Source: Verrucomicrobiota bacterium
GTDB lineage: Bacteria; Verrucomicrobiota; Verrucomicrobiia; Palsa-1439
Direction: 5' to 3'
DNA: 64,000 nt
NCBI GenBank assembly: GCA_003152315.1
Contig: PLZV01000003.1
Span: 62,159 to 126,158, forward strand
This document shows, in pieces, positions 1 to 64,000 of the stretch. Made by a program: the position numbers and the translations under genes. The notes under the pieces are model-generated. The model was not told the origin of the DNA and did no database searches. It worked only from the letters and a program-made list of their open reading frames with translations. Every line of letters begins with the position of its first letter. The stretch's first letter is position 1.

Positions 1-452
1 ACTTCTTCGTCATGTTCCGATATTCTCGTCGCGAATCTAAAATCGTAATCCAGAGCGCCTCGCGGGTATTTCTTACCTACCGGCGTGACAATGATGTGAT
101 TGAGAACTTCAGCAGTCATGGCGCGGGTAATTGTGTACCCGTTTTCGGAGACAAACCTAAGCAGACGCCGTCTGCATTCTTCAACCTTATCAGCCATGAT
201 GTCTATGCCATAGATGGTCAAAAGAGCTTGATGCGGGTTGTGTCCCTTCTGCAGTTTCCGATGTAGAACCTCAACGAGCATGTCCCCATCGCCGCAAGTC
301 GGATCGCAAGAGTCCCTTTGTGGCTCCCACATTTCTGGAGGCAGCTTGTCGAGGATCTCGTTGACTGGCCTTGGTGGAGTAAAGCCGTCAGCCGTTTGCT
401 TGGCGCGTTTCTCTCGTTTGACCTGATTCACGGCCAGTGGTTTCTTATTCAT
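1..452 (-). CDS. N-6 DNA methyltransferase-like protein, cut by the left edge
   Basis: The minus strand is open from an ATG at 452 to the window edge, giving about 150 residues with the C-terminus missing. Near residue 50 it carries DPTCGDGDMLVEVL, which fits motif I (SAM binding) of adenine-specific DNA methylases. About 25 residues later comes IYGIDIMADKVEECRRRL, which fits the acidic motif II region that contacts the SAM ribose. The N-terminus (TPPRPVNEILDKLP) resembles the stretch before motif I in N-6 methylases. The target-recognition part and the NPPY/DPPY catalytic motif lie outside the window, so the modified base cannot be read. It starts only 8 bp after the glycosyltransferase stop upstream. 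Whether it is a solitary or restriction-associated enzyme is unknown. Confidence 0.68.
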   Translation of the reverse strand, partial: MNKKPLAVNQVKREKRAKQTADGFTPPRPVNEILDKLPPEMWEPQRDSCDPTCGDGDMLVEVLHRKLQKGHNPHQALLTIYGIDIMADKVEECRRRLLRFVSENGYTITRAMTAEVLNHIIVTPVGKKYPRGALDYDFRFATRISEHDEE

Positions 453-460
453 GGTTGCAG

Positions 461-1753
461 TCAATCCCCAAGGTTTTTTTCGACTCCAAATTCACTCACG
501 CCAGCCGCCTCACCCTTTGGCCCGGGCCAGCAAGTGATTGAGACTGACAGGCGCTTATGGCGGATCACCACGAGCAACAGCGCCCCCCACACCATCAGGG
601 TTCCCCAGCAAGGCGCGCCCACAACCTCAAGCTGGCGGATGCCGGCTGAGGCAGGAACGAGGACACAAAATACAATCAACGCCCAACGGATAATTCGCCG
701 CGTCGTATCATTTGGCTCATTCATCGCCACCGCAAGCAACACCATCAGGGGCAAGAGCAGCAAGATGAAATAGTGCGTCTCCGATACCGGCGGCACCAGT
801 AGCATCCAGGTCATCACGGCAGAACCAATCAGCAGTTCGGATCCTTTCCCCGCATTCCGTCCCACCACCCACATCGCTCCAACCATCCCCAATCCAATAA
901 ACACTGTCGCCACCCGGGCAAACGAATTGTTCGTCAAGCGGCTCAGCACGGCGGGCAGTGATTGGTTGCGCGGTTTCTGGGGGTCGAGCAGTTGTTCGTT
1001 CAATCCGCTCTGCGCCCGCTGGCCTTCATTCGCGAGTGCCGGTCGGGCAATGATCTGTTCCCAACTCTCCCAGTACGCGAGGTTCCTTTTGAAACCGAAT
1101 ACGGCACTGGGGAGAATTAACCCGCCGATGATGATGCTCACCACTGCGGCCAGCAGGAACTTCCATTTCCTCCGCCACGCGAAATACCCAAGCAAGACCA
1201 GCGGAAATGCTTTCAAGAGGACTGCGCCGGCCAGACAGGCGCCGCCCCGCAGGTCGTGACCTTCCCAGTGCCAACAGAATGCCGCCAGCACCAGCCACAT
1301 CAATAACACCGAGGCCTGTCCGCGGGTGAGCCCCGATATGAACCATACCAACAGCAGGGCGATGGGCACTATGGACAAAATCAACCGATGGTTATCCATG
1401 CTGAAGACCGAGCGCACCGTCCTCACGCACATCACCAGGGCCCAAACGATCAGTGCCACTGAAATTGCGTACCAGACCAACGCCCCCCAAAACACCGACA
1501 GCAGTGCGAATGGCGCCATAAGAATCGCAAATGGCGGCGGGTAGACATACGCCCACCCCCGCACGTTGCGCACTTGATAAATGTCGGTGCCGTCAACAAC
1601 AGCTTGTCCGGCCAGTTGGTAGACAGTGAAATCGGTCCTCTGGATTGGCCAAATTGCCGCGCGATACACGGTATTCACGCCCAGCCCGACTATGAGAGCC
1701 AAGGCCACCGCTAATAGAGCTGCCGTTCGTTTATCGACTGACAACAAGATCAA
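461..1753 (-). CDS. GT87 (DUF2029) family membrane glycosyltransferase
   Basis: A 430-residue polytopic membrane protein with about ten hydrophobic segments. After the first segment it carries DFTVYQLAGQAVVDGTDIY, with the Asp/Tyr pattern of the first luminal loop of GT-C enzymes, then YVYPPPFAILMAPF, typical of the DUF2029/GT87 polyprenyl-phosphate-mannose alpha-mannosyltransferases. A GQASVLLMWLVLAAFCW stretch matches the family GQxxxL motif. Such enzymes transfer a sugar from a lipid-phosphate carrier to an acceptor outside the cytoplasmic membrane. Two further lipid-sugar-type glycosyltransferases lie upstream on the same strand, suggesting one pathway. The last 30 residues are hydrophilic and unlike the family. 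The acceptor is unknown. Confidence 0.75.
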   Translation of the reverse strand: MILLSVDKRTAALLAVALALIVGLGVNTVYRAAIWPIQRTDFTVYQLAGQAVVDGTDIYQVRNVRGWAYVYPPPFAILMAPFALLSVFWGALVWYAISVALIVWALVMCVRTVRSVFSMDNHRLILSIVPIALLLVWFISGLTRGQASVLLMWLVLAAFCWHWEGHDLRGGACLAGAVLLKAFPLVLLGYFAWRRKWKFLLAAVVSIIIGGLILPSAVFGFKRNLAYWESWEQIIARPALANEGQRAQSGLNEQLLDPQKPRNQSLPAVLSRLTNNSFARVATVFIGLGMVGAMWVVGRNAGKGSELLIGSAVMTWMLLVPPVSETHYFILLLLPLMVLLAVAMNEPNDTTRRIIRWALIVFCVLVPASAGIRQLEVVGAPCWGTLMVWGALLLVVIRHKRLSVSITCWPGPKGEAAGVSEFGVEKNLGD

Positions 1754-1916
1754 CCTCGCGTTCGCGATTCTTCCGGCATCGTTTCGATATCATTCAGAAT
1801 TCTCCGTGTGTCGCGCACCGGGAGCAAGGGGAAAACCAAATTAATGCGACATCGCATCTCAAGTTGGTTTTTCCATCTCAAGCAGGTCGGCGAAGATCGG
1901 GACGACCTCTGCCTCA

Positions 1917-3620
1917 TCAGGCGCTGTTCTTGCCAACGGCGTGCGTGAGCATCGTGTGCGTGGCGTTCGTTGAGATTTCGGCGTCGATTACGGTCAGGCC
2001 GTTGTCACGGTAGACAACCCAATCCTTCGTTGCGGGGCCCTTGCCGGGTGGAAGAATGCGGTACAACTTCTCGCAAGCGGCATTCTTCGCTGACAGATCG
2101 AACGGTTCATTGATGTTGATGTAGCGCGACAACCCGAGCAAGCCGCGAATCTCTGGATTACTCATATCTGCGGTAGTGAACTCGCCATCCAAATGGATCC
2201 CGCAGTCCTGTCCGGCGTCCGCCCGGAGAGCCTGCCGGGCTTGTTCCATTTTGTGGAAGCTGGCGATAAAATAATCGGCGTGGGCGATGCGTTGGCCCTG
2301 GTAACGGAAAAGCGCGAGCATCAGGACCACATTGAAAGCCATGGTGGCGACCATCGCCGCCTGGGCGGTCTTGAGCCAACGGCGCGGCGCCGAGTTTTCC
2401 ATCAGGTAATGTGCGGGCAATAGAAACAACAATGGATACAGCACCAGGGTGTAGCGGGAAGCAAAGTTGTGGCCCGTCAAGAGAAAGAAGAGTAGCGGAC
2501 CGAGAAGCAACACACTCACGAAGATCTCTGGTTTGTCGGCGCGAAACGGACGACGCAGGCGTTTGCCGGCGATGAAGAAGTTAATCATCGACAAGATAAC
2601 GAGCCCGAGCGAGACCATGTTGAAAGCGGCCAGCACAGCAAACGAACCGAAGGTGCTCCTGCCAAACTCCTGATAGTTCTTGTTGCCCAGAATCGAGGAG
2701 ATCAGGTTCGAGAGAACGACGATCGGCACGGTGAACACCTTGAGGGTGCCGGCTGTTTTCGATGTGTCACCCGTGAAGATCGCCCGCGTGTTCTGCCAAC
2801 CATGATGAGCTTCGCCCCAGATGTACGGCAGGTACAGGAGGGATGAAACAAACAGTCCGGCGACCAGCCATTGCCAGTTCATCTCACGGCGCCGCTGCCA
2901 AAGCAGGCATAGAATACCCGGTACAAGGAACACCGCGAACATGTGAAACTGCGGCATCATGGCAAACAGGACGCAGACCCAAAAAATAATCGGTGAGCGC
3001 GGTTTCGTCACGACCTGCCAGAGCGCCAGATAGAGGAGCGCGCCGAAGAACGCCATGACCTGCGGATTGCATTTGCCGACAGATTCGTAGATTGCCCATG
3101 GTGAAGTTGCGCACAAGGCCGCAGCCCATAATGCGGTCCGTTCGCTGAATAGTGCCAGGGCCAATCGGTAGGTCAGGTAGATGACGGCGGTGTTCAGCAG
3201 AATCAGCGTGAGAACAACGGCATCGGTTCCGCCCATGCGGAACGGGATGCTCCAGAAGATTGTCCAGAGCGGGCCGGGGACATTCCCGCCGGCGAAGTGG
3301 GGCTGGCCGAGGTAACGGGTTTGTTCGTCGCCGGCAATGAACTTCAGTGTGTTCTCATAGGCCGAGAGTTCATCGAAGAGATTGCTATCACGGTAGGCCT
3401 GTCCCCATACGAGACCAGCAAGGCGCAGGAGAAAACCCATGACGATGATGGCCAGCAGGAGCGTTGTTCTCCCGCGCTTGGACATGAATTGCGCTTTGAC
3501 CACAGGGATCAATGGGAAATCCTCTCGAGGAGTGAGAATATCCTCGGTGGGTGCTCGAGTCACGACGGCATTGACAGCAGGGTCGAGTCCGAAATCCTTA
3601 GCGCTGACGTTTCTGGACAT
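1917..3620 (-). CDS. GT39-like (PMT/ArnT-type) membrane glycosyltransferase
   Basis: A polytopic membrane protein of 567 residues from the chosen start. The first transmembrane segment (near residue 52) is followed by an acidic loop, YRDSNLFDELSAYENTLKF, in the position of the catalytic Asp/Glu loop of GT-C transferases of the ArnT/PMT_2 type. Roughly ten more membrane segments follow, then a soluble C-terminal domain of about 110 residues. I chose ATG 3620 because it overlaps the end of the GT2 gene by 23 bp, typical of translational coupling; a longer in-frame extension to 3728 lies wholly inside that upstream gene. It probably uses the lipid-phosphate sugar made by the GT2 protein. The acceptor is unknown. 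Confidence 0.72.
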   Translation of the reverse strand: MSRNVSAKDFGLDPAVNAVVTRAPTEDILTPREDFPLIPVVKAQFMSKRGRTTLLLAIIVMGFLLRLAGLVWGQAYRDSNLFDELSAYENTLKFIAGDEQTRYLGQPHFAGGNVPGPLWTIFWSIPFRMGGTDAVVLTLILLNTAVIYLTYRLALALFSERTALWAAALCATSPWAIYESVGKCNPQVMAFFGALLYLALWQVVTKPRSPIIFWVCVLFAMMPQFHMFAVFLVPGILCLLWQRRREMNWQWLVAGLFVSSLLYLPYIWGEAHHGWQNTRAIFTGDTSKTAGTLKVFTVPIVVLSNLISSILGNKNYQEFGRSTFGSFAVLAAFNMVSLGLVILSMINFFIAGKRLRRPFRADKPEIFVSVLLLGPLLFFLLTGHNFASRYTLVLYPLLFLLPAHYLMENSAPRRWLKTAQAAMVATMAFNVVLMLALFRYQGQRIAHADYFIASFHKMEQARQALRADAGQDCGIHLDGEFTTADMSNPEIRGLLGLSRYININEPFDLSAKNAACEKLYRILPPGKGPATKDWVVYRDNGLTVIDAEISTNATHTMLTHAVGKNSA

Positions 3621-4401
3621 GCAACAGTTCCAATCGTAAGCGCGCCATGTCCCACAATGTCGCAGCGATGACGTCGAACCGTCGAATGTGGGAAGCACCC
3701 AGTTGCCTCTGGGAAAATGGCACCGCAACCTCTTTCACGCGGAAACCCTGACGCTGCGCTCTTATGAAAAGCTCGGCATCGACGAAGGGGCTGCAGGAGC
3801 GTGATGCCAGTTGGTCCCAAACCGATTTGCGCATGGCTTTAAATCCAAAATTGATGTCGCGCAGCGACAATCCAAACAGCCCCCTCACCAGGGAATTGTA
3901 ACCCAACGAGATGACCCGGCAGCGCCAGTTCGCATCTTTAGGCACACTATCCGAGTAACCGGTCAACACGTCCGCGTCAGAAAACTCACGGAGAATCTGG
4001 GGCAGGCTGTTCAACGCCACGGGCAAGTCAAAATCCGTGTACACGAGGAACTCGTTGGAAGCAGCGGACAGACCCGCGCGCAAGGCGCCACCAAAGCGCT
4101 GGTTATTTGGCAGCCGCACCAACTTGAGCCGCGCATCCCTGGCAGCCCACCGCGCAACCTTCTGTGCGCTGTTGTCGGTGCTGCCATCATCGGCTACAAC
4201 GATCTCAAAATCCTCAAAAAGACGGTCCAAACATTCGAGCGCGTGGGACAGGGTTGCTTCAACGACCGGACCTTCATTAAACATTGGCAGGACCAACGAG
4301 ATTGCCGTGGCCACCTTTGCTCCAAACCATTGTGGTGTTTCTACTCCGGATCCCAAGCCGATGCTCGAATCCGCAGGCTCAATCGCTGAACCGTTTGACA
4401 T
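3598..4401 (-). CDS. GT2 glycosyltransferase, polyprenyl-phosphate-sugar synthase-like
   Basis: A 267-residue GT-A fold protein of the DPM1/DolP-glucosyltransferase type. Near residue 35 it has SLVLPMFNEGPVVEATL, then EIVVADDGSTDNSAQ (nucleotide-sugar binding DDGSTD) and YTDFDLPV, which supplies the DxD metal-binding acidic pair. INFGFKAMRKSVW matches the DxxxGFKxxxR region of dolichyl-phosphate sugar synthases. There is no transmembrane domain, so it is a soluble or membrane-associated enzyme moving a sugar from a nucleotide donor to polyprenyl phosphate at the inner face of the membrane. It is first in a set with the GT39-like and GT87 genes, which could use the lipid-linked sugar outside. 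The sugar identity cannot be deduced. Confidence 0.8.
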   Translation of the reverse strand: MSNGSAIEPADSSIGLGSGVETPQWFGAKVATAISLVLPMFNEGPVVEATLSHALECLDRLFEDFEIVVADDGSTDNSAQKVARWAARDARLKLVRLPNNQRFGGALRAGLSAASNEFLVYTDFDLPVALNSLPQILREFSDADVLTGYSDSVPKDANWRCRVISLGYNSLVRGLFGLSLRDINFGFKAMRKSVWDQLASRSCSPFVDAELFIRAQRQGFRVKEVAVPFSQRQLGASHIRRFDVIAATLWDMARLRLELLHVQKRQR

Positions 4402-4797
4402 AGCTGCCTAGACTCCTTGGTCAGAAACTACCGCACGCCGTGCCACGCACCCATGGCTGTTGACGTCAACGCGGCGCGATTCTTGCCGGCCCTGATGCTG
4501 CCGACTGGCGCAGTGCGCATATGATCACAAAACGATGAGGTGTCCCCTCACTACTCCAATTTTACAAACGTGGGGTTCTGTCGTCATGACAATCCCATTA
4601 CAGTTTTGTGCGGGTTGGGTGTGGAGGCCGTGGGTCACCATAGGCGGCATGAGGACATGAATGGTGCGGTGACAAATTTCCAACGTGACCGAGGACCGCC
4701 CTCACGCACTTCCGCCACAGGCGGCGACGACACCAAAGAAATTCTTCCACGGTTTCACCGCTTCGTGGTAGATTATCCTGGAAAAAGCGGGTGGCTT
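4402..4797. other. Intergenic region between divergent genes
   Basis: About 400 bp separate the minus-strand GT2 gene from the plus-strand BON lipoprotein gene. An open frame exists from 4540 in the lipoprotein frame, but it has no signal peptide or recognisable residues before the true start at 4798. No convincing promoter, repeat or RNA gene was seen. Confidence 0.5.
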
Positions 4798-5178
4798 ATG
4801 CGGATCTGGTTTTTCTTTATTTCTGGAGTCATCATTGCCAGCGCCGCAGTTTGTGGCGGCTGCGCAATGAACGCCGACAAGCCGAACGGACCCCAGCCTG
4901 CCATGCGGGCAATGGGGCAGCCTGTTCCATCACCCACGGAATCTGGTGAGGCGCCAACCAACGAGAGCATCGGCTCGGAAATCCGCCGTCAACTCAACGC
5001 GATCCCCACGACGACGGCGGGCATCATCGTCGAAGTCGACGACGGCAAGGTCATGCTCCGCGGCACGGCGCCGAATCTCGCCACGTCATGGCGTGCCGAA
5101 GCCATCGCGCACGCCGTGAAGGGCGCCAAGGTGGTGGTGAATCAGATCGTGGTAATGACCCCGACCGTCCCGCTCTAG
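4798..5178 (+). CDS. Small secreted BON-domain lipoprotein
   Basis: A 126-residue protein starting at ATG 4798, where a basic residue and a hydrophobic stretch (IWFFFISGVIIASAA) form a signal peptide ending at VCGGC, a plausible but non-canonical lipobox. After a Pro-rich linker, residues about 55-122 form a single BON domain: ESIGSEIRRQLNAIP, then IIVEVDDGKVMLRGT, then AEAIAHAVKGAKVVVNQI. BON domains bind phospholipid surfaces or keep the outer membrane stable, as in OsmY; members with one domain are common. The longer frame from 4540 is rejected because the added residues precede the signal peptide. No operon partner is evident. Confidence 0.72.
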   Translation: MRIWFFFISGVIIASAAVCGGCAMNADKPNGPQPAMRAMGQPVPSPTESGEAPTNESIGSEIRRQLNAIPTTTAGIIVEVDDGKVMLRGTAPNLATSWRAEAIAHAVKGAKVVVNQIVVMTPTVPL

Positions 5179-5261
5179 CGTGGTTTACTCGTCTTTCGCG
5201 GTGACAGGGTGGGATTGATGATCGGGTCCGCCCGCGCGGCGCAGGCGTCATCGATTACTTA

Positions 5262-6356
5262 TTAGTGGAAGATCATCACGCGGTTCTTCCACATGAACCA
5301 GGCAACTGCCACACCAACCACCAGTGTGGCCAGCAACCCCAGCAGCGTCAGGATCGAGGGCCGTTTCCCCGTTGGAGCGATAATGGCTTTTGTGGCGCCG
5401 CCTGCCTTCAGTTCTTCCTGCGCCTCGGTGAGGTCCTGGATCACTTCTTCATAGGATTCGTAACGCTCGGCCGGGTCCTGGGCCAACATGCGGGCAATGG
5501 CCTGCGTCGTGCGCTCATGCAGGTCGGGCGCGTATGTTTGCAGAGAGAGGGCGGGCTGGGTCGCGTGCTTGGCGGCCATTTCGCCTGCCGTGTCGGCGTC
5601 GAAGGGAGGACGGCCGGCCAGCGCGTGGAAAAGCGTTGCGCCCAGCGAATAGATGTCACTGCGCAAGTCTTCAGGATGACCGCGGAGTTTTTCGGGCGCT
5701 ACGTAGTAGGGTGTTCCCCACATCTGTTCCGGGGCTTGTCCCACAGTGCCTTCGGCGTCCTCGCCGTGACCGCGTGCCAGGCCGAAATCGACGATCTTGG
5801 GAACTCCATCCTCGTTGAAAAGGATATTGCCTGGCTTCACGTCACGGTGGAGCAGGCCGCGTTGCCAGGCAACGAGCAGCGCGGAGGCGATCTGACGACC
5901 AATGGAAAGCACTTCCGCTTCGGGAAGTTTGCCGAGCTTGGTGATGCGATCGTCCAGACTGCCGCGCTCGCACAACTCCATGGACAGGTAATACTGGTTG
6001 TCGATCTCGCCAAATGCGTAGACCTGGGCGACGTTAGGATGATTAACGGACGCCGCCGCGCGCGCCTCATGCGAGAAGCTGTTGATGTAGGCCGGGTTTG
6101 TGGAGAGCTTCTTATGCAGGATTTTCAGCCCGAGATAGCGGTTGAGCGGGAGATCGATGGCCTTGTAAACGGTGCCCATGCCGCCGATCCCGATGGGGTT
6201 GAGCAGCAGGAAATCGCCGAATTGCAGCGGCACAATGGAAAGCGCGCCGCAATGTTTGCACTCCACATGGGTGAAGCCGCTTTGTCCCGTCAGGTCGAGG
6301 ATCGCCCCACAAGAATGGCAATTGATGGAATCCGGCACTTTGCCTGGCGCGTCCAT
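5262..6356 (-). CDS. Membrane Ser/Thr protein kinase with N-terminal zinc ribbon
   Basis: A 364-residue PknB-type kinase. From ATG 6356 the first 40 residues contain CHSC and CKHC, a four-cysteine zinc ribbon. The kinase domain follows: glycine loop GIGGMGTVYKA, ATP-lysine in LGLKIL, catalytic loop HRDVKPGNILF, DFGLA metal motif, and VAPEKL as the APE-like end of the activation segment, whose Thr/Ser residues could be autophosphorylated. Near the C-terminus one transmembrane helix (LTLLGLLATLVVGVAVAWFMW) anchors it, leaving almost nothing outside, so an extracellular sensor domain is absent. This differs from PknB with PASTA repeats. The upstream in-frame extension to 6452 was rejected because it lacks domain content. 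Substrates are unknown. Confidence 0.88.
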   Translation of the reverse strand: MDAPGKVPDSINCHSCGAILDLTGQSGFTHVECKHCGALSIVPLQFGDFLLLNPIGIGGMGTVYKAIDLPLNRYLGLKILHKKLSTNPAYINSFSHEARAAASVNHPNVAQVYAFGEIDNQYYLSMELCERGSLDDRITKLGKLPEAEVLSIGRQIASALLVAWQRGLLHRDVKPGNILFNEDGVPKIVDFGLARGHGEDAEGTVGQAPEQMWGTPYYVAPEKLRGHPEDLRSDIYSLGATLFHALAGRPPFDADTAGEMAAKHATQPALSLQTYAPDLHERTTQAIARMLAQDPAERYESYEEVIQDLTEAQEELKAGGATKAIIAPTGKRPSILTLLGLLATLVVGVAVAWFMWKNRVMIFH

Positions 6357-6640
6357 GACCCGCTCAAGGTAGCACGCGCTCGAAAGCCGCAGCAACAGCA
6401 AACCAAGAGACAGAGGAGGCGTCGATGCACGGCAATCAGGAGTCCACACCAAGGCGGTTTTTCAGCGTTTCCGGCGGCGGCTTATCCGACTTAGCTGGCG
6501 TCAATCAAACAACTCTTGACGCGGTGAGGGTTCAACCGAAGAAACAACGAAGGCTGGGAAAGCCAGTGGAGGAAACTTTTGTCTTAATCGGAACCTTTAA
6601 TGGGTGACCCCTTCATGCGTCATCGCGAGTCGTCAGTTTG

Positions 6641-7153
6641 CTACGGTGATTTGTTAGACTTGTCGGAAGGGTCGGCTTGATATGGGGTGTGCTCCATGGT
6701 CTCAAGCAGCTTCTTCCGCCCGTACGGACTCTTGACCTCTGCTTCATCGAGAATCCACCCCCGGTAGCTGGCTTGACCGACAACGGCCTGGCCAATACGA
6801 AACTCCGCCTTTGGTGGGCCGTAATGAGCATCACCCTGCGAGAACAAAAGTAGGCCATTTGTGTCCTTCGGGAACTCATACTCCAAGAGCGTATGCGCTA
6901 GCACCAACGTCTTCAGCTTTGGGTCGCCACGCAGCACCTCGCGCACCTCAAACGTCGCATTGCTGTTGGTGCGCGCCACAAGATCGACGACCAGAACATG
7001 CTCCGCACGCCCCAGCAAACCTTCGAGTCCGTAGCGCGCTGCTCCAAACGTAACTGCCGCGCTACACAACATGGCGGCAATGCATGAAACACGCAGGAAA
7101 ACCCTCGTCGAGGTCAGGAGCCTAACGGCGATTTGGATTAGATTGCCATTCAT
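6641..7153 (-). CDS. Secreted hypothetical protein
   Basis: A 170-residue protein with a long N-terminal region ending in a hydrophobic signal stretch (VSCIAAMLCSAAVTFGAA). The mature part contains HVLVVDLVARTNSNATFEV then VREVLRGDPKLKTLVL, a pattern reminiscent of small secreted beta-barrel proteins in which a rate or cost term modifies a barrel (a loose similarity only). I do not recognise a family. A strong Shine-Dalgarno (AGGAGG) sits 9-10 bases before ATG 7153 and overlaps the stop codon of the degraded fragment upstream, implying former translational coupling. It ends with a Lys/Ser-rich tail. Confidence 0.65.
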   Translation of the reverse strand: MNGNLIQIAVRLLTSTRVFLRVSCIAAMLCSAAVTFGAARYGLEGLLGRAEHVLVVDLVARTNSNATFEVREVLRGDPKLKTLVLAHTLLEYEFPKDTNGLLLFSQGDAHYGPPKAEFRIGQAVVGQASYRGWILDEAEVKSPYGRKKLLETMEHTPYQADPSDKSNKSP

Positions 7154-7165
7154 AAAACATTCCTC

Positions 7166-7507
7166 CTATTGCAGGTTCCACCCGAGCGGAATGGGACCGC
7201 CGGGACTCACGTTATTGTCTCCTTGCACATCGTTGACGGCGCTCCACGCGTTTATCCCACGTATGTAATATGCCGAAGTGTTATCGGGGGCTAGCGCCCA
7301 AGCGGGACTGATTGTAATTCTTGTGGCATTGTTGCCTGTGATGACAGCCCATTGCCCGCCGCCGGTTCCACCAACGATGCTGATCGAACCGTCCTTCCAC
7401 TGATCAGTTGTCCAAACTTGGTTTGTGTCTGTCAGAGTGCTTGTAGTTCCACCAGTCGCGATCCCCTGTGCGGAGCTCCCGGTCCTTGTGTAACTGTTTG
7501 ACTTGTG
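7166..7507 (-). pseudogene. Orphan C-terminal fragment of a secreted protein
   Basis: The minus strand is open for 113 codons between a TGA (7508-7510) and a TAG (7166-7168) but contains no ATG, and it has no ribosome site or signal peptide. The reading is protein-like, with Thr/Gly-rich text such as TGGTTSTLTDTNQVWTTDQW and GGGQWAVITGNNATRITI. Its last 30 residues align without gaps to the last 30 residues of the interrupted gene at 8105-8794 (13 identities, shared WxxxNDVxxDN and WNxQ end), and both stop at the same place. It is therefore probably the decayed remainder of a paralogue whose N-terminus has been lost. Confidence 0.6.
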
Positions 7508-7513
7508 TCAATA

Positions 7514-8086
7514 CTAAGGAGTGGCCGTTTTCGGAGGATCTGGATACCATGAAAAGTAAACGCCTCTAAATTGCTCTAGATGCCTGTCTCGTTCTGTTCG
7601 CATTCTTACAAAACTTGCGCCGAGCTCAGGACCGAGAATCCCCCTCACAACACCCGCATAAAGCAGTAGACGCAACGAATCTGAATCTTGAGCGGCTTGT
7701 TTCATAACTGCCTGTAGTGCGGGTTGGCCCATCTGAACCAATATGCCCACCACAGGGAAGTCGCTTGGTGTAGAAAATCTATCAGTATATGCGATCCTTC
7801 GGAAGGTAATCAGATCGACAGTTTCGTCGACAAGCTCCGGAGCTCGCAGGCGACCCACCAAATTCAGTGCCTGTTCCAATACGTCAGGACGGCGCGCTGC
7901 TTTGTCCTTTTCCTTTAGGAAACTCTTTAGTGTCTGCACGGCGATGTCGCGCTGTTGACCAAAAGAGACAAGGACGGCCGACGCTCCGTTTGTGTCCATG
8001 TTTTGAAGCTCATACGAAGCCGGCGGTACTCCTTCGCAAAATGCCGTGCCTACATTCAACAGAAGCAGAACGATAATAGTTTTCAT
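7514..8086 (-). CDS. Secreted hypothetical protein, helical repeat-like
   Basis: A 190-residue protein with a short signal peptide (KTIIVLLLLNVGTAFC). The mature part is helix-rich, with segments such as AVQTLKSFLKEKDKAARR, VLEQALNLVGRLRAPELVD and MGQPALQAVMKQAAQDSDS spaced like HEAT or armadillo-type repeats, which often mediate protein contact. The final 30 residues are basic/aromatic. It lies 18 bp after the end of the RAYT-interrupted secreted gene and just before the orphan fragment, so the locus reads as large secreted protein followed by small secreted protein, twice. Function is unknown. Confidence 0.62.
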   Translation of the reverse strand: MKTIIVLLLLNVGTAFCEGVPPASYELQNMDTNGASAVLVSFGQQRDIAVQTLKSFLKEKDKAARRPDVLEQALNLVGRLRAPELVDETVDLITFRRIAYTDRFSTPSDFPVVGILVQMGQPALQAVMKQAAQDSDSLRLLLYAGVVRGILGPELGASFVRMRTERDRHLEQFRGVYFSWYPDPPKTATP

Positions 8087-8104
8087 GAGTGGCCTTATGT
8101 TATT

Positions 8105-8794
8105 TTACTGCATATTCCATGTCAGTATGCCCAATTGTCCGTCTCCATTCGAGTTATCACTAGCAACGTCGTTTATCTGAAACCATGTATTGGTGCCTTT
8201 TTGCCACGATTGTTTGCTGTACCAGTCGCGGTACGCGGAGCATCGATTTGATGTACCACCAGTTACTTGTACCGCAAATTCGTGAAAGTTGCCTCGGTAC
8301 CGGCGAATCGAGCCGGTCATATCAACTAGGTCAGATTTGTTGACGCCAGGGCCGTCGACATCATATATGCTTCCGTTCGGCTTGGGGTCATCGTCACGAA
8401 CCGCCGCTTCGCTAGTGTCACGGCCTGTACTGTGATAATATAAATCCGACCCGTTGCTAGTGATCAATGAGTAGTATTGATATGCATCCTTCGTACGATC
8501 CAAAATCACCGCGATTCCGAATTGAGACAGATTAATGTCTGCGGGTTGAATGTCTCCTCGAAATTCAGATGCCCTACCAAATCGGTCAATGAACTCTCCT
8601 GGCCCCAGATCAAGTCGCTGCGGATTTACAGTTATGTCAGTGAAAAACTCGGCCGCTGCTGCATTGTCTGAAGATATCGTGCCGGAATGCTTTCCTGCCG
8701 CCATAGCAATCCACAACACGGTGAAATTCACATAGTCGGACGCGCTGCTTGCGCCGGTTGGGGCAACCGACAATTTCACATCCCTCACAGTAAG
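8105..8794 (-). pseudogene. 3' part of a secreted-protein gene split by the RAYT element
   Basis: About 229 codons open to the stop at 8105. Reading begins exactly at the inverted repeat of the RAYT element (LTVRDVKLSVAPTG) and has no start codon or signal peptide of its own. The text is that of a secreted beta-rich protein: VNFTVLWIAMAAG, AIVIL-like strands and several acidic, calcium-loop-like stretches (DDDPKPNGSIYDVDGPGVN). The matching 5' end with a signal peptide lies beyond the element at 9840-9965; deleting the element can restore an in-frame product of about 270 residues. The frame can be read upstream into the transposase gene, but that part is merely its shadow. Family not recognised. 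Confidence 0.72.
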
Positions 8795-8818
8795 GGGGTC
8801 AAGGCTTGACTCTTGACA
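8795..8818. repeat. Left REP/terminal inverted repeat
   Basis: The 24-bp sequence is the exact reverse complement of 9783-9806 and 9815-9838. It overlaps the last codons of the transposase gene, so the final residues (SRVKP) and stop are encoded by the repeat itself. Confidence 0.85.
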
Positions 8819-9752
8819 GTTTTCGGAGATGGTCCAGTTGGTTTCGTATCTTGCGGTCGGTTTGTGCCGCGGCGTCGAGGCGTTTAATGATCTGGCGCAC
8901 GGCGCTTCCGTCTCGGTAACCGCGTTCCCGCGCCACCTCAATGCTGCGTTCGGCTCCCAGGCACACCCGCGCCCAGATCTGGATTCGTCGGTCCGGTTCA
9001 TTCGCTACGAGTTCCTTAACTCGTCGGGTCACGCGCTGCTGATCTTCGGTAACCGTCCAGCGCGCCTCCTGCAAGCCGGCGTGCTGTTCGATCCGTTGTT
9101 TGACCTGATCATACAGCGCATCACTCCCGAGAATCAATCCCCGTCGCACTTGCTCCCAAGGGCTGCTGACGACACGCCCGAAGGCCTGGCGCACGGCTTT
9201 ACGATATTCTGCGACCGCTTCCCGCTTGCTCCGACCCCAATAGCGCTGCCATTCGAGGCATAGCCAGGCGGGCGTTTGACGACGTAAGCCGGCGTAGTCG
9301 GCATGGCTGCTCCATCGGTAGCGCTTCAATTCCTCCTGACGCGCGGGTTCCAAGCGCTGCCTTTTGTTGGTTGGACGGACCGGATTGAGGTGCAGGTATT
9401 CTACCAGCCAGCGCGCATACTCATCGGCCTCAATGAGCTGGGCCTTGTAGCGACCGGAAAACAAGTGTCCCCGTCGCCGATGCCGCGCATTGAATCGCGC
9501 GGTGTAGGTGGCCTGCAACCAGCCCATCCCGCGGCTGAGATTCCCGCGCGGTGTGCCGATCAGTGCATGATAGTGATTGCCCATGAGACAGTAGGCATTC
9601 AGCCGCCAGCCGTATTGCTCGACCACCCCGGCCAGTGTGTCGAGGAATCGCTCTCGATCTCGATCATCGCGGAAGATGTCGCGCCGCTCATTGCCGCGCG
9701 CCATCACGTGGTACACCGCCCCGGCAAATTCCACTCGAATCGGTCGTGCCAT
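8799..9752 (-). CDS. REP-associated tyrosine transposase (RAYT, TnpA_REP)
   Basis: A 317-residue Y1 HUH enzyme. It opens with MARPIRVEFAGAVYHVMARG, characteristic of REP-associated transposases. The HUH metal-binding motif is in GNHYHALI and the catalytic tyrosine in VEYLHLNPVR, with the usual order HUH then Tyr. The C-terminal 100 residues add a helix-turn-helix (VARERGYRDGSAVRQIIKRLD), as in the larger RAYT subgroup with a DnaA-like HTH tail. It would nick and rejoin single-stranded REP hairpins. ATG 9752 is preferred over the frame extension to 9788 because residue conservation begins there. The stop lies in the left REP. All catalytic residues appear intact, so it may be active. Confidence 0.9.
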   Translation of the reverse strand: MARPIRVEFAGAVYHVMARGNERRDIFRDDRDRERFLDTLAGVVEQYGWRLNAYCLMGNHYHALIGTPRGNLSRGMGWLQATYTARFNARHRRRGHLFSGRYKAQLIEADEYARWLVEYLHLNPVRPTNKRQRLEPARQEELKRYRWSSHADYAGLRRQTPAWLCLEWQRYWGRSKREAVAEYRKAVRQAFGRVVSSPWEQVRRGLILGSDALYDQVKQRIEQHAGLQEARWTVTEDQQRVTRRVKELVANEPDRRIQIWARVCLGAERSIEVARERGYRDGSAVRQIIKRLDAAAQTDRKIRNQLDHLRKLSRVKP

Positions 9753-9779
9753 GCTCGACACACTGCCCCGCCAGACGCA

Positions 9780-9842
9780 CAATGTCAAGAGTCAAGCCTT
9801 GACCCCTCTATCAATGTCAAGAGTCAAGCCTTGACCCCTCTA
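9780..9842. repeat. Tandem pair of REP copies (32-bp units)
   Basis: Two head-to-tail copies of a 32-bp unit, 9780-9811 and 9812-9842, identical over 31 bp. Each contains the 24-bp REP that also closes the element at its other end in inverted orientation. The pair lies between the transposase gene and the 5' stub of the disrupted gene. Confidence 0.9.
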
Positions 9843-9965
9843 CAAGCCCGCGTTCGTCTGTGCGTTGGTGCCAGTGCCTTCGTCGGGAAGGGCGAGCACG
9901 AATTGAAATAAGGACGCGGTTGCTACCAGCGCCAGCAGCAGTGGAAGACGGATTCCTCGGTTCAT
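9840..9965 (-). pseudogene. 5' stub of the RAYT-interrupted secreted-protein gene
   Basis: From ATG 9965, with a strong Shine-Dalgarno (GGAGGAG) about 10 bases upstream, the frame encodes a clear signal peptide (NRGIRLPLLLALVATASLF) and a short mature start (LPDEGTGTNAQTNAGL), then hits TAG at the REP boundary. Only 41 residues remain. Joined to 8794 across the element it continues as NAGLTVRDVKLS, so these are two halves of one gene. Confidence 0.75.
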
Positions 9966-10469
9966 AGCGGTGTCACTCCTCCATGAAAGCCACTTTTGGT
10001 AGGAATAAATTCCGGCGATTTTGAGGGCACGATCACAACGCAGATCGAGCGAGAAGAGATTGACTGGGATCGTTCAGCACAGGACTGACCGGAGGGGACT
10101 TCCACCACCCGAAGCTTGTCTCGCTTGCTATTCGTAGTGCGCCGGGCCTCACGTAACTGGGTTCTTGCTGCACCGAAAGACGACCGAACCCAGACCAACT
10201 GGCGACCCGGACACCTCACCAAACAACTGAAGCACTCTTAGCAAAAATGTTTGCGGATTGCAAGAAACAGTCGTGAAACATTTCACATGGCTCGCCCGGC
10301 CGACGGTGGCGGGTGGAATGAACCGGGCCGCGGCGCGATTTTTGCCAGTTTGAGCAAATTGCCGCATGATGAGGTCCCGCTTCCTGCCATCGCAGGTCCG
10401 CCCTGATCCTGTCTAATCCATTCCCCCACAGATTATTGCGTATGGGGTTTAGCGTCGCCAAAAGCGCTG
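9966..10469. other. Intergenic region upstream of the nitrogen genes
   Basis: About 500 bp without a credible gene. Small open frames on the minus strand lack ribosome sites and domain-like sequence. It holds the ribosome site of the disrupted secreted gene at its left end and could contain upstream activator sites for the sigma-54-like promoter at its right end, but no clear dyad was recognised. Confidence 0.45.
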
Positions 10470-10485
10470 TGGCATATCGGCTGCT
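10470..10485 (+). promoter_or_regulatory. Sigma-54 (RpoN)-type promoter for the PII-glutamine synthetase genes
   Basis: The sequence TGGCATATCGGCTGCT matches the -24/-12 consensus TGGCAYR-N4-YTGCW, with GG and GC 10 bp apart as required. It lies about 130 bp before the PII start codon. Sigma-54 promoters commonly drive glnB/glnK and glnA under nitrogen limitation through an NtrC-type activator. Confidence 0.55.
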
Positions 10486-10603
10486 AAGTCCGATGGATGT
10501 CCATGGTGTGCTGACTCCCGCTACGGCGATGGTGAGTAGTCGTCAGGGTGCTTTTTCTGTTTACAGGCCCCAGACGGTTCTCTAGTATTCGCACCCGCAC
10601 TAG

Positions 10604-10954
<351 letters not shown>

Positions 10955-11031
10955 CGCTGCAAAACTGGATTAACTACGAATCACATTCAGCCAGACGGTG
11001 ACTTGTTCACCGCCTGGCCCGGAGGACAAAC

Positions 11032-12441
11032 ATGACACCCAAAGAAGTCCTGGCGTTCTGTAAGAGTAAAAATGTTCAACTTGTTGACGTAAAATTCTGC
11101 GATTTTATCGGCACCTGGCAGCATTTCTGCGCGCCCATCTCCGAGCTGGAGGAGGCGGTCTTCGAGGAGGGCCTCGGGTTTGACGGCTCCTCGATCCGCG
11201 GCTGGAAATCCATTGAAGCCAGTGACATGCTGCTGATGCTCGACCCGGCCACTGCGATTATCGACCCGTTTCCGCAGGTCACCACGCTCAGCATCGTAGC
11301 CGACGCCGTGGACACGATCACGCGCGAGCCGTACAGCCGCGACCCGCGCAACGTCGCCCGCAAGGCCGAGGCCTACCTGAAGCAGACGGGCATCGCGGAC
11401 ACCGCGTACTTCGGCCCGGAAGCGGAGTTTTTCATCTTCGACGACATCCGCTATGGCCAGACCTCCAACAGCGCCTTTTACTACATCGATAGCAACGAGG
11501 GCATCTGGAACAGCGGTCGCGAGGAATTCCCGAACCTCGGCAACAAGATTCGCCATAAGGAAGGTTATTTCCCCGTCCCCCCGCAGGACACCCAGGCCGA
11601 TATCCGCAACGAAATGATCATGGTCATGAAGGAGTGCGGCCTCAAAGTGGAGCGCGAGCACCACGAAGTGGCCACCGCCGGCCAGGCGGAGATCGACTTG
11701 CGCTTCAATTCGCTGGTTTCGATGGCCGACGATATGTTGCTATACAAGTACATCGTCAAAAACGTCGCCAAGCGCCACAATAAGACCGTCACCTTCATGC
11801 CCAAACCGCTTTTTGGTGACAACGGCAGCGGCATGCACACTCACCAGAGCTTGTGGAAGAAGGGCAAGCCCCTCTTCGCGGGCAAGGAATATGCGGGCCT
11901 GAGCGACATGGCGCTCTACTACATTGGTGGTGTCCTCAAACACGCGCGAGCCATCGCGGCGATCACGAACCCAACCGTCAACAGCTACAAGCGGCTCACT
12001 CCCGGCTTCGAAGCGCCCGTGAATCTTGCGTATTCGAGCCGTAATCGCTCGGCGGCGATCCGTATTCCGACGTATTCACCAAGCCCGAAGGCGAAACGCA
12101 TCGAGTATCGTCCACCCGATCCGCTGGCGAACCCGTACATTGCGTTCGCCGCGCTGCTCTTAGCTGGTCTGGACGGTATTGAGAACCGCATCGACCCTGG
12201 CGAGCCGCTCGACAAGAATATTTACGAGCTGTCGGCCAGCGAACTCAAGAAAGTGCCTTCGATGCCCGGCAGTCTCGCGGAAGCGTGCGACGAACTCGAG
12301 GACGACCACGAGTTCCTGCTCAAGGGCGACGTGTTCACGCAGGACGTGATTGATACCTGGATTGAGATGAAGCGCAAAGAGCAGGACCAGATCCGCTTGC
12401 GCCCGCATCCGTGGGAATTCCACATGTATTACGACGCGTAA
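11032..12441 (+). CDS. glnA: Type I glutamine synthetase
   Basis: A 469-residue enzyme, the usual GSI length, making glutamine from glutamate, ammonia and ATP. Early residues [20 protein letters not shown] match [14 protein letters not shown] supplies metal-binding glutamates; [12 protein letters not shown] contains the metal-ligand and ammonia-site histidine region; and [11 protein letters not shown] carries the glutamate/phosphate-binding arginine. Tyr398 in KNIYELS is at the adenylylation site (Tyr397 in enterics), so GlnE-type control is possible. The protein is GSI-beta-like. It is cotranscribed with the PII gene behind the sigma-54-like promoter and ends in a strong terminator. Confidence 0.96.
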
Positions 12442-12459
12442 GAAGTTGCGTCACGCGCA

Positions 12460-12498
12460 GGGCTCGAAGTTTTCACGAACTTCGAGCCCTGTTTTTTT
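12460..12498 (+). terminator. Rho-independent terminator after glnA
   Basis: A 12-bp perfect stem (12460-12471 with 12478-12489) around a six-base loop is followed by T-G-T7. It starts 19 bp after the glnA stop. Confidence 0.92.
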
Positions 12499-12974
12499 CT
12501 ATGGTGCGCGTCGTCACGAAATAATTTTTGCGCGTGGACACTTTTTTTCTTGAAGCGCGGAAACTCGCTGCTATGCTCACGTGCATTAAGGCGTAGGCGA
12601 GGACGAGAAGGGGGTTGTGAACAACGTGTTAGTAGCTTGGACGAATAGCCATGTATTGCTAGTTGGTCGTATCCGTTATCCAGGACATGAGGATTTTTTG
12701 GTTCACATCTCTCCCGGGTCTGACACGAATGTTGTGAGGGGAAAACGCAGCTGCACATCGGTATAAAAGCCGATTCCGAGACGTGATTTTCGCAGTTGCC
12801 GGGTGTGTTTGTTGGCGACGCATGGGGGTTTCGACGCGGTTTTGGTTCCCTCGGCATTCGTGTGCAGGTCTCTTCTCTCCGCCCGCCTCTGGCAAGGTCA
12901 GCCCGCGGGGCTGCCGCACAGAAAATGTGTTAGCAAGCTGTGAATAAGTCAGGAGTTCTGATGACGGAGGAAAG
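12499..12974. other. dnaA upstream region, candidate part of oriC
   Basis: About 475 bp with no gene before dnaA. It contains a consensus-quality DnaA box in reverse orientation, TGTGAATAA at 12939-12947 (TTATTCACA), plus weaker matches such as TTATCCAGG near 12676 and TGTGAACAA near 12617. There are also short T runs (12541-12549, 12694-12699). dnaA-flanking placement is typical of bacterial origins. It may equally act as an autoregulatory dnaA promoter region. Confidence 0.45.
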
Positions 12975-14327
12975 ATGACGGCGGGGCACGAGCAACTGTG
13001 GCGAGACGCGAGCAAGATTCTGCAAGGAATGCTCAATCCTGAATTGTTTGGCCGCTGGTTTGCGCCAATCAAGGCCGTGGAGGTCAATCAGGACACCCTC
13101 ATTCTGGGGGTGGCCAACGAATTCTATCAGATCTGGCTCCATGATAATTTCCTCCCGTTGATCCGCGAGGCCGTCAATCAAGTCTCCCGGCACCCGTTGC
13201 AGGTTCGCTTTGCCATCGCATCAGGCTTGAAAGCGCCCCCCGAAGTGGTTAAGCCAGCCGTGGTTGGTGCCGCGGAGAAACGCGGCGTGACGAAGACGTC
13301 TCTCGACGCCAAGTTGAACCCGCGCTACACCTTCGAGAGCTTTGTTATCGGCCCGAACAATAATTTCGCCCATGCCGCAGCACTGGCGGTCGCACAATCG
13401 CCCGCCAAAGCCTACAACCCGCTTTTCGTGTACGGCGGCGTGGGTCTTGGCAAGACGCACCTCATGCAAGCGATCGGCCACGCGGCGTCCGGTAACAGCA
13501 AGATCAGCCGGGTCTGCTACATCACCTGCGAACAGTTCACCAATGATTTCATCCAGGCCATCCAGAACAGCACGATGACGAAGTTTCGCAAGAAGTACCG
13601 TCAGGTCGACGTGTTGCTTATCGACGACATCCAGTTTCTCGGCGGCAAAGAGCGCATGCAGGACGAGTTTTTTCACACCTTTAACACCCTTTTCGATGCA
13701 CATAAGCAGATCGTGCTTTCGAGCGACCGCCCGGCCGCGGAGATCGCGAACCTCGAGACCCGCTTGGTTTCCCGTTTCGAGTGGGGCCTGGTCACCGAAC
13801 TCCAGCCGCCTGCGCTGGAAACGCGCATCGCCATCCTCAAGAAGAAGGCGGCGCTAATGGATGTGAAGCTCTCGGATCAGGTCATTGAGTTTCTCGCGGA
13901 GAGGATTCGCACCAATATTCGCCGCCTGGAGGGCGCCCTGATTCGTGTTGCCTCTTTCGCATCCCTCACCGGGAGCGAGATTAACCGCGACGCCCTGGAA
14001 TCGTTGCTGCGCGATGCGCTCCATGAAGAAGCCCGACGGACGATCACCATCGAGTCGATCCAGAAGAAAGTCGCCGAGCATTTTGACATCCGCATCGCCG
14101 ACATGACCAGCCGCCGCCGTCCGCAAAGTGTGGCGTTCCCGCGCCAGGTGGCGATGTACCTGAGCCGAACGTTGACCAGCCGGTCGCTAGCGGACATTGG
14201 TGAATGTTTCGGCGGCCGCGACCACGGCACGGTAATCCACGCCTGCAAACTCATTGAGAAACGCACGGCAAAGGACCAGGGCCTGCGCCAGACAGTGTCA
14301 TTCCTGGAGCAATCACTGCAGCGCTAA
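12975..14327 (+). CDS. dnaA: Chromosomal replication initiator DnaA
   Basis: A 450-residue AAA+ initiator with all four DnaA domains. Domain I (about 1-85) has [14 protein letters not shown] and a helicase/DiaA-interaction face. After a short linker, AAA+ domain III begins near 112 ([15 protein letters not shown]), with Walker [10 protein letters not shown] near 154-162, Walker [10 protein letters not shown], and sensor/arginine-finger text [12 protein letters not shown]. Domain IV ends with [14 protein letters not shown], the DNA-binding signature for DnaA boxes. ATG 12975 is preceded by GGAGGAAAG. dnaN follows, the classic dnaA-dnaN order. Confidence 0.97.
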
Positions 14328-14463
14328 TAACCTGCCGGCAAGTTGTCAATCGCCTGCGGAATGATGCTGATGACTTGGGAGTTTGTTACCGAGAGAGATC
14401 GACTGGTCCCCAACTCGGAAGTTTTTCGGCTACGGCGAATTGACGCAACTACCTGCTGTATCC

Positions 14464-14547
14464 TTGACAAGGAAAGTTGTTTGCGATATTCACAGCCCGA
14501 ACGGTAACGACTGCTTTTCTTATTATAATATAGTATTAGTATTCATA
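14464..14547 (+). promoter_or_regulatory. dnaA-dnaN intergenic control region: promoter, DnaA box, AT-rich tract
   Basis: TTGACA at 14464-14469 with TATTCA 17 bp later forms a candidate dnaN promoter. A DnaA-box-like ATATTCACA (14486-14494, 8 of 9 to TTATTCACA) overlaps its -10. An almost GC-free stretch then runs from about 14514 to 14547, including TAGTATTAGTAT, which resembles DnaA-trio triplets of unwinding elements. This combination could be the duplex-unwinding side of oriC. dnaN lacks an obvious Shine-Dalgarno. Confidence 0.4.
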
Positions 14548-14552
14548 CAGCC

Positions 14553-15653
14553 ATGCCTATCAAGTTCAAAGTCACCAAGGAAGCGATTCTCGACGGCTTG
14601 CAACGCGTGCAGAACGTCGTCAGTACCCGCACGACCCTGCCCATACTGTCGAATGTGCTCCTCCAAGCGTCCACGGGTAGTCTGAGCCTGACGACCACGG
14701 ATCTCGATGTTGGAGTTCGCTGCAAAGTCGAAGCGGAAGTGTCAAAGGCGGGTTCAACCACATTGCCCGCCCGCAAGTTGTTTTCTATTTTGAAGGAAGT
14801 GGCTGCTGCGGAGATTGAAGTAGAGGTGGACGACCGCAATGCCGCTTCGATTCGTTGTGGGTCGTCGTTCTACAAGATCATGGGATTGCCCGAGGAAGAA
14901 TTCCCGCGTTTTCCAGAGTCCGGCGCGGGCAAAGCACTAAAAATCGAGCAAGCCGTCCTACGGGACATGCTCAAGAAAACCGCGTACGCCGTTTCCAACG
15001 ACGAAACGCGCTATGTTCTGAACGGCGTTTTCATGGGATTCAAAGGCGATAAACTCACGGTTGTGGCCACCGATGGCCGCCGTCTGGCGCTCATCGAGCA
15101 CGACATCGAGGTGCCCAAGGGCGCCGAGGCCGAGTTGATTCTGCCCACCAAGGCAGTGGCCGAGTTGGAACGCCTCCTCGCCGACAAGGGCGACGTAAAG
15201 CTCTCCATTGGCGAAAACCAGATTATTTTCGAGTTGGACGGCACCACACTGGTCTCCAAGTTGATTGAAGGCACGTACCCGAATTTCCGTCAGGTGATTC
15301 CGGCCGAGACGAAAGAGCGAGTCCCGCTGGAACGCGAGCTCTTGCTGGCGGCGCTACGTCGCGCCTCGATTTTGGCCAGCGAGAAGTCACAGTCTGTGAA
15401 GCTCAATTTTGCCAAGAACACGCTCACGATCACCGCGACCACGCCCGAAGTTGGCGAAGCCAAGGAAACGCTTTCCATCAACTACAAAGGCAAGGAGATC
15501 ACCATTGCCTTCAATCCGCAGTACATGATGGATCCGCTACGCAATCTGGATGCGGACGAGGTTTTTGTGGAACTGACCGACGAATTGAGCCCCGGCGTCA
15601 TCAAGGTCAACGCCCCGTTCCTGTACGTGCTGATGCCCATGCGGCTCAACTAG
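14553..15653 (+). CDS. dnaN: DNA polymerase III sliding clamp, beta subunit
   Basis: A 366-residue clamp protein, the normal length, made of three similar domains of about 120 residues. It starts FKVTKEAILDGLQRVQNVVS and has LPILSNVLLQA, typical of domain 1; TDGRRLALIEHD marks the domain 2 strand that forms the hydrophobic pocket; and the C-terminal PFLYVLMPMRLN is the conserved DnaN ending that binds clamp-interacting peptides. The dimeric ring tethers polymerase to DNA. No ribosome site precedes ATG 14553, so translation may depend on weak initiation. It is followed after 71 bp by tRNA-Gln. Confidence 0.96.
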   Translation: MPIKFKVTKEAILDGLQRVQNVVSTRTTLPILSNVLLQASTGSLSLTTTDLDVGVRCKVEAEVSKAGSTTLPARKLFSILKEVAAAEIEVEVDDRNAASIRCGSSFYKIMGLPEEEFPRFPESGAGKALKIEQAVLRDMLKKTAYAVSNDETRYVLNGVFMGFKGDKLTVVATDGRRLALIEHDIEVPKGAEAELILPTKAVAELERLLADKGDVKLSIGENQIIFELDGTTLVSKLIEGTYPNFRQVIPAETKERVPLERELLLAALRRASILASEKSQSVKLNFAKNTLTITATTPEVGEAKETLSINYKGKEITIAFNPQYMMDPLRNLDADEVFVELTDELSPGVIKVNAPFLYVLMPMRLN

Positions 15654-15677
15654 CCGATTCGCAACAGGCTGGCGGGC

Positions 15678-15706
15678 TTGACACCTTTTTCACTCCGTTC
15701 TACTCT
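15678..15706 (+). promoter_or_regulatory. Promoter of tRNA-Gln
   Basis: TTGACA (15678-15683), a 17-bp spacer and TACTCT (15701-15706) lie 18 bp before the mature tRNA 5' end, consistent with a sigma-70 promoter. Confidence 0.6.
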
Positions 15707-15724
15707 TCCATGGATCACCGCGAC

Positions 15725-15798
15725 TGCCTCGTAGTGTAATGGTAGCACAACTGACTCTGGATCAGTTTGTCTAGGTTCGAGTCCTAGCGAGGCAGCCA
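15725..15798 (+). tRNA. tRNA-Gln (anticodon CTG)
   Basis: A complete cloverleaf: acceptor TGCCTCG with CGAGGCA, D arm with AATGGTA loop, anticodon stem ACTGA/TCAGT around loop CTCTGGA (anticodon CTG, reads CAG), T arm CTAGG-TTCGAGT-CCTAG, discriminator G and encoded CCA. Confidence 0.95.
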
Positions 15799-15998
15799 CT
15801 TCGCCTCCCCTGAGGTCAAGCTACCCATTTAACGGCGGTGCTCGATTCTGCGTAGCGGGTCCAGGGATGCGAGTTCCTCGCGGCAATGCTAACGGAAGGA
15901 AATTCAGCCAGGACGAGTTTTTTGATCACACAGGCCTGGGGCGAACGAACTCTTACCGGTACAGGATCAAACTTTCACACAATCAGCGAAGATTCCGA

Positions 15999-16032
15999 TT
16001 GACAAGACCGGGCAATTTTGGTAACGATACCA
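15999..16032 (+). promoter_or_regulatory. LacI-regulated promoter/operator of the PEP-CTERM gene
   Basis: TTGACA at 15999-16004, a 17-bp spacer and TAACGA at 16022-16027 make a promoter whose -10 is covered by the operator TGGTAACGATACCA (16019-16032). One base breaks the symmetry of the perfect copy at 18166-18179. The central CG dyad is characteristic of LacI/GalR operators. A bound repressor would block the -10. Confidence 0.72.
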
Positions 16033-16094
16033 CCAGCGAGTGGTAGTAGTGCAGTACGCACGGGAAACCAAACGAATCCTAAGGAGAAGCACGT

Positions 16095-16739
16095 ATGAAT
16101 AGGGCATTTGCGGTGTGTTTGGCGACGATCGGCCTGACGGCCAGCCTCGCGCACGCCAACCTTCTAGTCAATGGAGACTTTAACAATCCCAATGCTGTGG
16201 CAGCACCGATCGATTGGTCGCTGTGGACGTACGGTGGCGGCTGGGCCAACCACCAAAACAACACCAGCGGACCTCTAGATGGGGTAGATGGCACATACTA
16301 TATGGCTGACGGTGGTTATTCCAGCGCTGGCGGCGGAGAGTTCCAGATAGTTCCCGGGACTGCGGGATCCACCTACACGCTTACCGTTGACAGTGGTGCC
16401 CAGGCTTGGTACTTGCCCTACGGTGAAATGAGAATATTCTTTCTCGATGCCGGCAGCAATCAATTGGCAGAGAGTTTTCAGGCGACCGTTGACCCTGCGG
16501 TGTATGGGCCGAATTATGACATACCCCATCCGTGGGCCAATTACACATTGACCGCGGTCGCTCCGGCCAATACAGCCCTGGTAAAGGTTGAGTTCGCTGA
16601 ACCAAACGGAACTGGAACCGTATGGTTCGACAACGCCGTCTTGACGGTGGTTCCAGAGCCCAGCGCGCTGGCCCTCGTTGCCGGCAGCCTGTTACCATTG
16701 CTGGGCTACCGGTTCCGCCGTGGCCATCGGCACTCGTAA
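16095..16739 (+). CDS. PEP-CTERM secreted protein with carbohydrate-binding-like domain
   Basis: A 214-residue exported protein. The signal peptide (about 1-21) is followed by NLLVNGDFN, the usual start of galactose-binding-like beta-sandwich (CBM) domains, which ends near VWFDNAVLTVV. The C-terminus is a PEP-CTERM sorting tail: VPEP, then a hydrophobic segment (ALALVAGSLLPLLGY) and basic end RFRRGHRH, processed by an exosortase and usually attached to the surface or extracellular matrix. AAGGAG precedes ATG 16095. The operator just upstream places it under the adjacent LacI-family regulator, suggesting a role in binding the sugar polymer this locus degrades. No exosortase gene is in the window. 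Confidence 0.85.
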   Translation: MNRAFAVCLATIGLTASLAHANLLVNGDFNNPNAVAAPIDWSLWTYGGGWANHQNNTSGPLDGVDGTYYMADGGYSSAGGGEFQIVPGTAGSTYTLTVDSGAQAWYLPYGEMRIFFLDAGSNQLAESFQATVDPAVYGPNYDIPHPWANYTLTAVAPANTALVKVEFAEPNGTGTVWFDNAVLTVVPEPSALALVAGSLLPLLGYRFRRGHRHS

Positions 16740-16759
16740 TTCTTAATCGGTTGGTTGCG

Positions 16760-16800
16760 AACAGCTGCCCAACCTGACTAGCGCGTCAGGTTGGGCTGTT
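16760..16800 (+). terminator. Terminator-like hairpin after the PEP-CTERM gene
   Basis: An 11-bp perfect stem (16768-16778 with 16785-16795) has a six-base loop and a further AACAG/CTGTT extension across a small bulge. The T-tract is poor, so it may attenuate or act as a transcript-end structure rather than a full terminator. Confidence 0.6.
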
Positions 16801-16883
16801 GATTGTCGTGGAATGAATCGTGGCGCCTCTGTCATTCAAGAAGCGTTGACACTACAACCTGCGCAATGTTACTGGCTGTAGAC

Positions 16884-17981
16884 ATGCGGGACCACGAGAC
16901 CGACAAGGTAACCATGGGCGACATCGCTCGCGCCAGCGGCGTTTCGCCGATGACGGTTTCCCGCGTGCTGAGCAACAATCCTTCCGTCAAGGAAGCGCAT
17001 CGAAAACGAGTGCTGGCGGTGGCTAAACGATTGAATTATCACGTGGACATCATCGCGCGACAGCTCCGCGCCCAGCACACGTTCCAACTCGGTGTGGTAG
17101 CCCCGTTCCGCGGGTTGGTAGGCACCTACTATTTCGGGCAGATTCTCCAGGGCATCCAACAGGTCCTGACCGGTACCGATTATCATATCGCCCTGTATGA
17201 CAGCCTTTCCGAGGACTTCAACGACATTCCCAAATGCGTCAACCTCTGTCACGAGCGACGGGTAAGCGGTCTGATTGTCGTCGCCCCGGAGCTCAGCGCC
17301 AAGTTTCCCAAAACCTTTGCCAGTTTGAAGATGCCGATCATCGTGGTCGGCAGTTCCATGGGGCGGCAGGGGGTCAGTTACGTTGATGTCGACAACTACG
17401 GCGGCGCCTGCTTGCTGACGGAACACCTGATTGAGTTGGGGCATACAAGAATTGGGTTCGTCAGCGGCCGAGCGGATCTGCGGGACGCCTCGCAACGTGA
17501 ATTGGGCTTCCGCAAGACGATGGAAAAGCACGGACTGCCGGTTGTAGCCGAATGGATCATTCAGGGTGAATATGAAGCCCGGAAGGCTTTTCAGGTCAGC
17601 ATGAACCTGCTGGCCAAGAGCGATCGCCCGACGGCGATCTTCGCGGCGAACGACCAAATGGCCTATGGTGTTATCGACGCCGCCCGCATTCTGGGACTCC
17701 AGGTTCCCGAGGATCTTTCTGTCGGTGGGTTTGATGACATCCAGAGTTCGGCGGAGTTTGTGCCGGCGCTGACAACCGTTGGGCAACCCATGCTGGATCT
17801 GGGCCTGGTCGCGGCCCGCTATATACTCGATGTTTTGTCCAAGACGAATACAGCGGTTCTGCATCGGAAGCTGCCCGCCCAATTGGTGACACGCTCCTCG
17901 ACCGCGATGCCGAATCAGCCACAGCGATCAGCCACATCCGACGATCCACTATCGAAGATCTCACGCATCAACCAAGGCTAG
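16884..17981 (+). CDS. LacI/GalR-family transcriptional regulator
   Basis: About 365 residues. An N-terminal helix-turn-helix and hinge (MGDIARASGVSPMTVSRVL, then RKRVLAVAKRLNYHVDIIA) are followed by a periplasmic-binding-like effector domain with QLGVVAPF, GLIVVAPE, DNYGGACLLTEHLIELGH and the signature VGGFDDIQSS. It should bind CG-centred dyads; two strong copies (16019-16032 and 18166-18179) flank the gene's neighbourhood, and both sit on promoters. A sugar breakdown product from beta-glucan is a reasonable guess for the effector. The start is uncertain: ATG 16884 is used, ATG 16866 and TTG 16803 are alternatives, and none has a clear ribosome site. Confidence 0.88.
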   Translation: MRDHETDKVTMGDIARASGVSPMTVSRVLSNNPSVKEAHRKRVLAVAKRLNYHVDIIARQLRAQHTFQLGVVAPFRGLVGTYYFGQILQGIQQVLTGTDYHIALYDSLSEDFNDIPKCVNLCHERRVSGLIVVAPELSAKFPKTFASLKMPIIVVGSSMGRQGVSYVDVDNYGGACLLTEHLIELGHTRIGFVSGRADLRDASQRELGFRKTMEKHGLPVVAEWIIQGEYEARKAFQVSMNLLAKSDRPTAIFAANDQMAYGVIDAARILGLQVPEDLSVGGFDDIQSSAEFVPALTTVGQPMLDLGLVAARYILDVLSKTNTAVLHRKLPAQLVTRSSTAMPNQPQRSATSDDPLSKISRINQG

Positions 17982-17985
17982 CCGA

Positions 17986-18007
17986 GTTGCCCATCGCGAT
18001 TGGCAAC
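17986..18007. repeat. 22-bp palindrome after the regulator gene
   Basis: GTTGCC and GGCAAC flank ATCGCGAT with one mismatch in the whole 22 bp. It begins 5 bp after the LacI stop codon and lacks a T-run, so it could be a protein-binding site, a hairpin or a transcript-end signal. Confidence 0.45.
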
Positions 18008-18145
18008 AGTCGCTTCGTACCGGCCAAGATCAGAGAGCATCCCGCCAAGCCCGGTTCGCATCTGGAACATTAGGAATAAGGCGGGAATTATGGTTTTCGC
18101 ACTTGGGTTCTGATTGGATGAGAATGAAATGGCGCGACATTGTGA

Positions 18146-18179
18146 TTGACACATCCGAGAGATTTTGGTATCGATACCA
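18146..18179 (+). promoter_or_regulatory. LacI-regulated promoter/operator, perfect palindrome
   Basis: TTGACA (18146-18151), a 17-bp spacer and TATCGA (18169-18174) make the promoter. The operator TGGTATCGATACCA (18166-18179) is a perfect 14-bp palindrome covering the -10. This is the same layout as at 15999-16032. It should control the secreted protein gene starting at 18221 and perhaps the enzymes beyond. Confidence 0.78.
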
Positions 18180-18220
18180 CAGCTTCAACGACAACCACGG
18201 GACACGGGAAGGAATCAGGC

Positions 18221-20083
18221 ATGATCAAAAGAAATATCTTTTGCGCAGACTTCACGAGGTGGATGGTCGGCTTCGTGAGTACGAGCAAGCAAAACAGTCG
18301 GACCAGTCGCCAGGTGAGACCGCGTCTGGCAAAGCTCTTGTTGGGCGGCATGCTGCTGGCGGCGGTGTTGGTTCTGGCCTCGTTCTCCAGCCAGGCTGCC
18401 CTGGTGACGTACGACGGTTTCGCTTATATCCCCTCAGGCCCTCTGACCATCGATGGACAGCCCAGTGACGGCACACAAGCCTCCAACGGCTGGGACAATG
18501 TTACGTGGGGGCAGTTTCTCGGCGGCGCGACGAGCTATATCATCACCAACGGGAGTCTTGCGGACCCCAGCGGGTTGCTCTTCAAGGGTTCCAACAGTGT
18601 TTACACGACAGGAGGTTTTGCGGGACGCTTCTTCACGACCGCGGCGAATTGGGCTACGCCGGGTATACCCATGTACTTCAGCATCCTGATTCGACCAGCG
18701 AACACCCCGGTAACGAATCATTTTTACGGTTTGCAGATATTCAGCAATGACGCCAATACCGGCGACGGACATGATCTCTTTGTTGGCAAAAACGGTTCCG
18801 GCCTTAACTGGGGCCTCGAGTACACCACGAACTCCATCTCCGGTACCACGACCAGCACGGTTCCGGTTGACGCCTATTCCAGCACGCCAGCAGCGGCAAA
18901 TCAAACCGTCTTATTGGTCGTGCGGATCGATTTTAATTTCGGGTCGTCCGATGTTTTCAGACTCTATGTGAATCCGACGCCGGGTAACGCTGAGCCGGCC
19001 GTCGCCAGTGCCACGATAACCAATGATATTGGTACGGAGAATGGTATCGCGCTCAACACGGGCAATGGGGGCGACGCCTTTTTCGATGAGATCCGACTGG
19101 GGCAAACTTTTGCCTCGGTGACGCTGACGTCGGGCGCGGCGGATCCCAATCTATTGACGTACGAATCGTTTGCGTACAATCAAGGCACTGGCCCGTCAAG
19201 TCTTCATGGCCAGCCCAACAATGGCACACAAGGCTCCAGCGGATGGGACGGTGTTGCTTGGGGGCAGGTCTTCGGTGGCGGAACCGCTTTCATCATCGCT
19301 AACGGCAGTCTTTCCGATCCCAGCCACCTGCTGATGACGACCGGAAATTGCACAAGTGCCACCGGCAATAATTTCGCCGACCGCTTCAATGTTTATACGG
19401 GTCTGCCTGGACATACGAATGTGTCACCCACTTACTACAGTATCCTGATCCGACCTGACAATGCACCGACGACCACGAACTTTTATGGCTTGGAGTTGTA
19501 CACGAGCTTGGGGAATGGCAATGTGTTCGTTGGTAAGAACGGTGCAGGCCTTAACTGGGGCTTGCAGCAGAACAGCAACCAAGTATTTTCCAGCGTCGCC
19601 TGTACCATCAGTCAAACAGTATTCCTGGTAGTGCGGGGCGAGTATACTCCTTCGAACAGCAATACCTTCCGTCTGTACGTGAACCCGACGCCGGGTGCCC
19701 CTGAGCCGGGCACAGCGGATGCGATTATAACAGCTAATCTTGGCACTCAGAACGGGCTTAACCTGACCACAAGTAACGGGGGGTTGGCCACCTTCGACGA
19801 ACTCCGCATCGGTACAAGCTATGCCGATGTCACTCCGGCGGTAACGGTGGTCGCGAATCCCTTCGTCATCACGTCGATCCAGCTCCTGGGCGGGACCAAC
19901 GCGGTGATCAGTTTTACCACGACGTCTACCAACATTTATAGCGTGGAGGCGAACAGCGACCTCATCACCGGTATCTGGTTCACGGTAACGAGTGGTATTC
20001 CCGGTACGGGGGGAATCATCTCGATCACCAACGCCGTACCCCCCGGCAGCTTGAAGAAGTTCTACCGTGCCCGGCACCCCTAA
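18221..20083 (+). CDS. Secreted protein with two tandem lectin-like repeats
   Basis: A 620-residue protein. An unusually long N-terminus (about 38 residues) precedes a hydrophobic export segment (LLLGGMLLAAVLVLASFSS). Two homologous repeats follow, roughly residues 62-300 and 305-525. Each opens with a YxxFAY motif, has GWDxVxWGQ, later LFVGKNGSGLNWGL or NVFVGKNGAGLNWGL, then FRLYVNPTPG and FDELRIG, consistent with concanavalin/LamG-like jelly-roll domains. The last 75 residues form the Verrucomicrobia-style module ending KKFYRARHP. No catalytic motif is seen, so binding or adhesion is likely. ATG 18221 is chosen because the frame extension to 18146 begins with the TTG of the promoter -35; AAGGA lies upstream. 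Confidence 0.78.
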   Translation: MIKRNIFCADFTRWMVGFVSTSKQNSRTSRQVRPRLAKLLLGGMLLAAVLVLASFSSQAALVTYDGFAYIPSGPLTIDGQPSDGTQASNGWDNVTWGQFLGGATSYIITNGSLADPSGLLFKGSNSVYTTGGFAGRFFTTAANWATPGIPMYFSILIRPANTPVTNHFYGLQIFSNDANTGDGHDLFVGKNGSGLNWGLEYTTNSISGTTTSTVPVDAYSSTPAAANQTVLLVVRIDFNFGSSDVFRLYVNPTPGNAEPAVASATITNDIGTENGIALNTGNGGDAFFDEIRLGQTFASVTLTSGAADPNLLTYESFAYNQGTGPSSLHGQPNNGTQGSSGWDGVAWGQVFGGGTAFIIANGSLSDPSHLLMTTGNCTSATGNNFADRFNVYTGLPGHTNVSPTYYSILIRPDNAPTTTNFYGLELYTSLGNGNVFVGKNGAGLNWGLQQNSNQVFSSVACTISQTVFLVVRGEYTPSNSNTFRLYVNPTPGAPEPGTADAIITANLGTQNGLNLTTSNGGLATFDELRIGTSYADVTPAVTVVANPFVITSIQLLGGTNAVISFTTTSTNIYSVEANSDLITGIWFTVTSGIPGTGGIISITNAVPPGSLKKFYRARHP

Positions 20084-20122
20084 CGGTTCCAATAACAATG
20101 TCGTGGCAATGAATCTGAATGC

Positions 20123-20209
20123 GGAGCGCAGTTGAGATATGCGGGAACTAGAACATGCAACAATTTAGCCTCGTTCATGGCTTGGTAAACTGCTGCTTGA
20201 CTGCGCTCC
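20123..20209. repeat. Inverted repeat in the gap before the GH1 gene
   Basis: GGAGCGCAGT (20123-20132) and ACTGCGCTCC (20200-20209) can pair around a 67-base loop, extended to 12 of 14 matches. It could cap the upstream transcript or fold a leader for the downstream GH1 operon. Confidence 0.4.
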
Positions 20210-20271
20210 AGCCTCCTTTCATGAACCATCATACAATGGGGATCCCCGGGTGATCCGCAATTAGGACGATC

Positions 20272-21678
20272 ATGGATTCCACCATCGCACCAAGTAAATT
20301 CACGGAGAGTGCCCCGCGCACCCTTGGTCGCCGGCGCGCAAGCCCCGGTCGAAGCTATTCATTTCCCAAGACCTTTGCCTGGGGAGCGGCCACGGCGGCG
20401 GCGCAAATCGAAGGCGCAGCCTTTGAGGATGGCAAGGGCGAATCGATCTGGGACCGGTTCGCCAGGGTGCGGAAGATCGATGCGCCGACGATCGCGTGTG
20501 ATCACTATCATCACTATCGGGAGGATGTCGCCTTGTTGCGGCAACTCGGCGTCGCCAACTACCGATTTTCTGTTGCGTGGCCGAGGATTATTCCCAGAGG
20601 TGACGGGGAACCGAACCCCAAGGGTTTTGATTTCTATGATCGGCTAATCGACGCGCTCCTAGAAGCCGGTATCACGCCCTGGGTTACCCTGTATCATTGG
20701 GATCTGCCCCAGGCGCTCGAAGATCGCGGGGGCTGGCGGGTGCGCTCTACCCCGCAAGCCTTTGCGAAATATGCGCAACTGGTGGTCCAGCGGTTCGGCG
20801 ACCGCGTCAAACACTGGATGACCTTGAACGAGATTCTGCGATTTGTGCCCTGCGGGTATGGCTACGGCTGTGATGCGCCGGGGGCGAAGGAATCAGCTGC
20901 GGTCATCAATCAGATTTATCATCACACTCTTCTGGCTCATGGCTATGCCGTCGAGGCAGTCCGTGAGTATGGCGGCAGACGCGCTTGCGTCGGTCTCGTT
21001 CACAATCCGCCCGCACCCGTGCCGGTAACGGAAACGGCGGCCGACATTGCCGCGGCCCGCACGGAGTATACGCGGCAAACGGAACAACTCATGGGGCCGT
21101 TGTTCCTTGGGAACTACACGCCGGCCTTTCTGGAGGCTGCCGGCGCTGACGCTCCACAGGTGGGGATGGGCGATCTCGAATTGATCTCCGAGAAGATGGA
21201 TTTCTTCGGGTTGAACGTCTATCACGGCGAGTTTGTCCGCAGCACGGCCGACGGCCAGGTGGAAAAAATCGCCCTTCCTGTCCAATATCCTAAGGCGGAC
21301 ATTTCCTGGCTCAACATCGTGCCGCAGGCCATTTATTGGGCGATCCGGCACGCCCGCGAGGTGTACGGGGTGTCGACATTTTACATTACGGAAAACGGCG
21401 CGCCCTATACGGATCACGTCCGGCCGAACGGCGAGATTCATGATCTCGGTCGTCGTGAGTACCTGAGAAACCACTTAATTTCGTTGCATCGCGCCATCCA
21501 GGAGGGGTTCGACGTGCGGGGTTACTTTCTGTGGTCACTGCTGGATAATTACGAATGGGCGGAAGGATATACAAAGCGCTTTGGCATCGTGCATGTTGAT
21601 TATGAAACGCTTCGGCGGATGCCGAAGCTCAGTGCGTATTGGTATTCGAAAGTGATTGAAGTGAATGCTGTTGTTTAG
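20272..21678 (+). CDS. GH1 beta-glucosidase
   Basis: A 468-residue family 1 glycoside hydrolase. FAWGAATAAAQIEGA opens the barrel after a 35-residue N-terminal extension; the acid/base Glu187 lies in the TLNE motif and the nucleophile Glu374 in YITENGAP. LYHWDLPQALED and NYRFSVAWPRIIP are standard GH1 substrate-site motifs, and LWSLLDNYEWAEGYTKRFG is the C-terminal aglycone-site text. It hydrolyses short beta-glucosides or cellobiose-like sugars. There is no signal peptide, so it is probably cytoplasmic and acts on imported oligomers. It heads a run of closely spaced genes (gaps of 6, 74, 22 and 15 bp) through the second GH5. Confidence 0.95.
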   Translation: MDSTIAPSKFTESAPRTLGRRRASPGRSYSFPKTFAWGAATAAAQIEGAAFEDGKGESIWDRFARVRKIDAPTIACDHYHHYREDVALLRQLGVANYRFSVAWPRIIPRGDGEPNPKGFDFYDRLIDALLEAGITPWVTLYHWDLPQALEDRGGWRVRSTPQAFAKYAQLVVQRFGDRVKHWMTLNEILRFVPCGYGYGCDAPGAKESAAVINQIYHHTLLAHGYAVEAVREYGGRRACVGLVHNPPAPVPVTETAADIAAARTEYTRQTEQLMGPLFLGNYTPAFLEAAGADAPQVGMGDLELISEKMDFFGLNVYHGEFVRSTADGQVEKIALPVQYPKADISWLNIVPQAIYWAIRHAREVYGVSTFYITENGAPYTDHVRPNGEIHDLGRREYLRNHLISLHRAIQEGFDVRGYFLWSLLDNYEWAEGYTKRFGIVHVDYETLRRMPKLSAYWYSKVIEVNAVV

Positions 21679-21684
21679 GCGCGA

Positions 21685-22422
21685 ATGAGGTCGGACATGA
21701 ATGATCATCAGGACAAGCGGACAGGAGCATCCCGGTCGGGGAGTTGCCGGCGGAGCGGTTTCACGTTGATCGAGCTGCTCGTTGTCATTGCCATCATCGG
21801 AATTCTGGCGGCCATGTTGTTGCCCGCGCTGAACAAGGCGCGCCAAACGGCCAAAAAAGCTTCCTGCCTAAGCAACGTCAAGCAGATCACACTGGCCTGC
21901 ACCATGTACGCGAGTGACAACGACGAATGCCTGCCGTTTGGCGTTACCGCTCCCACTGACCTCGCAAAGTATGTCACTGACCTCGCGACCAACCCGTACG
22001 TGCAGGATATCATTGGCCCGCAGATCGCCAACATCCCGGGGCATATCACCCAGGTCTTCAAATGTCCGAATGCCCAGATCATTCCGACTGCGGCCGATCC
22101 GGAATGGCTGCGGAGACCGGACGCGTGCGACTATCGGTACAACTGTTACGCCGCGGCTGCCGATACCACCCAGTACAATACGCCCCCCCATGCTAAAGGG
22201 CCGGGTCGCCGACTCAGTGCCGTGACTAATCCCTCCGCCGCAATTCTGTGGGCGGACATGGTGTGGCCCGACTGGCAGCCGAGCTATTTACCGCACGACG
22301 GGATCAACTGCGGCTACGTTGACGGCCATGCGGAATGGGTATCGAGCCAGACATACTTTGCGGCCGATCCCACCAAAACAAAGGACCTCTGGTCAACGTT
22401 CTGGACCACTGGCTGGCATTAG
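21685..22422 (+). CDS. Pseudopilin-like DUF1559 protein
   Basis: A 245-residue protein with a class III/type IV signal: basic N-terminus, then [20 protein letters not shown], where prepilin peptidase would cleave after Gly, leaving Phe. The globular part has [19 protein letters not shown] and ends near [15 protein letters not shown], a variant of the H-x9-DG processing-associated motif (here one residue shorter). Such proteins are numerous in Verrucomicrobiota and Planctomycetota and belong to type II secretion or pilus-like fibres. Its place between GH1 and secreted enzymes suggests a link with their export or surface display; this is inference. ATG 21685 is 6 bp after the GH1 stop; ATG 21697 is an alternative. 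Confidence 0.85.
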
Positions 22423-22496
22423 CGCTGTCGGCACGAGAGCACCGACGTACGTTAGGGTGTTATATTCAAGACGGGAAGAATTCGCGGAGAAATGAA

Positions 22497-23099
22497 ATGA
22501 ATCGTCGTGGAAACTGGACGGTTGCCCTGGGATGCCTGCTGATTTCAGCGGGCGTTGTTTTGGCCAAGGTTGCCGTTTCAGACAAGGCTGACTCTCCCCG
22601 GCTGGTGAATCCGTCGTTTGAGGATCCGGGCGATGCCACCGACCGCGCCGCAAGTTGGGGTCGCTGGGGTCAGTGGATCAATCGCGAAGAGCAATGGACC
22701 CCCGTTCGCAGCGGGCGTTGCATCCTGGGATACCACCACTGGGAGATCCCCGATGCCAAAGACTCGGGTGTCTACCAGGATGTCGAACATGTCGTCAAGG
22801 GGACGAAATACACGTTCGGCATCTACGTCAATTTGGACAAGGCCAGGAAGCCTGCGCAAGACGCGCTTACCGTGGAGTTGCGCCTGGAATCGATCGTAGG
22901 AGGGCAACCGCAAGCGGTGGCCTCAAAGACGTACAAGGTGGCCGATCTCATCGCGGACCAGTGGCAGAAGCTGACAGTCTCCGGTGCCCCCGTTACCGAC
23001 ACATTACGTGTGCTGGTAATCATCACTCCGTCGCCCCAGGATGGGACGCGCGGGGGAGCGATTCGGTTGGACGACGCATTTCTCGACCCGACGAACTGA
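22497..23099 (+). CDS. Secreted carbohydrate-binding-like protein
   Basis: A 200-residue protein with a signal peptide (TVALGCLLISAGVVLA) and one domain of about 165 residues. SPRLVNPSFEDPGDATDRAA begins it like galactose-binding-fold modules; TKYTFGIYVNLDKARKP and QWQKLTVSGAPVTDTLRVLV are typical jelly-roll strands, and GAIRLDDAFL ends it. No catalytic residues are evident. ATG 22497 follows GGAGA by nine bases and overlaps nothing; the longer frame to 22335 runs into the pseudopilin gene and lacks sense. It likely binds the same glucan as the enzymes next to it. Confidence 0.72.
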   Translation: MNRRGNWTVALGCLLISAGVVLAKVAVSDKADSPRLVNPSFEDPGDATDRAASWGRWGQWINREEQWTPVRSGRCILGYHHWEIPDAKDSGVYQDVEHVVKGTKYTFGIYVNLDKARKPAQDALTVELRLESIVGGQPQAVASKTYKVADLIADQWQKLTVSGAPVTDTLRVLVIITPSPQDGTRGGAIRLDDAFLDPTN

Positions 23100-23121
23100 A
23101 TCAGATCTGGACGACAACATC

Positions 23122-26100
23122 ATGGACGTTTCACGACGAACGTTTGGCCTGGTTGGAGTTTTGATTGCGAGCGCACTCGTTTGTTCGGCGGGAGGCACGA
23201 CTCCGGATCCGTTCTTAGCGGCCAACGGCGTCAATATTCGCAATGGTCATGGCAGCGGTGACATCGTCCCGCTGCATGGGGCGAACCTCGGCACCTGGTT
23301 GCTGATGGAAGGATGGATGTGCCCCATGGACTCCTCCGGGCTTCCTGATAACTACTCTGTTATTCAGACCCTCGACACTCGATTTGGAGTTCCCATCGAG
23401 CAAAACTTGATCAGGACGTACCAGAATACGTGGATTACGACCAACGATCTCGACAACATCCGGGCGCTGGGCATGAACCTGGTTCGGGTTCCGTTCTGGT
23501 GGGCTGACGTCCAGACATTGAACGGCACCTGGCGCGCCGACGCCTTCGACAGGATGGACTGGGTTGTGAGTAATGCCTGGCAACGCGGAATCTACACGCT
23601 GATCGACTTTCACGGCGTCCCTGGCGGCCAAAGCACCTCGCAATCCACCGGTCAACAGAACCAAAACCAGTACTGGACGAACTCCGGCGACCAGAACCAA
23701 ACGGCGCTCATCTGGTCGAATGTTGCGGCGCACTTCAAGGGCAATGCCGCCGTGGCCGGGTACGATTTGATGAATGAACCCATCGGCTCGCCGTCACAGG
23801 CGGCGATCTGGGCCATGTATAGCAACCTGTACCAAACGGTCCGCGCTGTGGATCCCGATCACATCCTCGTGATGGAGGGGACTTGGACAGGCACGGCGAC
23901 CGGCGGACAGCAACTGAACTGGCAGTGGGACGTTCTGCCGCCTCCTGGTCTGTACAACTGGAGCAATGTTGCTTACTCAATGCACGCCTATCCCGGCAGC
24001 ACGACATTGAATGGTGTGAAAGCAGAGGTGGACAAGCAAGTGAACGACTTCAACACCCACCAATCGTGGAATGTCCCGGACCTCATCGGCGAGTTCAATG
24101 CTTATGGCACTGCGGCTTCCTGGCAGTATGCAGTCCAGAAGTTCAATTCCAACAACATGAGTTGGGCCAATTGGGCCTACAAGGCCACCGATGGCACGGT
24201 CGGGGATTCCTGGGGCATCTATGACCCGATCAGTAGTAGCAGCCCCAGCAAGCCCAACATCCAAACCGATTCCAGTGCCACCATTTCCAATGATTGGTCT
24301 CAGTGGAAGACTGTCTCAGCCTTCGGAATAACGGCATATCTCCAGCAATACCTGGGAGAACCCCTCGCTGTCGCGGATTCGTACACCGCCACGTCGGGTG
24401 TGACCCTGGCCGTCAGCAGTGGTACAGGGGTGCTGGCCAATGATCTGGACATCAACAACGGTCAGCCCGGCATTCAACTGACGGCGGTGTTGGTTAACGG
24501 TCCCGCAAACGGTCAGTTGACGCTCAACCCGGACGGCTCATTCTCTTACACCTCAACAGCCGGCTTCAGCGGGACCGACAGGTTTCGCTACAGCGATTAC
24601 GACGGGTACGCTGATTCCGTGAATATTGTGGCCGTAACGATTCAAGTGAACCCGGCTGGAATCCCTCCCGGTTGGAGCGATGAAGACATCGGATCGCCCA
24701 GCCTGGCGGGCCAGGGCCAGTACAGTTCAAACACAGGCATTTGGACAATGTCCGGCGGTGGGGGGACAGGCATTGGAGGCACAGCGGACCAATTCAACTA
24801 TCTTTGGGAGGATTACTCGGGCGACGGCAACCTGATTGCCGAAGTAACTTCCTTGCAGAATACCGATCCCGCCGCCAAGGCTGGCGTGATGTTTCGGAGC
24901 GACGACAGCGCAGGTTCCGCTTTTGCCGACGTGGTGGTCATCCCGGGTAACGGCGTCAACTTTGAATGGCGTAGTCACAACAACGGACAGGTCAATTCGG
25001 TACAGCTGACAGGCATCGCAACACCCGTCTGGGTGATGCTCACCCGCAGTGGTGGCAGCAGCTTCTCCGGGTATTACTCATTGGACGGCACCAACTGGAC
25101 GCAAATTGGGAGCACACAGATAGTCAGCGGGCTCAGCACGATTGTACTGGCGGGGCTGGTGGTCACATCCCATAACGCAAACCAGCTCGCTACCGCGACA
25201 TTTGCCAATGTCAGCGTGACACCGCTGTCGGCGTGGCAACAATGGCAGATGCAGTATTTCGGCAGCGTCAGCAACCCCATGGCCGCGCCCGACGTCGACG
25301 CGGATGGCGACGGCCAGTCCAATTGGGAAGAGTTTCTGGCGGGCACCGACCCGACCAACGGAGCATCATACTTACACATTACGTCGGTCACGCCCCAGGG
25401 CAATGCCGTTGCCGTCGCGTGGATGTGCGGCGGTGGCACCACCAATGTCCTGCAGGCGAGTTCAACCGTTACCGGGACCTATTCCAACGTCAGCTCAAAT
25501 ATGATTATTGTCGGGAGTGGAGTGACGACAACCAATTACCTGGACACCGGAGCGGTCGTGGTGGTGAGTGGAGGGGCCAACGACAATGCCTCGGCAGCGG
25601 CATATACGGGCGGCAACTTCAACGGGGCCAATAGCGGCACCGGATTTGGCGCCTGGGTGGTCAGTCCGACAAACAACACGGGCAATGCCCTGTGGTTCAT
25701 TGCTTCTTCGACCACCAATGGGGTTAACCCTTCACTGGGTATCGACAGCACGGGTAATAAATCCTGGGGCTCGTTCGCCAATAACGGCGCGACAGGGACT
25801 GCGGTCCGAGTGTTTTCAGCCGGCGCGCTGGTTGTGGGCCAGACCTTCACCTTGGACATGGACAATGGGTACGTGGAGTCCAGTGACACGGTTGGTTTTG
25901 ATCTGCAGAACACGTCGGGTCAGACCCTGTTGGAGATCAACTATATCGGGATGAATGCAGCGGGCAGTTACGGATCGATTGACAACACCGGCGCGCACAG
26001 CCTGGGAGTTTCCTATACAGATGGAGGTGTGCATGCGAAAATCACGCTGACATCCGCTACGACCTACTCGGCGAGCTTGACGCCGGCGGGTAAGGCGACG

Positions 26101-26310
26101 GTGAATTTCAGCGGCACGCTGATCAACGCAGCGGGCGGACGGGGGATCACCCAAATTCGGCTGTTCGACAACAATGTGGCGGCGGGGAACAGCGGTTCGC
26201 ATTGGGATGTGTTCTGGAACAACTTCAACGTAAGCAGCGTGACCAACACCGTGAACGCCAGTGTCCTCAATGATGGTACCCGTTTCTACCGCGTGTTCCT
26301 CGTGCCATAA
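23122..26310 (+). CDS. Large secreted GH5 glucanase with multiple accessory domains
   Basis: 1062 residues. A short signal peptide is followed by a GH5 catalytic domain (about 35-410) with acid/base Glu219 in DLMNEPIG and nucleophile Glu324 in LIGEFNAYG; NLVRVPFWWAD is a further GH5 signature. Next come a cadherin/Ig-type domain (about 415-510; GTGVLANDLDINNG is the tandem-95 type), a concanavalin-like domain (about 515-695), a calcium-loop stretch DVDADGDGQSNWEEFLAGTDP like dockerin/thrombospondin-3 repeats, and a large C-terminal beta region ending RFYRVFLVP. Endoglucanase, glucomannanase or exo-beta-1,3-glucanase activity is possible. It is paralogous in its catalytic core to the next gene. 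Confidence 0.9.
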   Translation: MDVSRRTFGLVGVLIASALVCSAGGTTPDPFLAANGVNIRNGHGSGDIVPLHGANLGTWLLMEGWMCPMDSSGLPDNYSVIQTLDTRFGVPIEQNLIRTYQNTWITTNDLDNIRALGMNLVRVPFWWADVQTLNGTWRADAFDRMDWVVSNAWQRGIYTLIDFHGVPGGQSTSQSTGQQNQNQYWTNSGDQNQTALIWSNVAAHFKGNAAVAGYDLMNEPIGSPSQAAIWAMYSNLYQTVRAVDPDHILVMEGTWTGTATGGQQLNWQWDVLPPPGLYNWSNVAYSMHAYPGSTTLNGVKAEVDKQVNDFNTHQSWNVPDLIGEFNAYGTAASWQYAVQKFNSNNMSWANWAYKATDGTVGDSWGIYDPISSSSPSKPNIQTDSSATISNDWSQWKTVSAFGITAYLQQYLGEPLAVADSYTATSGVTLAVSSGTGVLANDLDINNGQPGIQLTAVLVNGPANGQLTLNPDGSFSYTSTAGFSGTDRFRYSDYDGYADSVNIVAVTIQVNPAGIPPGWSDEDIGSPSLAGQGQYSSNTGIWTMSGGGGTGIGGTADQFNYLWEDYSGDGNLIAEVTSLQNTDPAAKAGVMFRSDDSAGSAFADVVVIPGNGVNFEWRSHNNGQVNSVQLTGIATPVWVMLTRSGGSSFSGYYSLDGTNWTQIGSTQIVSGLSTIVLAGLVVTSHNANQLATATFANVSVTPLSAWQQWQMQYFGSVSNPMAAPDVDADGDGQSNWEEFLAGTDPTNGASYLHITSVTPQGNAVAVAWMCGGGTTNVLQASSTVTGTYSNVSSNMIIVGSGVTTTNYLDTGAVVVVSGGANDNASAAAYTGGNFNGANSGTGFGAWVVSPTNNTGNALWFIASSTTNGVNPSLGIDSTGNKSWGSFANNGATGTAVRVFSAGALVVGQTFTLDMDNGYVESSDTVGFDLQNTSGQTLLEINYIGMNAAGSYGSIDNTGAHSLGVSYTDGGVHAKITLTSATTYSASLTPAGKATVNFSGTLINAAGGRGITQIRLFDNNVAAGNSGSHWDVFWNNFNVSSVTNTVNASVLNDGTRFYRVFLVP

Positions 26311-26325
26311 GCCAAACACATCCGA

Positions 26326-28218
26326 ATGAAGTCTTCCTCACAGCGAGTGATGATTATCGCGGCGGTGGCTCTTTCCTTGACGGGATCACTCCCCGCGCGG
26401 TCTGCCAACGCCGAGACCTCGCCAAGACCGACGGCACTTGCACCACTCCACGCCAGCGGCGTGGCGATCGTTGATGACCACGGGCAGCCGGTGATTCTGC
26501 GCGGATGTAATTTTGGCAACTGGCTGCTCAATGAACTGTGGATGATGGATATGAAGGGTCCAGATGATCCGAAGGACCAGTGGCAAATGGAAGAGTTGCT
26601 GCAACAGCGCTTCGGCGCGGAAGAAAAGGAGCGCTTGCTCTCGCTCTACCGGGAGAATTGGATCAAGCTACGAGATTTCGACATCATCAAGTCTTGGGGT
26701 TTTAATGTGGTCCGATTGCCTTTTTACTACGATCTGCTCGAAGACGACGCCGCGCCGGGACGACTCCGTCCCGATGCTTTCAAATGGCTGGATCGAGCCG
26801 TCGACATGGCTACTCAAGCCGGTGTTTATGTGATTCTCGACATGCATGGCGCGCCCGGGGGCCAGAGCACTGACCAGTGCACCGGACATGGCAGCCAGAA
26901 CAAACTCTGGCTACCGGAGAACAGAAAGCGAACAGCCTTCCTCTGGAAAACGATTGCGGGGCGCTATCGCGCCAACACGACCGTTGCCGCCTACGATTTG
27001 CTCAACGAACCTTACGGCAACCACGGAAATGAACCGTCCGACTCAATGCTTGTCACCACCATGGACGAATTGATCCATGCCATTCGCGAAGTGGACCAGG
27101 GGCACTTGATTCTTTGTGCGGGATCCATTCGAGGAATATCGGTCCTTGGGACGCCCGCCTCGCACGAGTGGAAGAATGTTGGTTACACAGAACACTTCTA
27201 TCCGGGCCTGTTTGGCGGCGTGCCGGCAGTGGAAACGCACGCGCGATTTATCAGCCTCGATTTGCGGGCGAAGATAGCGTTGCTCCAGCAATGGAAGACG
27301 CCTTTTCTGGCCGGAGAGTTCAACGTGGTCTTCGACAAGGCGGGCGGTGCGGTTATGATGCGGCGCTATTATGACATTTTTGCTTCACACGGATGGGCGG
27401 CGACGATGTGGACATACAAGATGGTCAAGCACCAGGGCGGACGCCAACCGAATAACTGGTATATGCTGACGAACCTTGACGATCTCAAGATCCCCCAATT
27501 CCGCACGGATCCGAAGGAGGGAATTGAGAGCTTCTTCCGAACCCTCGGAACGATGGAGTATGCCCAGGACGACGAATTGCGCATGGCGCTGACAAGCAGC
27601 CAGCCTCCCACCCTGACGCTGCACGAATACCCCTTCGTCTCCGGGCCGGCCCCGCAGGATCGTTTGCCGGTCAATTGGGAAAGCGACGACTTGGGCGGAC
27701 CGTTTATCAAGGGGGGCCAGCGCGTTCTGGCCAAAGATCAGATGGAAGTTTTTGGCGCTGGGCGTGATGTTTTCGAAGGCAACGATGAATGTCACTTCGT
27801 TTCACAGAAGGCAGCGGATCATTTTGAACTGAGCGCGGGCCTGACCCCGCCGGTTGACAGCCACACGTACGCCAAGGCGGGGCTTATGTATCGCACCGGT
27901 CTCGGCGCCGATGCGCCGATCGTCATCGTGTGCTTGAATCCCGACGGCACATGCACGTTCGCGTACCGACGGACGGCGGGAGCGCGTATCACCGAGAACC
28001 CCATGGCGCCTGCTGGACGAACGCGCGCCGTTCGTCTCATCCGCAATGGCGCCCGGTTTGAGGCCACCGCTCTCGGTGGTGATGGCAAACCGTTGGCCAC
28101 GCAATCTGCCGACCTGCCCAACCTTGCCGCCGCAAAAGGCAATGTCGGGCTTTTCGTTCTGAGCCACGAAGCGATGCTCCTCAGCAAGGCGAGTTTCACC
28201 GATATCCAATTCCACTAA
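26326..28218 (+). CDS. Secreted GH5 enzyme with C-terminal lectin-like domain
   Basis: 630 residues. A signal peptide (MIIAAVALSLTGSLPARS) precedes a GH5 domain (about 38-420): VILRGCNFGNWLLNELWMM, acid/base Glu228 in YDLLNEPYG, nucleophile Glu331 in FLAGEFNVVF, and the shared ILDMHGAPGGQSTDQCTGH, strongly similar to LIDFHGVPGGQSTSQSTGQ of the preceding enzyme. Residues about 440-630 form a DUF1349-like concanavalin domain that binds carbohydrate or tunes specificity. The catalytic part resembles exo-beta-1,3-glucanases and related fungal-like GH5 enzymes. It lies 15 bp after the other GH5, hence tandem duplication with different accessory domains. Confidence 0.9.
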   Translation: MKSSSQRVMIIAAVALSLTGSLPARSANAETSPRPTALAPLHASGVAIVDDHGQPVILRGCNFGNWLLNELWMMDMKGPDDPKDQWQMEELLQQRFGAEEKERLLSLYRENWIKLRDFDIIKSWGFNVVRLPFYYDLLEDDAAPGRLRPDAFKWLDRAVDMATQAGVYVILDMHGAPGGQSTDQCTGHGSQNKLWLPENRKRTAFLWKTIAGRYRANTTVAAYDLLNEPYGNHGNEPSDSMLVTTMDELIHAIREVDQGHLILCAGSIRGISVLGTPASHEWKNVGYTEHFYPGLFGGVPAVETHARFISLDLRAKIALLQQWKTPFLAGEFNVVFDKAGGAVMMRRYYDIFASHGWAATMWTYKMVKHQGGRQPNNWYMLTNLDDLKIPQFRTDPKEGIESFFRTLGTMEYAQDDELRMALTSSQPPTLTLHEYPFVSGPAPQDRLPVNWESDDLGGPFIKGGQRVLAKDQMEVFGAGRDVFEGNDECHFVSQKAADHFELSAGLTPPVDSHTYAKAGLMYRTGLGADAPIVIVCLNPDGTCTFAYRRTAGARITENPMAPAGRTRAVRLIRNGARFEATALGGDGKPLATQSADLPNLAAAKGNVGLFVLSHEAMLLSKASFTDIQFH

Positions 28219-28379
28219 TCCGGCCCGCCTCAAACGGGGGACATTTTCTTCTGAACGCAGTGAGTCTGACCTGGTCGCATTTTGCGACACCATCACGCAG
28301 TTGACGAAAAAATGAATCCCACGCACAACTTGCTCAATAGAGGACAGCTACATATAGTTGCACATGGTCGGGCGCAACG

Positions 28380-29405
28380 ATGGGCCTTTCCATGGACCAA
28401 ACGAACCGGACACTGCTGAATTGGTTGTTGTCGGAATTCCCTGACACACCCCGGAAACGCGCCAAGCAATGGATTTTGGCGGGGCGGGTGAGCATCGCTG
28501 GCGTAGTGGTGCGAAAACCGAATCAGTTGATCGCTGATCCGCGCGGGACGCTCGAATTGCAGGGGCGTCGGTCGTCCGCGTTGGTGCTCGATGAGGAATG
28601 GGGGATTCATCCCCGGCTGAGTTTGGTGTATCTCGATTTGTCGCTGGCGATCATCAACAAAGGGGCGGGACTCCTCTCCGTACCGGCGCCGATTACGGAT
28701 ATCTCGGTGCTGAGCATTCTCGCGGATTTCCTGGCCGGCAAGTTGCGCGGGCTGGGGCACCGCACCGCCGAACATCGCCTGCCACCGGCATTTCGTTTGT
28801 TGCAACCACTGCCGGTGCATCGCCTCGACCAGTTTACGACGGGCGTGCTGTGCCTCGCGATGAACCCAGCGGCTCGGGCGGCGTTGATCGAACAATTCTC
28901 CGCGCATTCAGCTGCGCGGCAATACGTGGCGTTCGTGGATGGGCGACCCCAAAATCCCCGCGGCACGTGGCGGCATTGGTTGCGGTTTAATGACGAGACG
29001 TTACTACAGCATGTCTTTGCAACGCCGAGTGGACCTGACGCGTTGGAGTCCGTCACGCACTACGAAGTGCTCGACGAATTTCCGGTCGGCACGACCGGTC
29101 GTGTTGTGAGCAAGATGCGGTTCCGTCTGGAGACGGGCCGTACGCATCAGATTCGGGCGCAAGCAGCGCATGAGGGGTTGCCGTTGATCGGGGACCGGAC
29201 GTATCATCCAGAGCATCACGCGTCGAGACGCGCCAATGGCAGGGTGCTGGTGGAGTTTGAACGGCAGGCCTTGCATGCCGAGTCGCTCGAGTTGGAGCAT
29301 CCACAACAGGCAGGCAAACGGCTCACGTGGCACGCCCCATTGCCGGCCGACTTGCAGAAGCTTGAACGCACGTTGCGGGGCAACACGGACATAAGAAAAC
29401 GATGA
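28380..29405 (+). CDS. RluA-family RNA pseudouridine synthase
   Basis: A 341-residue synthase. An S4-like N-terminal domain (about 10-75; LLNWLLSEFPDTPRKRAKQWILAG and RVSIAGVVVRKPNQLI) precedes the catalytic domain. The catalytic Asp150 lies in VHRLDQFTTGVL, the RluA/RsuA HRLDxxTSG motif, and RLETGRTHQIRAQAAHEGLPL is the second conserved motif with the RNA-base-binding His. It isomerises uridine to pseudouridine in rRNA or tRNA; the target cannot be deduced. It overlaps the next gene by four bases (ATGA), so the two are coupled. The S4 domain supports RNA binding. Confidence 0.85.
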   Translation: MGLSMDQTNRTLLNWLLSEFPDTPRKRAKQWILAGRVSIAGVVVRKPNQLIADPRGTLELQGRRSSALVLDEEWGIHPRLSLVYLDLSLAIINKGAGLLSVPAPITDISVLSILADFLAGKLRGLGHRTAEHRLPPAFRLLQPLPVHRLDQFTTGVLCLAMNPAARAALIEQFSAHSAARQYVAFVDGRPQNPRGTWRHWLRFNDETLLQHVFATPSGPDALESVTHYEVLDEFPVGTTGRVVSKMRFRLETGRTHQIRAQAAHEGLPLIGDRTYHPEHHASRRANGRVLVEFERQALHAESLELEHPQQAGKRLTWHAPLPADLQKLERTLRGNTDIRKR

Positions 29406-30220
29406 ATCCCAACAGGGCCAACCAGATTGCGCGGCAGTTTGAGGCGCAAGGATATTTTTTCCCAATCGATGTGTTTGCTCCCGACGAGATCGTTGAATAC
29501 CGCCGCGCATTTGACACGCTGGAAGCCCAGGAAGGCAGGGAGAAGAGCCAGGTCGGTCTCTTCGACCGTCACCGAGATCTTGAGTTTGTCTGGCGGATGG
29601 CAACGCATCCAACACTTCTGCAATGCATCGAAGCGATCGTGGGCCCAAATGTGTTCCTGCTATCGAGTTTGTTTTTTTGCAAATACCCGCCTCAGCGTCC
29701 AACCCTCGCGCATCAGATCAAGGCGATCCTCGGGGCAGCTTCCGCCGAAGCAAGATTCGTCGATTGGCATCAGGACCTCAAATACTGGGGGCTCGATCCA
29801 GCCTACGCGATCACAGCCTGGATCGCCCTGGACGACAGCGACATCGAGAACGGTTGCATGCGCGCGATCCCGGGGTCGCATCGGCAGGGGATCGTGGAGC
29901 ACACAACTTCGTCCGAGAGAGGGAACTTACTCAACCGCAACCAAGCGATCCGAAAGAACTGGATCGACGAATCAAAGGCCGTCAACCTCGTTCTCCGAGC
30001 CGGGCAAGCTTCCCTACATCATGGGGAGTTGTCTCACGCGAGCAACCCGAATCGCTCCACGCGTCGTCGCTGCGGGCTTGCCGTTCGTTACACGCATCCC
30101 GGAGTCAAGCCGATCCCTGACGCGAAAGTGGCAGCCCGCCATCCAATCCTGCTTCGGGGAATCGATGAACACAAGCATTTCGGGGATACGTCTGCACTCC
30201 CTTTTTCGCTGCCAACCTAA
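29402..30220 (+). CDS. Phytanoyl-CoA dioxygenase (PhyH)-family protein
   Basis: A 272-residue Fe(II)/2-oxoglutarate-dependent dioxygenase. His123 and Asp125 in VDWHQDLKYWG are the facial-triad HxD, His212 in GELSHASNPN the distal ligand, and the following arginines (RSTRRRCGLAVRY) bind 2-oxoglutarate. GCMRAIPGSHRQGIVEH is the usual PhyH loop. The family hydroxylates small molecules, from lipids to siderophore or osmolyte precursors; substrate is unknown. Overlap with the pseudouridine synthase suggests coexpression, though no functional link is known. Confidence 0.85.
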   Translation: MNPNRANQIARQFEAQGYFFPIDVFAPDEIVEYRRAFDTLEAQEGREKSQVGLFDRHRDLEFVWRMATHPTLLQCIEAIVGPNVFLLSSLFFCKYPPQRPTLAHQIKAILGAASAEARFVDWHQDLKYWGLDPAYAITAWIALDDSDIENGCMRAIPGSHRQGIVEHTTSSERGNLLNRNQAIRKNWIDESKAVNLVLRAGQASLHHGELSHASNPNRSTRRRCGLAVRYTHPGVKPIPDAKVAARHPILLRGIDEHKHFGDTSALPFSLPT

Positions 30221-30593
30221 GCGAAGGAGGAGGCCACTCTGCCGTGCCAAGCTTGAAGAAATGCGTCCAAGCCGCAACAATTCGCACCGACTTTATCCCG
30301 CGGTCCTCCATTTCGGAATCATGATAAGCATCTGTCACTTTTGAGTTTAGGATTACTGCCAAAGCCATCGTGTTTAACTCGACTGCAACTGATTGCAGGC
30401 TCTTGGGGGCGAGTTATGAATACACCTAGAATCTCAAAAATTTTGTCTTGCAATCGTTTGCCAAAACTGCCATGGTAGTTTCAGTGCTTTCGGGTCCTTG
30501 GTAAACGTATGAGATTGGCGTCTTTGCGTTTATGCGTCGCAGCTGAGGCCGTTGGCCATGATGCCGACAATGCATTCCAAGGATCTATCTACG
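30221..30593. other. Intergenic region before the di-haem oxidoreductase gene
   Basis: About 370 bp without a gene. An imperfect CG-centred dyad, TTGCAATCGTTTGCCAA (30448-30464), resembles LacI/CcpA-type sites (5 of 7 half-site positions symmetric) but differs from the glucan-locus operators. No promoter elements stand out clearly. Confidence 0.35.
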
Positions 30594-33500
30594 ATGAACC
30601 CCAGCTTGAGACGAAAACCACCCATTCATTTGGCAGTGGCTGCCCTCTTGTTTATCATCGGCGCGAGTACTGGCACTGCTCAAGTGCAGCTATACCTTCA
30701 GCCCGGCGTTCAGTTGAGCTGGCCTGCGCCTAATACTACTAATACGTATCACTTACAAGGGTCCCCCAGCTCCGGCGGCACATGGACCGATCTCGTTGCT
30801 GCGGTGGCTGGTGATGGAACGACGCACACACTTTTTGATCCGGTTCCCAGCGGAACACGCCTCTATCAGGATTTGGAAATCGTTCCGGCCGTCGCCCCAT
30901 CCTCCACAATCCCCGCGAATGGAGGATTTGAATCCGGAAGCGGAGCCAGTGCCACCAGTTGGACTGTGGATACGGCGGACGGCGGCCCTGTGTCTGGGGT
31001 TCGCACAAACAACAATCCGCACGGCGGCTCGTTTAACTTTGAAGTCCACCTGGCCAGCGTCGGCGCTGGTCCGGTGGTTCAGTTTAACCAAGCCGGAGTG
31101 CCGGTGATAGGAGGAACTACCTACCCGTTCACCTTCTACTCGAGTGCTCTGGCGGGCAGTCAGGGACAATCCCCACAGTGGCGAATTCTGTGGAACACCG
31201 GAGGGGACACGGGTTACCAAATTTTCACTCCCGGAGCCAACACCTACGCCTTATTTAGCACCTCCGTTACCGCTCCTGCCGCCGCGACGTCGGCAACCAT
31301 CTATTTCCACATTGCGGGCGCGGCGAGTCAGAGCCAGTCGGCCACGATTGACATTGATGACGTCGCACTTGGGTTCGGCGGTTCCGGCCCCGGCAGTCCC
31401 GCTGTAACCAACGTCCTCCAAATGGCCAGTCTACCGTTCGCCAAAATCAGTTGGCCGTCCACCTCCGGTGTTCAGTATTTCCCCGAATCGACCACCAATC
31501 TGACTGTGGGGATCTGGACCAATAACTATGGAATGATGGTGGGAGATGGCGGCACCATGTCAATCATGGCCGCGATGACTGGCAGCGCCGGGTTCTACCG
31601 CCTACGAATTCCGCCGGTCACTGTCCTTCCCCCGACAAACTTGCACCAAGTTCCTTCAGGATCGACGAATGCCATCGGCGTGGCCTGGACTGGCAGCCTT
31701 TCGCCCGGGGTGACCGGCTATCGCGTCCTCTACGGTGATCCCAACGGCATCACGACCAATTCTACGGACCTTGGGCCCGTGACCAGCACTGTCATCTCCG
31801 GCCTGACGTCAGGCCAAACCTATTTCGTGTCGGTCATCGCCCTGTCTCCCAACGGTCAGAGCGATCCGGCCAATGCCACCATCACGGCCCAGCCGGACAC
31901 GAGTATCGGCATCATCCCGCTATTCAACGCCTTTACGACGCTGCAACCAAACACGACAGTCGACACGCCGTCGGCGCTAATCACTTACATGGCCGACCGC
32001 GCCCGGGACCGCCACGCTCGGGAGAGCGACTACGCCATCTACGACCATTACTTGAGCTGGTACTGGGAACAGCGCACCATTGGCCTCCAGATTGCCGACA
32101 CGATACCCAAGGGCGGGAACACAATCACTTTTACCTACCAGACTGGCTGCAAGTTGGGTGCCCAGGAATTCCGCGCGTTCTTCCTCGGCGTCACCACCGT
32201 TGCGCAGTATATGGGTAATGATCCTTCGACGTTGATCACAACAAATTACAACTTTGACTATTATTACCCGCAGCCGCTCACGACGAATGTTTACACGGTA
32301 GCCCTGAACTTCAATCCGCTCCTGAACCGTCAATTGCAGGTTGGCGATCGCATTGAGGTCGAAATCAGCCAGTTCCTCGACGGTCAGGTACACGGACGCG
32401 CAAACTACTACGGCACCGTGTTTCTCTACGTTGTTGGCCAGGGTGTTGTGCCGTGGTACTCGTCGATCGACCACCAGATTGACCAGTATATCTTGGATAA
32501 TGATGGGCCCGTCGTCAACGGCATCAGGACGAATCTCGAGGCGTATCCGTTGCCCACCAACGCGTGGCTGGGGGGCAAGACCACGTTGCCGTATCAATAT
32601 TCCAATGAACCCAGCAATCGCTTCAAGGAGATCGCGGGGAACCTCGCACCGACAAATGCGCAGCCGTTCATGCTCGGGCGGCGGTTGCATCACACCGACT
32701 TTGGCAACGGCTTGCATTCGGAGCGCGACGGCACGGGATCGGAGACAGACAACCCGATCTTTACCGAACAGATCGGCAAACTCGGGCCGAAGTTCGTCAA
32801 TCGCAGTTGTGTCGCGTGTCACGTCGGCAATGGCCGCGCGCTACCGCCCGCCATCGGTGCGCCGATGTTCCAGTCCGCCGTCCACGTGGGCAGCGACGCG
32901 AATGGAACGCCGGATCCGGTTCTTGGCTCCGTGTTGCAGCCGCAGAATACCAACGGGCCAATCGAAGACAGCGTGTGGATTTCCAGCTATACGACCATCA
33001 CTAATACGTACGGCGACGGCACCCAGTATACATTGCAAAAGCCAAACTACACGTTCTCGCCCTACACGCCGGCATTTTATTCCGTGCGTCTTGCGCCGCA
33101 GCTCGTGGGCATGGGCCTGCTTGAGGCAATAGACGAAAGTACCATCGAAGCCCTGGCCGATCCCAACGATGCGGACCATGACGGCATCACCGGCCGCGTT
33201 CGAATCGTGACCGATCCGGAGAATGGCCTGTTGCGTCTTGGGCGGTTCACCTACAAGGGTGCGAAGGCCACTGTCCGCCATCAAATCGCCGGCGCATTGA
33301 ACACCGACATGGGTGTGACGACCACGGTTTTCCCGGTTCTTGACGGCGATATCAGCAGCGGACCGGTCGAAACCTCCGACGACGACCTCACGAATTGGAC
33401 CGCTTACGTCTCCCTTCTCGGTGTCAGCGCCCGTCGCAGCCTGACCGACTCGCAAGCTTTGCAGGGCGAGGCGCTGTTCGGCAGCGCGAGCTGCTGGAAG

Positions 33501-33851
33501 TGCCACACGCCGACTCTCACGACCAGTCCGTTCCATCCCATGGCCGAACTCCGCAACCAGACCATCCATCCGTACACGGACCTGCTGTTGCACGACATGG
33601 GCGCTGGATTGGCCGATAACATGGGTGAAGGCAACGCCACCGGCTCCCAATGGCGCACGTCGCCGCTCTGGAACATCGGGCTCACGGCAGGAGTCAGCCT
33701 CGGCGAAGCGTACCTCCACGACGGTCGTGCGCGCAGCCTCGAAGAAGCTATCCTCTGGCACGACGGTGAAGGCGCGGCGGCAAGAGAAGCCTTCCGCACC
33801 ATGTCGGCATCAGACCGTGCAGCCCTGATCGCGTTCTTGAAATCACTGTAA
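30594..33851 (+). CDS. Secreted di-haem oxidoreductase fused to binding and FN3 domains
   Basis: 1085 residues. A signal peptide (IHLAVAALLFIIGASTG) is followed by a first Verrucomicrobia-type module, a galactose-binding-like domain (about 105-235), a second module ending FYRLRI, an FN3 domain (about 325-410), a 200-residue unknown beta region, and a C-terminal DUF1111/DHOR domain (about 620-1085) with two c-type haem sites, CVACH (Cys739) and CWKCH (Cys967). YLHDGRARSLEEAILWHDGE near the end is typical of DHOR/MauG-like proteins. DHOR proteins are proposed thiol oxidoreductases or peroxidases; fusion to carbohydrate-type domains is unusual. It acts outside the cytoplasm. ATG 30594 is used; the longer frame has no signal peptide. 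Confidence 0.85.
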   Translation: MNPSLRRKPPIHLAVAALLFIIGASTGTAQVQLYLQPGVQLSWPAPNTTNTYHLQGSPSSGGTWTDLVAAVAGDGTTHTLFDPVPSGTRLYQDLEIVPAVAPSSTIPANGGFESGSGASATSWTVDTADGGPVSGVRTNNNPHGGSFNFEVHLASVGAGPVVQFNQAGVPVIGGTTYPFTFYSSALAGSQGQSPQWRILWNTGGDTGYQIFTPGANTYALFSTSVTAPAAATSATIYFHIAGAASQSQSATIDIDDVALGFGGSGPGSPAVTNVLQMASLPFAKISWPSTSGVQYFPESTTNLTVGIWTNNYGMMVGDGGTMSIMAAMTGSAGFYRLRIPPVTVLPPTNLHQVPSGSTNAIGVAWTGSLSPGVTGYRVLYGDPNGITTNSTDLGPVTSTVISGLTSGQTYFVSVIALSPNGQSDPANATITAQPDTSIGIIPLFNAFTTLQPNTTVDTPSALITYMADRARDRHARESDYAIYDHYLSWYWEQRTIGLQIADTIPKGGNTITFTYQTGCKLGAQEFRAFFLGVTTVAQYMGNDPSTLITTNYNFDYYYPQPLTTNVYTVALNFNPLLNRQLQVGDRIEVEISQFLDGQVHGRANYYGTVFLYVVGQGVVPWYSSIDHQIDQYILDNDGPVVNGIRTNLEAYPLPTNAWLGGKTTLPYQYSNEPSNRFKEIAGNLAPTNAQPFMLGRRLHHTDFGNGLHSERDGTGSETDNPIFTEQIGKLGPKFVNRSCVACHVGNGRALPPAIGAPMFQSAVHVGSDANGTPDPVLGSVLQPQNTNGPIEDSVWISSYTTITNTYGDGTQYTLQKPNYTFSPYTPAFYSVRLAPQLVGMGLLEAIDESTIEALADPNDADHDGITGRVRIVTDPENGLLRLGRFTYKGAKATVRHQIAGALNTDMGVTTTVFPVLDGDISSGPVETSDDDLTNWTAYVSLLGVSARRSLTDSQALQGEALFGSASCWKCHTPTLTTSPFHPMAELRNQTIHPYTDLLLHDMGAGLADNMGEGNATGSQWRTSPLWNIGLTAGVSLGEAYLHDGRARSLEEAILWHDGEGAAAREAFRTMSASDRAALIAFLKSL

Positions 33852-34602
33852 GCAACCGCGGATAGGCACGTGGCCAACCAAGGGGGTGGCTTTCCTGCGC
33901 GACCGTGCGGTCATGGCTTCAGGTGTCCCGTGCGCATGGGGCGATGCACGGGACGGCGAAACCACCGGTAGGCTTTCTCTCCATTAGCGCCCAGTCTTGA
34001 GGTCTAATACTCGGATCGCGAAGTCTTGCTATCGACCGTGACTGCCTGCGGCAGGACAGGGCGATCTGGAAACTTTTCAGGTGCTCCCTCAAGAACGCGA
34101 GGATGGGCTTCGCGCTCTACAATTCTCAGTCACGACCGGAAAAACCCAGTATTTACGGTGCAATAAACTCAGGCAATAGCTGGTTGGCGCGCAGGTATAA
34201 TGAGCCGTTTTGGCTCCTCCGCATCTACGTGATCTGGGTAGACAAACCGCCGGCGGCACGAAACATGCATCATATGAAACACTGGAATTGGCGCTTTGTG
34301 AGAAATGCTGTGCCCGACGGATCGTTTGACGAAGGGATGGGCTGGGACGGGAGGTCAACGACGGACAAGTCGCATTTCGTCTGTGGTTGGAGCTGGCTCA
34401 CCATGAAATCGAAGACAATTAGAACCAAGCCGTCGGAAGAGGACGGTGACGGGGTCCAGTCTGAATGTTACCAACTGCGCGTTTCGACCGAAGCACCACC
34501 CCCCGCAGTCCCAGCCTCGTGGTTGGCGTCAAACGTCAGCACGATCCTGGCTGCTGAGACGGGACAATCTTCCACGTCGACCGATTGGAGCAACCTATTC
34601 TG
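33852..34602. other. 750-bp intergenic leader before the TonB-receptor operon
   Basis: No convincing gene; the plus-strand frame 34103-34603 lacks a ribosome site, known motifs or ordinary composition. Just after the di-haem gene lies a strong hairpin, GTCCCGTG (33925-33932) with CACGGGAC (33947-33954) plus CAT/ATG, without a T-tract, and a second small one, CTGCC TGC GGCAG near 34043. The length suggests a long 5' leader or regulatory RNA, but no known riboswitch consensus was recognised. Confidence 0.4.
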
Positions 34603-36642
34603 ATGAGCTTCCTGCTACATGCGATTGCTGGCAAAACGAGCCGGGTGCGCCTCTTGGTATTGCTGTTGGGGGTGACACTTGCCGCGACCGATGGTCTGGC
34701 GCAATCTTCCACAACCAGCAACGACTGGCAGGACCTCACGCTCGAACAATTGGTCAATGTGCAGGTCACCTCCGTGTCGAAGAAACAAACCGACTTGTTC
34801 AAGTCACCTGCCGCCATTTACGTGATCACGCAGGAGGACATTCGACGCTCCGGCCTGACCAGCATTCCCGAGTTGTTGCGGATGGTGCCGGGATTGGACG
34901 TCGCACGCATCGACGCGACCCACTGGGCGATCACTGCCCGCGGGTTCAACAATCAATTCGGGAACAAGCTGCTGGTACTCATCGATGGCCGCACTGTTTA
35001 CACCCCGGAATTCGGGGGCGTCTATTGGAATGTGCAGGATATGCCACTTGAAGACCTTGATCGGATTGAAGTCATTCGAGGTCCAGGGGCAACGCTCTGG
35101 GGAGCGAACGCCGTCAATGGTGTCATCAACATCATCACCAAAAGCGCCAAAGACACCCAGGGCGGCCTGTTGAGCGTCACTTATGGGACCGAGGATCAGC
35201 CCTCAGCGACTGTCCGTTACGGCGGCAAGATCGGTACGAATCTGTTCTATCGCGGCTATGTGAAGTATTTCAACCGCGAAGGCTTTGAGAATACCTCCGG
35301 TGCCGCTGAAAACGATGCCGATGCGACCCGCGGTGGTCTCCGCCTCGACTGGGAAGCGTCGGACATTAACCGGCTCACGCTTCAGGGGGATTATTACAAG
35401 AGCGATGCCAGCGAAACATTTGATGAAGCGCTGTTGACGCCCCCCTTTGTCAACACCGCCACCTTCACCAAGCCCGATGATGGCGGCAACATTCTTGGCC
35501 ACTGGACTCACGACTTCTCCGAAACCTCCCAGTTGACCTTGCAGATGTACTACGACTACCTGGAGCAGGGTGATGCTCCCATCACAGTTCGGGACGACAC
35601 GTACGATGTGGACCTGCAACATCGGTTTGCCCTGGGAGATCGCCAGGACATCGTCTGGGGACTCGGGTACCGCTATCAATATGAAGCTGTCACCACGAAC
35701 TTCTTCGTGTCGCTCACGCCGCCGGTCACGCATCAGACGATCTTGAGCGCGTTCGTTCAGGATGAGATCACGGTCGTTCAAGATCGTTTGCATCTGACGA
35801 TCGGTTCCAAGTTCGAACACAATGATTTCACGGGATTCGAGATCGAGCCGAGCGCACGCCTGGCCTGGACGCCCACGGAAAAGCAAACCGTCTGGGCGGC
35901 CATTTCGCGCGCGGTCAGGACTCCTACCTCGGTCGATCTGTCCATTCTCAATAACCGGTCAGCCTCTCAGCCTCCGTTGAGCCCACCGATCTTGATCTCT
36001 GTCGTTGGGAATCCGAATTTCAAGTCCGAGGAGCTTCTCGCCTATGAATTGGGCTATCGGGTCGAGCCGACCAAGCAGGTGTCGTTTGACGTAGCCGCGT
36101 TTTACAACGTGTATAACCGCCTCGAAGAATTCGTCCAGGGTACCCCTCAATTCGTAGGGACTCCTCTGCCCCCGCACTTGGTGATTCCCTTGGTGGCGGG
36201 AAACAACCAGCAGGGAGAAACCTATGGCGCCGAATTCCTGACGGAGTGGCAGGCTACCGCACATTGGAAATGGACCGCCAGCTACACCCTGCTCCAAATG
36301 CACATCAGCCCAAACACACCCGGCACGTCGATCAACAACGATAGTCCGCAGAACCAATTCCAAATCCGCTCGTACCTTGATCTGCCGCACAACGTCGAGC
36401 TGAATGGTGCGGTGTATTATGTTGACCAGGTCAGCCCAATCTTCGGCCTTGGCGAGAAGAGCATCCCTGCGTATGTCCGCCTGGATCTGGGTTTGACCTG
36501 GCGCCCCACCAAATCACTCGAGATCGGCGTTTGGGGCCAGAATCTTTTGGATGGTCAGCATCCGGAATTCACAAGCGAGAATAGCAGTGTCATCACCGAA
36601 ATCCCGCGCAGTGTCGTGGGGAAAATCACGTGGCATTTCTAA
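34603..36642 (+). CDS. TonB-dependent outer-membrane receptor
   Basis: 679 residues. After a signal peptide (LLVLLLGVTLAATDGLAQ) a short region, LTLEQLVNVQVTSVSKK, precedes the plug (about 55-165): AAIYVITQEDIRRSGLTSIPELLRMVPG, GFNNQFGNKLLVLIDGR and RIEVIRGPGATLWGANAVNGVINIITK are TonB-receptor plug signatures. The remaining 500 residues form the 22-strand barrel, ending with aromatic Phe (GKITWHF) for BAM recognition. It probably imports a large nutrient or works as a signal receptor. Substrate unknown; the genetic context with a YfiR-like protein and two kinases suggests signalling. ATG 34603 is chosen over TTG 34585. Confidence 0.9.
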   Translation: MSFLLHAIAGKTSRVRLLVLLLGVTLAATDGLAQSSTTSNDWQDLTLEQLVNVQVTSVSKKQTDLFKSPAAIYVITQEDIRRSGLTSIPELLRMVPGLDVARIDATHWAITARGFNNQFGNKLLVLIDGRTVYTPEFGGVYWNVQDMPLEDLDRIEVIRGPGATLWGANAVNGVINIITKSAKDTQGGLLSVTYGTEDQPSATVRYGGKIGTNLFYRGYVKYFNREGFENTSGAAENDADATRGGLRLDWEASDINRLTLQGDYYKSDASETFDEALLTPPFVNTATFTKPDDGGNILGHWTHDFSETSQLTLQMYYDYLEQGDAPITVRDDTYDVDLQHRFALGDRQDIVWGLGYRYQYEAVTTNFFVSLTPPVTHQTILSAFVQDEITVVQDRLHLTIGSKFEHNDFTGFEIEPSARLAWTPTEKQTVWAAISRAVRTPTSVDLSILNNRSASQPPLSPPILISVVGNPNFKSEELLAYELGYRVEPTKQVSFDVAAFYNVYNRLEEFVQGTPQFVGTPLPPHLVIPLVAGNNQQGETYGAEFLTEWQATAHWKWTASYTLLQMHISPNTPGTSINNDSPQNQFQIRSYLDLPHNVELNGAVYYVDQVSPIFGLGEKSIPAYVRLDLGLTWRPTKSLEIGVWGQNLLDGQHPEFTSENSSVITEIPRSVVGKITWHF

Positions 36643-37280
36643 ATCACACGGCCAGGACGCAGAAGATCGCCAGAACCTGCCGCAAGGGCCGGGGCTTCCC
36701 AGTCGTCCGCCAGGTGCTGGTGTGGGCGACCATCGCGACCGTCATACTGGGTGTGTTGTTGCGCGCCGGCTCGGTCCGGGCCGCCGAAACACCGGCTCTC
36801 TCAGAGCGCCAAGTGAAGGCGTTGTTTCTTTTTAACTTCGCCAAGTATGTGGAGTGGCCGGCGGGTGCGTTCTCGAATAGTAGTGCACCCATCGTGATCG
36901 GCGTCGTTGGCGAGGACGGCCTTGGCGATGAATTCAGGCGCGTGACTGGAGAACGGACGGTCAACGACCGCAAAGTCGTGATCAAGCAAATCGACGGCAC
37001 GGCGGATCTCAAGGACTGCCAAATCCTCTTTATCGGCTCCTCGGAGAAGGGGCGCCTGGCCGAAATCCTGGAAGCGGTGAAGGATTCCGCCGTGTTGACA
37101 GTCGGCGAGACGGACCGATTTCTCCAGCAGGAAGGGATGATCAATTTTACCAAGAAAGAGAACAAGATTCGCCTCGAGATCAACCTCGTTCCCGCCCAGC
37201 GCGTAAATTTAAAGTTGAGCTCAAAGCTTCTCACGGTAGCGGACGTAGTACTGGGCAAGCCAGAAGGGCAGAAGAACTGA
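36630..37280 (+). CDS. YfiR-like (DUF4154) periplasmic protein
   Basis: A 216-residue protein; the signal/transmembrane segment (VLVWATIATVILGVLLRAG) follows about 28 basic residues. The mature domain starts ERQVKALFLFNFAKYVEWP, has IVIGVVGEDGLGDEF, then CQILFIGSSEKGRLAEIL and VLTVGETDRFLQQEGMINF, and ends KLTVADVV-like text: all typical of DUF4154/YfiR. YfiR is a periplasmic regulator of the YfiN diguanylate cyclase in Pseudomonas; here neighbours are kinases and no GGDEF protein is present. GTG 36630 overlaps the receptor stop by 13 bp, indicating coupling; ATG alternatives would remove the signal. Confidence 0.82.
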   Translation: MAFLNHTARTQKIARTCRKGRGFPVVRQVLVWATIATVILGVLLRAGSVRAAETPALSERQVKALFLFNFAKYVEWPAGAFSNSSAPIVIGVVGEDGLGDEFRRVTGERTVNDRKVVIKQIDGTADLKDCQILFIGSSEKGRLAEILEAVKDSAVLTVGETDRFLQQEGMINFTKKENKIRLEINLVPAQRVNLKLSSKLLTVADVVLGKPEGQKN

Positions 37281-37281
37281 T

Positions 37282-39288
37282 ATGCGTCTGTTCCAAAACG
37301 CCTCGATCCAGCGCAAGCAAATGTTGGCCATCATGCTGACCAGTATTGTCGCACTCTTGCTGGCGTGCGCGGGGTTCATCACCTACGAGATCATGTCGTA
37401 CCGCACGGAACTGGTATGGAATCTCACGTCGCTGGCGCAGATGATCGGCGACACCAGCAGCGGGGCGCTCGACTTCAATGACCCCAAGCCCGCAGAAGAT
37501 ACCCTGTCGGCGCTCCGGGTGCGACCGAACATCGTCGCAGCGTGCATCTACACAAAGGATGGAAGCCCATTCGCAAAGTATGTTCGTAGCGACGTTGCCG
37601 CAGGCTTCTCGGTTCCGAAGCAGGAAGCGGATGGCCACCGGTTCACCTACGGTCGGCTGATTCTGTTCCACGGCATCGAGCAAAAGGGCGACAAGATCGG
37701 CTGGATCTACCTGGAATCCGACCTGGGGCGTTTGACGGCTCGGTTGAAAGAGTACGCAATGATTGTCATCGCCGTGGTGCTCGCTTCCATGTTGGCCGCG
37801 TTTCTCCTGTCGTCCAAGCTGCAACGGTGGCTCTCAGAACCGATCCTGCAGTTGGCCAAGACTGCCAGGGCCGTCGCACTTGAAAAGAACTATTCCCTTC
37901 GCGCAACCAAAAAAAACCAGGACGAATTGGGGATGCTGACCGACGATTTCAACGCGATGTTGAACCAGATCCAGCAACAAGATGCCGCGCTGCAGTCCGC
38001 CAACGAAAGCCTGGAAAAACGCGTCGAAGAGCGCACGCAGGAGTTGGAAAGTTCCCTCTCCCTTCTCCATGCCACCGTCGAGTCCACGGCCGACGGTATT
38101 CTTGTGGTGGATCGAAAGGGGAAGGTCGTGACGTACAATGGAAAGTTTGTGGCCATGTGGCTCGTCCCTGCGCCGGTCATCGTGTCTCGAAACGACGATG
38201 AACTGCTGGCCACCATGACCGATCAACTCCATAATCCGGAGGGATTCCTTCGCAAAGTGCGGGAACTGGACACGCATCCGGATGCCCCCAGCTTTGATTT
38301 GATTGAATTCAAGGATGGCAAGGTCTTTGAACGGTATTCGCAACCGCAGTACGTGAAACAAGAAATCGTCGGGCGCGTCTGGAACTTCCGGGACATCAGC
38401 GAACGCAAACAGGCCGAAGTGAAACTGGATAACCTTCACCGGCAACTGCAGGATGCATCACGGCAGGCGGGCATGGCGGAAGTGGCGACCAACGTGCTCC
38501 ATAACATTGGTAATGTGCTCAACAGCGTGAATGTCTCCTCCGCCCTGGTGTCCGAGCGGGTTCGGAAATCGAAGGCGGCGAACCTGAACAAGCTCGCCAT
38601 TTTGATCCAGGAACACCCGCATGACCTGGCGGCCTTTCTGACGAACGATCCGAAGGGAATGCAGGTGCCTGGCTACCTGGTCGGTCTCGCCGCGCAACTC
38701 ACCCAGGAACAAGCCGAGATGCTCAAGGAACTCCAATCTCTCGGCGCCAACATCGAGCACATCAAAGAGATCGTCGCCATGCAGCAAAACTACTCCAAGA
38801 TATCCGGCCTGACCGAGTCGCTCGCGGTGGTCGATTTGGTCGAGGACGCGATTCGCATGAATAACGCGGCGTTGGTGCGTCACGACGTGCAACTCGTCCG
38901 CGAATACTCTGAGACCTCGCCGGTGTTGGTGGAGAAACACAAGGTGCTGCAAATCCTCGTGAACCTGATCCGTAACTCCAAATATGCGCTCGATGAAAGC
39001 GGCCGCGCGGACCGGCGGGTGACGGTGCGCGTGGCCAAAAATGGCGGTGACTTCGTCCGCGTTTCGATCATCGACAATGGCGTCGGCATCCCCTCGCAGA
39101 ATCTGACGCGCATTTTTGAACATGGTTTCACCACCCGGAAGAACGGTCATGGATTTGGCCTGCACAGTGGCGCGCTGGCCGCCAGGGAACTGGGCGGGAC
39201 GTTGACCGCCTACAGCGACGGACCGGGAACGGGCGCCTCGTTTGTCCTGGAGTTGCCCGTAGTGCCGAAGGAGAGAACACATGACTGA
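37282..39288 (+). CDS. Membrane sensor histidine kinase (CHASE8-HAMP-PAS-HATPase)
   Basis: 668 residues. Transmembrane helices near 12-35 and 157-177 enclose a periplasmic CHASE8-like sensor of about 120 residues. HAMP (LSEPILQLAKTARAV then NYSLRATKKNQDELG) leads through a coiled coil (ANESLEKRVEERTQELESS) to a PAS domain (about 255-375). An atypical H-box, LHNIGNVLNSVNV, holds the phospho-His. The HATPase domain has LVNLIRNSKYAL (N box), DNGVGIP (G1) and GFGLHSGALAARELGG (G2). It starts one base after the YfiR-like stop and overlaps the hybrid kinase by eight bases. The signal may be sensed via the YfiR-like periplasmic protein. Confidence 0.88.
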   Translation: MRLFQNASIQRKQMLAIMLTSIVALLLACAGFITYEIMSYRTELVWNLTSLAQMIGDTSSGALDFNDPKPAEDTLSALRVRPNIVAACIYTKDGSPFAKYVRSDVAAGFSVPKQEADGHRFTYGRLILFHGIEQKGDKIGWIYLESDLGRLTARLKEYAMIVIAVVLASMLAAFLLSSKLQRWLSEPILQLAKTARAVALEKNYSLRATKKNQDELGMLTDDFNAMLNQIQQQDAALQSANESLEKRVEERTQELESSLSLLHATVESTADGILVVDRKGKVVTYNGKFVAMWLVPAPVIVSRNDDELLATMTDQLHNPEGFLRKVRELDTHPDAPSFDLIEFKDGKVFERYSQPQYVKQEIVGRVWNFRDISERKQAEVKLDNLHRQLQDASRQAGMAEVATNVLHNIGNVLNSVNVSSALVSERVRKSKAANLNKLAILIQEHPHDLAAFLTNDPKGMQVPGYLVGLAAQLTQEQAEMLKELQSLGANIEHIKEIVAMQQNYSKISGLTESLAVVDLVEDAIRMNNAALVRHDVQLVREYSETSPVLVEKHKVLQILVNLIRNSKYALDESGRADRRVTVRVAKNGGDFVRVSIIDNGVGIPSQNLTRIFEHGFTTRKNGHGFGLHSGALAARELGGTLTAYSDGPGTGASFVLELPVVPKERTHD

Positions 39289-41074
39289 TACTACCGGCAA
39301 GCAATCCGGTCCGGACAAAGGCCGACGCATTCTGGTGATTGACGACAACCGTGCCATTCACGACGATTTTCGCAAGGTTCTGTCCGCCACCAATCCCCAG
39401 CCCTCGGCACTGGCAGAGGCTGAGGCGGTGCTGTTCGACGAGAAACCCGACGCCGAACCACGTCCGTCTTTCCAGCTGGACTCGGCTTATCAGGGACAAG
39501 AGGGATTGGTTCTCGTGCAGCAATCGATCCAAAACCATCAGCCCTACGCGGTCGCGTTTGTGGATATCCGCATGCCGCCCGGTTGGGACGGCGTGGAAAC
39601 CACTCAAAAACTGTGGGAGGTCGACCCGGATCTCCAAGTCGTGATTTGCACGGCCTACTCGGACTACTCCTGGGACGAACTCATTCGCAAAGTGGGCAAC
39701 TCCGACCGCCTGTTGATTCTCAAGAAACCGTTCGACACCGTCGAAGTGCTGCAACTGGCCAATGCGTTGAGCGAGAAGTGGCGGCTGCATCGAAGAGTCA
39801 GGGCGCAAATGGGCGATCTGGAACGAACCGCGACCGAACGGACCCAGCAGCTCCAGGCAACCAATGACCAACTCGTGGTGGAAATCGCGGAGCACCAACT
39901 CAACAAGCAGCGACTGCAACAAGCCGTTGAAGATCTGAAGTCCGCCCGGGAGCAGGTCATTCAACAGGAACGGCTGCGCGCCCTCGGCAGCATGGCCAGC
40001 GGTATCGCCCACGATTTCAATAATTCCCTCGTCGGCATCCTCGGCTTGACCGAATTGTTGTTGAACCGGCCCGAGGACCTGGAAAACAAGGCCAAGGCCC
40101 GACACTATCTGGAGATGATCAACACCACAGCCAAGGACGCGGGTAAGATCGTCGATCGCCTGCGTGAATTCTACCGTTTTCGCGAGAAACGGGACGCGTT
40201 GGAGGCGATCGACCTCAACCTGCTCGTCGACGGCGCCATCACGCTTACGCAACCGCGGTGGAAGACGCAAGCCGAGACCCGAAACATCTCCATCACCATA
40301 CAACGAGATCTTCAGGAAATTCCGAAGGTAACCGGCAACATTGCGGAGTTACGGGAAGTGTTGACCAATTTGATCTTTAACGCGATCGACGCGATGCCCT
40401 TGGGCGGGAATATCACGATCCGCACGTATGACAAGGGCGACCAGGTCGTGCTCGAAGTGAGCGACACCGGCCACGGCATGACCGAAGAGATTCGCCGCCG
40501 CTGTTTCGAACCGTTTTTCACGACCAAAGGCACGCATGGCACCGGTTTGGGATTGTCCATGGTCCATGGAATTGTGCAACGCCATCAAGCCACCATCGAG
40601 GTCAAGAGCGAAGTCGACAAGGGCTCAACTTTTATCATCCGATTCGCGCCACAGTCCGTGCCGGCGCAAACCGTGTCCCCGCTGCAACCTAACACCACTC
40701 TCCAAAATCTGCGTGTCCTCTTGGTGGACGATGAACTGATGGTCCGCACGATCATCGGTGAGTATCTGGCCATTGACGGACACGCGGTGGAGACCGCGGA
40801 CGGCGGACGCGACGGGGTTGAAAAATTCGGCAAAGACCAGTTCGACCTTGTGGTGGTGGACCGTGCCATGCCCGATATGAATGGCGACCAGGTCGCCACC
40901 GCCATCCGGTCCGTCAACCCGAGCGTGCCGATCGTTATGCTTACCGGTTTCGGCTCGATGATGGAGGCCAACGGTGAGAGACCTGAGGCCGTTGATCTCG
41001 TCGTCGGCAAACCAGTAACGATTGTCGATTTGCGAGCGGCCCTGTCAAAAGCCGTTGCTGCCCACGCCGCCTAG
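39281..41074 (+). CDS. Hybrid histidine kinase, REC-HisKA-HATPase-REC
   Basis: 597 residues without membrane segments. N-terminal receiver (about 10-165) with RILVIDDNRAIH and phosphoacceptor Asp in VAFVDIRMPPGWDG, ending KKPFDTVEV. A coiled coil leads to the H-box MASGIAHDFNNSLVGIL, with HATPase motifs NLIFNAIDAMP, DTGHGM and GTGLGLSMVHGIVQ. The C-terminal receiver (about 470-595) has VLLVDDELMVR, LVVVDRAMPDMNG and the Lys in GKPVTI. It could take phosphate from the membrane kinase and relay among its own receivers. No DNA-binding output domain exists, so a downstream regulator elsewhere is needed. It ends convergently with the respiratory operon. Confidence 0.9.
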   Translation: MTDTTGKQSGPDKGRRILVIDDNRAIHDDFRKVLSATNPQPSALAEAEAVLFDEKPDAEPRPSFQLDSAYQGQEGLVLVQQSIQNHQPYAVAFVDIRMPPGWDGVETTQKLWEVDPDLQVVICTAYSDYSWDELIRKVGNSDRLLILKKPFDTVEVLQLANALSEKWRLHRRVRAQMGDLERTATERTQQLQATNDQLVVEIAEHQLNKQRLQQAVEDLKSAREQVIQQERLRALGSMASGIAHDFNNSLVGILGLTELLLNRPEDLENKAKARHYLEMINTTAKDAGKIVDRLREFYRFREKRDALEAIDLNLLVDGAITLTQPRWKTQAETRNISITIQRDLQEIPKVTGNIAELREVLTNLIFNAIDAMPLGGNITIRTYDKGDQVVLEVSDTGHGMTEEIRRRCFEPFFTTKGTHGTGLGLSMVHGIVQRHQATIEVKSEVDKGSTFIIRFAPQSVPAQTVSPLQPNTTLQNLRVLLVDDELMVRTIIGEYLAIDGHAVETADGGRDGVEKFGKDQFDLVVVDRAMPDMNGDQVATAIRSVNPSVPIVMLTGFGSMMEANGERPEAVDLVVGKPVTIVDLRAALSKAVAAHAA

Positions 41075-41083
41075 TCCACCCGC

Positions 41084-42472
41084 CTAGAAACCCAGGTCTT
41101 CGCCTTTTGGCTTCAGGCTGAAGAGGTAGGCAACCAGGTCGTCAAGTTCGGCGTCTTTGATGGTGCCGCGCCACCCGGGCATGTAAAGCGGAGGCGCTGG
41201 CTTGGATGCATCCAGGGATGTGATTTCGTGCTGACCGTTGAGGATCCGCTTGAGAATCTCGTCCTTCGTGTAGCTATCGGCGACGTACTTGAGACTGGGG
41301 ATCTGCTGGGCGGTCTTGGCATTCGGATTCGGCACGCCGCCTTGAGCGTTGGGGCCATGACAACCCGCGCAGCCGTATTTGCGGAAGACCTCGCGCCCAC
41401 GCTCGACGGGGCCCATCAACGACGGGAGGCTCAGCGCCACCTTTTGCTCGCGCAAGTGCATCAAGAAATCGGTCAACGACCGCGCCTCGGCCTCGGTGAA
41501 GCCGAATTTCGGCATCACCGTGCCGGGGGTGACCACCTGCGGGTCTTTGAAATGCGCCACAATCCAGTCCGGCGCGCGGCGCAGACCAACGTCATCCAAC
41601 GCCGGGCCGACGGTACCGCCCTTGCCGCCGAGCGAGTGGCAGCCGATGCAGCCCTTCTGTTGGAACAGGCGCTGGCCTTCATCGGGACTGGCGATGACTT
41701 TCATCGAGGCGTAATAGCCCGGCACCATCTCACCGGTCTGGCTGAGCATGAACAGCGTGATCGCCTCCAGCTCCGGCTCAGAGAACTTCTGCGGCGGCAT
41801 CCCCGATCCGGGGCTGACGGCGGCCGGCGACAGGAAATGTTTCTTCAACCACTCGGACGAGCGGCGCGCGCCGACCTTGTCGAGGTCCGGTCCAATGATG
41901 CCGCCGGTGCCGCCCAGTTTGTGGCAGCCGCGGCATCCACTGTCCTCAAAAATCTGCTGGCCGCGCGCCAACTCCGGCGCCGCCGGATTATCGGCGGCTT
42001 GATGGCACTTACCGCAGGATGCCTGAATGTACATCAATGGCAACATCGGTTCGTCCCAGTGCGGCACGTTCCCGTGCGCGGCGGCGGCAGTCGTGGCGCG
42101 GCCCTGGCCACGATGGCAGATGGTGCACCCGAACTTTTCCGACGGATGCTGCTCGTGTAATGGGTGATACGCCAGCGGCTGCGGATAGCCGCCGTAGGTT
42201 GGATCGTCCACGGCCAGATGGCAGGTCGTGCAACGATCCACGCGGTTAAGTTCCGGCAGAATGATTTGGTGGACCTGCACCGGCGTGCTCTCGGCGCGCG
42301 CGCGCTGCTGGGGCGTTATGGCGCGGCGAACTTCTTCGCGGATAAATTTGCGTTGGAAATCCTTCCACTCACGAAACTGGTCCTTGTAATAGCCGCCGAC
42401 AACCAGGCAACCGACAACGATGCCCAGCATCGTGAACCATGGGTAAAATTTACGGACCGACTCGTTGGCCAT
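41084..42472 (-). CDS. Membrane-anchored hexahaem cytochrome c
   Basis: 462 residues. One N-terminal transmembrane anchor (WFTMLGIVVGCLVVGGYY) and six CxxCH haem sites: CTTCH, CTICH and CGKCH in the first third, then CRGCH, CIGCH and CAGCH, each opening a mono-haem cytochrome c domain with a Met-containing segment (GSGMPPQ, GTVMPKF, LYMPGW) as likely axial ligand. It is the last gene of the operon, one base after the cytochrome b stop, so it probably serves as the cytochrome c1-equivalent of this bc complex, passing electrons to periplasmic cytochromes. Haem count is large compared with the one of classical cytochrome c1. Confidence 0.9.
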   Translation of the reverse strand: MANESVRKFYPWFTMLGIVVGCLVVGGYYKDQFREWKDFQRKFIREEVRRAITPQQRARAESTPVQVHQIILPELNRVDRCTTCHLAVDDPTYGGYPQPLAYHPLHEQHPSEKFGCTICHRGQGRATTAAAAHGNVPHWDEPMLPLMYIQASCGKCHQAADNPAAPELARGQQIFEDSGCRGCHKLGGTGGIIGPDLDKVGARRSSEWLKKHFLSPAAVSPGSGMPPQKFSEPELEAITLFMLSQTGEMVPGYYASMKVIASPDEGQRLFQQKGCIGCHSLGGKGGTVGPALDDVGLRRAPDWIVAHFKDPQVVTPGTVMPKFGFTEAEARSLTDFLMHLREQKVALSLPSLMGPVERGREVFRKYGCAGCHGPNAQGGVPNPNAKTAQQIPSLKYVADSYTKDEILKRILNGQHEITSLDASKPAPPLYMPGWRGTIKDAELDDLVAYLFSLKPKGEDLGF

Positions 42473-42473
42473 G

Positions 42474-43760
42474 TCAGTGGCTCTCCGTCGCCACTGGCGG
42501 CTTCTTCCAGGGTTCCTGCCACGACCAGTTGGGGCCGCGGAAAAAGCTGCCGATGATCGTCAATACGATCGCTACGAAGAGGCAAATGCTAAAAATGGTG
42601 TTGGCGAGAACGCGTTCACGGGCGAACCAGCGGCCGGTGCCACGGCGTTGCCGGTCCACATAGGGCAGGAGCACCAGCGTCACCACCAGCAACGTCGGCA
42701 CACCGACCCCGCCCCAGAAGGCCGAGTGCGCCACCAGTTCCTGCAGGCCAAGGAAATACCAGGGGGCCTTCGCGGGATTCGGCGGATGAATCGGGTTGGC
42801 GAATTGCTCCAGGGGCGCGTTCCAGCCGATGGCCAATACCAGCAGGACCGCGACGACAAACATAAACAGCAGCATCTCGCGGAACACCAGATGCGGCCAG
42901 GAGAAGACCTCATCTTCGGGGTTCGCGCCGACTTGCGGCGTGGTGCCGCGGGCGAGTTCCATCAAGCCATAGGTTTTGTTCGTTGGCAAATGGCTTAACT
43001 CGACCTGCGCGACAACATTGCCCGGCTCATCGGGACGCGACAGACCACCGTCTTTGCGGACGCGCCAGAGGTGGACGGCGACCATCAGGATCGTCACCGC
43101 CGGCAGTACCATCACGTGGAGCGCGTAAAATCGGATCAGCGCCGGCTGTCCAACGACATTGCCGCCCAGCATCAGGAATTTCAACTTCGGCCCGACGATG
43201 GGTGCGTACCCGGAGATGTTCGTCCCGACGGTGATGGCCCAGTACGCGAGCTGGTCCCACGGCAGGAGATATCCCGTGAACGACAAGCCAAGCGTCATCA
43301 GCATCAACGCCACACCGAGCACCCAGTTGAACTCGCGTGGCGGCTTGTAGGCGGCCGTGTAGAACACCCGGCAGAGGTGCAGCACCACGAACAGGACCAT
43401 CAAGTGCGCGGCCCAGCGGTGCATGTTGCGGATGAGCTGGCCTGCGGACACCACGAACTCCAGGTCCTTCATGGACTCGTACGCCCGCTCGGTGCTCGGC
43501 ACGTAATAAAACATCAGCAACACGCCCGTGCCGATCAGGATGAAGAACAGATAGAGGGTGATTAGTCCGAGGCCGAACGAATACGATGCGCGCAAGGAGT
43601 GCTTGTTGACCTTGGCTGGCTGCAGGTGCAGCAGGAAGCTGGAAACCATCACTTGCGACCGCTCCAGGTTACTGTCCGGGAGGCCGACGCGGAAGATCGA
43701 GCGGCCGATGCGTGTCCGCTGGAACTTTTGCCAGAGCTGTTTGAGTGGGGAGGCGTTCAC
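42474..43760 (-). CDS. Cytochrome b of a bc-type complex
   Basis: A 428-residue polytopic quinol oxidase subunit. [20 protein letters not shown] and [20 protein letters not shown] supply the paired histidines for two b haems; [17 protein letters not shown] is the conserved loop near the Qo site; [12 protein letters not shown] corresponds to the PEWY Qo motif (here APWY). About eight or nine helices are present, so the b6 and subunit IV parts are fused as in bc1. It overlaps the Rieske stop by four bases. N-terminal 45 residues are hydrophilic. It should oxidise quinol and pass electrons to Rieske and the b haems. Confidence 0.93.
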
Positions 43761-44227
43761 AGGACGAAATATTGTTCGGGAGCCGTTGGCTGGCCCTTAT
43801 CAATCAGGAGGCGGCCATCCTTGCTCAGGGTCACCAGAAACCAGGTGAGCGCGCGCGGTGCCGGGCCGCCCTTGACGGTGCCTTGATCGTCAAACACACT
43901 TCCGTGACACGGGCAATGAAAACCGTTCTCGGCGCGGTTGACTGTGCAACCGAGATGGGTGCAAACCGCCGACAGACACCGAAACGTGTTGCCCTTGCGG
44001 ATGAGGAAGACGCGTTCGTCCTCAAGAAACGTCACCGATCCATCGGGATAGTCCTCGGGTTTGTCGGCCTTGAATTGCTCGCTCGGCTCGAACAACACAT
44101 TCGGCACCAGAAAACGCACGGCGGCCACCGCAGACGCGCCAAAGGCGAACAACCCGGCCAGCCAGCCGAGAGAAAGTTGGAAGAATGCGCGGCGGGAAAC
44201 TCCATTGCCGGGTGTGGGATCGTTCAT
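43757..44227 (-). CDS. Rieske 2Fe-2S protein
   Basis: 156 residues. A Tat-type signal [19 protein letters not shown] anchors it and the fold has the two Rieske boxes, CTHLGC and CPCHGSVFD, that bind the 2Fe-2S cluster through two Cys and two His. The cysteines in both boxes also provide the disulphide of bc1/b6f-type proteins. It starts three bases after the flavoprotein and overlaps cytochrome b, giving the order flavoprotein-Rieske-cytochrome b-hexahaem cytochrome. Confidence 0.93.
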
Positions 44228-44230
44228 AAA

Positions 44231-46153
44231 TCAAACCGGCAGCAGTTCAATGCGCTCCATCATCACAGCACCGGTTGGACAGCGGGCGGCGCAAAGGCCA
44301 CAGCGGATGCAGCGCGTTTCGTCCTTGATGATCGCACCATGTTCGCCGGGTTCGGGCATGCGTCCGTAGCGGGCCACGAACGCGCTCTGCAGCTTCTCGT
44401 CACCGCGCAGGCTGGCCACATCCACCAGGCGCAAGCAGAATTCAGGACACACGTCGGCGCAGCCGCCGCAGAGAATGCACTTGTCGCCGTCGAATACCGG
44501 GCTGATGTGGCATTTCAGGCAGCGAACCGCCTGCTCGACGGCGGCCGGTTCCGGATACCCTTTTTCGACCTCGGCGATTCCGATCCGCCGGTCCAGCGGC
44601 AACGTCGGCGGCGAGTGCCGCGCCAGCTTCTCGTAGTCGGGCTTCATCCGGTATTGGTCAGGGTTATAAACCGTCACCCGCGCTCGTTGGGGCTCGGCGG
44701 GGACGCGGCCGGTGAGGAATTTGGTGATCGACCGCGCGGCTTTCTGGCCTTCGGCAACGGCCGTAATGATGATGCGCGGGCCAAACGCGACGTCGCCACC
44801 CGCAAAAATGTCCGGGCGCGACGTGGCCATTGTCTGCGGATCGGTTTGCAGCGCGCCGCGCGGGGTAAGCTTGAGATTGTCCTCCGGTTTAATCCACGCG
44901 AGATCGGCGGATTGTCCGATGGCCAGCACCACGGTGTCACAATCCACGATTTCTTCGCTACCCTCAATGAACGACGGGCTGAATCGGCGGTTTTCGTCGA
45001 ACACACGGCTGGCTTTGATCAATTCGATGCCGCGCACCTTGCCGTCCTCACCGAGGACCCGCTTCGGCCCAAAACGTGTATGGAGTCGGATGCCTTCGCG
45101 CTCCGCCTCTTCGATCTCTTCACGGGCGGCGGGGATCTCATCGACGTTCTCGAGGCAATACATATGGACTTCCGGCACACCTTTGCGAATCGCCTCGCGG
45201 GCCACGTCCAGGGCGAGGCGCACCTCGTCGGGCGCTTCCGGCTCGCGCGCGGTCAATTGTTCCAGCGCCGAAGCCGCCTGATGCAAAGCGCCGCGCAGTT
45301 CCGCCTCGCTCATGCCGGCGAGTTTTTCCGTCTGCCGGAGCACCGAGCGCGCGACATCGAACGCGACGTTGCCGCCACCGATGACAACAACTTTGCGGCC
45401 GAGCGTGACCCGGTAGCCGAGATTGATGTTCAGCAGAAAATCGATCGCGCGGAGCACGCCATCCAATTGCACGCCTTCGATGGCGAGTTCGCGGCTTTTG
45501 TGCGCGCCGATGCCGATAAAGATCGCTTCGTATCCCTGCCGCTTCAGGTCTTCGAGCAGGAACTCCCGGCCCAGTTTCTGGCCGAGCCGGATTTCGACGC
45601 CCAGCGATTCAATGGCCTTGATCTCCGCCTGGATGATCTCGCGCGGCAGCCGGTACTCGGGCACGCCAAGCACCAGCATTCCACCCGCCACGTCGTGGGC
45701 CTCGAATACCGTCGCGGAGAAACCCAGCAACGCCAGTTCGTGCGCGCACGACAATCCCGCGGGCCCGGCGCCGATGACGGCGACCTTGCGTCCGCCGCCA
45801 ATCCGATCACGATTCGGGTCGCGGAGCGCGGGGTACACGCGGTCGAGATCGAACTGGTCCGACTCGACACCGAACTTCTCGCAGACAAACCGTTTCAGGG
45901 CGCGGATCGAGACGGTTGCATCCAGCGCTCCGCGGCGGCACTTCGCTTCGCACGGCGCGGCGCAGACCCGGCCGCAGATCGAGGCGAACGGGTTTGGCGC
46001 GCGGGCGATGATGTAGGCGTCCTCGTAGCGTCCCTCGGCGACGGCCTGGACGTAGGCTCCCGAATCGGTACGCACGGGGCAGCCTTCGCGGCAAAGCACC
46101 TGCCGCGTGAAGTAGGTCAGGTCAGGCACTTCGACTGTGTAAGTCTGGGACAT
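44231..46153 (-). CDS. GltD-like FAD/NAD(P) oxidoreductase with Fe-S clusters
   Basis: 640 residues. The N-terminal Fe-S domain has CREGCPVRTDSGAYVQ and ICGRVCAAPCEAKC; an FAD-binding fold follows with VAVIGAGPAGLSCAHELAL, and the NAD(P)-binding fold has VVVIGGGNVAFDVARSVLR. LAIGQSADLAWI and FAGGDVAFGPRIIITAVAEG are late FAD motifs. The C-terminus adds two [4Fe-4S] ferredoxin sets, CILCGGCADVCPEFC and CIRCGLCAARCP. GltD normally feeds NADPH electrons to glutamate synthase; here no GltB is present and the gene sits inside a bc-complex operon, so it may link NAD(P)(H) with quinol or ferredoxin. Confidence 0.9.
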   Translation of the reverse strand: MSQTYTVEVPDLTYFTRQVLCREGCPVRTDSGAYVQAVAEGRYEDAYIIARAPNPFASICGRVCAAPCEAKCRRGALDATVSIRALKRFVCEKFGVESDQFDLDRVYPALRDPNRDRIGGGRKVAVIGAGPAGLSCAHELALLGFSATVFEAHDVAGGMLVLGVPEYRLPREIIQAEIKAIESLGVEIRLGQKLGREFLLEDLKRQGYEAIFIGIGAHKSRELAIEGVQLDGVLRAIDFLLNINLGYRVTLGRKVVVIGGGNVAFDVARSVLRQTEKLAGMSEAELRGALHQAASALEQLTAREPEAPDEVRLALDVAREAIRKGVPEVHMYCLENVDEIPAAREEIEEAEREGIRLHTRFGPKRVLGEDGKVRGIELIKASRVFDENRRFSPSFIEGSEEIVDCDTVVLAIGQSADLAWIKPEDNLKLTPRGALQTDPQTMATSRPDIFAGGDVAFGPRIIITAVAEGQKAARSITKFLTGRVPAEPQRARVTVYNPDQYRMKPDYEKLARHSPPTLPLDRRIGIAEVEKGYPEPAAVEQAVRCLKCHISPVFDGDKCILCGGCADVCPEFCLRLVDVASLRGDEKLQSAFVARYGRMPEPGEHGAIIKDETRCIRCGLCAARCPTGAVMMERIELLPV

Positions 46154-46182
46154 GGTGCCGTTCCACTTCTCAGCCGGGACGA

Positions 46183-46656
46183 CTACTTGTCGTATAGATC
46201 GTGGACTTCCTTGATTTTGCCCTCAGCAGCCTTCTTCTCGTCCGGCGTTACCTTCGCCAGCTTCTCGTCGACCATCGCCTTCTTGCGGACGCTGGAGTCA
46301 TAGACGAGGAACTCGTAGATTTCCTTTCCTTCGGCGGCGTTGATGCCGGAGCCGGGCTTGTGCATCATGCGTTTGACGTAGCGTGACCATTCGTCCGGCA
46401 GCGCGTAATCGGAGTTGATCGGCCGGCTGAGCTTGTGGCACTGCGTGCATTTCTGGGAGAACACCTCGTAGTTCGCCTTGATCCCGTCGGGATACTTCGA
46501 GATGTCAACGGTTGCCGGGCCTTTCTCGAAGCGCTCGACGCGGGCCTTGGTTTCGGCGTCGAGTGGCGCGTCAGCCGCGCGCGCGACGCCCACGCCGATC
46601 AGGGCGAGCGCAGTCACACCCGCGAGGATAGTTGCGAGTTTATTGATCATTAACAT
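46183..46656 (-). CDS. Monohaem cytochrome c
   Basis: 157 residues with a signal peptide (ILAGVTALALIGVGVARA) and one CTQCH haem site near residue 72; MMHKPGSGI may supply the axial Met. The C-terminal 40 residues are very lysine-rich and helical. It lies 19 bp after the porin and 29 bp before the flavoprotein gene. AAGGA lies upstream of ATG 46656; ATG 46650 is an alternative. It is probably a periplasmic electron carrier for the complex. Confidence 0.85.
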   Translation of the reverse strand: MLMINKLATILAGVTALALIGVGVARAADAPLDAETKARVERFEKGPATVDISKYPDGIKANYEVFSQKCTQCHKLSRPINSDYALPDEWSRYVKRMMHKPGSGINAAEGKEIYEFLVYDSSVRKKAMVDEKLAKVTPDEKKAAEGKIKEVHDLYDK

Positions 46657-46675
46657 GAATGGTGTTTCCTTTCGT

Positions 46676-48022
46676 TTAGAACCCGTAGGAGAGTTGGAAG
46701 ATCAGGTTGTTATTCGCCTGCGAGTGATCGCTGCAGTTGACGAACTCGTAGTCACCCTCGAACCACAAGGTGTTGGTAATGTAGTAGACGTAGCCTGCCG
46801 TAAGCCGCCCCGTCCGCGTGCCGAGTCCGTCGTTCTTCGTGTCGTAGCGGCCTACCAGCTCGAGGCTGTTGATCATCGGGAAATCGAGTTCCAGCCCGGC
46901 CAGCTTGTAACCGGCCTGGACCCACCAGCCGCGTGGCGTAAACGTCCCGTGGTCGGTGCTCTGGACCCAGGTGTTGACATACTCGCCTTTGACTTCAAAA
47001 TTCGGGCTGAGATGCATCGCGCCGTCGAACACGAACGCCGACCACAATTTGTTGTCCATGTCGTTCCACGTGCCGGACTGGCCGGAGACACCGAGTTCCA
47101 CGTCCGAATGGGCCTGCCACGGGAAGAACCAGCCAACACGACCGCCCGCGCTGGGTGAGCCGTGCAGATTCATGGTTCTGCCATCCGCGGTGAGACCGAC
47201 GTTGCCGCCGAGATCGAGCTGATCGGAAGTAGCGGTGCCATCGGAAGAACTGGGGCCATTCACGCCGTACACCGCGTACGTAACCGCCTGTCCCGAATCA
47301 CCCACCGGCATCGCGCCCCGCAATTGCAGGCCGACGCCGGCCCCCGGCAATACGTCGCGCGGGAGCGGACTGTCCGGCATCTTGTTGAGCCAGCCGGCAG
47401 AGCGCTCGGAATAAGTGCCCAACGGCAACAGCATGTCGCCGGCGACCACTGTCACGTAGTCGTTGAACAGATAGTCCAACGTGCCGAAGCTGAGACTTAC
47501 CGAATTTCCCGAGCCGCTGTCGTGGGTGCCGAGCGGGTTGCTACCATTCTGCAGGACGACATCGAAGCCCGCCTCGAACAGGATCTTGTCCGTCGCACGG
47601 AACAGGAAGATTGGCGCGAAATCAGCCAGCGCGAAGGCGCTGTGCTGGCCCTCGGTCTTGGCAAATTGAACCTCGGCGTCACCGACGACCATGAAGTTCT
47701 GTAGCGCGTCCGGCCCGGTCGCCGCCGGCGTCTTGGCGCTGGCCTCGGCGGACGCGGCGGTCTGCTGGGCTTCTTCGGCTTTCTTCTGGGCCGCCTCGGC
47801 CTTCTGTTGCGTCTCGGTCGTGGTCTTCTGCGTAACGCCCTGTTGTTCTTTCAGTTGCTGGATTTCCTGCCGATCTTCTTGATGCGCTTTCTGCAGGTCC
47901 TGGATCTGTTGGGACTGTTGCTGCATCTGCTGTTGCATCTTCTGGAAGTCCTCATCGCTCACTGCCAGAGCGGAGGCGCAGCCGATGGTTAAGGCCGTCA
48001 AAATTAAGAAATAAGTTTTCAT
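46676..48022 (-). CDS. Outer-membrane porin with N-terminal coiled coil
   Basis: 448 residues. A signal peptide (YFLILTALTIGCASALA) is followed by a Gln-rich coiled coil (about 25-100; QQMQQQSQQIQDLQKAHQE and repeated EAAQKKAEEAQQ), then a beta-barrel of about 330 residues with alternating aromatic strands and terminal Phe (FQLSYGF). LFNDYVTVVAGDMLLPLG and SERSAGWLNKMPDS are typical of LbtU/carbohydrate-porin-like barrels. The coiled coil may span the periplasm or bind peptidoglycan. Position between cytochrome genes suggests passage of a substrate or acceptor of the respiratory chain, rather than iron uptake as in LbtU. The frame extension to 48193 is rejected. Confidence 0.8.
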   Translation of the reverse strand: MKTYFLILTALTIGCASALAVSDEDFQKMQQQMQQQSQQIQDLQKAHQEDRQEIQQLKEQQGVTQKTTTETQQKAEAAQKKAEEAQQTAASAEASAKTPAATGPDALQNFMVVGDAEVQFAKTEGQHSAFALADFAPIFLFRATDKILFEAGFDVVLQNGSNPLGTHDSGSGNSVSLSFGTLDYLFNDYVTVVAGDMLLPLGTYSERSAGWLNKMPDSPLPRDVLPGAGVGLQLRGAMPVGDSGQAVTYAVYGVNGPSSSDGTATSDQLDLGGNVGLTADGRTMNLHGSPSAGGRVGWFFPWQAHSDVELGVSGQSGTWNDMDNKLWSAFVFDGAMHLSPNFEVKGEYVNTWVQSTDHGTFTPRGWWVQAGYKLAGLELDFPMINSLELVGRYDTKNDGLGTRTGRLTAGYVYYITNTLWFEGDYEFVNCSDHSQANNNLIFQLSYGF

Positions 48023-48042
48023 CAGTTTGATCTTTCCGTGGC

Positions 48043-48342
48043 CTATTTGCCGGCGTCTTCCTGGAGGTACTTGAGAATTTCTTTTGCCTGTGCGGCTGGT
48101 ATCTGTGCGCGGGTGCGCATGTGCAGCATCAGCGTCTTCCACTGTGCCGGCGTCCGCTCCGTTGCGTAACGTTCGGCGTGGCAGCGATTGCAATTGATGG
48201 CGTACAACTCCTGACCCGTGAGTTTCTTCTTTACCGGTTTGGCATCGCCGTTAGCGGCGAAGGCGGATGCGCTGATGACCACTGCTGCCGCAACGACGGC
48301 AACGACACCCGCACACAGGTGTAGAGAGCGGAATCGGTTCAT
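48043..48342 (-). CDS. Small periplasmic cytochrome c
   Basis: A 99-residue protein with signal peptide (VVAVVAAAVVISASAFA) and one haem site CNRCH; the line LYAINCNRCHAERYATERTP and MLHMRTRAQIPAAQAKEIL give the likely axial Met. An excellent Shine-Dalgarno (AGGAGG) precedes ATG 48342. It is the first structural gene of the operon, 137 bp after the regulator, and close in type to electron-shuttle cytochromes. Confidence 0.88.
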   Translation of the reverse strand: MNRFRSLHLCAGVVAVVAAAVVISASAFAANGDAKPVKKKLTGQELYAINCNRCHAERYATERTPAQWKTLMLHMRTRAQIPAAQAKEILKYLQEDAGK

Positions 48343-48479
48343 AGTCCTCCTGAAACTGAAGTTGATTCGACGCCGGTCAGTTTGTCACGGAGACCGCCCC
48401 GGGCGCTACTTGCCGCTTGGCATTCTCTTATCGGAATTTGCGGTGGGCCAGGAGGGGGGATGCGGCAAAAACTGGGAGC

Positions 48480-49370
48480 TCACATAGCCAACGGCGAGCG
48501 CAGCGTGGCCCGGTACTGCGTGGGCGGCATCCCGACATAGCGCTTGAACATGCTGTTGAAGCTCGGGATCGATCCGAAGCCGGCCGCGTACACAACCTCG
48601 CTGATGCGCAGCGACGGATCCACCAGCAACGTTTTGGCCTTTTCCACGCGAACCCGCGCCACGTATTCGGTGAGCGTCATGCCGGTCGCCTTCTTGAAGA
48701 GTTTACAGAAGTAAAACGGGCTGACGTGAACGTGCTGCGCCACCTGTGCCAGCGTCACGGGCTCCTCGACGTGGGAATGAACAAACTCTTTGGCCGAGAC
48801 CACCACCGCCGGCTCCTCGGAGGACCTGGCGATCGCACAGCGGCTGGCATAGTCGGCCAGGTACTGCGCGAAAACGTTCAGTAATTCGACGATCGCCTGG
48901 AACCTTTCCGCAGCGACCACGGGGGTCTCGAAATAGGCCCGCCGCGCTCTTTTCTCCCAGTCGCTGTTCGGCGCACCGTTGAGCATCTTGACGACCATCG
49001 TGAAGTCCCGCTGCGTTGGTTCGCGGCGCAAGACGTGTCCGCTGAGCAACGTCGCCACGTGCCGTCCGCCGATAGCCACGGGCACGGCGACGATGGTAAG
49101 GCCGGCAAAGCAATGGATCTGTTGCGGGGTGAGTTTTCGCGCGGCGCTGCGGCGGACGCGCCCTTCCTCCTGCCGGCACGCCTCACAGCCCGCCGGTGTA
49201 TGGGACACCAGGGCGCAAAACGGGTTTTCCGATGCCCCAAAGGAGAGCTGTTTTCCGTGATCGTCAGGCGGGACAACCTTCAGAGACACACCCGTTGCCT
49301 TACGAAAAGCCGTCTCGTAATACTCGACGACAGGCAGCTTCGCCAAATCATCAAAGGCCACTTGCTTCAT
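48480..49370 (-). CDS. PocR-AraC family transcriptional regulator
   Basis: 296 residues. The N-terminal half (about 5-165) is a PocR sensory domain: FCALVSHTPAGCEACRQEE holds the conserved Cys cluster and IHCFAGLTIVAVPVAIGG the ligand fold. The C-terminal 100 residues carry two AraC helix-turn-helix units, VTLAQVAQHVHVSPFYFCKLFKKATG and VVYAAGFGSIPSFNSMFKRYVG in text split here by a helix. PocR domains respond to small hydrocarbon derivatives such as 1,2-propanediol. It is transcribed towards the cytochrome operon. ATG 49370 marks the start of the PocR domain; no ribosome site is clear. Confidence 0.85.
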   Translation of the reverse strand: MKQVAFDDLAKLPVVEYYETAFRKATGVSLKVVPPDDHGKQLSFGASENPFCALVSHTPAGCEACRQEEGRVRRSAARKLTPQQIHCFAGLTIVAVPVAIGGRHVATLLSGHVLRREPTQRDFTMVVKMLNGAPNSDWEKRARRAYFETPVVAAERFQAIVELLNVFAQYLADYASRCAIARSSEEPAVVVSAKEFVHSHVEEPVTLAQVAQHVHVSPFYFCKLFKKATGMTLTEYVARVRVEKAKTLLVDPSLRISEVVYAAGFGSIPSFNSMFKRYVGMPPTQYRATLRSPLAM

Positions 49371-49488
49371 GTGTCGGAAACCAACCAGCCACGTTGTGCG
49401 CTGCAATTGAGGGTCATTGTAGCGCACGCGCGTTGTCCCTGTCACTCCTGTAGTGACGGCTGATCGATTGCGACTGAATCCCCGTTCG

Positions 49489-50364
49489 TCAGTAATCCGG
49501 GGCCAGTTCCAGCGCCTGAATGCGCTCACGTCCGTTCAAGTCGAAGAATGCGTGAAAAATCTCCAACGCCTGCTCTCGTGCGCAGAGTCCGCGCTTCACG
49601 TAAGGCCAGGCGTTTACTTCGGTCTCCCTCACGACAATTTCGCCGTCGTGCACGAGCTTTGGCAGCGATGAACGACTGGGCCACGAGGCCAGTTCCGCAT
49701 TGAGCGCGCGCGCGGACGGCACGAGCACCGTAAGTCGTTTGCGCCCCAGATGACTTAACGCGGCGAGGCGGTGCTGGCCGTTGTAGCGCATGGCGCGGTA
49801 CTCACCATTACGGCGCACCAGCAGGGTTACTGTGGGTAATTGGGCAGCGCGCAGTGGATGGTATCCGCCGCGAAGTTTGTTGAATAATCGGCGAGTCTTT
49901 TCCCATTCCAACCGCAACGGAGACGGGTCGCCGGGCTCGTACCAGACGTTGGCACGAGGGCCGTACATGTCGCGCGTCGAATTGCCGGTGATCTGATCGA
50001 AGTGATGACCCCACGGCCCGCCGCCGACCTGGTCGCCTCACGGATAGGTGGCGAGGGCGAACTGGAACCCGCAATCGCGTTGCGCGGGCTTGTGCAGGAA
50101 GAGCAGATCGTTCAAGTAACGCACCGACTTCACGCGCGGGTGCTGAAAGAAACGGTAGAACGCCGAATCCTCCAGTTGAAGTTGCGGTTGGCCCTGCTGC
50201 TGGGCCACCAGCGCGCGGAAATAGTTCCAACCATCGTCGGCAAACGAAAACGCGAATTCGTTCGTGATCCACTTCAGCGGAACCCGCCGCAACGTTCCGG
50301 AGCGAAGGTACTGCACCCGCCGCGCCATCGCGCGTGCCGCCCGGATCGGAAGGTTTTCCGCCAT
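49489..50364 (-). pseudogene. ParB-like protein gene interrupted by an in-frame TGA
   Basis: Two adjacent open frames, 50364-50038 and the frame through 49968 to 49489, are in the same phase and separated only by TGA at 50040-50038. The 23 codons after the stop (GDQVGGGPWGHHFDQITG and on) read as normal protein, so this is one protein of about 290 residues with a premature stop. The C-terminal half has AMRYNGQHRLAALSHLG, like the ParB/sulfiredoxin-fold GxHRxxA motif, so a nuclease-like or phosphotransfer fold is possible. It may be a nonsense pseudogene, a sequencing error, or a read-through gene. The N-terminal 108 residues may still be made. Confidence 0.75.
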
Positions 50365-50750
50365 GGTTATTTCTCGCAGACGAGCGTCGACGTATCACCA
50401 GCAAGATCCACGCGACGAAATCGCTTGTGGAGCGCGCCGCATGATATAGCCAGTCTTTTCCTTGATCGGGTGGGTGTTGTAATGGCCGCAAATCGCTTTC
50501 GGTGTGTCACAAATCGCATCGAGGACGCATTACTGGGCCATTGTGACCATGTCCGGAAAATCTGTCAATCCTGTAATCATTCTGTAATACAGAACCTTCT
50601 TGGCTTAACACCCGATTGCGGTGGGGAACTATTTGAGATCATGAACGGCGCGGCGCCATGCCACGTGCTTACCGTTGGGGTGTGTGCGCAGTTTGTTCGT
50701 GGCATTGCCCATGGGTTCTGCTAGAAGGCGTTCTGCGGACGCTTTACGGA
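50365..50750. other. Intergenic region between divergent genes
   Basis: About 390 bp between the broken ParB-like gene and the MFS transporter. Apart from the palindrome listed separately, no gene or known RNA is seen; the frame extension of the transporter to 50658 does not contain membrane segments. Confidence 0.5.
50580..50594. promoter_or_regulatory. Perfect 15-bp palindrome, candidate operator
   Basis: TTCTGTAATACAGAA is symmetric around its central base. It overlaps a direct repeat CTGTAAT-N4-CTGTAAT (50571-50588). It lies 157 bp before the MFS start, a plausible regulator site for the transporter-rhamnosidase pair. Confidence 0.5.
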
Positions 50751-52040
50751 ATGAAATCTGCCGCCACACTCATGCACAGGAACAGGCACTATAAGTGGGC
50801 TGTCGTCGGCATGCTGTGGTTCGTCTGCTTTTTCAATTACGCGGACCGGCAGGCGATTTTCTCGGTCTTCCCGAAACTGAAAAGCGAGTTCGGTTTTAGC
50901 GTGGTGCAACTCGGCCTGATCGGCTCGGCGTTCATGTGGGTCTACGCGGCGGGGGCGCCGTTCGCGGGTTTCCTGGCCGACCGTTTGCCGCGAAAGCAAT
51001 TGATTCTTGGTGGTTGCCTGTTGTGGAGTGGCGTCACGGTCATGACCGGTTGGTGCGGGCGGTTGTGGCAATTCGTAACCGTGCGTGCGCTGGAGGGGCT
51101 CGGCGAGACGTTTTATTTCCCCGCCACAATGTCGCTGGTGAGTGACTATCACGATGGACGCACTCGCTCGCGGGCGTTTTCCGTGCACCAATCGAGCGTC
51201 TATGTTGGCACCATCGCCGGTGGTTGGGCGGGCGCGTGGTTTGCGGAGGCACACGGATGGCGGACAGGATTTTACTTTTTCGGTTGTGCCGGTGTGGTGC
51301 TGGCGCTGGTGCTCTGCCGCTTTTTGCGTGAACCGGCCCGGGGCGCTGTCGAGAGGATCGATCAAGTTGTGCTGCCGCCGCTGGGGGTGAGCGAGGTGGG
51401 CGGCGTGATTTTTCGCAAGCCGACAGTCCTGCTGCTCATGGCCGCGTTTCTTGGCGCGAATTTCGTGGCCACAATTTTTCTCGCGTGGACCCCGACATTT
51501 CTCGTGGAGAAGTTCGCCTTCAAGCTCACCGCAGCTGGTTTATCCGGTAGCGTGTACATTCATCTCGCGAGCGCTCTCAGCGTGCCGGTTGGCGGTGTGC
51601 TGGCCGACCGGCTGGCGTGTCGTTTTGCCGGTGGGCGGATGCTGGTACAGGCGTTCGGTTTGCTCGTGGGCGCGTCGTTCGTCGGACTGGTGGGCCTCAC
51701 CTCGAGCGTCACCACGCTCCTTGCGTCCATGACTTTTTTCGGTCTCTGCAAGGGGCTTTATGATGCGAATATTTTTGCGTCGCTGTTCGATGTGGTTGAG
51801 CCGCGGGCGCGCGCCACGGCCGTGGGCATCATGAATACGGTGGGATGGGGCGGCGGCGCGCTCGGGCCGCTGGCTGTCGGATTTGCGACACAGTACGGCC
51901 GTCATGAAAAACCGATCGACAACATGAGCGAAGCCATTGCCTTTGGTGCGATCATCTATGTCATCAGCGCGGGGCTGCTGTTGTTGGCGGCGTTTGGATT
52001 CGCCGGGCGCGATGTGGTGCGCGTTGCGACGCCGGCCTGA
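50751..52040 (+). CDS. MFS transporter (anion:cation symporter-like)
   Basis: 429 residues with 12 predicted membrane helices. WFVCFFNYADRQAIFSVFP is the usual N-terminus of the ACS/sugar-acid subgroup, and the motif GFLADRLPRKQLILGG is the MFS loop 2-3 signature. EGLGETFYFPATMSLVSDYH belongs to helix 4. The N-terminus is chosen at ATG 50751; ATG 50772 is an alternative. The enzyme gene starts 5 bp after its stop, so it probably imports the products of that enzyme, such as uronic acids or oligosaccharides. Confidence 0.88.
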   Translation: MKSAATLMHRNRHYKWAVVGMLWFVCFFNYADRQAIFSVFPKLKSEFGFSVVQLGLIGSAFMWVYAAGAPFAGFLADRLPRKQLILGGCLLWSGVTVMTGWCGRLWQFVTVRALEGLGETFYFPATMSLVSDYHDGRTRSRAFSVHQSSVYVGTIAGGWAGAWFAEAHGWRTGFYFFGCAGVVLALVLCRFLREPARGAVERIDQVVLPPLGVSEVGGVIFRKPTVLLLMAAFLGANFVATIFLAWTPTFLVEKFAFKLTAAGLSGSVYIHLASALSVPVGGVLADRLACRFAGGRMLVQAFGLLVGASFVGLVGLTSSVTTLLASMTFFGLCKGLYDANIFASLFDVVEPRARATAVGIMNTVGWGGGALGPLAVGFATQYGRHEKPIDNMSEAIAFGAIIYVISAGLLLLAAFGFAGRDVVRVATPA

Positions 52041-52045
52041 GGTTT

Positions 52046-55000
52046 ATGAAGACGCGATTTCTCGCCATCCTTTTCTTCTTTGCGGTCAACGGACTGGCGG
52101 CGGAGCCACGCCATCCTGCGGTGATCACCTCCGCGTTCATCAACGAGCACGCCCCGTATCCGGAGTGCCATGCTTCGACCATCGTTGAGGTGGCGCCCGG
52201 CAAACTGGTCGCGGCGTGGTTCGGTGGCACGCGCGAACGCGCGCCCGATATTGGTATCTGGGTGGCGCGACAAGAAGGGGGAAGCTGGCTCGACGCGGTC
52301 GAAGTTGCCAACGGTCTGCAGCCGGATGGCACCCGCCTCCCGACATGGAATCCTGTGCTATTTCACCCAAAAGACGGCCCGCTGGTTTTGTTCTACAAGG
52401 TCGGGCCTTCGCCGAGTGCGTGGTGGGGGATGATGATGACCTCCGTCGATGGCGGGAAAGGTTGGAGCAAATCGGTGCGGCTGCCAGCGGGTGTGCTGGG
52501 GCCGATCAAGAACAAGCCGGTGCTTCTGGCCGACGGCACGTGGCTGTGTCCGTCGAGCACTGAAGGCGGGGAAGCGGGTTGGCAAGTGCATTTTGAACTC
52601 GCGCACGACGCAGGCCGGACCTGGGAGATCATCGGGCCGGTTGAAAAGGGAAACAAATTGGACGCCATCCAGCCGAGCGTGCTTTTCCACCGCGATGGCC
52701 GGTTGCAGGCCCTTTGCCGCACGCGCAACGGCGTGATCGCCACCACGTGGTCGAGTGACGGGGGAAAAAAATGGAGCCCATTGGAGGCGGTTGGTTTGCC
52801 CAATCCGAATTCCGGCATCGATGCCGTCACGCTGGCCGACGGCCGCCAGTTGCTGGTTTACAATCATTCCGCGCCGCCTGCGGATCGTCCAACGAAAGGC
52901 GTTCGTTACCCGCTGGACGTGGCGATTTCGCCTGACGGCGTGAAATGGCAGCACGTTCTCACGCTGGAAGACCAGCCGAGCGGCAATGGCTATGCTTATC
53001 CCGCCGTCATCCAAACATCCGACGGCCTGGTGCACATCACCTACACGTGGAATCGCCAGCATATCAAGTACGTGGTCCTCGATCCGAAACAACTCGGATC
53101 GGGAGGAGAGCAGACAAATTCCAACACGGATCTTCGTGTTACGAATCTGAAATGCGAATTCGCCACAGACCCGCTCGGGGTCGACGTCGCGCAGCCGCGA
53201 TTGTTCTGGTGTGTAGCGAGCGACGAACGCGGTCAGCGGCAGACCGCGTGGCAGGTGCTGGCTGCGTCATCCGCCGAGATTCTCGCGCAAGATCGGGGCG
53301 ATCTGTGGGACAGCGGGCGCGTTGCTTCGGATGAAACAACGTTTGTGCGTTATGCGGGCGCGCCGCTCACGTCGTCACAAAGGGTGTTTTGGAAGGTGCG
53401 GGCCTGGGACCGCGACGGACGCGCCACCCCGTGGAGCGCGAACGCGACGTGGACGATGGGGTTGCTCAAGACGGCGGATTGGAAGGGGAGTTGGATCACT
53501 TCGCCGGGCGCGACCGAGTCGTTACTACTGCGCCGCGAATTTTCCGTGCGACCGGGATTGCGCCGCGCGGTGGCGTATGTTTGCGGGCTGGGACAATACG
53601 AACTCGATTTCAACGGCGCGAAGGCCGGCGAGGACCTGCTCGCGCCGGGGTGGACCGATTACGAACGCACGACGCTCTACGACACACACGACGTGACGGC
53701 GTTGTTGCACGAGGGCACCAACGCCGTCGGGATCATCCTCGGTAATGGCATGTATAACGTTGTTCGTCGAAACCGCTATGTGAAATTCACCGGCTCCTTC
53801 GGCCCGCTGCGCGCGATTCTGCATTTGCGGCTCGAATATGCCGACGGTACCGCGGAAGTCGTCGGCACCGATTCGACGTGGCGCGCTCTGGCGGGGCCGC
53901 TCACCTTCAACAATATCTACGGTGGGGAAGATTACGACGCCCGGCTCGAACCGGCGGGCTGGACGAAGGCAGACTTCAACGACGGCGCGTGGCCGCACGC
54001 GGTGGCGATGGTGCGGGCCGGCGACACATTGCGCGGCCAGAGTGTTGCGGCCGAGCCGTTGCGGGCGATCGAGACGCGGCAGCCCATCGCTTCACAGACG
54101 TTTCCTGACGGCAGTGTTGTGTACGATCTCGGCCAAAACGCCTCGATGATGCCGCGCCTCCGCGTGAGCGGACCGGCGGGCAGCACCGTGCGGCTCACGC
54201 CCGCCGAGGTGGTCAATGCCGATGGCACGATCAATCGCAGCACGATGGGAGGCGCGAGCCGCGGCAGTTCCTGGTGGCAATACACCAAGGCGACGGATGG
54301 CGAAGAGACATGGTTCCCGAAATTCTTCTACGTGGGGTGCCGGTATTTGAAGGCGGAGTTTTTTTCGGCAAATGCCGGCGAAACGAATACGCTGCCGCGA
54401 ATCGAATCGGTCGAGGATGTCATTGTGCACTCGAGCGCCGCGCCGCTCGGCCATTTCGCCTCGTCGAACAATCTGCTGAACCGCATCCGCGACCTTGTGC
54501 GCTGGGCACAGCGGTCGAACATGGTTTCCATCCTGACCGACTGTCCGCACCGTGAAAAGCTTGGCTGGCTCGAACAGTATCATCTCAACGGCCCGGCGAT
54601 ACGGTACGAGTTCGATGTCGCGCGCATTTTCAGCAAGGGCGTGCACGACATGGCCGAGGCGCAGACGGAGGACGGCTTCGTGCCGACCACCGCGCCGGAA
54701 TACACGAAGTTTAAGGGCGCTTTCCGCGCCGCGACGGAGTGGGGTTCGGCGTTCATCCTCGTGCCGTGGCAGCAATACCAATTCACCGGCGATCTCGACC
54801 TGTTGCGCGCGCACTTTGACGCGATGAAACATTACTTCGCCTACCTCGAAACACGCGCGACCGACGACATCGTGTCCGAGGGACTGGGCGACTGGTATGA
54901 CCTCGGCCCGAAAAAGCCCGGCGCGGCACAGCTGACGCCGCCGCCGGTCACCGCCACGGCGTTTTATTTTTACGATGCGACGATTCTCTCGCAGGCAGCC

Positions 55001-55801
55001 AAAGTTCTGGGCCGCGCGGACGACGCGAAGCATTACGCCGCTCGCGCGGAAAGAATCCGCGCGAGTTACAATCGGCACTTCTTCCATCGCGCCACCGGTT
55101 TCTACGCCACCGGCTCGCAATGCGCCAACGCGCTTCCGCTGGTGATGAACATCGTCGAGCCCGGCGACCGCGCCCGCGTGCTGGTCGCGCTCGTGCGCGA
55201 TGTGGAACAACATGGGGACACGATGACGGCGGGAGACATCGGTTTCCGCTATCTCCTCCAGGCGCTCGCGGAAGGCGGACGGTCGGACGTGATCTACCGG
55301 ATGATCAACCAGGATGAAAAGCCGGGTTATGGCTACCAACTTAAGAAAGGCGCGACGAGCCTCACCGAGTCGTGGGATGCGAATCTCAACTCGTCCCACA
55401 ATCACTTCATGCTCGGGCAAATCACGGAATGGTTTTACAAAGACCTCGCCGGCATCGATGTTGACCCGACCGGACCCGGTTTCAAGAAAATCATCCTGCG
55501 TCCGCAACCCGTCGGCGATCTCACGTGGGTCGAAGCGAGTTACGAATCGATCCATGGTCCGATCTCGGTGCGCTGGGAGCGCGCCGGCGAACGTTTCATT
55601 TTGAAAGCAACGATTCCCGCGAACACGACGGCAACCGTCTTCCAACCCGCGCGTGAGGACGCCGCGGTACAGGAAGGCGGCGCGCCCGCGGAGCAGCGCC
55701 CCGGAGTAAAATTCCTTAGACGTGAAGGCGACCGCGCTGTGTTTGCCATTGAGTCGGGGAACTACACCTTCGAATCTCGGTTTGTTCCGCAAGCGCGTTA
55801 A
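52046..55801 (+). CDS. Secreted fusion of BNR/sialidase-like and GH78 alpha-L-rhamnosidase domains
   Basis: 1251 residues. A signal peptide (FLAILFFFAVNGLAA) precedes a six-bladed BNR_2-like propeller (about 22-350): WFGGTRERAPDIGIWVAR, Asp-box-like SVDGGKGWSKSVRL and SSDGGKKWSPL. From about 365 the GH78 module begins (LRVTNLKCEFATDPLGVDV), containing the usual N-terminal sandwiches (RVFWKVRAWDRDG, GLGQYELDFNG) and an (alpha/alpha)6 barrel with LTDCPHREKLGWLEQ and LNSSHNHFMLGQI. GH78 enzymes remove alpha-L-rhamnose; the propeller may be an exo-sialidase, another glycosidase or a lyase-like domain. No linker stop or frameshift is seen. Confidence 0.88.
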   Translation: MKTRFLAILFFFAVNGLAAEPRHPAVITSAFINEHAPYPECHASTIVEVAPGKLVAAWFGGTRERAPDIGIWVARQEGGSWLDAVEVANGLQPDGTRLPTWNPVLFHPKDGPLVLFYKVGPSPSAWWGMMMTSVDGGKGWSKSVRLPAGVLGPIKNKPVLLADGTWLCPSSTEGGEAGWQVHFELAHDAGRTWEIIGPVEKGNKLDAIQPSVLFHRDGRLQALCRTRNGVIATTWSSDGGKKWSPLEAVGLPNPNSGIDAVTLADGRQLLVYNHSAPPADRPTKGVRYPLDVAISPDGVKWQHVLTLEDQPSGNGYAYPAVIQTSDGLVHITYTWNRQHIKYVVLDPKQLGSGGEQTNSNTDLRVTNLKCEFATDPLGVDVAQPRLFWCVASDERGQRQTAWQVLAASSAEILAQDRGDLWDSGRVASDETTFVRYAGAPLTSSQRVFWKVRAWDRDGRATPWSANATWTMGLLKTADWKGSWITSPGATESLLLRREFSVRPGLRRAVAYVCGLGQYELDFNGAKAGEDLLAPGWTDYERTTLYDTHDVTALLHEGTNAVGIILGNGMYNVVRRNRYVKFTGSFGPLRAILHLRLEYADGTAEVVGTDSTWRALAGPLTFNNIYGGEDYDARLEPAGWTKADFNDGAWPHAVAMVRAGDTLRGQSVAAEPLRAIETRQPIASQTFPDGSVVYDLGQNASMMPRLRVSGPAGSTVRLTPAEVVNADGTINRSTMGGASRGSSWWQYTKATDGEETWFPKFFYVGCRYLKAEFFSANAGETNTLPRIESVEDVIVHSSAAPLGHFASSNNLLNRIRDLVRWAQRSNMVSILTDCPHREKLGWLEQYHLNGPAIRYEFDVARIFSKGVHDMAEAQTEDGFVPTTAPEYTKFKGAFRAATEWGSAFILVPWQQYQFTGDLDLLRAHFDAMKHYFAYLETRATDDIVSEGLGDWYDLGPKKPGAAQLTPPPVTATAFYFYDATILSQAAKVLGRADDAKHYAARAERIRASYNRHFFHRATGFYATGSQCANALPLVMNIVEPGDRARVLVALVRDVEQHGDTMTAGDIGFRYLLQALAEGGRSDVIYRMINQDEKPGYGYQLKKGATSLTESWDANLNSSHNHFMLGQITEWFYKDLAGIDVDPTGPGFKKIILRPQPVGDLTWVEASYESIHGPISVRWERAGERFILKATIPANTTATVFQPAREDAAVQEGGAPAEQRPGVKFLRREGDRAVFAIESGNYTFESRFVPQAR

Positions 55802-55833
55802 GTGCACACTCAAGCTGGCGCAGAAGCATTTTG

Positions 55834-56712
55834 TTAATCACCGGCGCCAAGAGGACCGGTGCTTGTCCGTTTGAGATACATCGTCTGTTTGGGGAAATCC
55901 AGGGTGACAAGATGCCGTGACAGGAAACGCAGTCCGATCCCATTGTTTTCGACGTCAATCCGGCGCAACCGAATATCCGGGTAGGCCTCTCCGCCCAACA
56001 CGCCATTGGGAGAGTGAACCTCGCCGGTCGCCGTTGGCGCCGCTTGGTTGGTCCATTGCTGGTAGAGTTTTGGCATCAGCCAACCGTCGATATCGAAGCC
56101 GGAATCAATCAGCGAAGTTGAACCCTTCGCGCCGTCAAGACTCTCGCGAACGTCAAACCGTCCGTCGCCATGGTCTACCAAGGGGAATGGTTTGCCCCAG
56201 CTTTCTTTGTTCGAATGTTCGTCGTCGAGAAAACGCATCCTACCGGCGGCAAAATCCAGTTGAACGCAATAATGGCGCAGGCAGTCCAGGCCGAGAATCC
56301 CCATGATGGGACGACGGGAAGAAGAGGATGGGCGCTTCAAATTAAGGGTAATGATCTGGCTACCGGTCAGCAGCCGAGTGCTTCCCGCATAGAGCCGGGG
56401 CTCCGCATAGGTGTCCTGCTTCTTGATAACGCCCCACCTCGTGACCGACAGTGTGCCGACAGGTTTTCCCAGGTGTGACTTCCAGGATATGTCGAAACAA
56501 GTGCCTCCCGATCCGGTGTCCACAAGAAACGGCAACTCTTCGCCGCTTTTCAACCGCAGCATTACAACCAACATATCTCCGCGGCCGGCATTTTTGTTCA
56601 TGGACACATCCGCGGGAAGGGGTGGGTGGAGCGAACTTTCCGTCGCGCAAGAGCACAAAAGCAGCAGGATCAGGAATGTTGCGAGTGTGCGAGGCATCGG
56701 GATTGTGTTCAT
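55834..56712 (-). CDS. Aspartyl-protease-like lipoprotein
   Basis: 292 residues. A lipoprotein signal (ATFLILLLLCSC) leads to a retropepsin-type domain. LPFLVDTGSGGTCFDISW contains the DTG(S/G) active-site motif; a second, partial half appears as STSLIDSGFDIDGWLMPK, also with a DSG-like core, so a two-lobed architecture is possible. IMGILGLDCLRHYCVQLDF matches the usual strand after the active site (GxLG). Such proteins are membrane-attached peptidases of uncertain substrate. ATG 56712 is selected over the frame extension, since the signal peptide begins there. It is downstream of PadR and the HAAS-like protein. Confidence 0.78.
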   Translation of the reverse strand: MNTIPMPRTLATFLILLLLCSCATESSLHPPLPADVSMNKNAGRGDMLVVMLRLKSGEELPFLVDTGSGGTCFDISWKSHLGKPVGTLSVTRWGVIKKQDTYAEPRLYAGSTRLLTGSQIITLNLKRPSSSSRRPIMGILGLDCLRHYCVQLDFAAGRMRFLDDEHSNKESWGKPFPLVDHGDGRFDVRESLDGAKGSTSLIDSGFDIDGWLMPKLYQQWTNQAAPTATGEVHSPNGVLGGEAYPDIRLRRIDVENNGIGLRFLSRHLVTLDFPKQTMYLKRTSTGPLGAGD

Positions 56713-56738
56713 GGATCCAGCTGAACACACGAGTCCCG

Positions 56739-57449
56739 CTAGGCGGCAACACTTTCGCGATAACAATGCGCAGTTCGCCGCTGGAAGGCATAAACCAGGG
56801 CGACTGTCACGAGCGGCATCGCAAGTCGAATCCATGGGGAGGACCCATGTGGAGGGAAGGAGAACCCCAAACTCAATGAGTGCGGAACGATGTTAATCCA
56901 GGTAAACAACGCGTAGATGGAACAGATGGCACACGCGATTGCTGTCCACTTGAAGCTCAGACCCGATCGCCGTGCCAACCAGCAGAAGAGAAGCGTCACT
57001 AGGGCAAGCGCGAGGCAGTCAGCGCCATGAACCAACATAGACATATGGTGGAAAACAACGGGGTTGTCGGCTGCCACGTGGAGTCGGGTCTCGTCCAGGG
57101 CATAACCAAAGGCGAACACCAGCCAGAGACCGACAAACATTATCAAGCTCCACAACAGGGGAACCGCCAACAGCGGCAACACACAGAAACCGATAATGGA
57201 ATGGCGGCCCCACCAGGACGAACGTCGGAGCGCCTCCGCCAGGCCTTCTGCCAAATCGAGTGGGTTTCCAAGCAGCGTGTCGGCATGGATTTCGGCTGCA
57301 ACCCCGGACAATCCCTCCGCCAACGCGGTTTGCTTCAAATCCTCGCGGTGGTCGGTGACTTCTTGAACCAACCGCCGCACGCGCGCGATGGGACAACCCA
57401 GATCCACGAGCCGACGTCGCAATTGTTCGATATAATCTGTTTTAGGCAT
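56739..57449 (-). CDS. Membrane protein with HAAS-like N-terminal domain
   Basis: 236 residues. The N-terminal 75 residues (YIEQLRRRLVDLGCP, VRRLVQEVTDHREDLKQTALAEG) resemble the DUF1700/HAAS signalling domain that pairs with PadR regulators. Four to five transmembrane helices follow (IIGFCVLPLLAVPLLWSLIMF, LALALVTLLFCW, AIACAICSIYALFTW, LVTVALVYAF). It overlaps the PadR gene by eight bases. The pair may form a membrane-linked control circuit as described for PadR-HAAS systems. The downstream aspartyl-protease-like gene is 26 bp away. Confidence 0.72.
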   Translation of the reverse strand: MPKTDYIEQLRRRLVDLGCPIARVRRLVQEVTDHREDLKQTALAEGLSGVAAEIHADTLLGNPLDLAEGLAEALRRSSWWGRHSIIGFCVLPLLAVPLLWSLIMFVGLWLVFAFGYALDETRLHVAADNPVVFHHMSMLVHGADCLALALVTLLFCWLARRSGLSFKWTAIACAICSIYALFTWINIVPHSLSLGFSFPPHGSSPWIRLAMPLVTVALVYAFQRRTAHCYRESVAA

Positions 57450-57777
57450 ATTGCTCTCCCATCAATGACGAGATGCCGGTTGTAACGCGCTTCCACTCCG
57501 TGGTCAATTCGTCGAGCCGCTTTCCTCCGCGAGGGGTGAGTTTGTAATAATTGCGGCTTCGGCCATCGACCTCCCGCCGTCGACTGCTCACCAGTTTTTC
57601 CGCTTCCAGGTAATGCAGGTACGGGTAGATGCAGCCTTCGCCAAACGACAGGGTTTCCCTGGTTTGGGCGCGGATTTCCTCGATGATTTGGTAACCGTAC
57701 ATTTCACGCCGGGAAAGCAGGCGCAGCACCAGCAATTCCGGGACGCCGTTCAAAAAAATGGGGTTGGTCTTTTTCAT
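57442..57777 (-). CDS. PadR-family transcriptional regulator
   Basis: 111 residues with the winged helix of PadR: LVLRLLSRREMYGYQIIEEI, LSFGEGCIYPYLHYLEAEKLV and RNYYKLTPRGGKRLDEL. ATG 57777 is the start of the conserved fold; the frame extension to 57927 adds unrelated residues. The palindrome ATACCT-N9-AGGTAT in its own promoter suggests autorepression. It is the first gene of a small operon with a membrane protein and a peptidase-like lipoprotein. Confidence 0.9.
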   Translation of the reverse strand: MKKTNPIFLNGVPELLVLRLLSRREMYGYQIIEEIRAQTRETLSFGEGCIYPYLHYLEAEKLVSSRRREVDGRSRNYYKLTPRGGKRLDELTTEWKRVTTGISSLMGEQYA

Positions 57778-57784
57778 CGCGGCG

Positions 57785-57813
57785 ACAATACCTATAACTG
57801 TAAGGTATGTCAA
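57785..57813 (-). promoter_or_regulatory. padR promoter with embedded PadR operator
   Basis: On the minus strand TTGACA (57813-57808), a 17-bp spacer and TATTGT (57790-57785) form a promoter. The spacer includes the dyad ATACCT (57788-57793) and AGGTAT (57803-57808). The -10 lies about 8 bp from the start codon, so the transcription start would coincide with ATG 57777: a leaderless mRNA. Confidence 0.68.
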
Positions 57814-58510
57814 CATCAAACTGTGAGGCATAGGGGCGACATGACGGGCGTCGCAGTACAGGAGAGCGACCGCGCGTGTTCGTCGTCGGGTCGGGCTCCT
57901 ATGGTTTCGAATCGCAGACCGGTCCACAAACGCATTACGTGCCGTCTGGGATCGGAATGGAAACTGGGAATGCCAGTCGGTACCAATCGCCTTGTAAAGT
58001 CGCGCTGTGTTCAGGATACTAAGGCCTCATGGCGTTGCCCGGTCATCTGCCGGTCGAGGATTCGTTGCGTCGTTTGACACGAAAGACGCAAGTCTGCCGC
58101 GCGTCGGCTACCCGTCCCACGTGTTCCAGTATCGTCCGGAGGCAGGCGACAAATTTCCTGCCAACAAGCAAAGGTTGCCGGTACGAAATGGACTTCGTTT
58201 TCACTGTCTAGCAAAACCGAGCCGATTCGGGGAGAATGATTTGGTGCCACGAAGGCAGTGTTCCTATTCTTGGCCCTCTCTATTCTATCATCGTTAACCG
58301 ATACATTTTACTGGACACCAGCGCAGCTGGAGGGGTATAGTCAGCGCAGTTCTTTGACATCCGCCTTCGCCGAAGATACGGCGCGACTACGCTGCTAAAG
58401 GTGGCTTGAGGTGCAGGCCAACTTTGCCAAAGCTGGTAAGGCCAAGGGGTGGGGGGTCTGCGGAGTGGATTTGCTGGAGGCAAAAAGGGGACCTATATAT
58501 GTTTTTGCGA

Positions 58511-58689
58511 AACGAACCCACCGTTTTTCGGAGAAAAATCCGTTATAAGAATCTAAAAGCAAACAGGTTAACTAGAAAAAGTCGCGACAAATTCGGTGGG
58601 TTCGTTTTGGAAAACGAACCCAATTTGAGGGGGTAAAACAGGTGCATTTGCCGAAAACGAACCCACTTTTAGGCCTTTGGTGGGTTCGT
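58511..58689. repeat. Cluster of alternating inverted repeats with core AACGAACCCA
   Basis: Five copies occur in 180 bp: forward at 58511-58522, 58613-58622 and 58656-58666; reverse at 58595-58606 and 58679-58688. 58597-58622 is a 12-bp perfect stem with a GG loop. 58657-58666 pairs with 58680-58689 (10 bp), and 58511-58523 pairs with 58594-58606 (13 bp). Nested foldings are possible. The stretch around them is AT-rich compared with its surroundings. Confidence 0.8.
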
Positions 58690-58911
58690 ATCCGTGGGAA
58701 CGAAGCCACCGGGACGCTGACGCTATGGGGCGAGGAGTGGTCGGAATGGCGGGAGCGTCCTGATTGTTCGAAAGGTTATCCCAGTCGCGAGAGATGCTTC
58801 GACAAGCTCAGCATGACGGACCGGGGAGGGGATGAAAGGATTTTAGATATAAGGACCAGCACACAACCGCAGGAAGGTAACTTGAGAGTTGAGATTGACG
58901 GCGACAAATGC

Positions 58912-58930
58912 AACAGGCGGGACGCCTGTT
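58912..58930. repeat. Palindrome AACAGGCG-GGA-CGCCTGTT
   Basis: An eight-base perfect stem around a three-base loop, located 97 bp before the LemA gene. It has no T-tract, so a protein-binding or dispersed-repeat nature is likely. Confidence 0.65.
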
Positions 58931-59026
58931 CAACGCGGAGTGGATTTGGAACTTTGACATTGCATTGAAAACGACACGGAAGTGCGGTATTGCAGGTGGA
59001 CATCGACGAACCAAGTGAGGCGAATT

Positions 59027-59626
59027 ATGCAGAAGCGGATTATTTTTGGATTACTGGCGATCATGACCCTGGGACAGGGTTGTGGCTACAACCGTTTGGT
59101 CAGCCTGCAGCAAGAGGTGGATAAGCAGTGGGCGCAGGTGCAGAATGTGTATCAGCGCCGGGCGGACCTGGTGCCGAACCTGGTCGCGACGGTGTCGGGG
59201 TCGGCGAATTTCGAGAAGTCGACGCTGATAGCGATCACCGAGGCGCGCGCGTCGGTGGGCAAGATTGACGCGAGCCAGGTGGCGAACGATCCCGCCAAAT
59301 TCGCGGAGTTCGAGAAGGCGCAGTCGAATTTGGGCGGGGCACTTTCGCGATTGCTGGTGGTGGCGGAAAACTATCCGCAGTTGAAGTCGAGCGCGAACTT
59401 CATGGAGCTTCAGGCGCAATTGGAGGGCACGGAGAACCGGATTTCCGTCGAGCGCGGCCGGTACAATGACGTCGTGCAACGATACAACACGGCCACCAAG
59501 AGTTTCCCGACGTTGGTGTACGCGGGTTCTTTTGGATTCAAGGAGAAGCCGTATTTTACGGCGACGACCGGCGCGGAAGTTGCGCCCAAGGTTGATTTTG
59601 GTTCTCAGGGAACATCTACGAAGTAA
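59027..59626 (+). CDS. LemA-family lipoprotein
   Basis: 199 residues. A signal with lipobox LGQGC at about residue 19 is followed by a long-helical LemA domain: YNRLVSLQQEVDKQWAQVQN, VYQRRADLVPNLVATVSG and ERGRYNDVVQRYNTATKSFP, all family signatures. ATG 59027 follows GAGG by 8 bases; the extension to 58982 is not supported. LemA proteins are membrane-anchored with unclear function; they frequently travel with TPM proteins, as here. The LemA-TPM-TPM unit is presumably one operon. Confidence 0.93.
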   Translation: MQKRIIFGLLAIMTLGQGCGYNRLVSLQQEVDKQWAQVQNVYQRRADLVPNLVATVSGSANFEKSTLIAITEARASVGKIDASQVANDPAKFAEFEKAQSNLGGALSRLLVVAENYPQLKSSANFMELQAQLEGTENRISVERGRYNDVVQRYNTATKSFPTLVYAGSFGFKEKPYFTATTGAEVAPKVDFGSQGTSTK

Positions 59627-59635
59627 GGGCTGATC

Positions 59636-60409
59636 TTGACGCGCATAAGATCAATCTTTCTCTTTGTGGCCCTGCTTCCCACGCTGGCCATGGCCGCCGA
59701 GGTCATCCCGCCGAAGCCGGAGAAGTATTTCAACGATTACGCCCACGTCACATCGGGCGCGACGGCTGCTGAGCTGAACCAAAAGCTCGAGCAGTTCGAA
59801 CGCGACGCCTCCAGCCAGATCGTGGTCGCCGTTTATCCGAAGATGGAGACGGATTCCTCGATCGAGGATTATACCGTTCGCGTCGCGCAATCGTGGGGCG
59901 TTGGCCAGAAGGGAAAAGATAACGGCGCGATGCTGTTCGTGTTCGTCCAGGACCACAAGATGTACATCCAGGTCGGGTATGGGTTGGAGGGGGCCCTGCC
60001 CGACGCGTTGGCGAAGCGGATCATTGAGAACGAGATCAAGCCGCACTTTCGCAACAATGATTTTGATGCCGGTCTGCGCGCGGGCGTGACGGCCATTCTT
60101 CAGGCGGTGAAGGGCGAATACAAGGGCACGGGTCGCACTGTGGCGGATCGATCTCGTCAGACGATATCGCCAAACGCGATCTGGATTGCCCTGGTTATTA
60201 TTATTATTATTCTCATTCGCTTCATCAGCTACGGATTTGGGGGAGGCACGGTGTACTCGAGCGTCGGACGGGCCGTCAGCTATGGCTTTTTGGGTGGAAT
60301 GTTGAGTGGAGGCGGCGGGTCTTCGGGTGGTGGCGGCTTCTCGGGAGGCGGCGGGTTTTCAGGAGGCGGTGGAAGTTTCGGCGGTGGTGGCGCCGGGGGA
60401 AGCTGGTAA
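59636..60409 (+). CDS. TPM-domain membrane protein (YgcG-like)
   Basis: 257 residues starting with TTG 59636, eight bases after AAGGG. Signal peptide (FLFVALLPTLAMA), then a TPM domain (about 30-160): YFNDYAHVTSGATAAELNQKL, SSQIVVAVYPKM, NGAMLFVFVQDHKMYIQVGY. A transmembrane helix (WIALVIIIIILIRFISY) is followed by a Gly-rich tail (SSGGGGFSGGGGFS repeated). This architecture is typical of YgcG/TPM phosphatase-like proteins adjacent to LemA. No nearer ATG would keep the signal peptide. Confidence 0.9.
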   Translation: MTRIRSIFLFVALLPTLAMAAEVIPPKPEKYFNDYAHVTSGATAAELNQKLEQFERDASSQIVVAVYPKMETDSSIEDYTVRVAQSWGVGQKGKDNGAMLFVFVQDHKMYIQVGYGLEGALPDALAKRIIENEIKPHFRNNDFDAGLRAGVTAILQAVKGEYKGTGRTVADRSRQTISPNAIWIALVIIIIILIRFISYGFGGGTVYSSVGRAVSYGFLGGMLSGGGGSSGGGGFSGGGGFSGGGGSFGGGGAGGSW

Positions 60410-60413
60410 GGCG

Positions 60414-60851
60414 ATGAAGACGAAGCATTTATTTGCCGAACTGGATCACGACCGGATTACCGTGGCCATCCAGAAGACGGAGAAACACACGTCCGGCGAA
60501 ATCCGCGTGTACGTGAGCCATCGCAAAGTCTCCGACCCGCGTCACGCGGCCGCGCACCAGTTCGTCAAGCTGGGCATGGACAAGACCAGGCATCGCAATG
60601 CGGTCCTGATTTTCATCGCGCCCGAATCGCAGAACTTCGCAATCCTGGGAGACACGGCGGTGCATGCCCAGTGTGGCGAAGCGTTTTGGGAGAGCGTCGC
60701 CGGAGCCATGCGCGAGCTGTTTCGGCAGGGAAAGTTCACCGAAGGAATCGTCCACGGAATCGACACCGCGGGCAGGTTACTGGCGCAACATTTTCCGGCT
60801 GACGACACGGGGCCTAATCATCTTCCGGATTCGGTTGTGGAGGGTGAGTGA
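60414..60851 (+). CDS. Second TPM-domain protein, soluble
   Basis: 145 residues from ATG 60414. It has a TPM domain: ITVAIQKTEKHTSGEIRVYV, RNAVLIFIAPESQNFAILGD and the last helix FTEGIVHGIDTAGRLLAQHF. It lacks a signal peptide and membrane helix, so it may be cytoplasmic or interact with membrane-bound TPM. Four bases separate it from the preceding gene. The earlier in-frame start at 60306 lies inside that gene. Confidence 0.85.
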   Translation: MKTKHLFAELDHDRITVAIQKTEKHTSGEIRVYVSHRKVSDPRHAAAHQFVKLGMDKTRHRNAVLIFIAPESQNFAILGDTAVHAQCGEAFWESVAGAMRELFRQGKFTEGIVHGIDTAGRLLAQHFPADDTGPNHLPDSVVEGE

Positions 60852-60889
60852 CTCGCTCGGCTTGGAAGGCCGGGGGAGCGCGTCAACGG

Positions 60890-63800
60890 TCATTGGGCGA
60901 TCCGGACTTTGACTTTCTCGCCAGCGTTGCTTGAGCCGTTGAGGTTCATCGCCAATCTCCGGACGTTGAACAAGCCGGACATCGTTACCGGCTTGCCGCC
61001 GTACGTGACGTAGCCGTAAACCCTGTTGCGGGAAGTCACCAGCAACTGTCCCACCACGGTGCCCGGATCCGCGCTCATCGCGATATCGAAGACGGCGAAA
61101 TGATTGGCGTTGGGGCTGAACACGTAACTCACCGGCGCTGCCGGCGTTCTGGCGACCATCACCAATCCTGTCCAGGTCCCGCTGAGATCCCGGAATGTCG
61201 TCGCGGTGATTCCCCTCCAGCGGAAGTTACCCGCAGCGGTGGTCACCACTGTCCCGTTGACGCTCCTCAGGCTCCGCACTGGCCCCACCAGCGTACCGTT
61301 CCAATTCGTCACGTTGCCGGTTTCTTCGAGGAATGGCCCGGTCAACTGCCCCTTCGTGTTGAAAACCCAATGACCCGATACAGTTTCCAGCCCAAACTGC
61401 TTGAGACGAATCCCGAAGCCACTCGCGGTGAAGTCATCCTTGAAAACCAGGAACTGCGCCCCTCGATCGGCGCCGCTGATGGTGACCTCCCAATTGCCCA
61501 CCGGCGAATTCCTGGCGCCGACCGTGATCGTGACAGGCGCGGAGGTGTTGGTCGCGCCGAGTGCGTCGGTTGCGCGGGCCGTGATGATGTGGGCGCCGAG
61601 CGTGGGGTTGAACAAGAAGTTTGTCCCCGGGTTCGATGTCGTCTCCCCGAGCTTCGTGCTGTCCGCAAAGAATTCAATTTTGCTGATGGCAGCGCCGTCG
61701 TTGGCGGTGGCGCCGGCGACAATGGTGATCACCAGGTTGGTCAGCGGTGGGTACAACATTCCATTCGCGGGGTTGACGATGCTCACCGTCGGCGAGGTGC
61801 TCACTATATTGGTCACCGTGACCAGATTCACGAGGTTGGTCACACCCGACCCACCGGGACCGGAGACTGTCAGCGTGACCGAATAGACGCCGGCGTTGGA
61901 GTACGTGTGGCTTGGGCTGGTCAGGACGCTCGTGCCGCCATCGCCGAACGTCCACGAGCGATTTGTGATTGAGCCCATCGAGGCGTCGGTAAAGTTTACC
62001 AGCAGCGGTGCGGCGCCATTCGTCGGACTGGCGATGAAGCCGGCGATCGGGGCTCCTGCCATGGTCGTCACGGTAATGTAGTTCGAGAGCGTCAGCGTGT
62101 TCGAGCCGAGAGGACCAAACACCAGCAAGCTGACTGAGAACGCCCCGGCGTTGGTGTAGGGATGGCTCGGGCTGGTCGAGGCGCTCGAGCCGCCGTCGCC
62201 AAAGTTCCACATACGGCTGGTAATGGAGCCACTGGAAGCATCTGTAAAGCTCACGAGCAATGTCGCGCCGCCGTTGGTCGGGCTGCCCGTGAACCCGGCC
62301 GACGGTGCGATCGCGGCAGAGCCCATAACGGCATTTGTTGAAATACCGCCGTTGCTGACAGTGATCATCGATCCCGTAAACGACCCGGCGAAACCGGGGC
62401 TGAAGCTGACGCTTACCGCGCCGGTCTGCCCGGCGTTCACGTTGAAAGGGCTGCCGCTGGCGAGGGCAAATCCTAAACCGGACGCGGTGGTGGTGCCGCT
62501 AAGTGTTTGCAGCCCGGTGTTGGCGATGGAGAACGACTGCATACTGCTTTGCCCCACGGGCAATAAACCGAAGTCGAGACTGCCCGGCACGATGGTCAAC
62601 TGCGGGAGGCTGTTGGTGACGACGATATAATTAATTCGCTCATTGGTACTCACACCCGCCGGGCCGCTGACAATCAGCGTGACACTGTTCGTGCCTGGCG
62701 AGTTGTAGTTGTACCCCACGATCGTGTTCATCGTATTGGTTGTCCCACCGTCTCCGAAGGTCCAGGATCGGTTCGTGATCGCGCCGGTAGAACCATCGGT
62801 GAACGTCACTGCCAGTGGAGTCGGCCCGGTTGTCGGCGACCCTGTGAAGTCCGCGGTCGGCGGCTGTACCAAAATGATCGTGAAACTGGCGCTGGCAGTG
62901 GCAATCCCCGTCAGACCTCCCAGAAATGCCTTGGCGCCAACCATAGCGGAGATTGTCAGGGAAAATGGTCCTGCGTAGAGGGTCGAGTTTGTCGTCGGAA
63001 CGGTGTTATCCAGCGTGTAATAAATAGCAGCGCCCGGTGTGGTATCGGCCAGCGTCACCAAGACCGAGTTGGTGAATGTGCCGCCGTTGGGCGCGATGGT
63101 GGGCGCCGCGACGATGTTGCCAAACACCGACAGTCCCGTTTCCGTTCCGACATAGACCTTGCCGTTGGCGACAGTCGGCACAGTGAACTTGACTGCCCCT
63201 CCGAGAATGTCCCGCGCGCCGGCCAGCGTGCTGTTGTAAAGTTCCTGGGAGACATGCGCGGCATTGTAGGCATGTAGAATAGACGGCCCACTGGAATCGA
63301 AAGCGTCCGATTGGATCGCCCAGACGATGGCGTCATTCGTGCCATTGGCCGAAATGCTGGGTGTTGCACCGGGGAAACCAAAAACCGTGGAACCCTGCGA
63401 TGACGGAGTTGATACGATGGAACCGTCGGTGATGGTGAACGCCTTGATCACGTCATTGGCACCAACGAAATACAGCGTGCCATTGAAATACGCAGGCGTG
63501 TCGAAACACTGCCCAATGGCGCCCAGAAGCGATTGCACGATCTGTGTGTCACCCGCCGCATTGAATTTCCCCATATTGTCCCGGTCGACCAGGTAGAGCG
63601 TGCCCTCTTTGCCGGCGCAAACCACCAAATGCGGATGTGCCCCACTGCCCGCCTCGTCCGGCAGCAAGACGACGCCGCCCGAAGCGAGGTCATTGTCGTT
63701 AGTTTCCAAGCTTTGTTCGTTATAGGGCGTGAAGTAATCGGTCACCACCAGTGAATTACTGATGGACAATTTGAGGAGGGTGTCGCCGTAGTTGCTGTTA

Positions 63801-64000
63801 ACCGGATCAAATGTGCCGTTGCCAGTGGACACATACAAATTGCCGTTGGCGTCGCAAGCGGGGCCGCAGCCGCTCGCCCAAATGCCGGCCCGTTCGCCAT
63901 TCGGAGTTGCATTGAAAATCCCATTTGTCGCGAGCGTCTGGGCATTGAATCCAAACAACCAGCCGTGGTATGGGTTGATGTCGCAATGTGACCCGCAGCC
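60890..64000 (-). CDS. Giant secreted PQQ-propeller/PKD protein, cut by the right edge
   Basis: At least 1036 residues, open to the window edge; the N-terminus is missing. The first 290 residues have PQQ-like propeller blades (NLYVSTGNGTFDPVNSNYGD, LYLVDRDNMGKFNAAGD, GKVYVGTETGLSVFG). Then come a chitobiase-C-type domain (AIYYTLDNTVPTTNSTLYAG), a PKD (SWTFGDGGTT), a choice-of-anchor-D-like domain (LDFGLLPVGQSSMQSFSI), two PKDs with WNFGDGGSS and SWTFGDGGTS, an Ig-like domain, and a 190-residue C-terminus ending VKVRIAQ. PKD and PQQ folds suggest cell-surface binding or scaffold use; no enzyme motif is seen. Confidence 0.85.
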   Translation of the reverse strand, partial: GCGSHCDINPYHGWLFGFNAQTLATNGIFNATPNGERAGIWASGCGPACDANGNLYVSTGNGTFDPVNSNYGDTLLKLSISNSLVVTDYFTPYNEQSLETNDNDLASGGVVLLPDEAGSGAHPHLVVCAGKEGTLYLVDRDNMGKFNAAGDTQIVQSLLGAIGQCFDTPAYFNGTLYFVGANDVIKAFTITDGSIVSTPSSQGSTVFGFPGATPSISANGTNDAIVWAIQSDAFDSSGPSILHAYNAAHVSQELYNSTLAGARDILGGAVKFTVPTVANGKVYVGTETGLSVFGNIVAAPTIAPNGGTFTNSVLVTLADTTPGAAIYYTLDNTVPTTNSTLYAGPFSLTISAMVGAKAFLGGLTGIATASASFTIILVQPPTADFTGSPTTGPTPLAVTFTDGSTGAITNRSWTFGDGGTTNTMNTIVGYNYNSPGTNSVTLIVSGPAGVSTNERINYIVVTNSLPQLTIVPGSLDFGLLPVGQSSMQSFSIANTGLQTLSGTTTASGLGFALASGSPFNVNAGQTGAVSVSFSPGFAGSFTGSMITVSNGGISTNAVMGSAAIAPSAGFTGSPTNGGATLLVSFTDASSGSITSRMWNFGDGGSSASTSPSHPYTNAGAFSVSLLVFGPLGSNTLTLSNYITVTTMAGAPIAGFIASPTNGAAPLLVNFTDASMGSITNRSWTFGDGGTSVLTSPSHTYSNAGVYSVTLTVSGPGGSGVTNLVNLVTVTNIVSTSPTVSIVNPANGMLYPPLTNLVITIVAGATANDGAAISKIEFFADSTKLGETTSNPGTNFLFNPTLGAHIITARATDALGATNTSAPVTITVGARNSPVGNWEVTISGADRGAQFLVFKDDFTASGFGIRLKQFGLETVSGHWVFNTKGQLTGPFLEETGNVTNWNGTLVGPVRSLRSVNGTVVTTAAGNFRWRGITATTFRDLSGTWTGLVMVARTPAAPVSYVFSPNANHFAVFDIAMSADPGTVVGQLLVTSRNRVYGYVTYGGKPVTMSGLFNVRRLAMNLNGSSNAGEKVKVRIAQ

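Follow-up and report, generated by a model that had tools for sequence, protein, structure and literature searches.

The 64,000-nucleotide stretch of Verrucomicrobiota DNA analyzed here (hereafter the window) carries seven genes, very likely an operon, which our analysis supports as a variant of the anammox-type NAD(P)-linked Rieske/cytochrome b complex, a kind of complex that would extend to many phyla. Judged by gene content, the new aspect is that the core of this complex, a flavoprotein followed by a Rieske protein and cytochrome b, is widespread outside the anammox phyla and wired to differing electron partners. The literature searched, most of it outside the subscription journals, held no report of the core outside anammox in such operons. 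In the reading that we favor, and to which we give an even chance, the complex with its NAD arm would bifurcate electrons from menaquinol to NAD+ and to the outer membrane.

Organization of the probable operon

The seven tightly packed genes lie on the minus strand (48342-41084 of the window), and all of them were confirmed as the first-pass annotation had listed and placed them. They are transcribed in the order c99, porin, c157, flavoprotein, Rieske protein, cytochrome b and hexahaem cytochrome c, with intergenic gaps of 20, 19, 29, 3, -4 and 1 nt, respectively. Because these gaps are so small, a single transcript for all seven genes is likely. The identical seven-gene order occurs in G013, a genome of the same class but of a different family, with proteins that are 58-80% identical, and the conservation of this order while the flanking genes changed makes an operon very likely. 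The cotranscription proposed earlier is deduced from this spacing (-4 to 29 nt) and the conserved order. The gene set is not a chance assembly, for G013 and other loci repeat it in full and in order, with the porin and the two small cytochromes.

At a distance of 137 nt upstream, the minus strand encodes a PocR-domain/AraC-type protein (48480..49529; PF10114 and HTH_18), the probable regulator of the operon. It is retained in G013 as well, and six Verrucomicrobiota loci (L012, L043, L044, L053, L058 and L091) carry the same regulator 5' of their cassette. On the other side, 9 nt beyond the hexahaem cytochrome gene, lies the end of a convergent gene. Scans for promoters and terminators gave nothing usable.

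The first gene (48043..48342, minus strand) has a strong AGGAGG ribosome site and encodes c99, a secreted monohaem c-type cytochrome of 99 aa with CNRCH at residue 51 and weak matches to CcoP/QcrC cytochrome domains and TorC/SorB models. It is conserved together with the porin in loci of the same type (c99, porin and c157; type A). The outer-membrane porin (46676..48022, minus strand; 448 aa) combines an N-terminal coiled coil with a beta barrel; the called ORF of 505 aa starts too early, and the likely start is MKTYFL. Its only sequence match in the PDB is OprP (2o4v, E 0.0048), and its AlphaFold2 model (pLDDT 69.5) shows a helix at residues 23-90 and 16 barrel strands, for which Foldseek returned 16-stranded porins including OprO. 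The second secreted monohaem c-type cytochrome, c157 (46183..46656, minus strand; 157 aa; CTQCH at residue 70), is conserved also where a fused cytochrome-porin replaces c99 and the porin. By profile it matches the haem domain of green-sulfur PscC (cytochrome cz; 3a9f 2.8e-7, 7uea 4.2e-7), which is reduced by a menaquinol:cytochrome c oxidoreductase and in turn supplies a photosynthetic reaction centre with electrons (PMC11108878). The last gene encodes the hexahaem c-type cytochrome (41084..42472, minus strand; 462 aa; Cytochrom_C/Cytochrome_C7), with six CxxCH motifs at residues 81, 116, 153, 180, 275 and 368 and a single N-terminal membrane anchor (hydrophobic segment 8-29).

Predicted cofactor sites and nucleotide specificity of the flavoprotein

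The flavoprotein (44231..46153, minus strand; 640 aa; PF14691, PF07992 and Fer4) is GltD/NfnB-like, and its best relatives in the PDB are the GltD-containing chains 9bov and 9n5u and NfnB (4ylf). It shares the N-terminal double [4Fe-4S] domain and the FAD and pyridine-nucleotide domains (Pyr_redox_2) with NfnB/GltD-type flavoproteins (4ylf, 6s6s, 9n5u), but differs from these in a Cys segment circularly permuted to the C-terminus, in two further [4Fe-4S] sites in a C-terminal 2x[4Fe-4S] region (two Fer4), and in Glu335 (window numbering), which replaces the NADPH-binding Arg. Based on these motifs, four [4Fe-4S] sites are predicted in total, and their Cys sites are kept in 87-89 of the 89 sequences in the alignment of the core flavoproteins listed.

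Glu335 is located where the second strand of the nucleotide domain ends, and is present in 89/89 core flavoproteins, whereas 16 of 17 other GltD-like proteins of the phylum have Arg at the aligned position. In Rossmann folds, an acidic residue at this position goes with a preference for NAD(H), and Arg with one for NADP(H). Because of this difference, the arm is predicted to be specific for NAD(H) and not NADP(H). The first-pass annotation had suggested reduction of NAD(P) or ferredoxin; of these, NAD(H) stands as a prediction from Glu335, NADP(H) does not, and ferredoxin was rejected as acceptor since the operon is devoid of any supporting gene.

Relationship to the anammox complexes

For Kuenenia stuttgartiensis, Hauser et al. 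2025 (PMC12954380) described proposed NAD(P)H-forming Rieske/cytochrome b complexes (Kuste4569-4574 and Kustd1480-1485), in whose models a predicted cytoplasmic NAD(P) oxidoreductase carries FAD and four [4/3Fe-4S] clusters; that these would form NAD(P)H by bifurcating quinol electrons is a proposal there. As in these complexes, Rieske protein, cytochrome b and NAD(P) oxidoreductase are encoded together in the window, a hexahaem cytochrome c (in Kuenenia hexa- or octahaem) takes the place of cytochrome c1/f, and the motifs of the oxidoreductase predict FAD and four Fe-S clusters.

The Rieske [2Fe-2S] protein (43757..44227, minus strand; 156 aa; PF00355; CTHLGC...CPCHGS-V-F) likewise points to Kuenenia by its closest solved relatives. 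In a comparison with all PDB sequences, the best match was 9rk4 (1.7e-22) and the second 9rk3 (4.6e-18), followed by a match at 5.2e-14. By their molecule names and date, read together with PMC12954380, the first two, both crystal entries, fit the Kuenenia Rieske subunits Kuste4569 and Kustd1480, and the anammox comparison drawn in the first-pass annotation was right in this respect. Potentials above +300 mV were measured for the Kuenenia Rieske proteins (PMC12954380). The Rieske Tyr is mostly not kept (14 of the matched sequences have it); the window protein has Phe there, and Kustd1480 likewise is without the Tyr. A Ser that raises the potential of Rieske proteins is kept in 63/63 matched sequences.

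The window also differs from Kuenenia in several respects. The separate b6 and five-helix subunit-IV-like proteins of Kuenenia are represented by one 428-aa fusion, the covalent Cys of haem cN (b6 Cys35) is absent, and there is no HAO-like octahaem protein. Moreover, the order flavoprotein-Rieske-b-c is different, the cassette of c157, c99 and porin is added, and the arm is predicted to be NAD(H)- rather than NADP(H)-specific.

In the fused cytochrome b (42474..43760, minus strand; GTG start; PF00033/PF00032), a b6-like half is joined to a subunit-IV-like half with three hydrophobic segments, compared to five in Kuenenia and G004. The Qo motif is APWYF, and the four b-haem His ligands (114, 128, 215, 230) are conserved. 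Just before the first membrane helix, His45 is invariant in 76/76 readable sequences, where b6 has Lys; Arg235-Lys236 is invariant, too. An extra interfacial haem has been proposed for Kuenenia, with an N-terminal His ligand (His43/His62) and Arg/Lys after the last b6 helix (PMC12954380), and His45 is a candidate counterpart of this ligand. Two observations count against the bifurcation reading here. The H-to-R spacing is 190 in the window and 204 in Kuenenia. In addition, the equivalent His occurs in split b6-type cytochromes whose neighbourhood contains no flavoprotein gene (L145, L148, L149, L167); it therefore does not prove an NAD arm and was rejected as an exclusive signature of one.

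The haem-cN Cys is replaced by Gly63 in the window and present in only 2/78 aligned sequences. Its loss was rejected as specific to the NAD arm, as canonical cytochrome b controls are without it as well and, of the types compared with the core, only the closest sister b6 type (L145, L148, L149, L161) retains it. For the Kuenenia mechanism, unwanted quinone reduction at haem cN is a difficulty (PMC12954380), which would shrink in the window complex because Cys35 is absent.

Distribution of the core

Relatives were collected with the flavoprotein as query from the host's own phylum and from a named genome collection, the latter sampled with at least 80 loci. Among the matches listed, 89 distinct loci were found, of which 71 had more than 4.5 kb of downstream sequence and could be scored. 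Rieske protein and cytochrome b directly follow the flavoprotein in 71/71 of these, and a multihaem cytochrome c is present in 70/71; in the exception (L116) it is absent or was overlooked by the simple gene caller. Two of the shorter loci, L061 and L086, have the flavoprotein without Rieske protein or cytochrome b in the sequence at hand, and the sequence of L058 stops within the flavoprotein. By name, the loci listed fall into at least about 15 lineages of phylum rank. Cultured carriers are Geothrix terrae, Geothrix campi and Anaeromyxobacter terrae, and the remaining names are those of metagenome bins. Within its own phylum the core is patchy, being absent from most of 388 genomes. No Rieske/cytochrome b genes were seen near 18 other GltD-like loci, a weak control given their short flanks.

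This gene-order survey, of the sort recommended in the first-pass annotation, supports the flavoprotein as a constant part of the complex; the refuting observation named there, a flavoprotein that is not associated with the complex, was not borne out. Alternatively, the flavoprotein could be a separate soluble enzyme that shares the operon while Rieske protein, cytochrome b and hexahaem cytochrome run an ordinary Q cycle. All four b-haem ligands are kept, and within this b6 subfamily there are sister complexes that have no flavoprotein gene nearby, as expected from such an arrangement; however, the unbroken adjacency across about 15 phyla and five or more kinds of partner, and the rarity of flavoproteins without downstream Rieske/cytochrome b genes (L061, L086), render it very improbable.

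Partner cassettes around the core

The partners of the core vary. In some loci it adjoins a clade II NosZ (nos_propeller and CuA) with NosD and NosF, and a large group of core relatives lies directly upstream of nosZ-nosD. Rieske/cytochrome b genes in clade II nos operons were reportedly described by Hein and colleagues in 2017 (cited in PMC11409646); core relatives directly 5' of nosZ-nosD resemble these, whereas the window operon has no nos genes. Other partners are a COX1-family (haem-copper) oxidase, molybdo-enzymes, NrfC/NrfD with a tetrahaem cytochrome c, and single-haem cytochrome-porins, mostly accompanied by a cupredoxin-like protein. On the flavoprotein tree these partner types cluster, with 23 changes versus 51 in shuffles (quick method). 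The porin stands outside the general core, as a component of one partner cassette among several that can replace each other.

The group of the window, with c99, porin and c157, comprises 8 listed loci from three phyla (Verrucomicrobiota, Binatota and Acidobacteriota). On the tree it sits with L043 and L091, in which c157 is kept and a fused cytochrome-porin is found instead of c99 and porin; L060 and L117 have the same combination further out. Using the Cyc2 motif as defined in PMC8406198, we found a relaxed form before CxxCH in 32/33 neighbouring cytochrome-porins and the strict form PxFAR[QK][TY] in 10/33, while 32/33 have a PxL motif. Cyc2 has been modelled on an OprO/OprP barrel (PMC8406198). 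The window porin shares the 16-stranded OprP/OprO-type barrel and adjoins a single-haem cytochrome, and the cytochrome-porin of L065 has about the same strand number in a low-confidence barrel model. Cyc2, however, is a single polypeptide, whereas the window porin contains no CxxCH and neither c99 nor c157 has the Cyc2 haem motif. Because of this missing motif and the weak profile match between the two barrel families (probability 28%), a split Cyc2 by descent was rejected, and there is evidence for functional replacement only, not common descent. By sequence, c99 and the porin are at most a functional analogue of Cyc2.

The resemblance raises the question of whether the cassette works inwards. 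Like a split Cyc2 (iron oxidase), c99 and the porin would draw electrons from a soluble donor such as Fe(II) and pass them via c157 to the hexahaem cytochrome, with the complex partly reversed by the proton-motive force. This is suggested by the exchange against fused cytochrome-porins with c157 retained (L043, L060, L091, L117), by the Cyc2-like and PxL motifs of the latter and by the shared barrel class. Apart from the missing haem-domain motif and the weak barrel match, reversed bifurcation would use up NADH and thus provide no NADH supply from Fe(II), and the other core partners are mostly electron sinks, so that we regard an inward cassette as quite unlikely.

A further likeness concerns the ext cluster of Geobacter. 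In NCBIfam, the two cytochrome b halves, which are fused in the window, score 274.7 bits for ExtP (cut-off 290) and 76.9 for ExtQ (cut-off 150), and the hexahaem cytochrome scores 83.9 for ExtS (cut-off 100), all below the equivalog cut-offs. The presence of a porin, ExtI in the ext cluster (PMC5877670), is a further parallel.

Direction of electron flow

We infer complex formation, NAD+ as acceptor, bifurcation, its direction and the outer-membrane role of the cassette from the features above. In the favored mechanism, the flavoprotein with its FAD and [4Fe-4S] clusters would be an NAD(H)-linked arm on the cytoplasmic side of a membrane Rieske/cytochrome b complex, and c157, c99 and the porin would link its periplasmic side to the outer membrane. 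Menaquinol would be oxidised at the periplasmic site. One electron would pass from the Rieske protein via the hexahaem cytochrome and c157/c99 to an acceptor on the outer membrane or outside it, and the other via haems bP and bN, perhaps with an extra interfacial haem at His45, through the Fe-S chain of the flavoprotein to FAD and NAD+. Several findings speak for bifurcation: the adjacency in 71/71 loci listed, with multihaem c in 70/71; a Rieske protein closest to 9rk4/9rk3, which fit the Kuenenia proteins measured at potentials above +300 mV (PMC12954380); Glu335 in 89/89 and the conservation of all four cluster sites, as in the Kuenenia models; an invariant His45 where the proposed haem is expected; the absence of b6 Cys35, by which the problematic step at haem cN would drop out; strong acceptor enzymes next to the core elsewhere (clade II NosZ, haem-copper oxidase, molybdo-enzymes); and the resemblance of c157 to a cytochrome fed by a menaquinol:cytochrome c oxidoreductase (PMC11108878).

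The energetics depend on the partner. At standard potentials, moving a menaquinol electron (-80 mV) to NAD+ (-320 mV) requires a partner electron accepted above about +160 mV. N2O, O2 and nitrate exceed this value, unlike most Fe(III) oxides at a pH close to neutral. Because their acceptors lie above about +160 mV, bifurcation to NAD+ would be feasible in the nos, oxidase and molybdo-enzyme versions; in the window version, feasibility depends on the final acceptor.

The main rival is the same complex run in reverse, with the arm oxidising NADH, electrons entering cytochrome b and menaquinone being reduced on the cytoplasmic side; the whole would then be an NADH:cytochrome c oxidoreductase that pumps via a built-in quinone loop. 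The predicted NAD(H) specificity, the reversibility of GltD/Nfn-type chemistry and the fact that NADH oxidation is downhill with any acceptor, requiring no special energetics, are compatible with this direction, and so is the heterotrophic gene content of the host. Its genome encodes complex I, haem-copper oxygen reductases and many glycosidases and looks like that of a sugar-degrading heterotroph, in which the need for quinol-derived NADH is not obvious, a point against bifurcation. On the other hand, complex I would do the job of the reversed complex with more pumping, a ground on which the NADH-oxidising direction was dismissed for Kuenenia (PMC12954380), and the high Rieske potential seen there would not be needed. 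We consider the reversed direction less likely than bifurcation. Given complex I, the oxygen reductases and the many glycosidases, neither direction is obviously needed by the host.

Implications

It can be put forward tentatively, as a possibility rather than an expectation, that these operons encode a class of bifurcating complexes that is widespread but has gone largely unnoticed, in which the NAD arm stays the same and the periplasmic partners are exchanged, and that in the window quinol would be used to form NADH, driven by electron exit through a porin and a small cytochrome that together, as two proteins, would match the single Cyc2. Simple sequence predictions follow from the strictly kept Glu335 and the missing haem-cN Cys. 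Anammox bacteria are hard to grow, and the idea of NADH from quinol, raised there, remains a proposal. With the core also present in Geothrix terrae, Geothrix campi and Anaeromyxobacter terrae, all of them in culture, the question can be addressed in growable organisms, and the copies directly upstream of N2O reductase genes bear on energy saving by N2O-reducing bacteria. If true, direct formation of NADH from quinol by a cytochrome bc-type complex would go against the textbook view, in which complex I and complex III have separate tasks.

Variants of the core and a second Rieske/cytochrome b cluster

The core comprises a GltD-like flavoprotein of predicted NAD(H) specificity, a Rieske protein, cytochrome b and a multihaem cytochrome c. 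At locus L013 (genome G004, 5205-18326), genes for the flavoprotein, Rieske protein, cytochrome b and a heptahaem cytochrome c precede a molybdopterin enzyme gene; an Fe-S beta subunit and a haem protein of the EB_dh type (ethylbenzene dehydrogenase gamma-like) come next. The cytochrome b of this locus (531 aa) has two additional membrane helices. At L047 (G305, 7351-11172), two distinct GltD-like flavoproteins adjoin each other, with one Rieske/cytochrome b-type gene set on either side of the pair. For the core-family flavoproteins of L061 and L086, no Rieske/cytochrome b was found in the downstream sequence available.

The genome containing the window holds another unusual Rieske/cytochrome b cluster (L161; G000, C11:139000-158900). 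It encodes COX1, a cupredoxin-like protein, an octahaem cytochrome c (1188 aa), a subunit IV-like protein, b6, Rieske, a HEAT protein, a ferredoxin carrying multiple [4Fe-4S] sites, subunits of [NiFe]-hydrogenase and a NuoF/GltD fusion (1113 aa). Its b6 carries both the extra histidine (His45 in the window cytochrome b) and the cysteine that covalently binds haem cN (b6 Cys35).

In acidobacterial loci L097, L098, L100, L107 and L132, cytochrome-porins with 'PSYARQTG..CxGCH' lie downstream of the core. The classical motif wording of the fused cytochrome-porin Cyc2 is nearer to this type than to the upstream 'FSRKY' type.

Genomic surroundings of the operon

The PocR-domain/AraC regulator (48480-49529, minus strand) next to the window's c99-porin-c157 cassette has counterparts that accompany the cassette at six or more further loci from Verrucomicrobiota. 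Two sensor kinases (37282-41074) are convergent with the operon; upstream of them lie an fn3/DHOR di-haem peroxidase-like protein (1099 aa) and then a TonB-dependent receptor (30552-36642). The window also contains dnaA (12975-14327). Genes at 20272-28218 and 52046-55801 code for a GH1 enzyme, a pair of GH5 enzymes and a rhamnosidase of GH78 type, which make the host look like a plant-polymer degrader.
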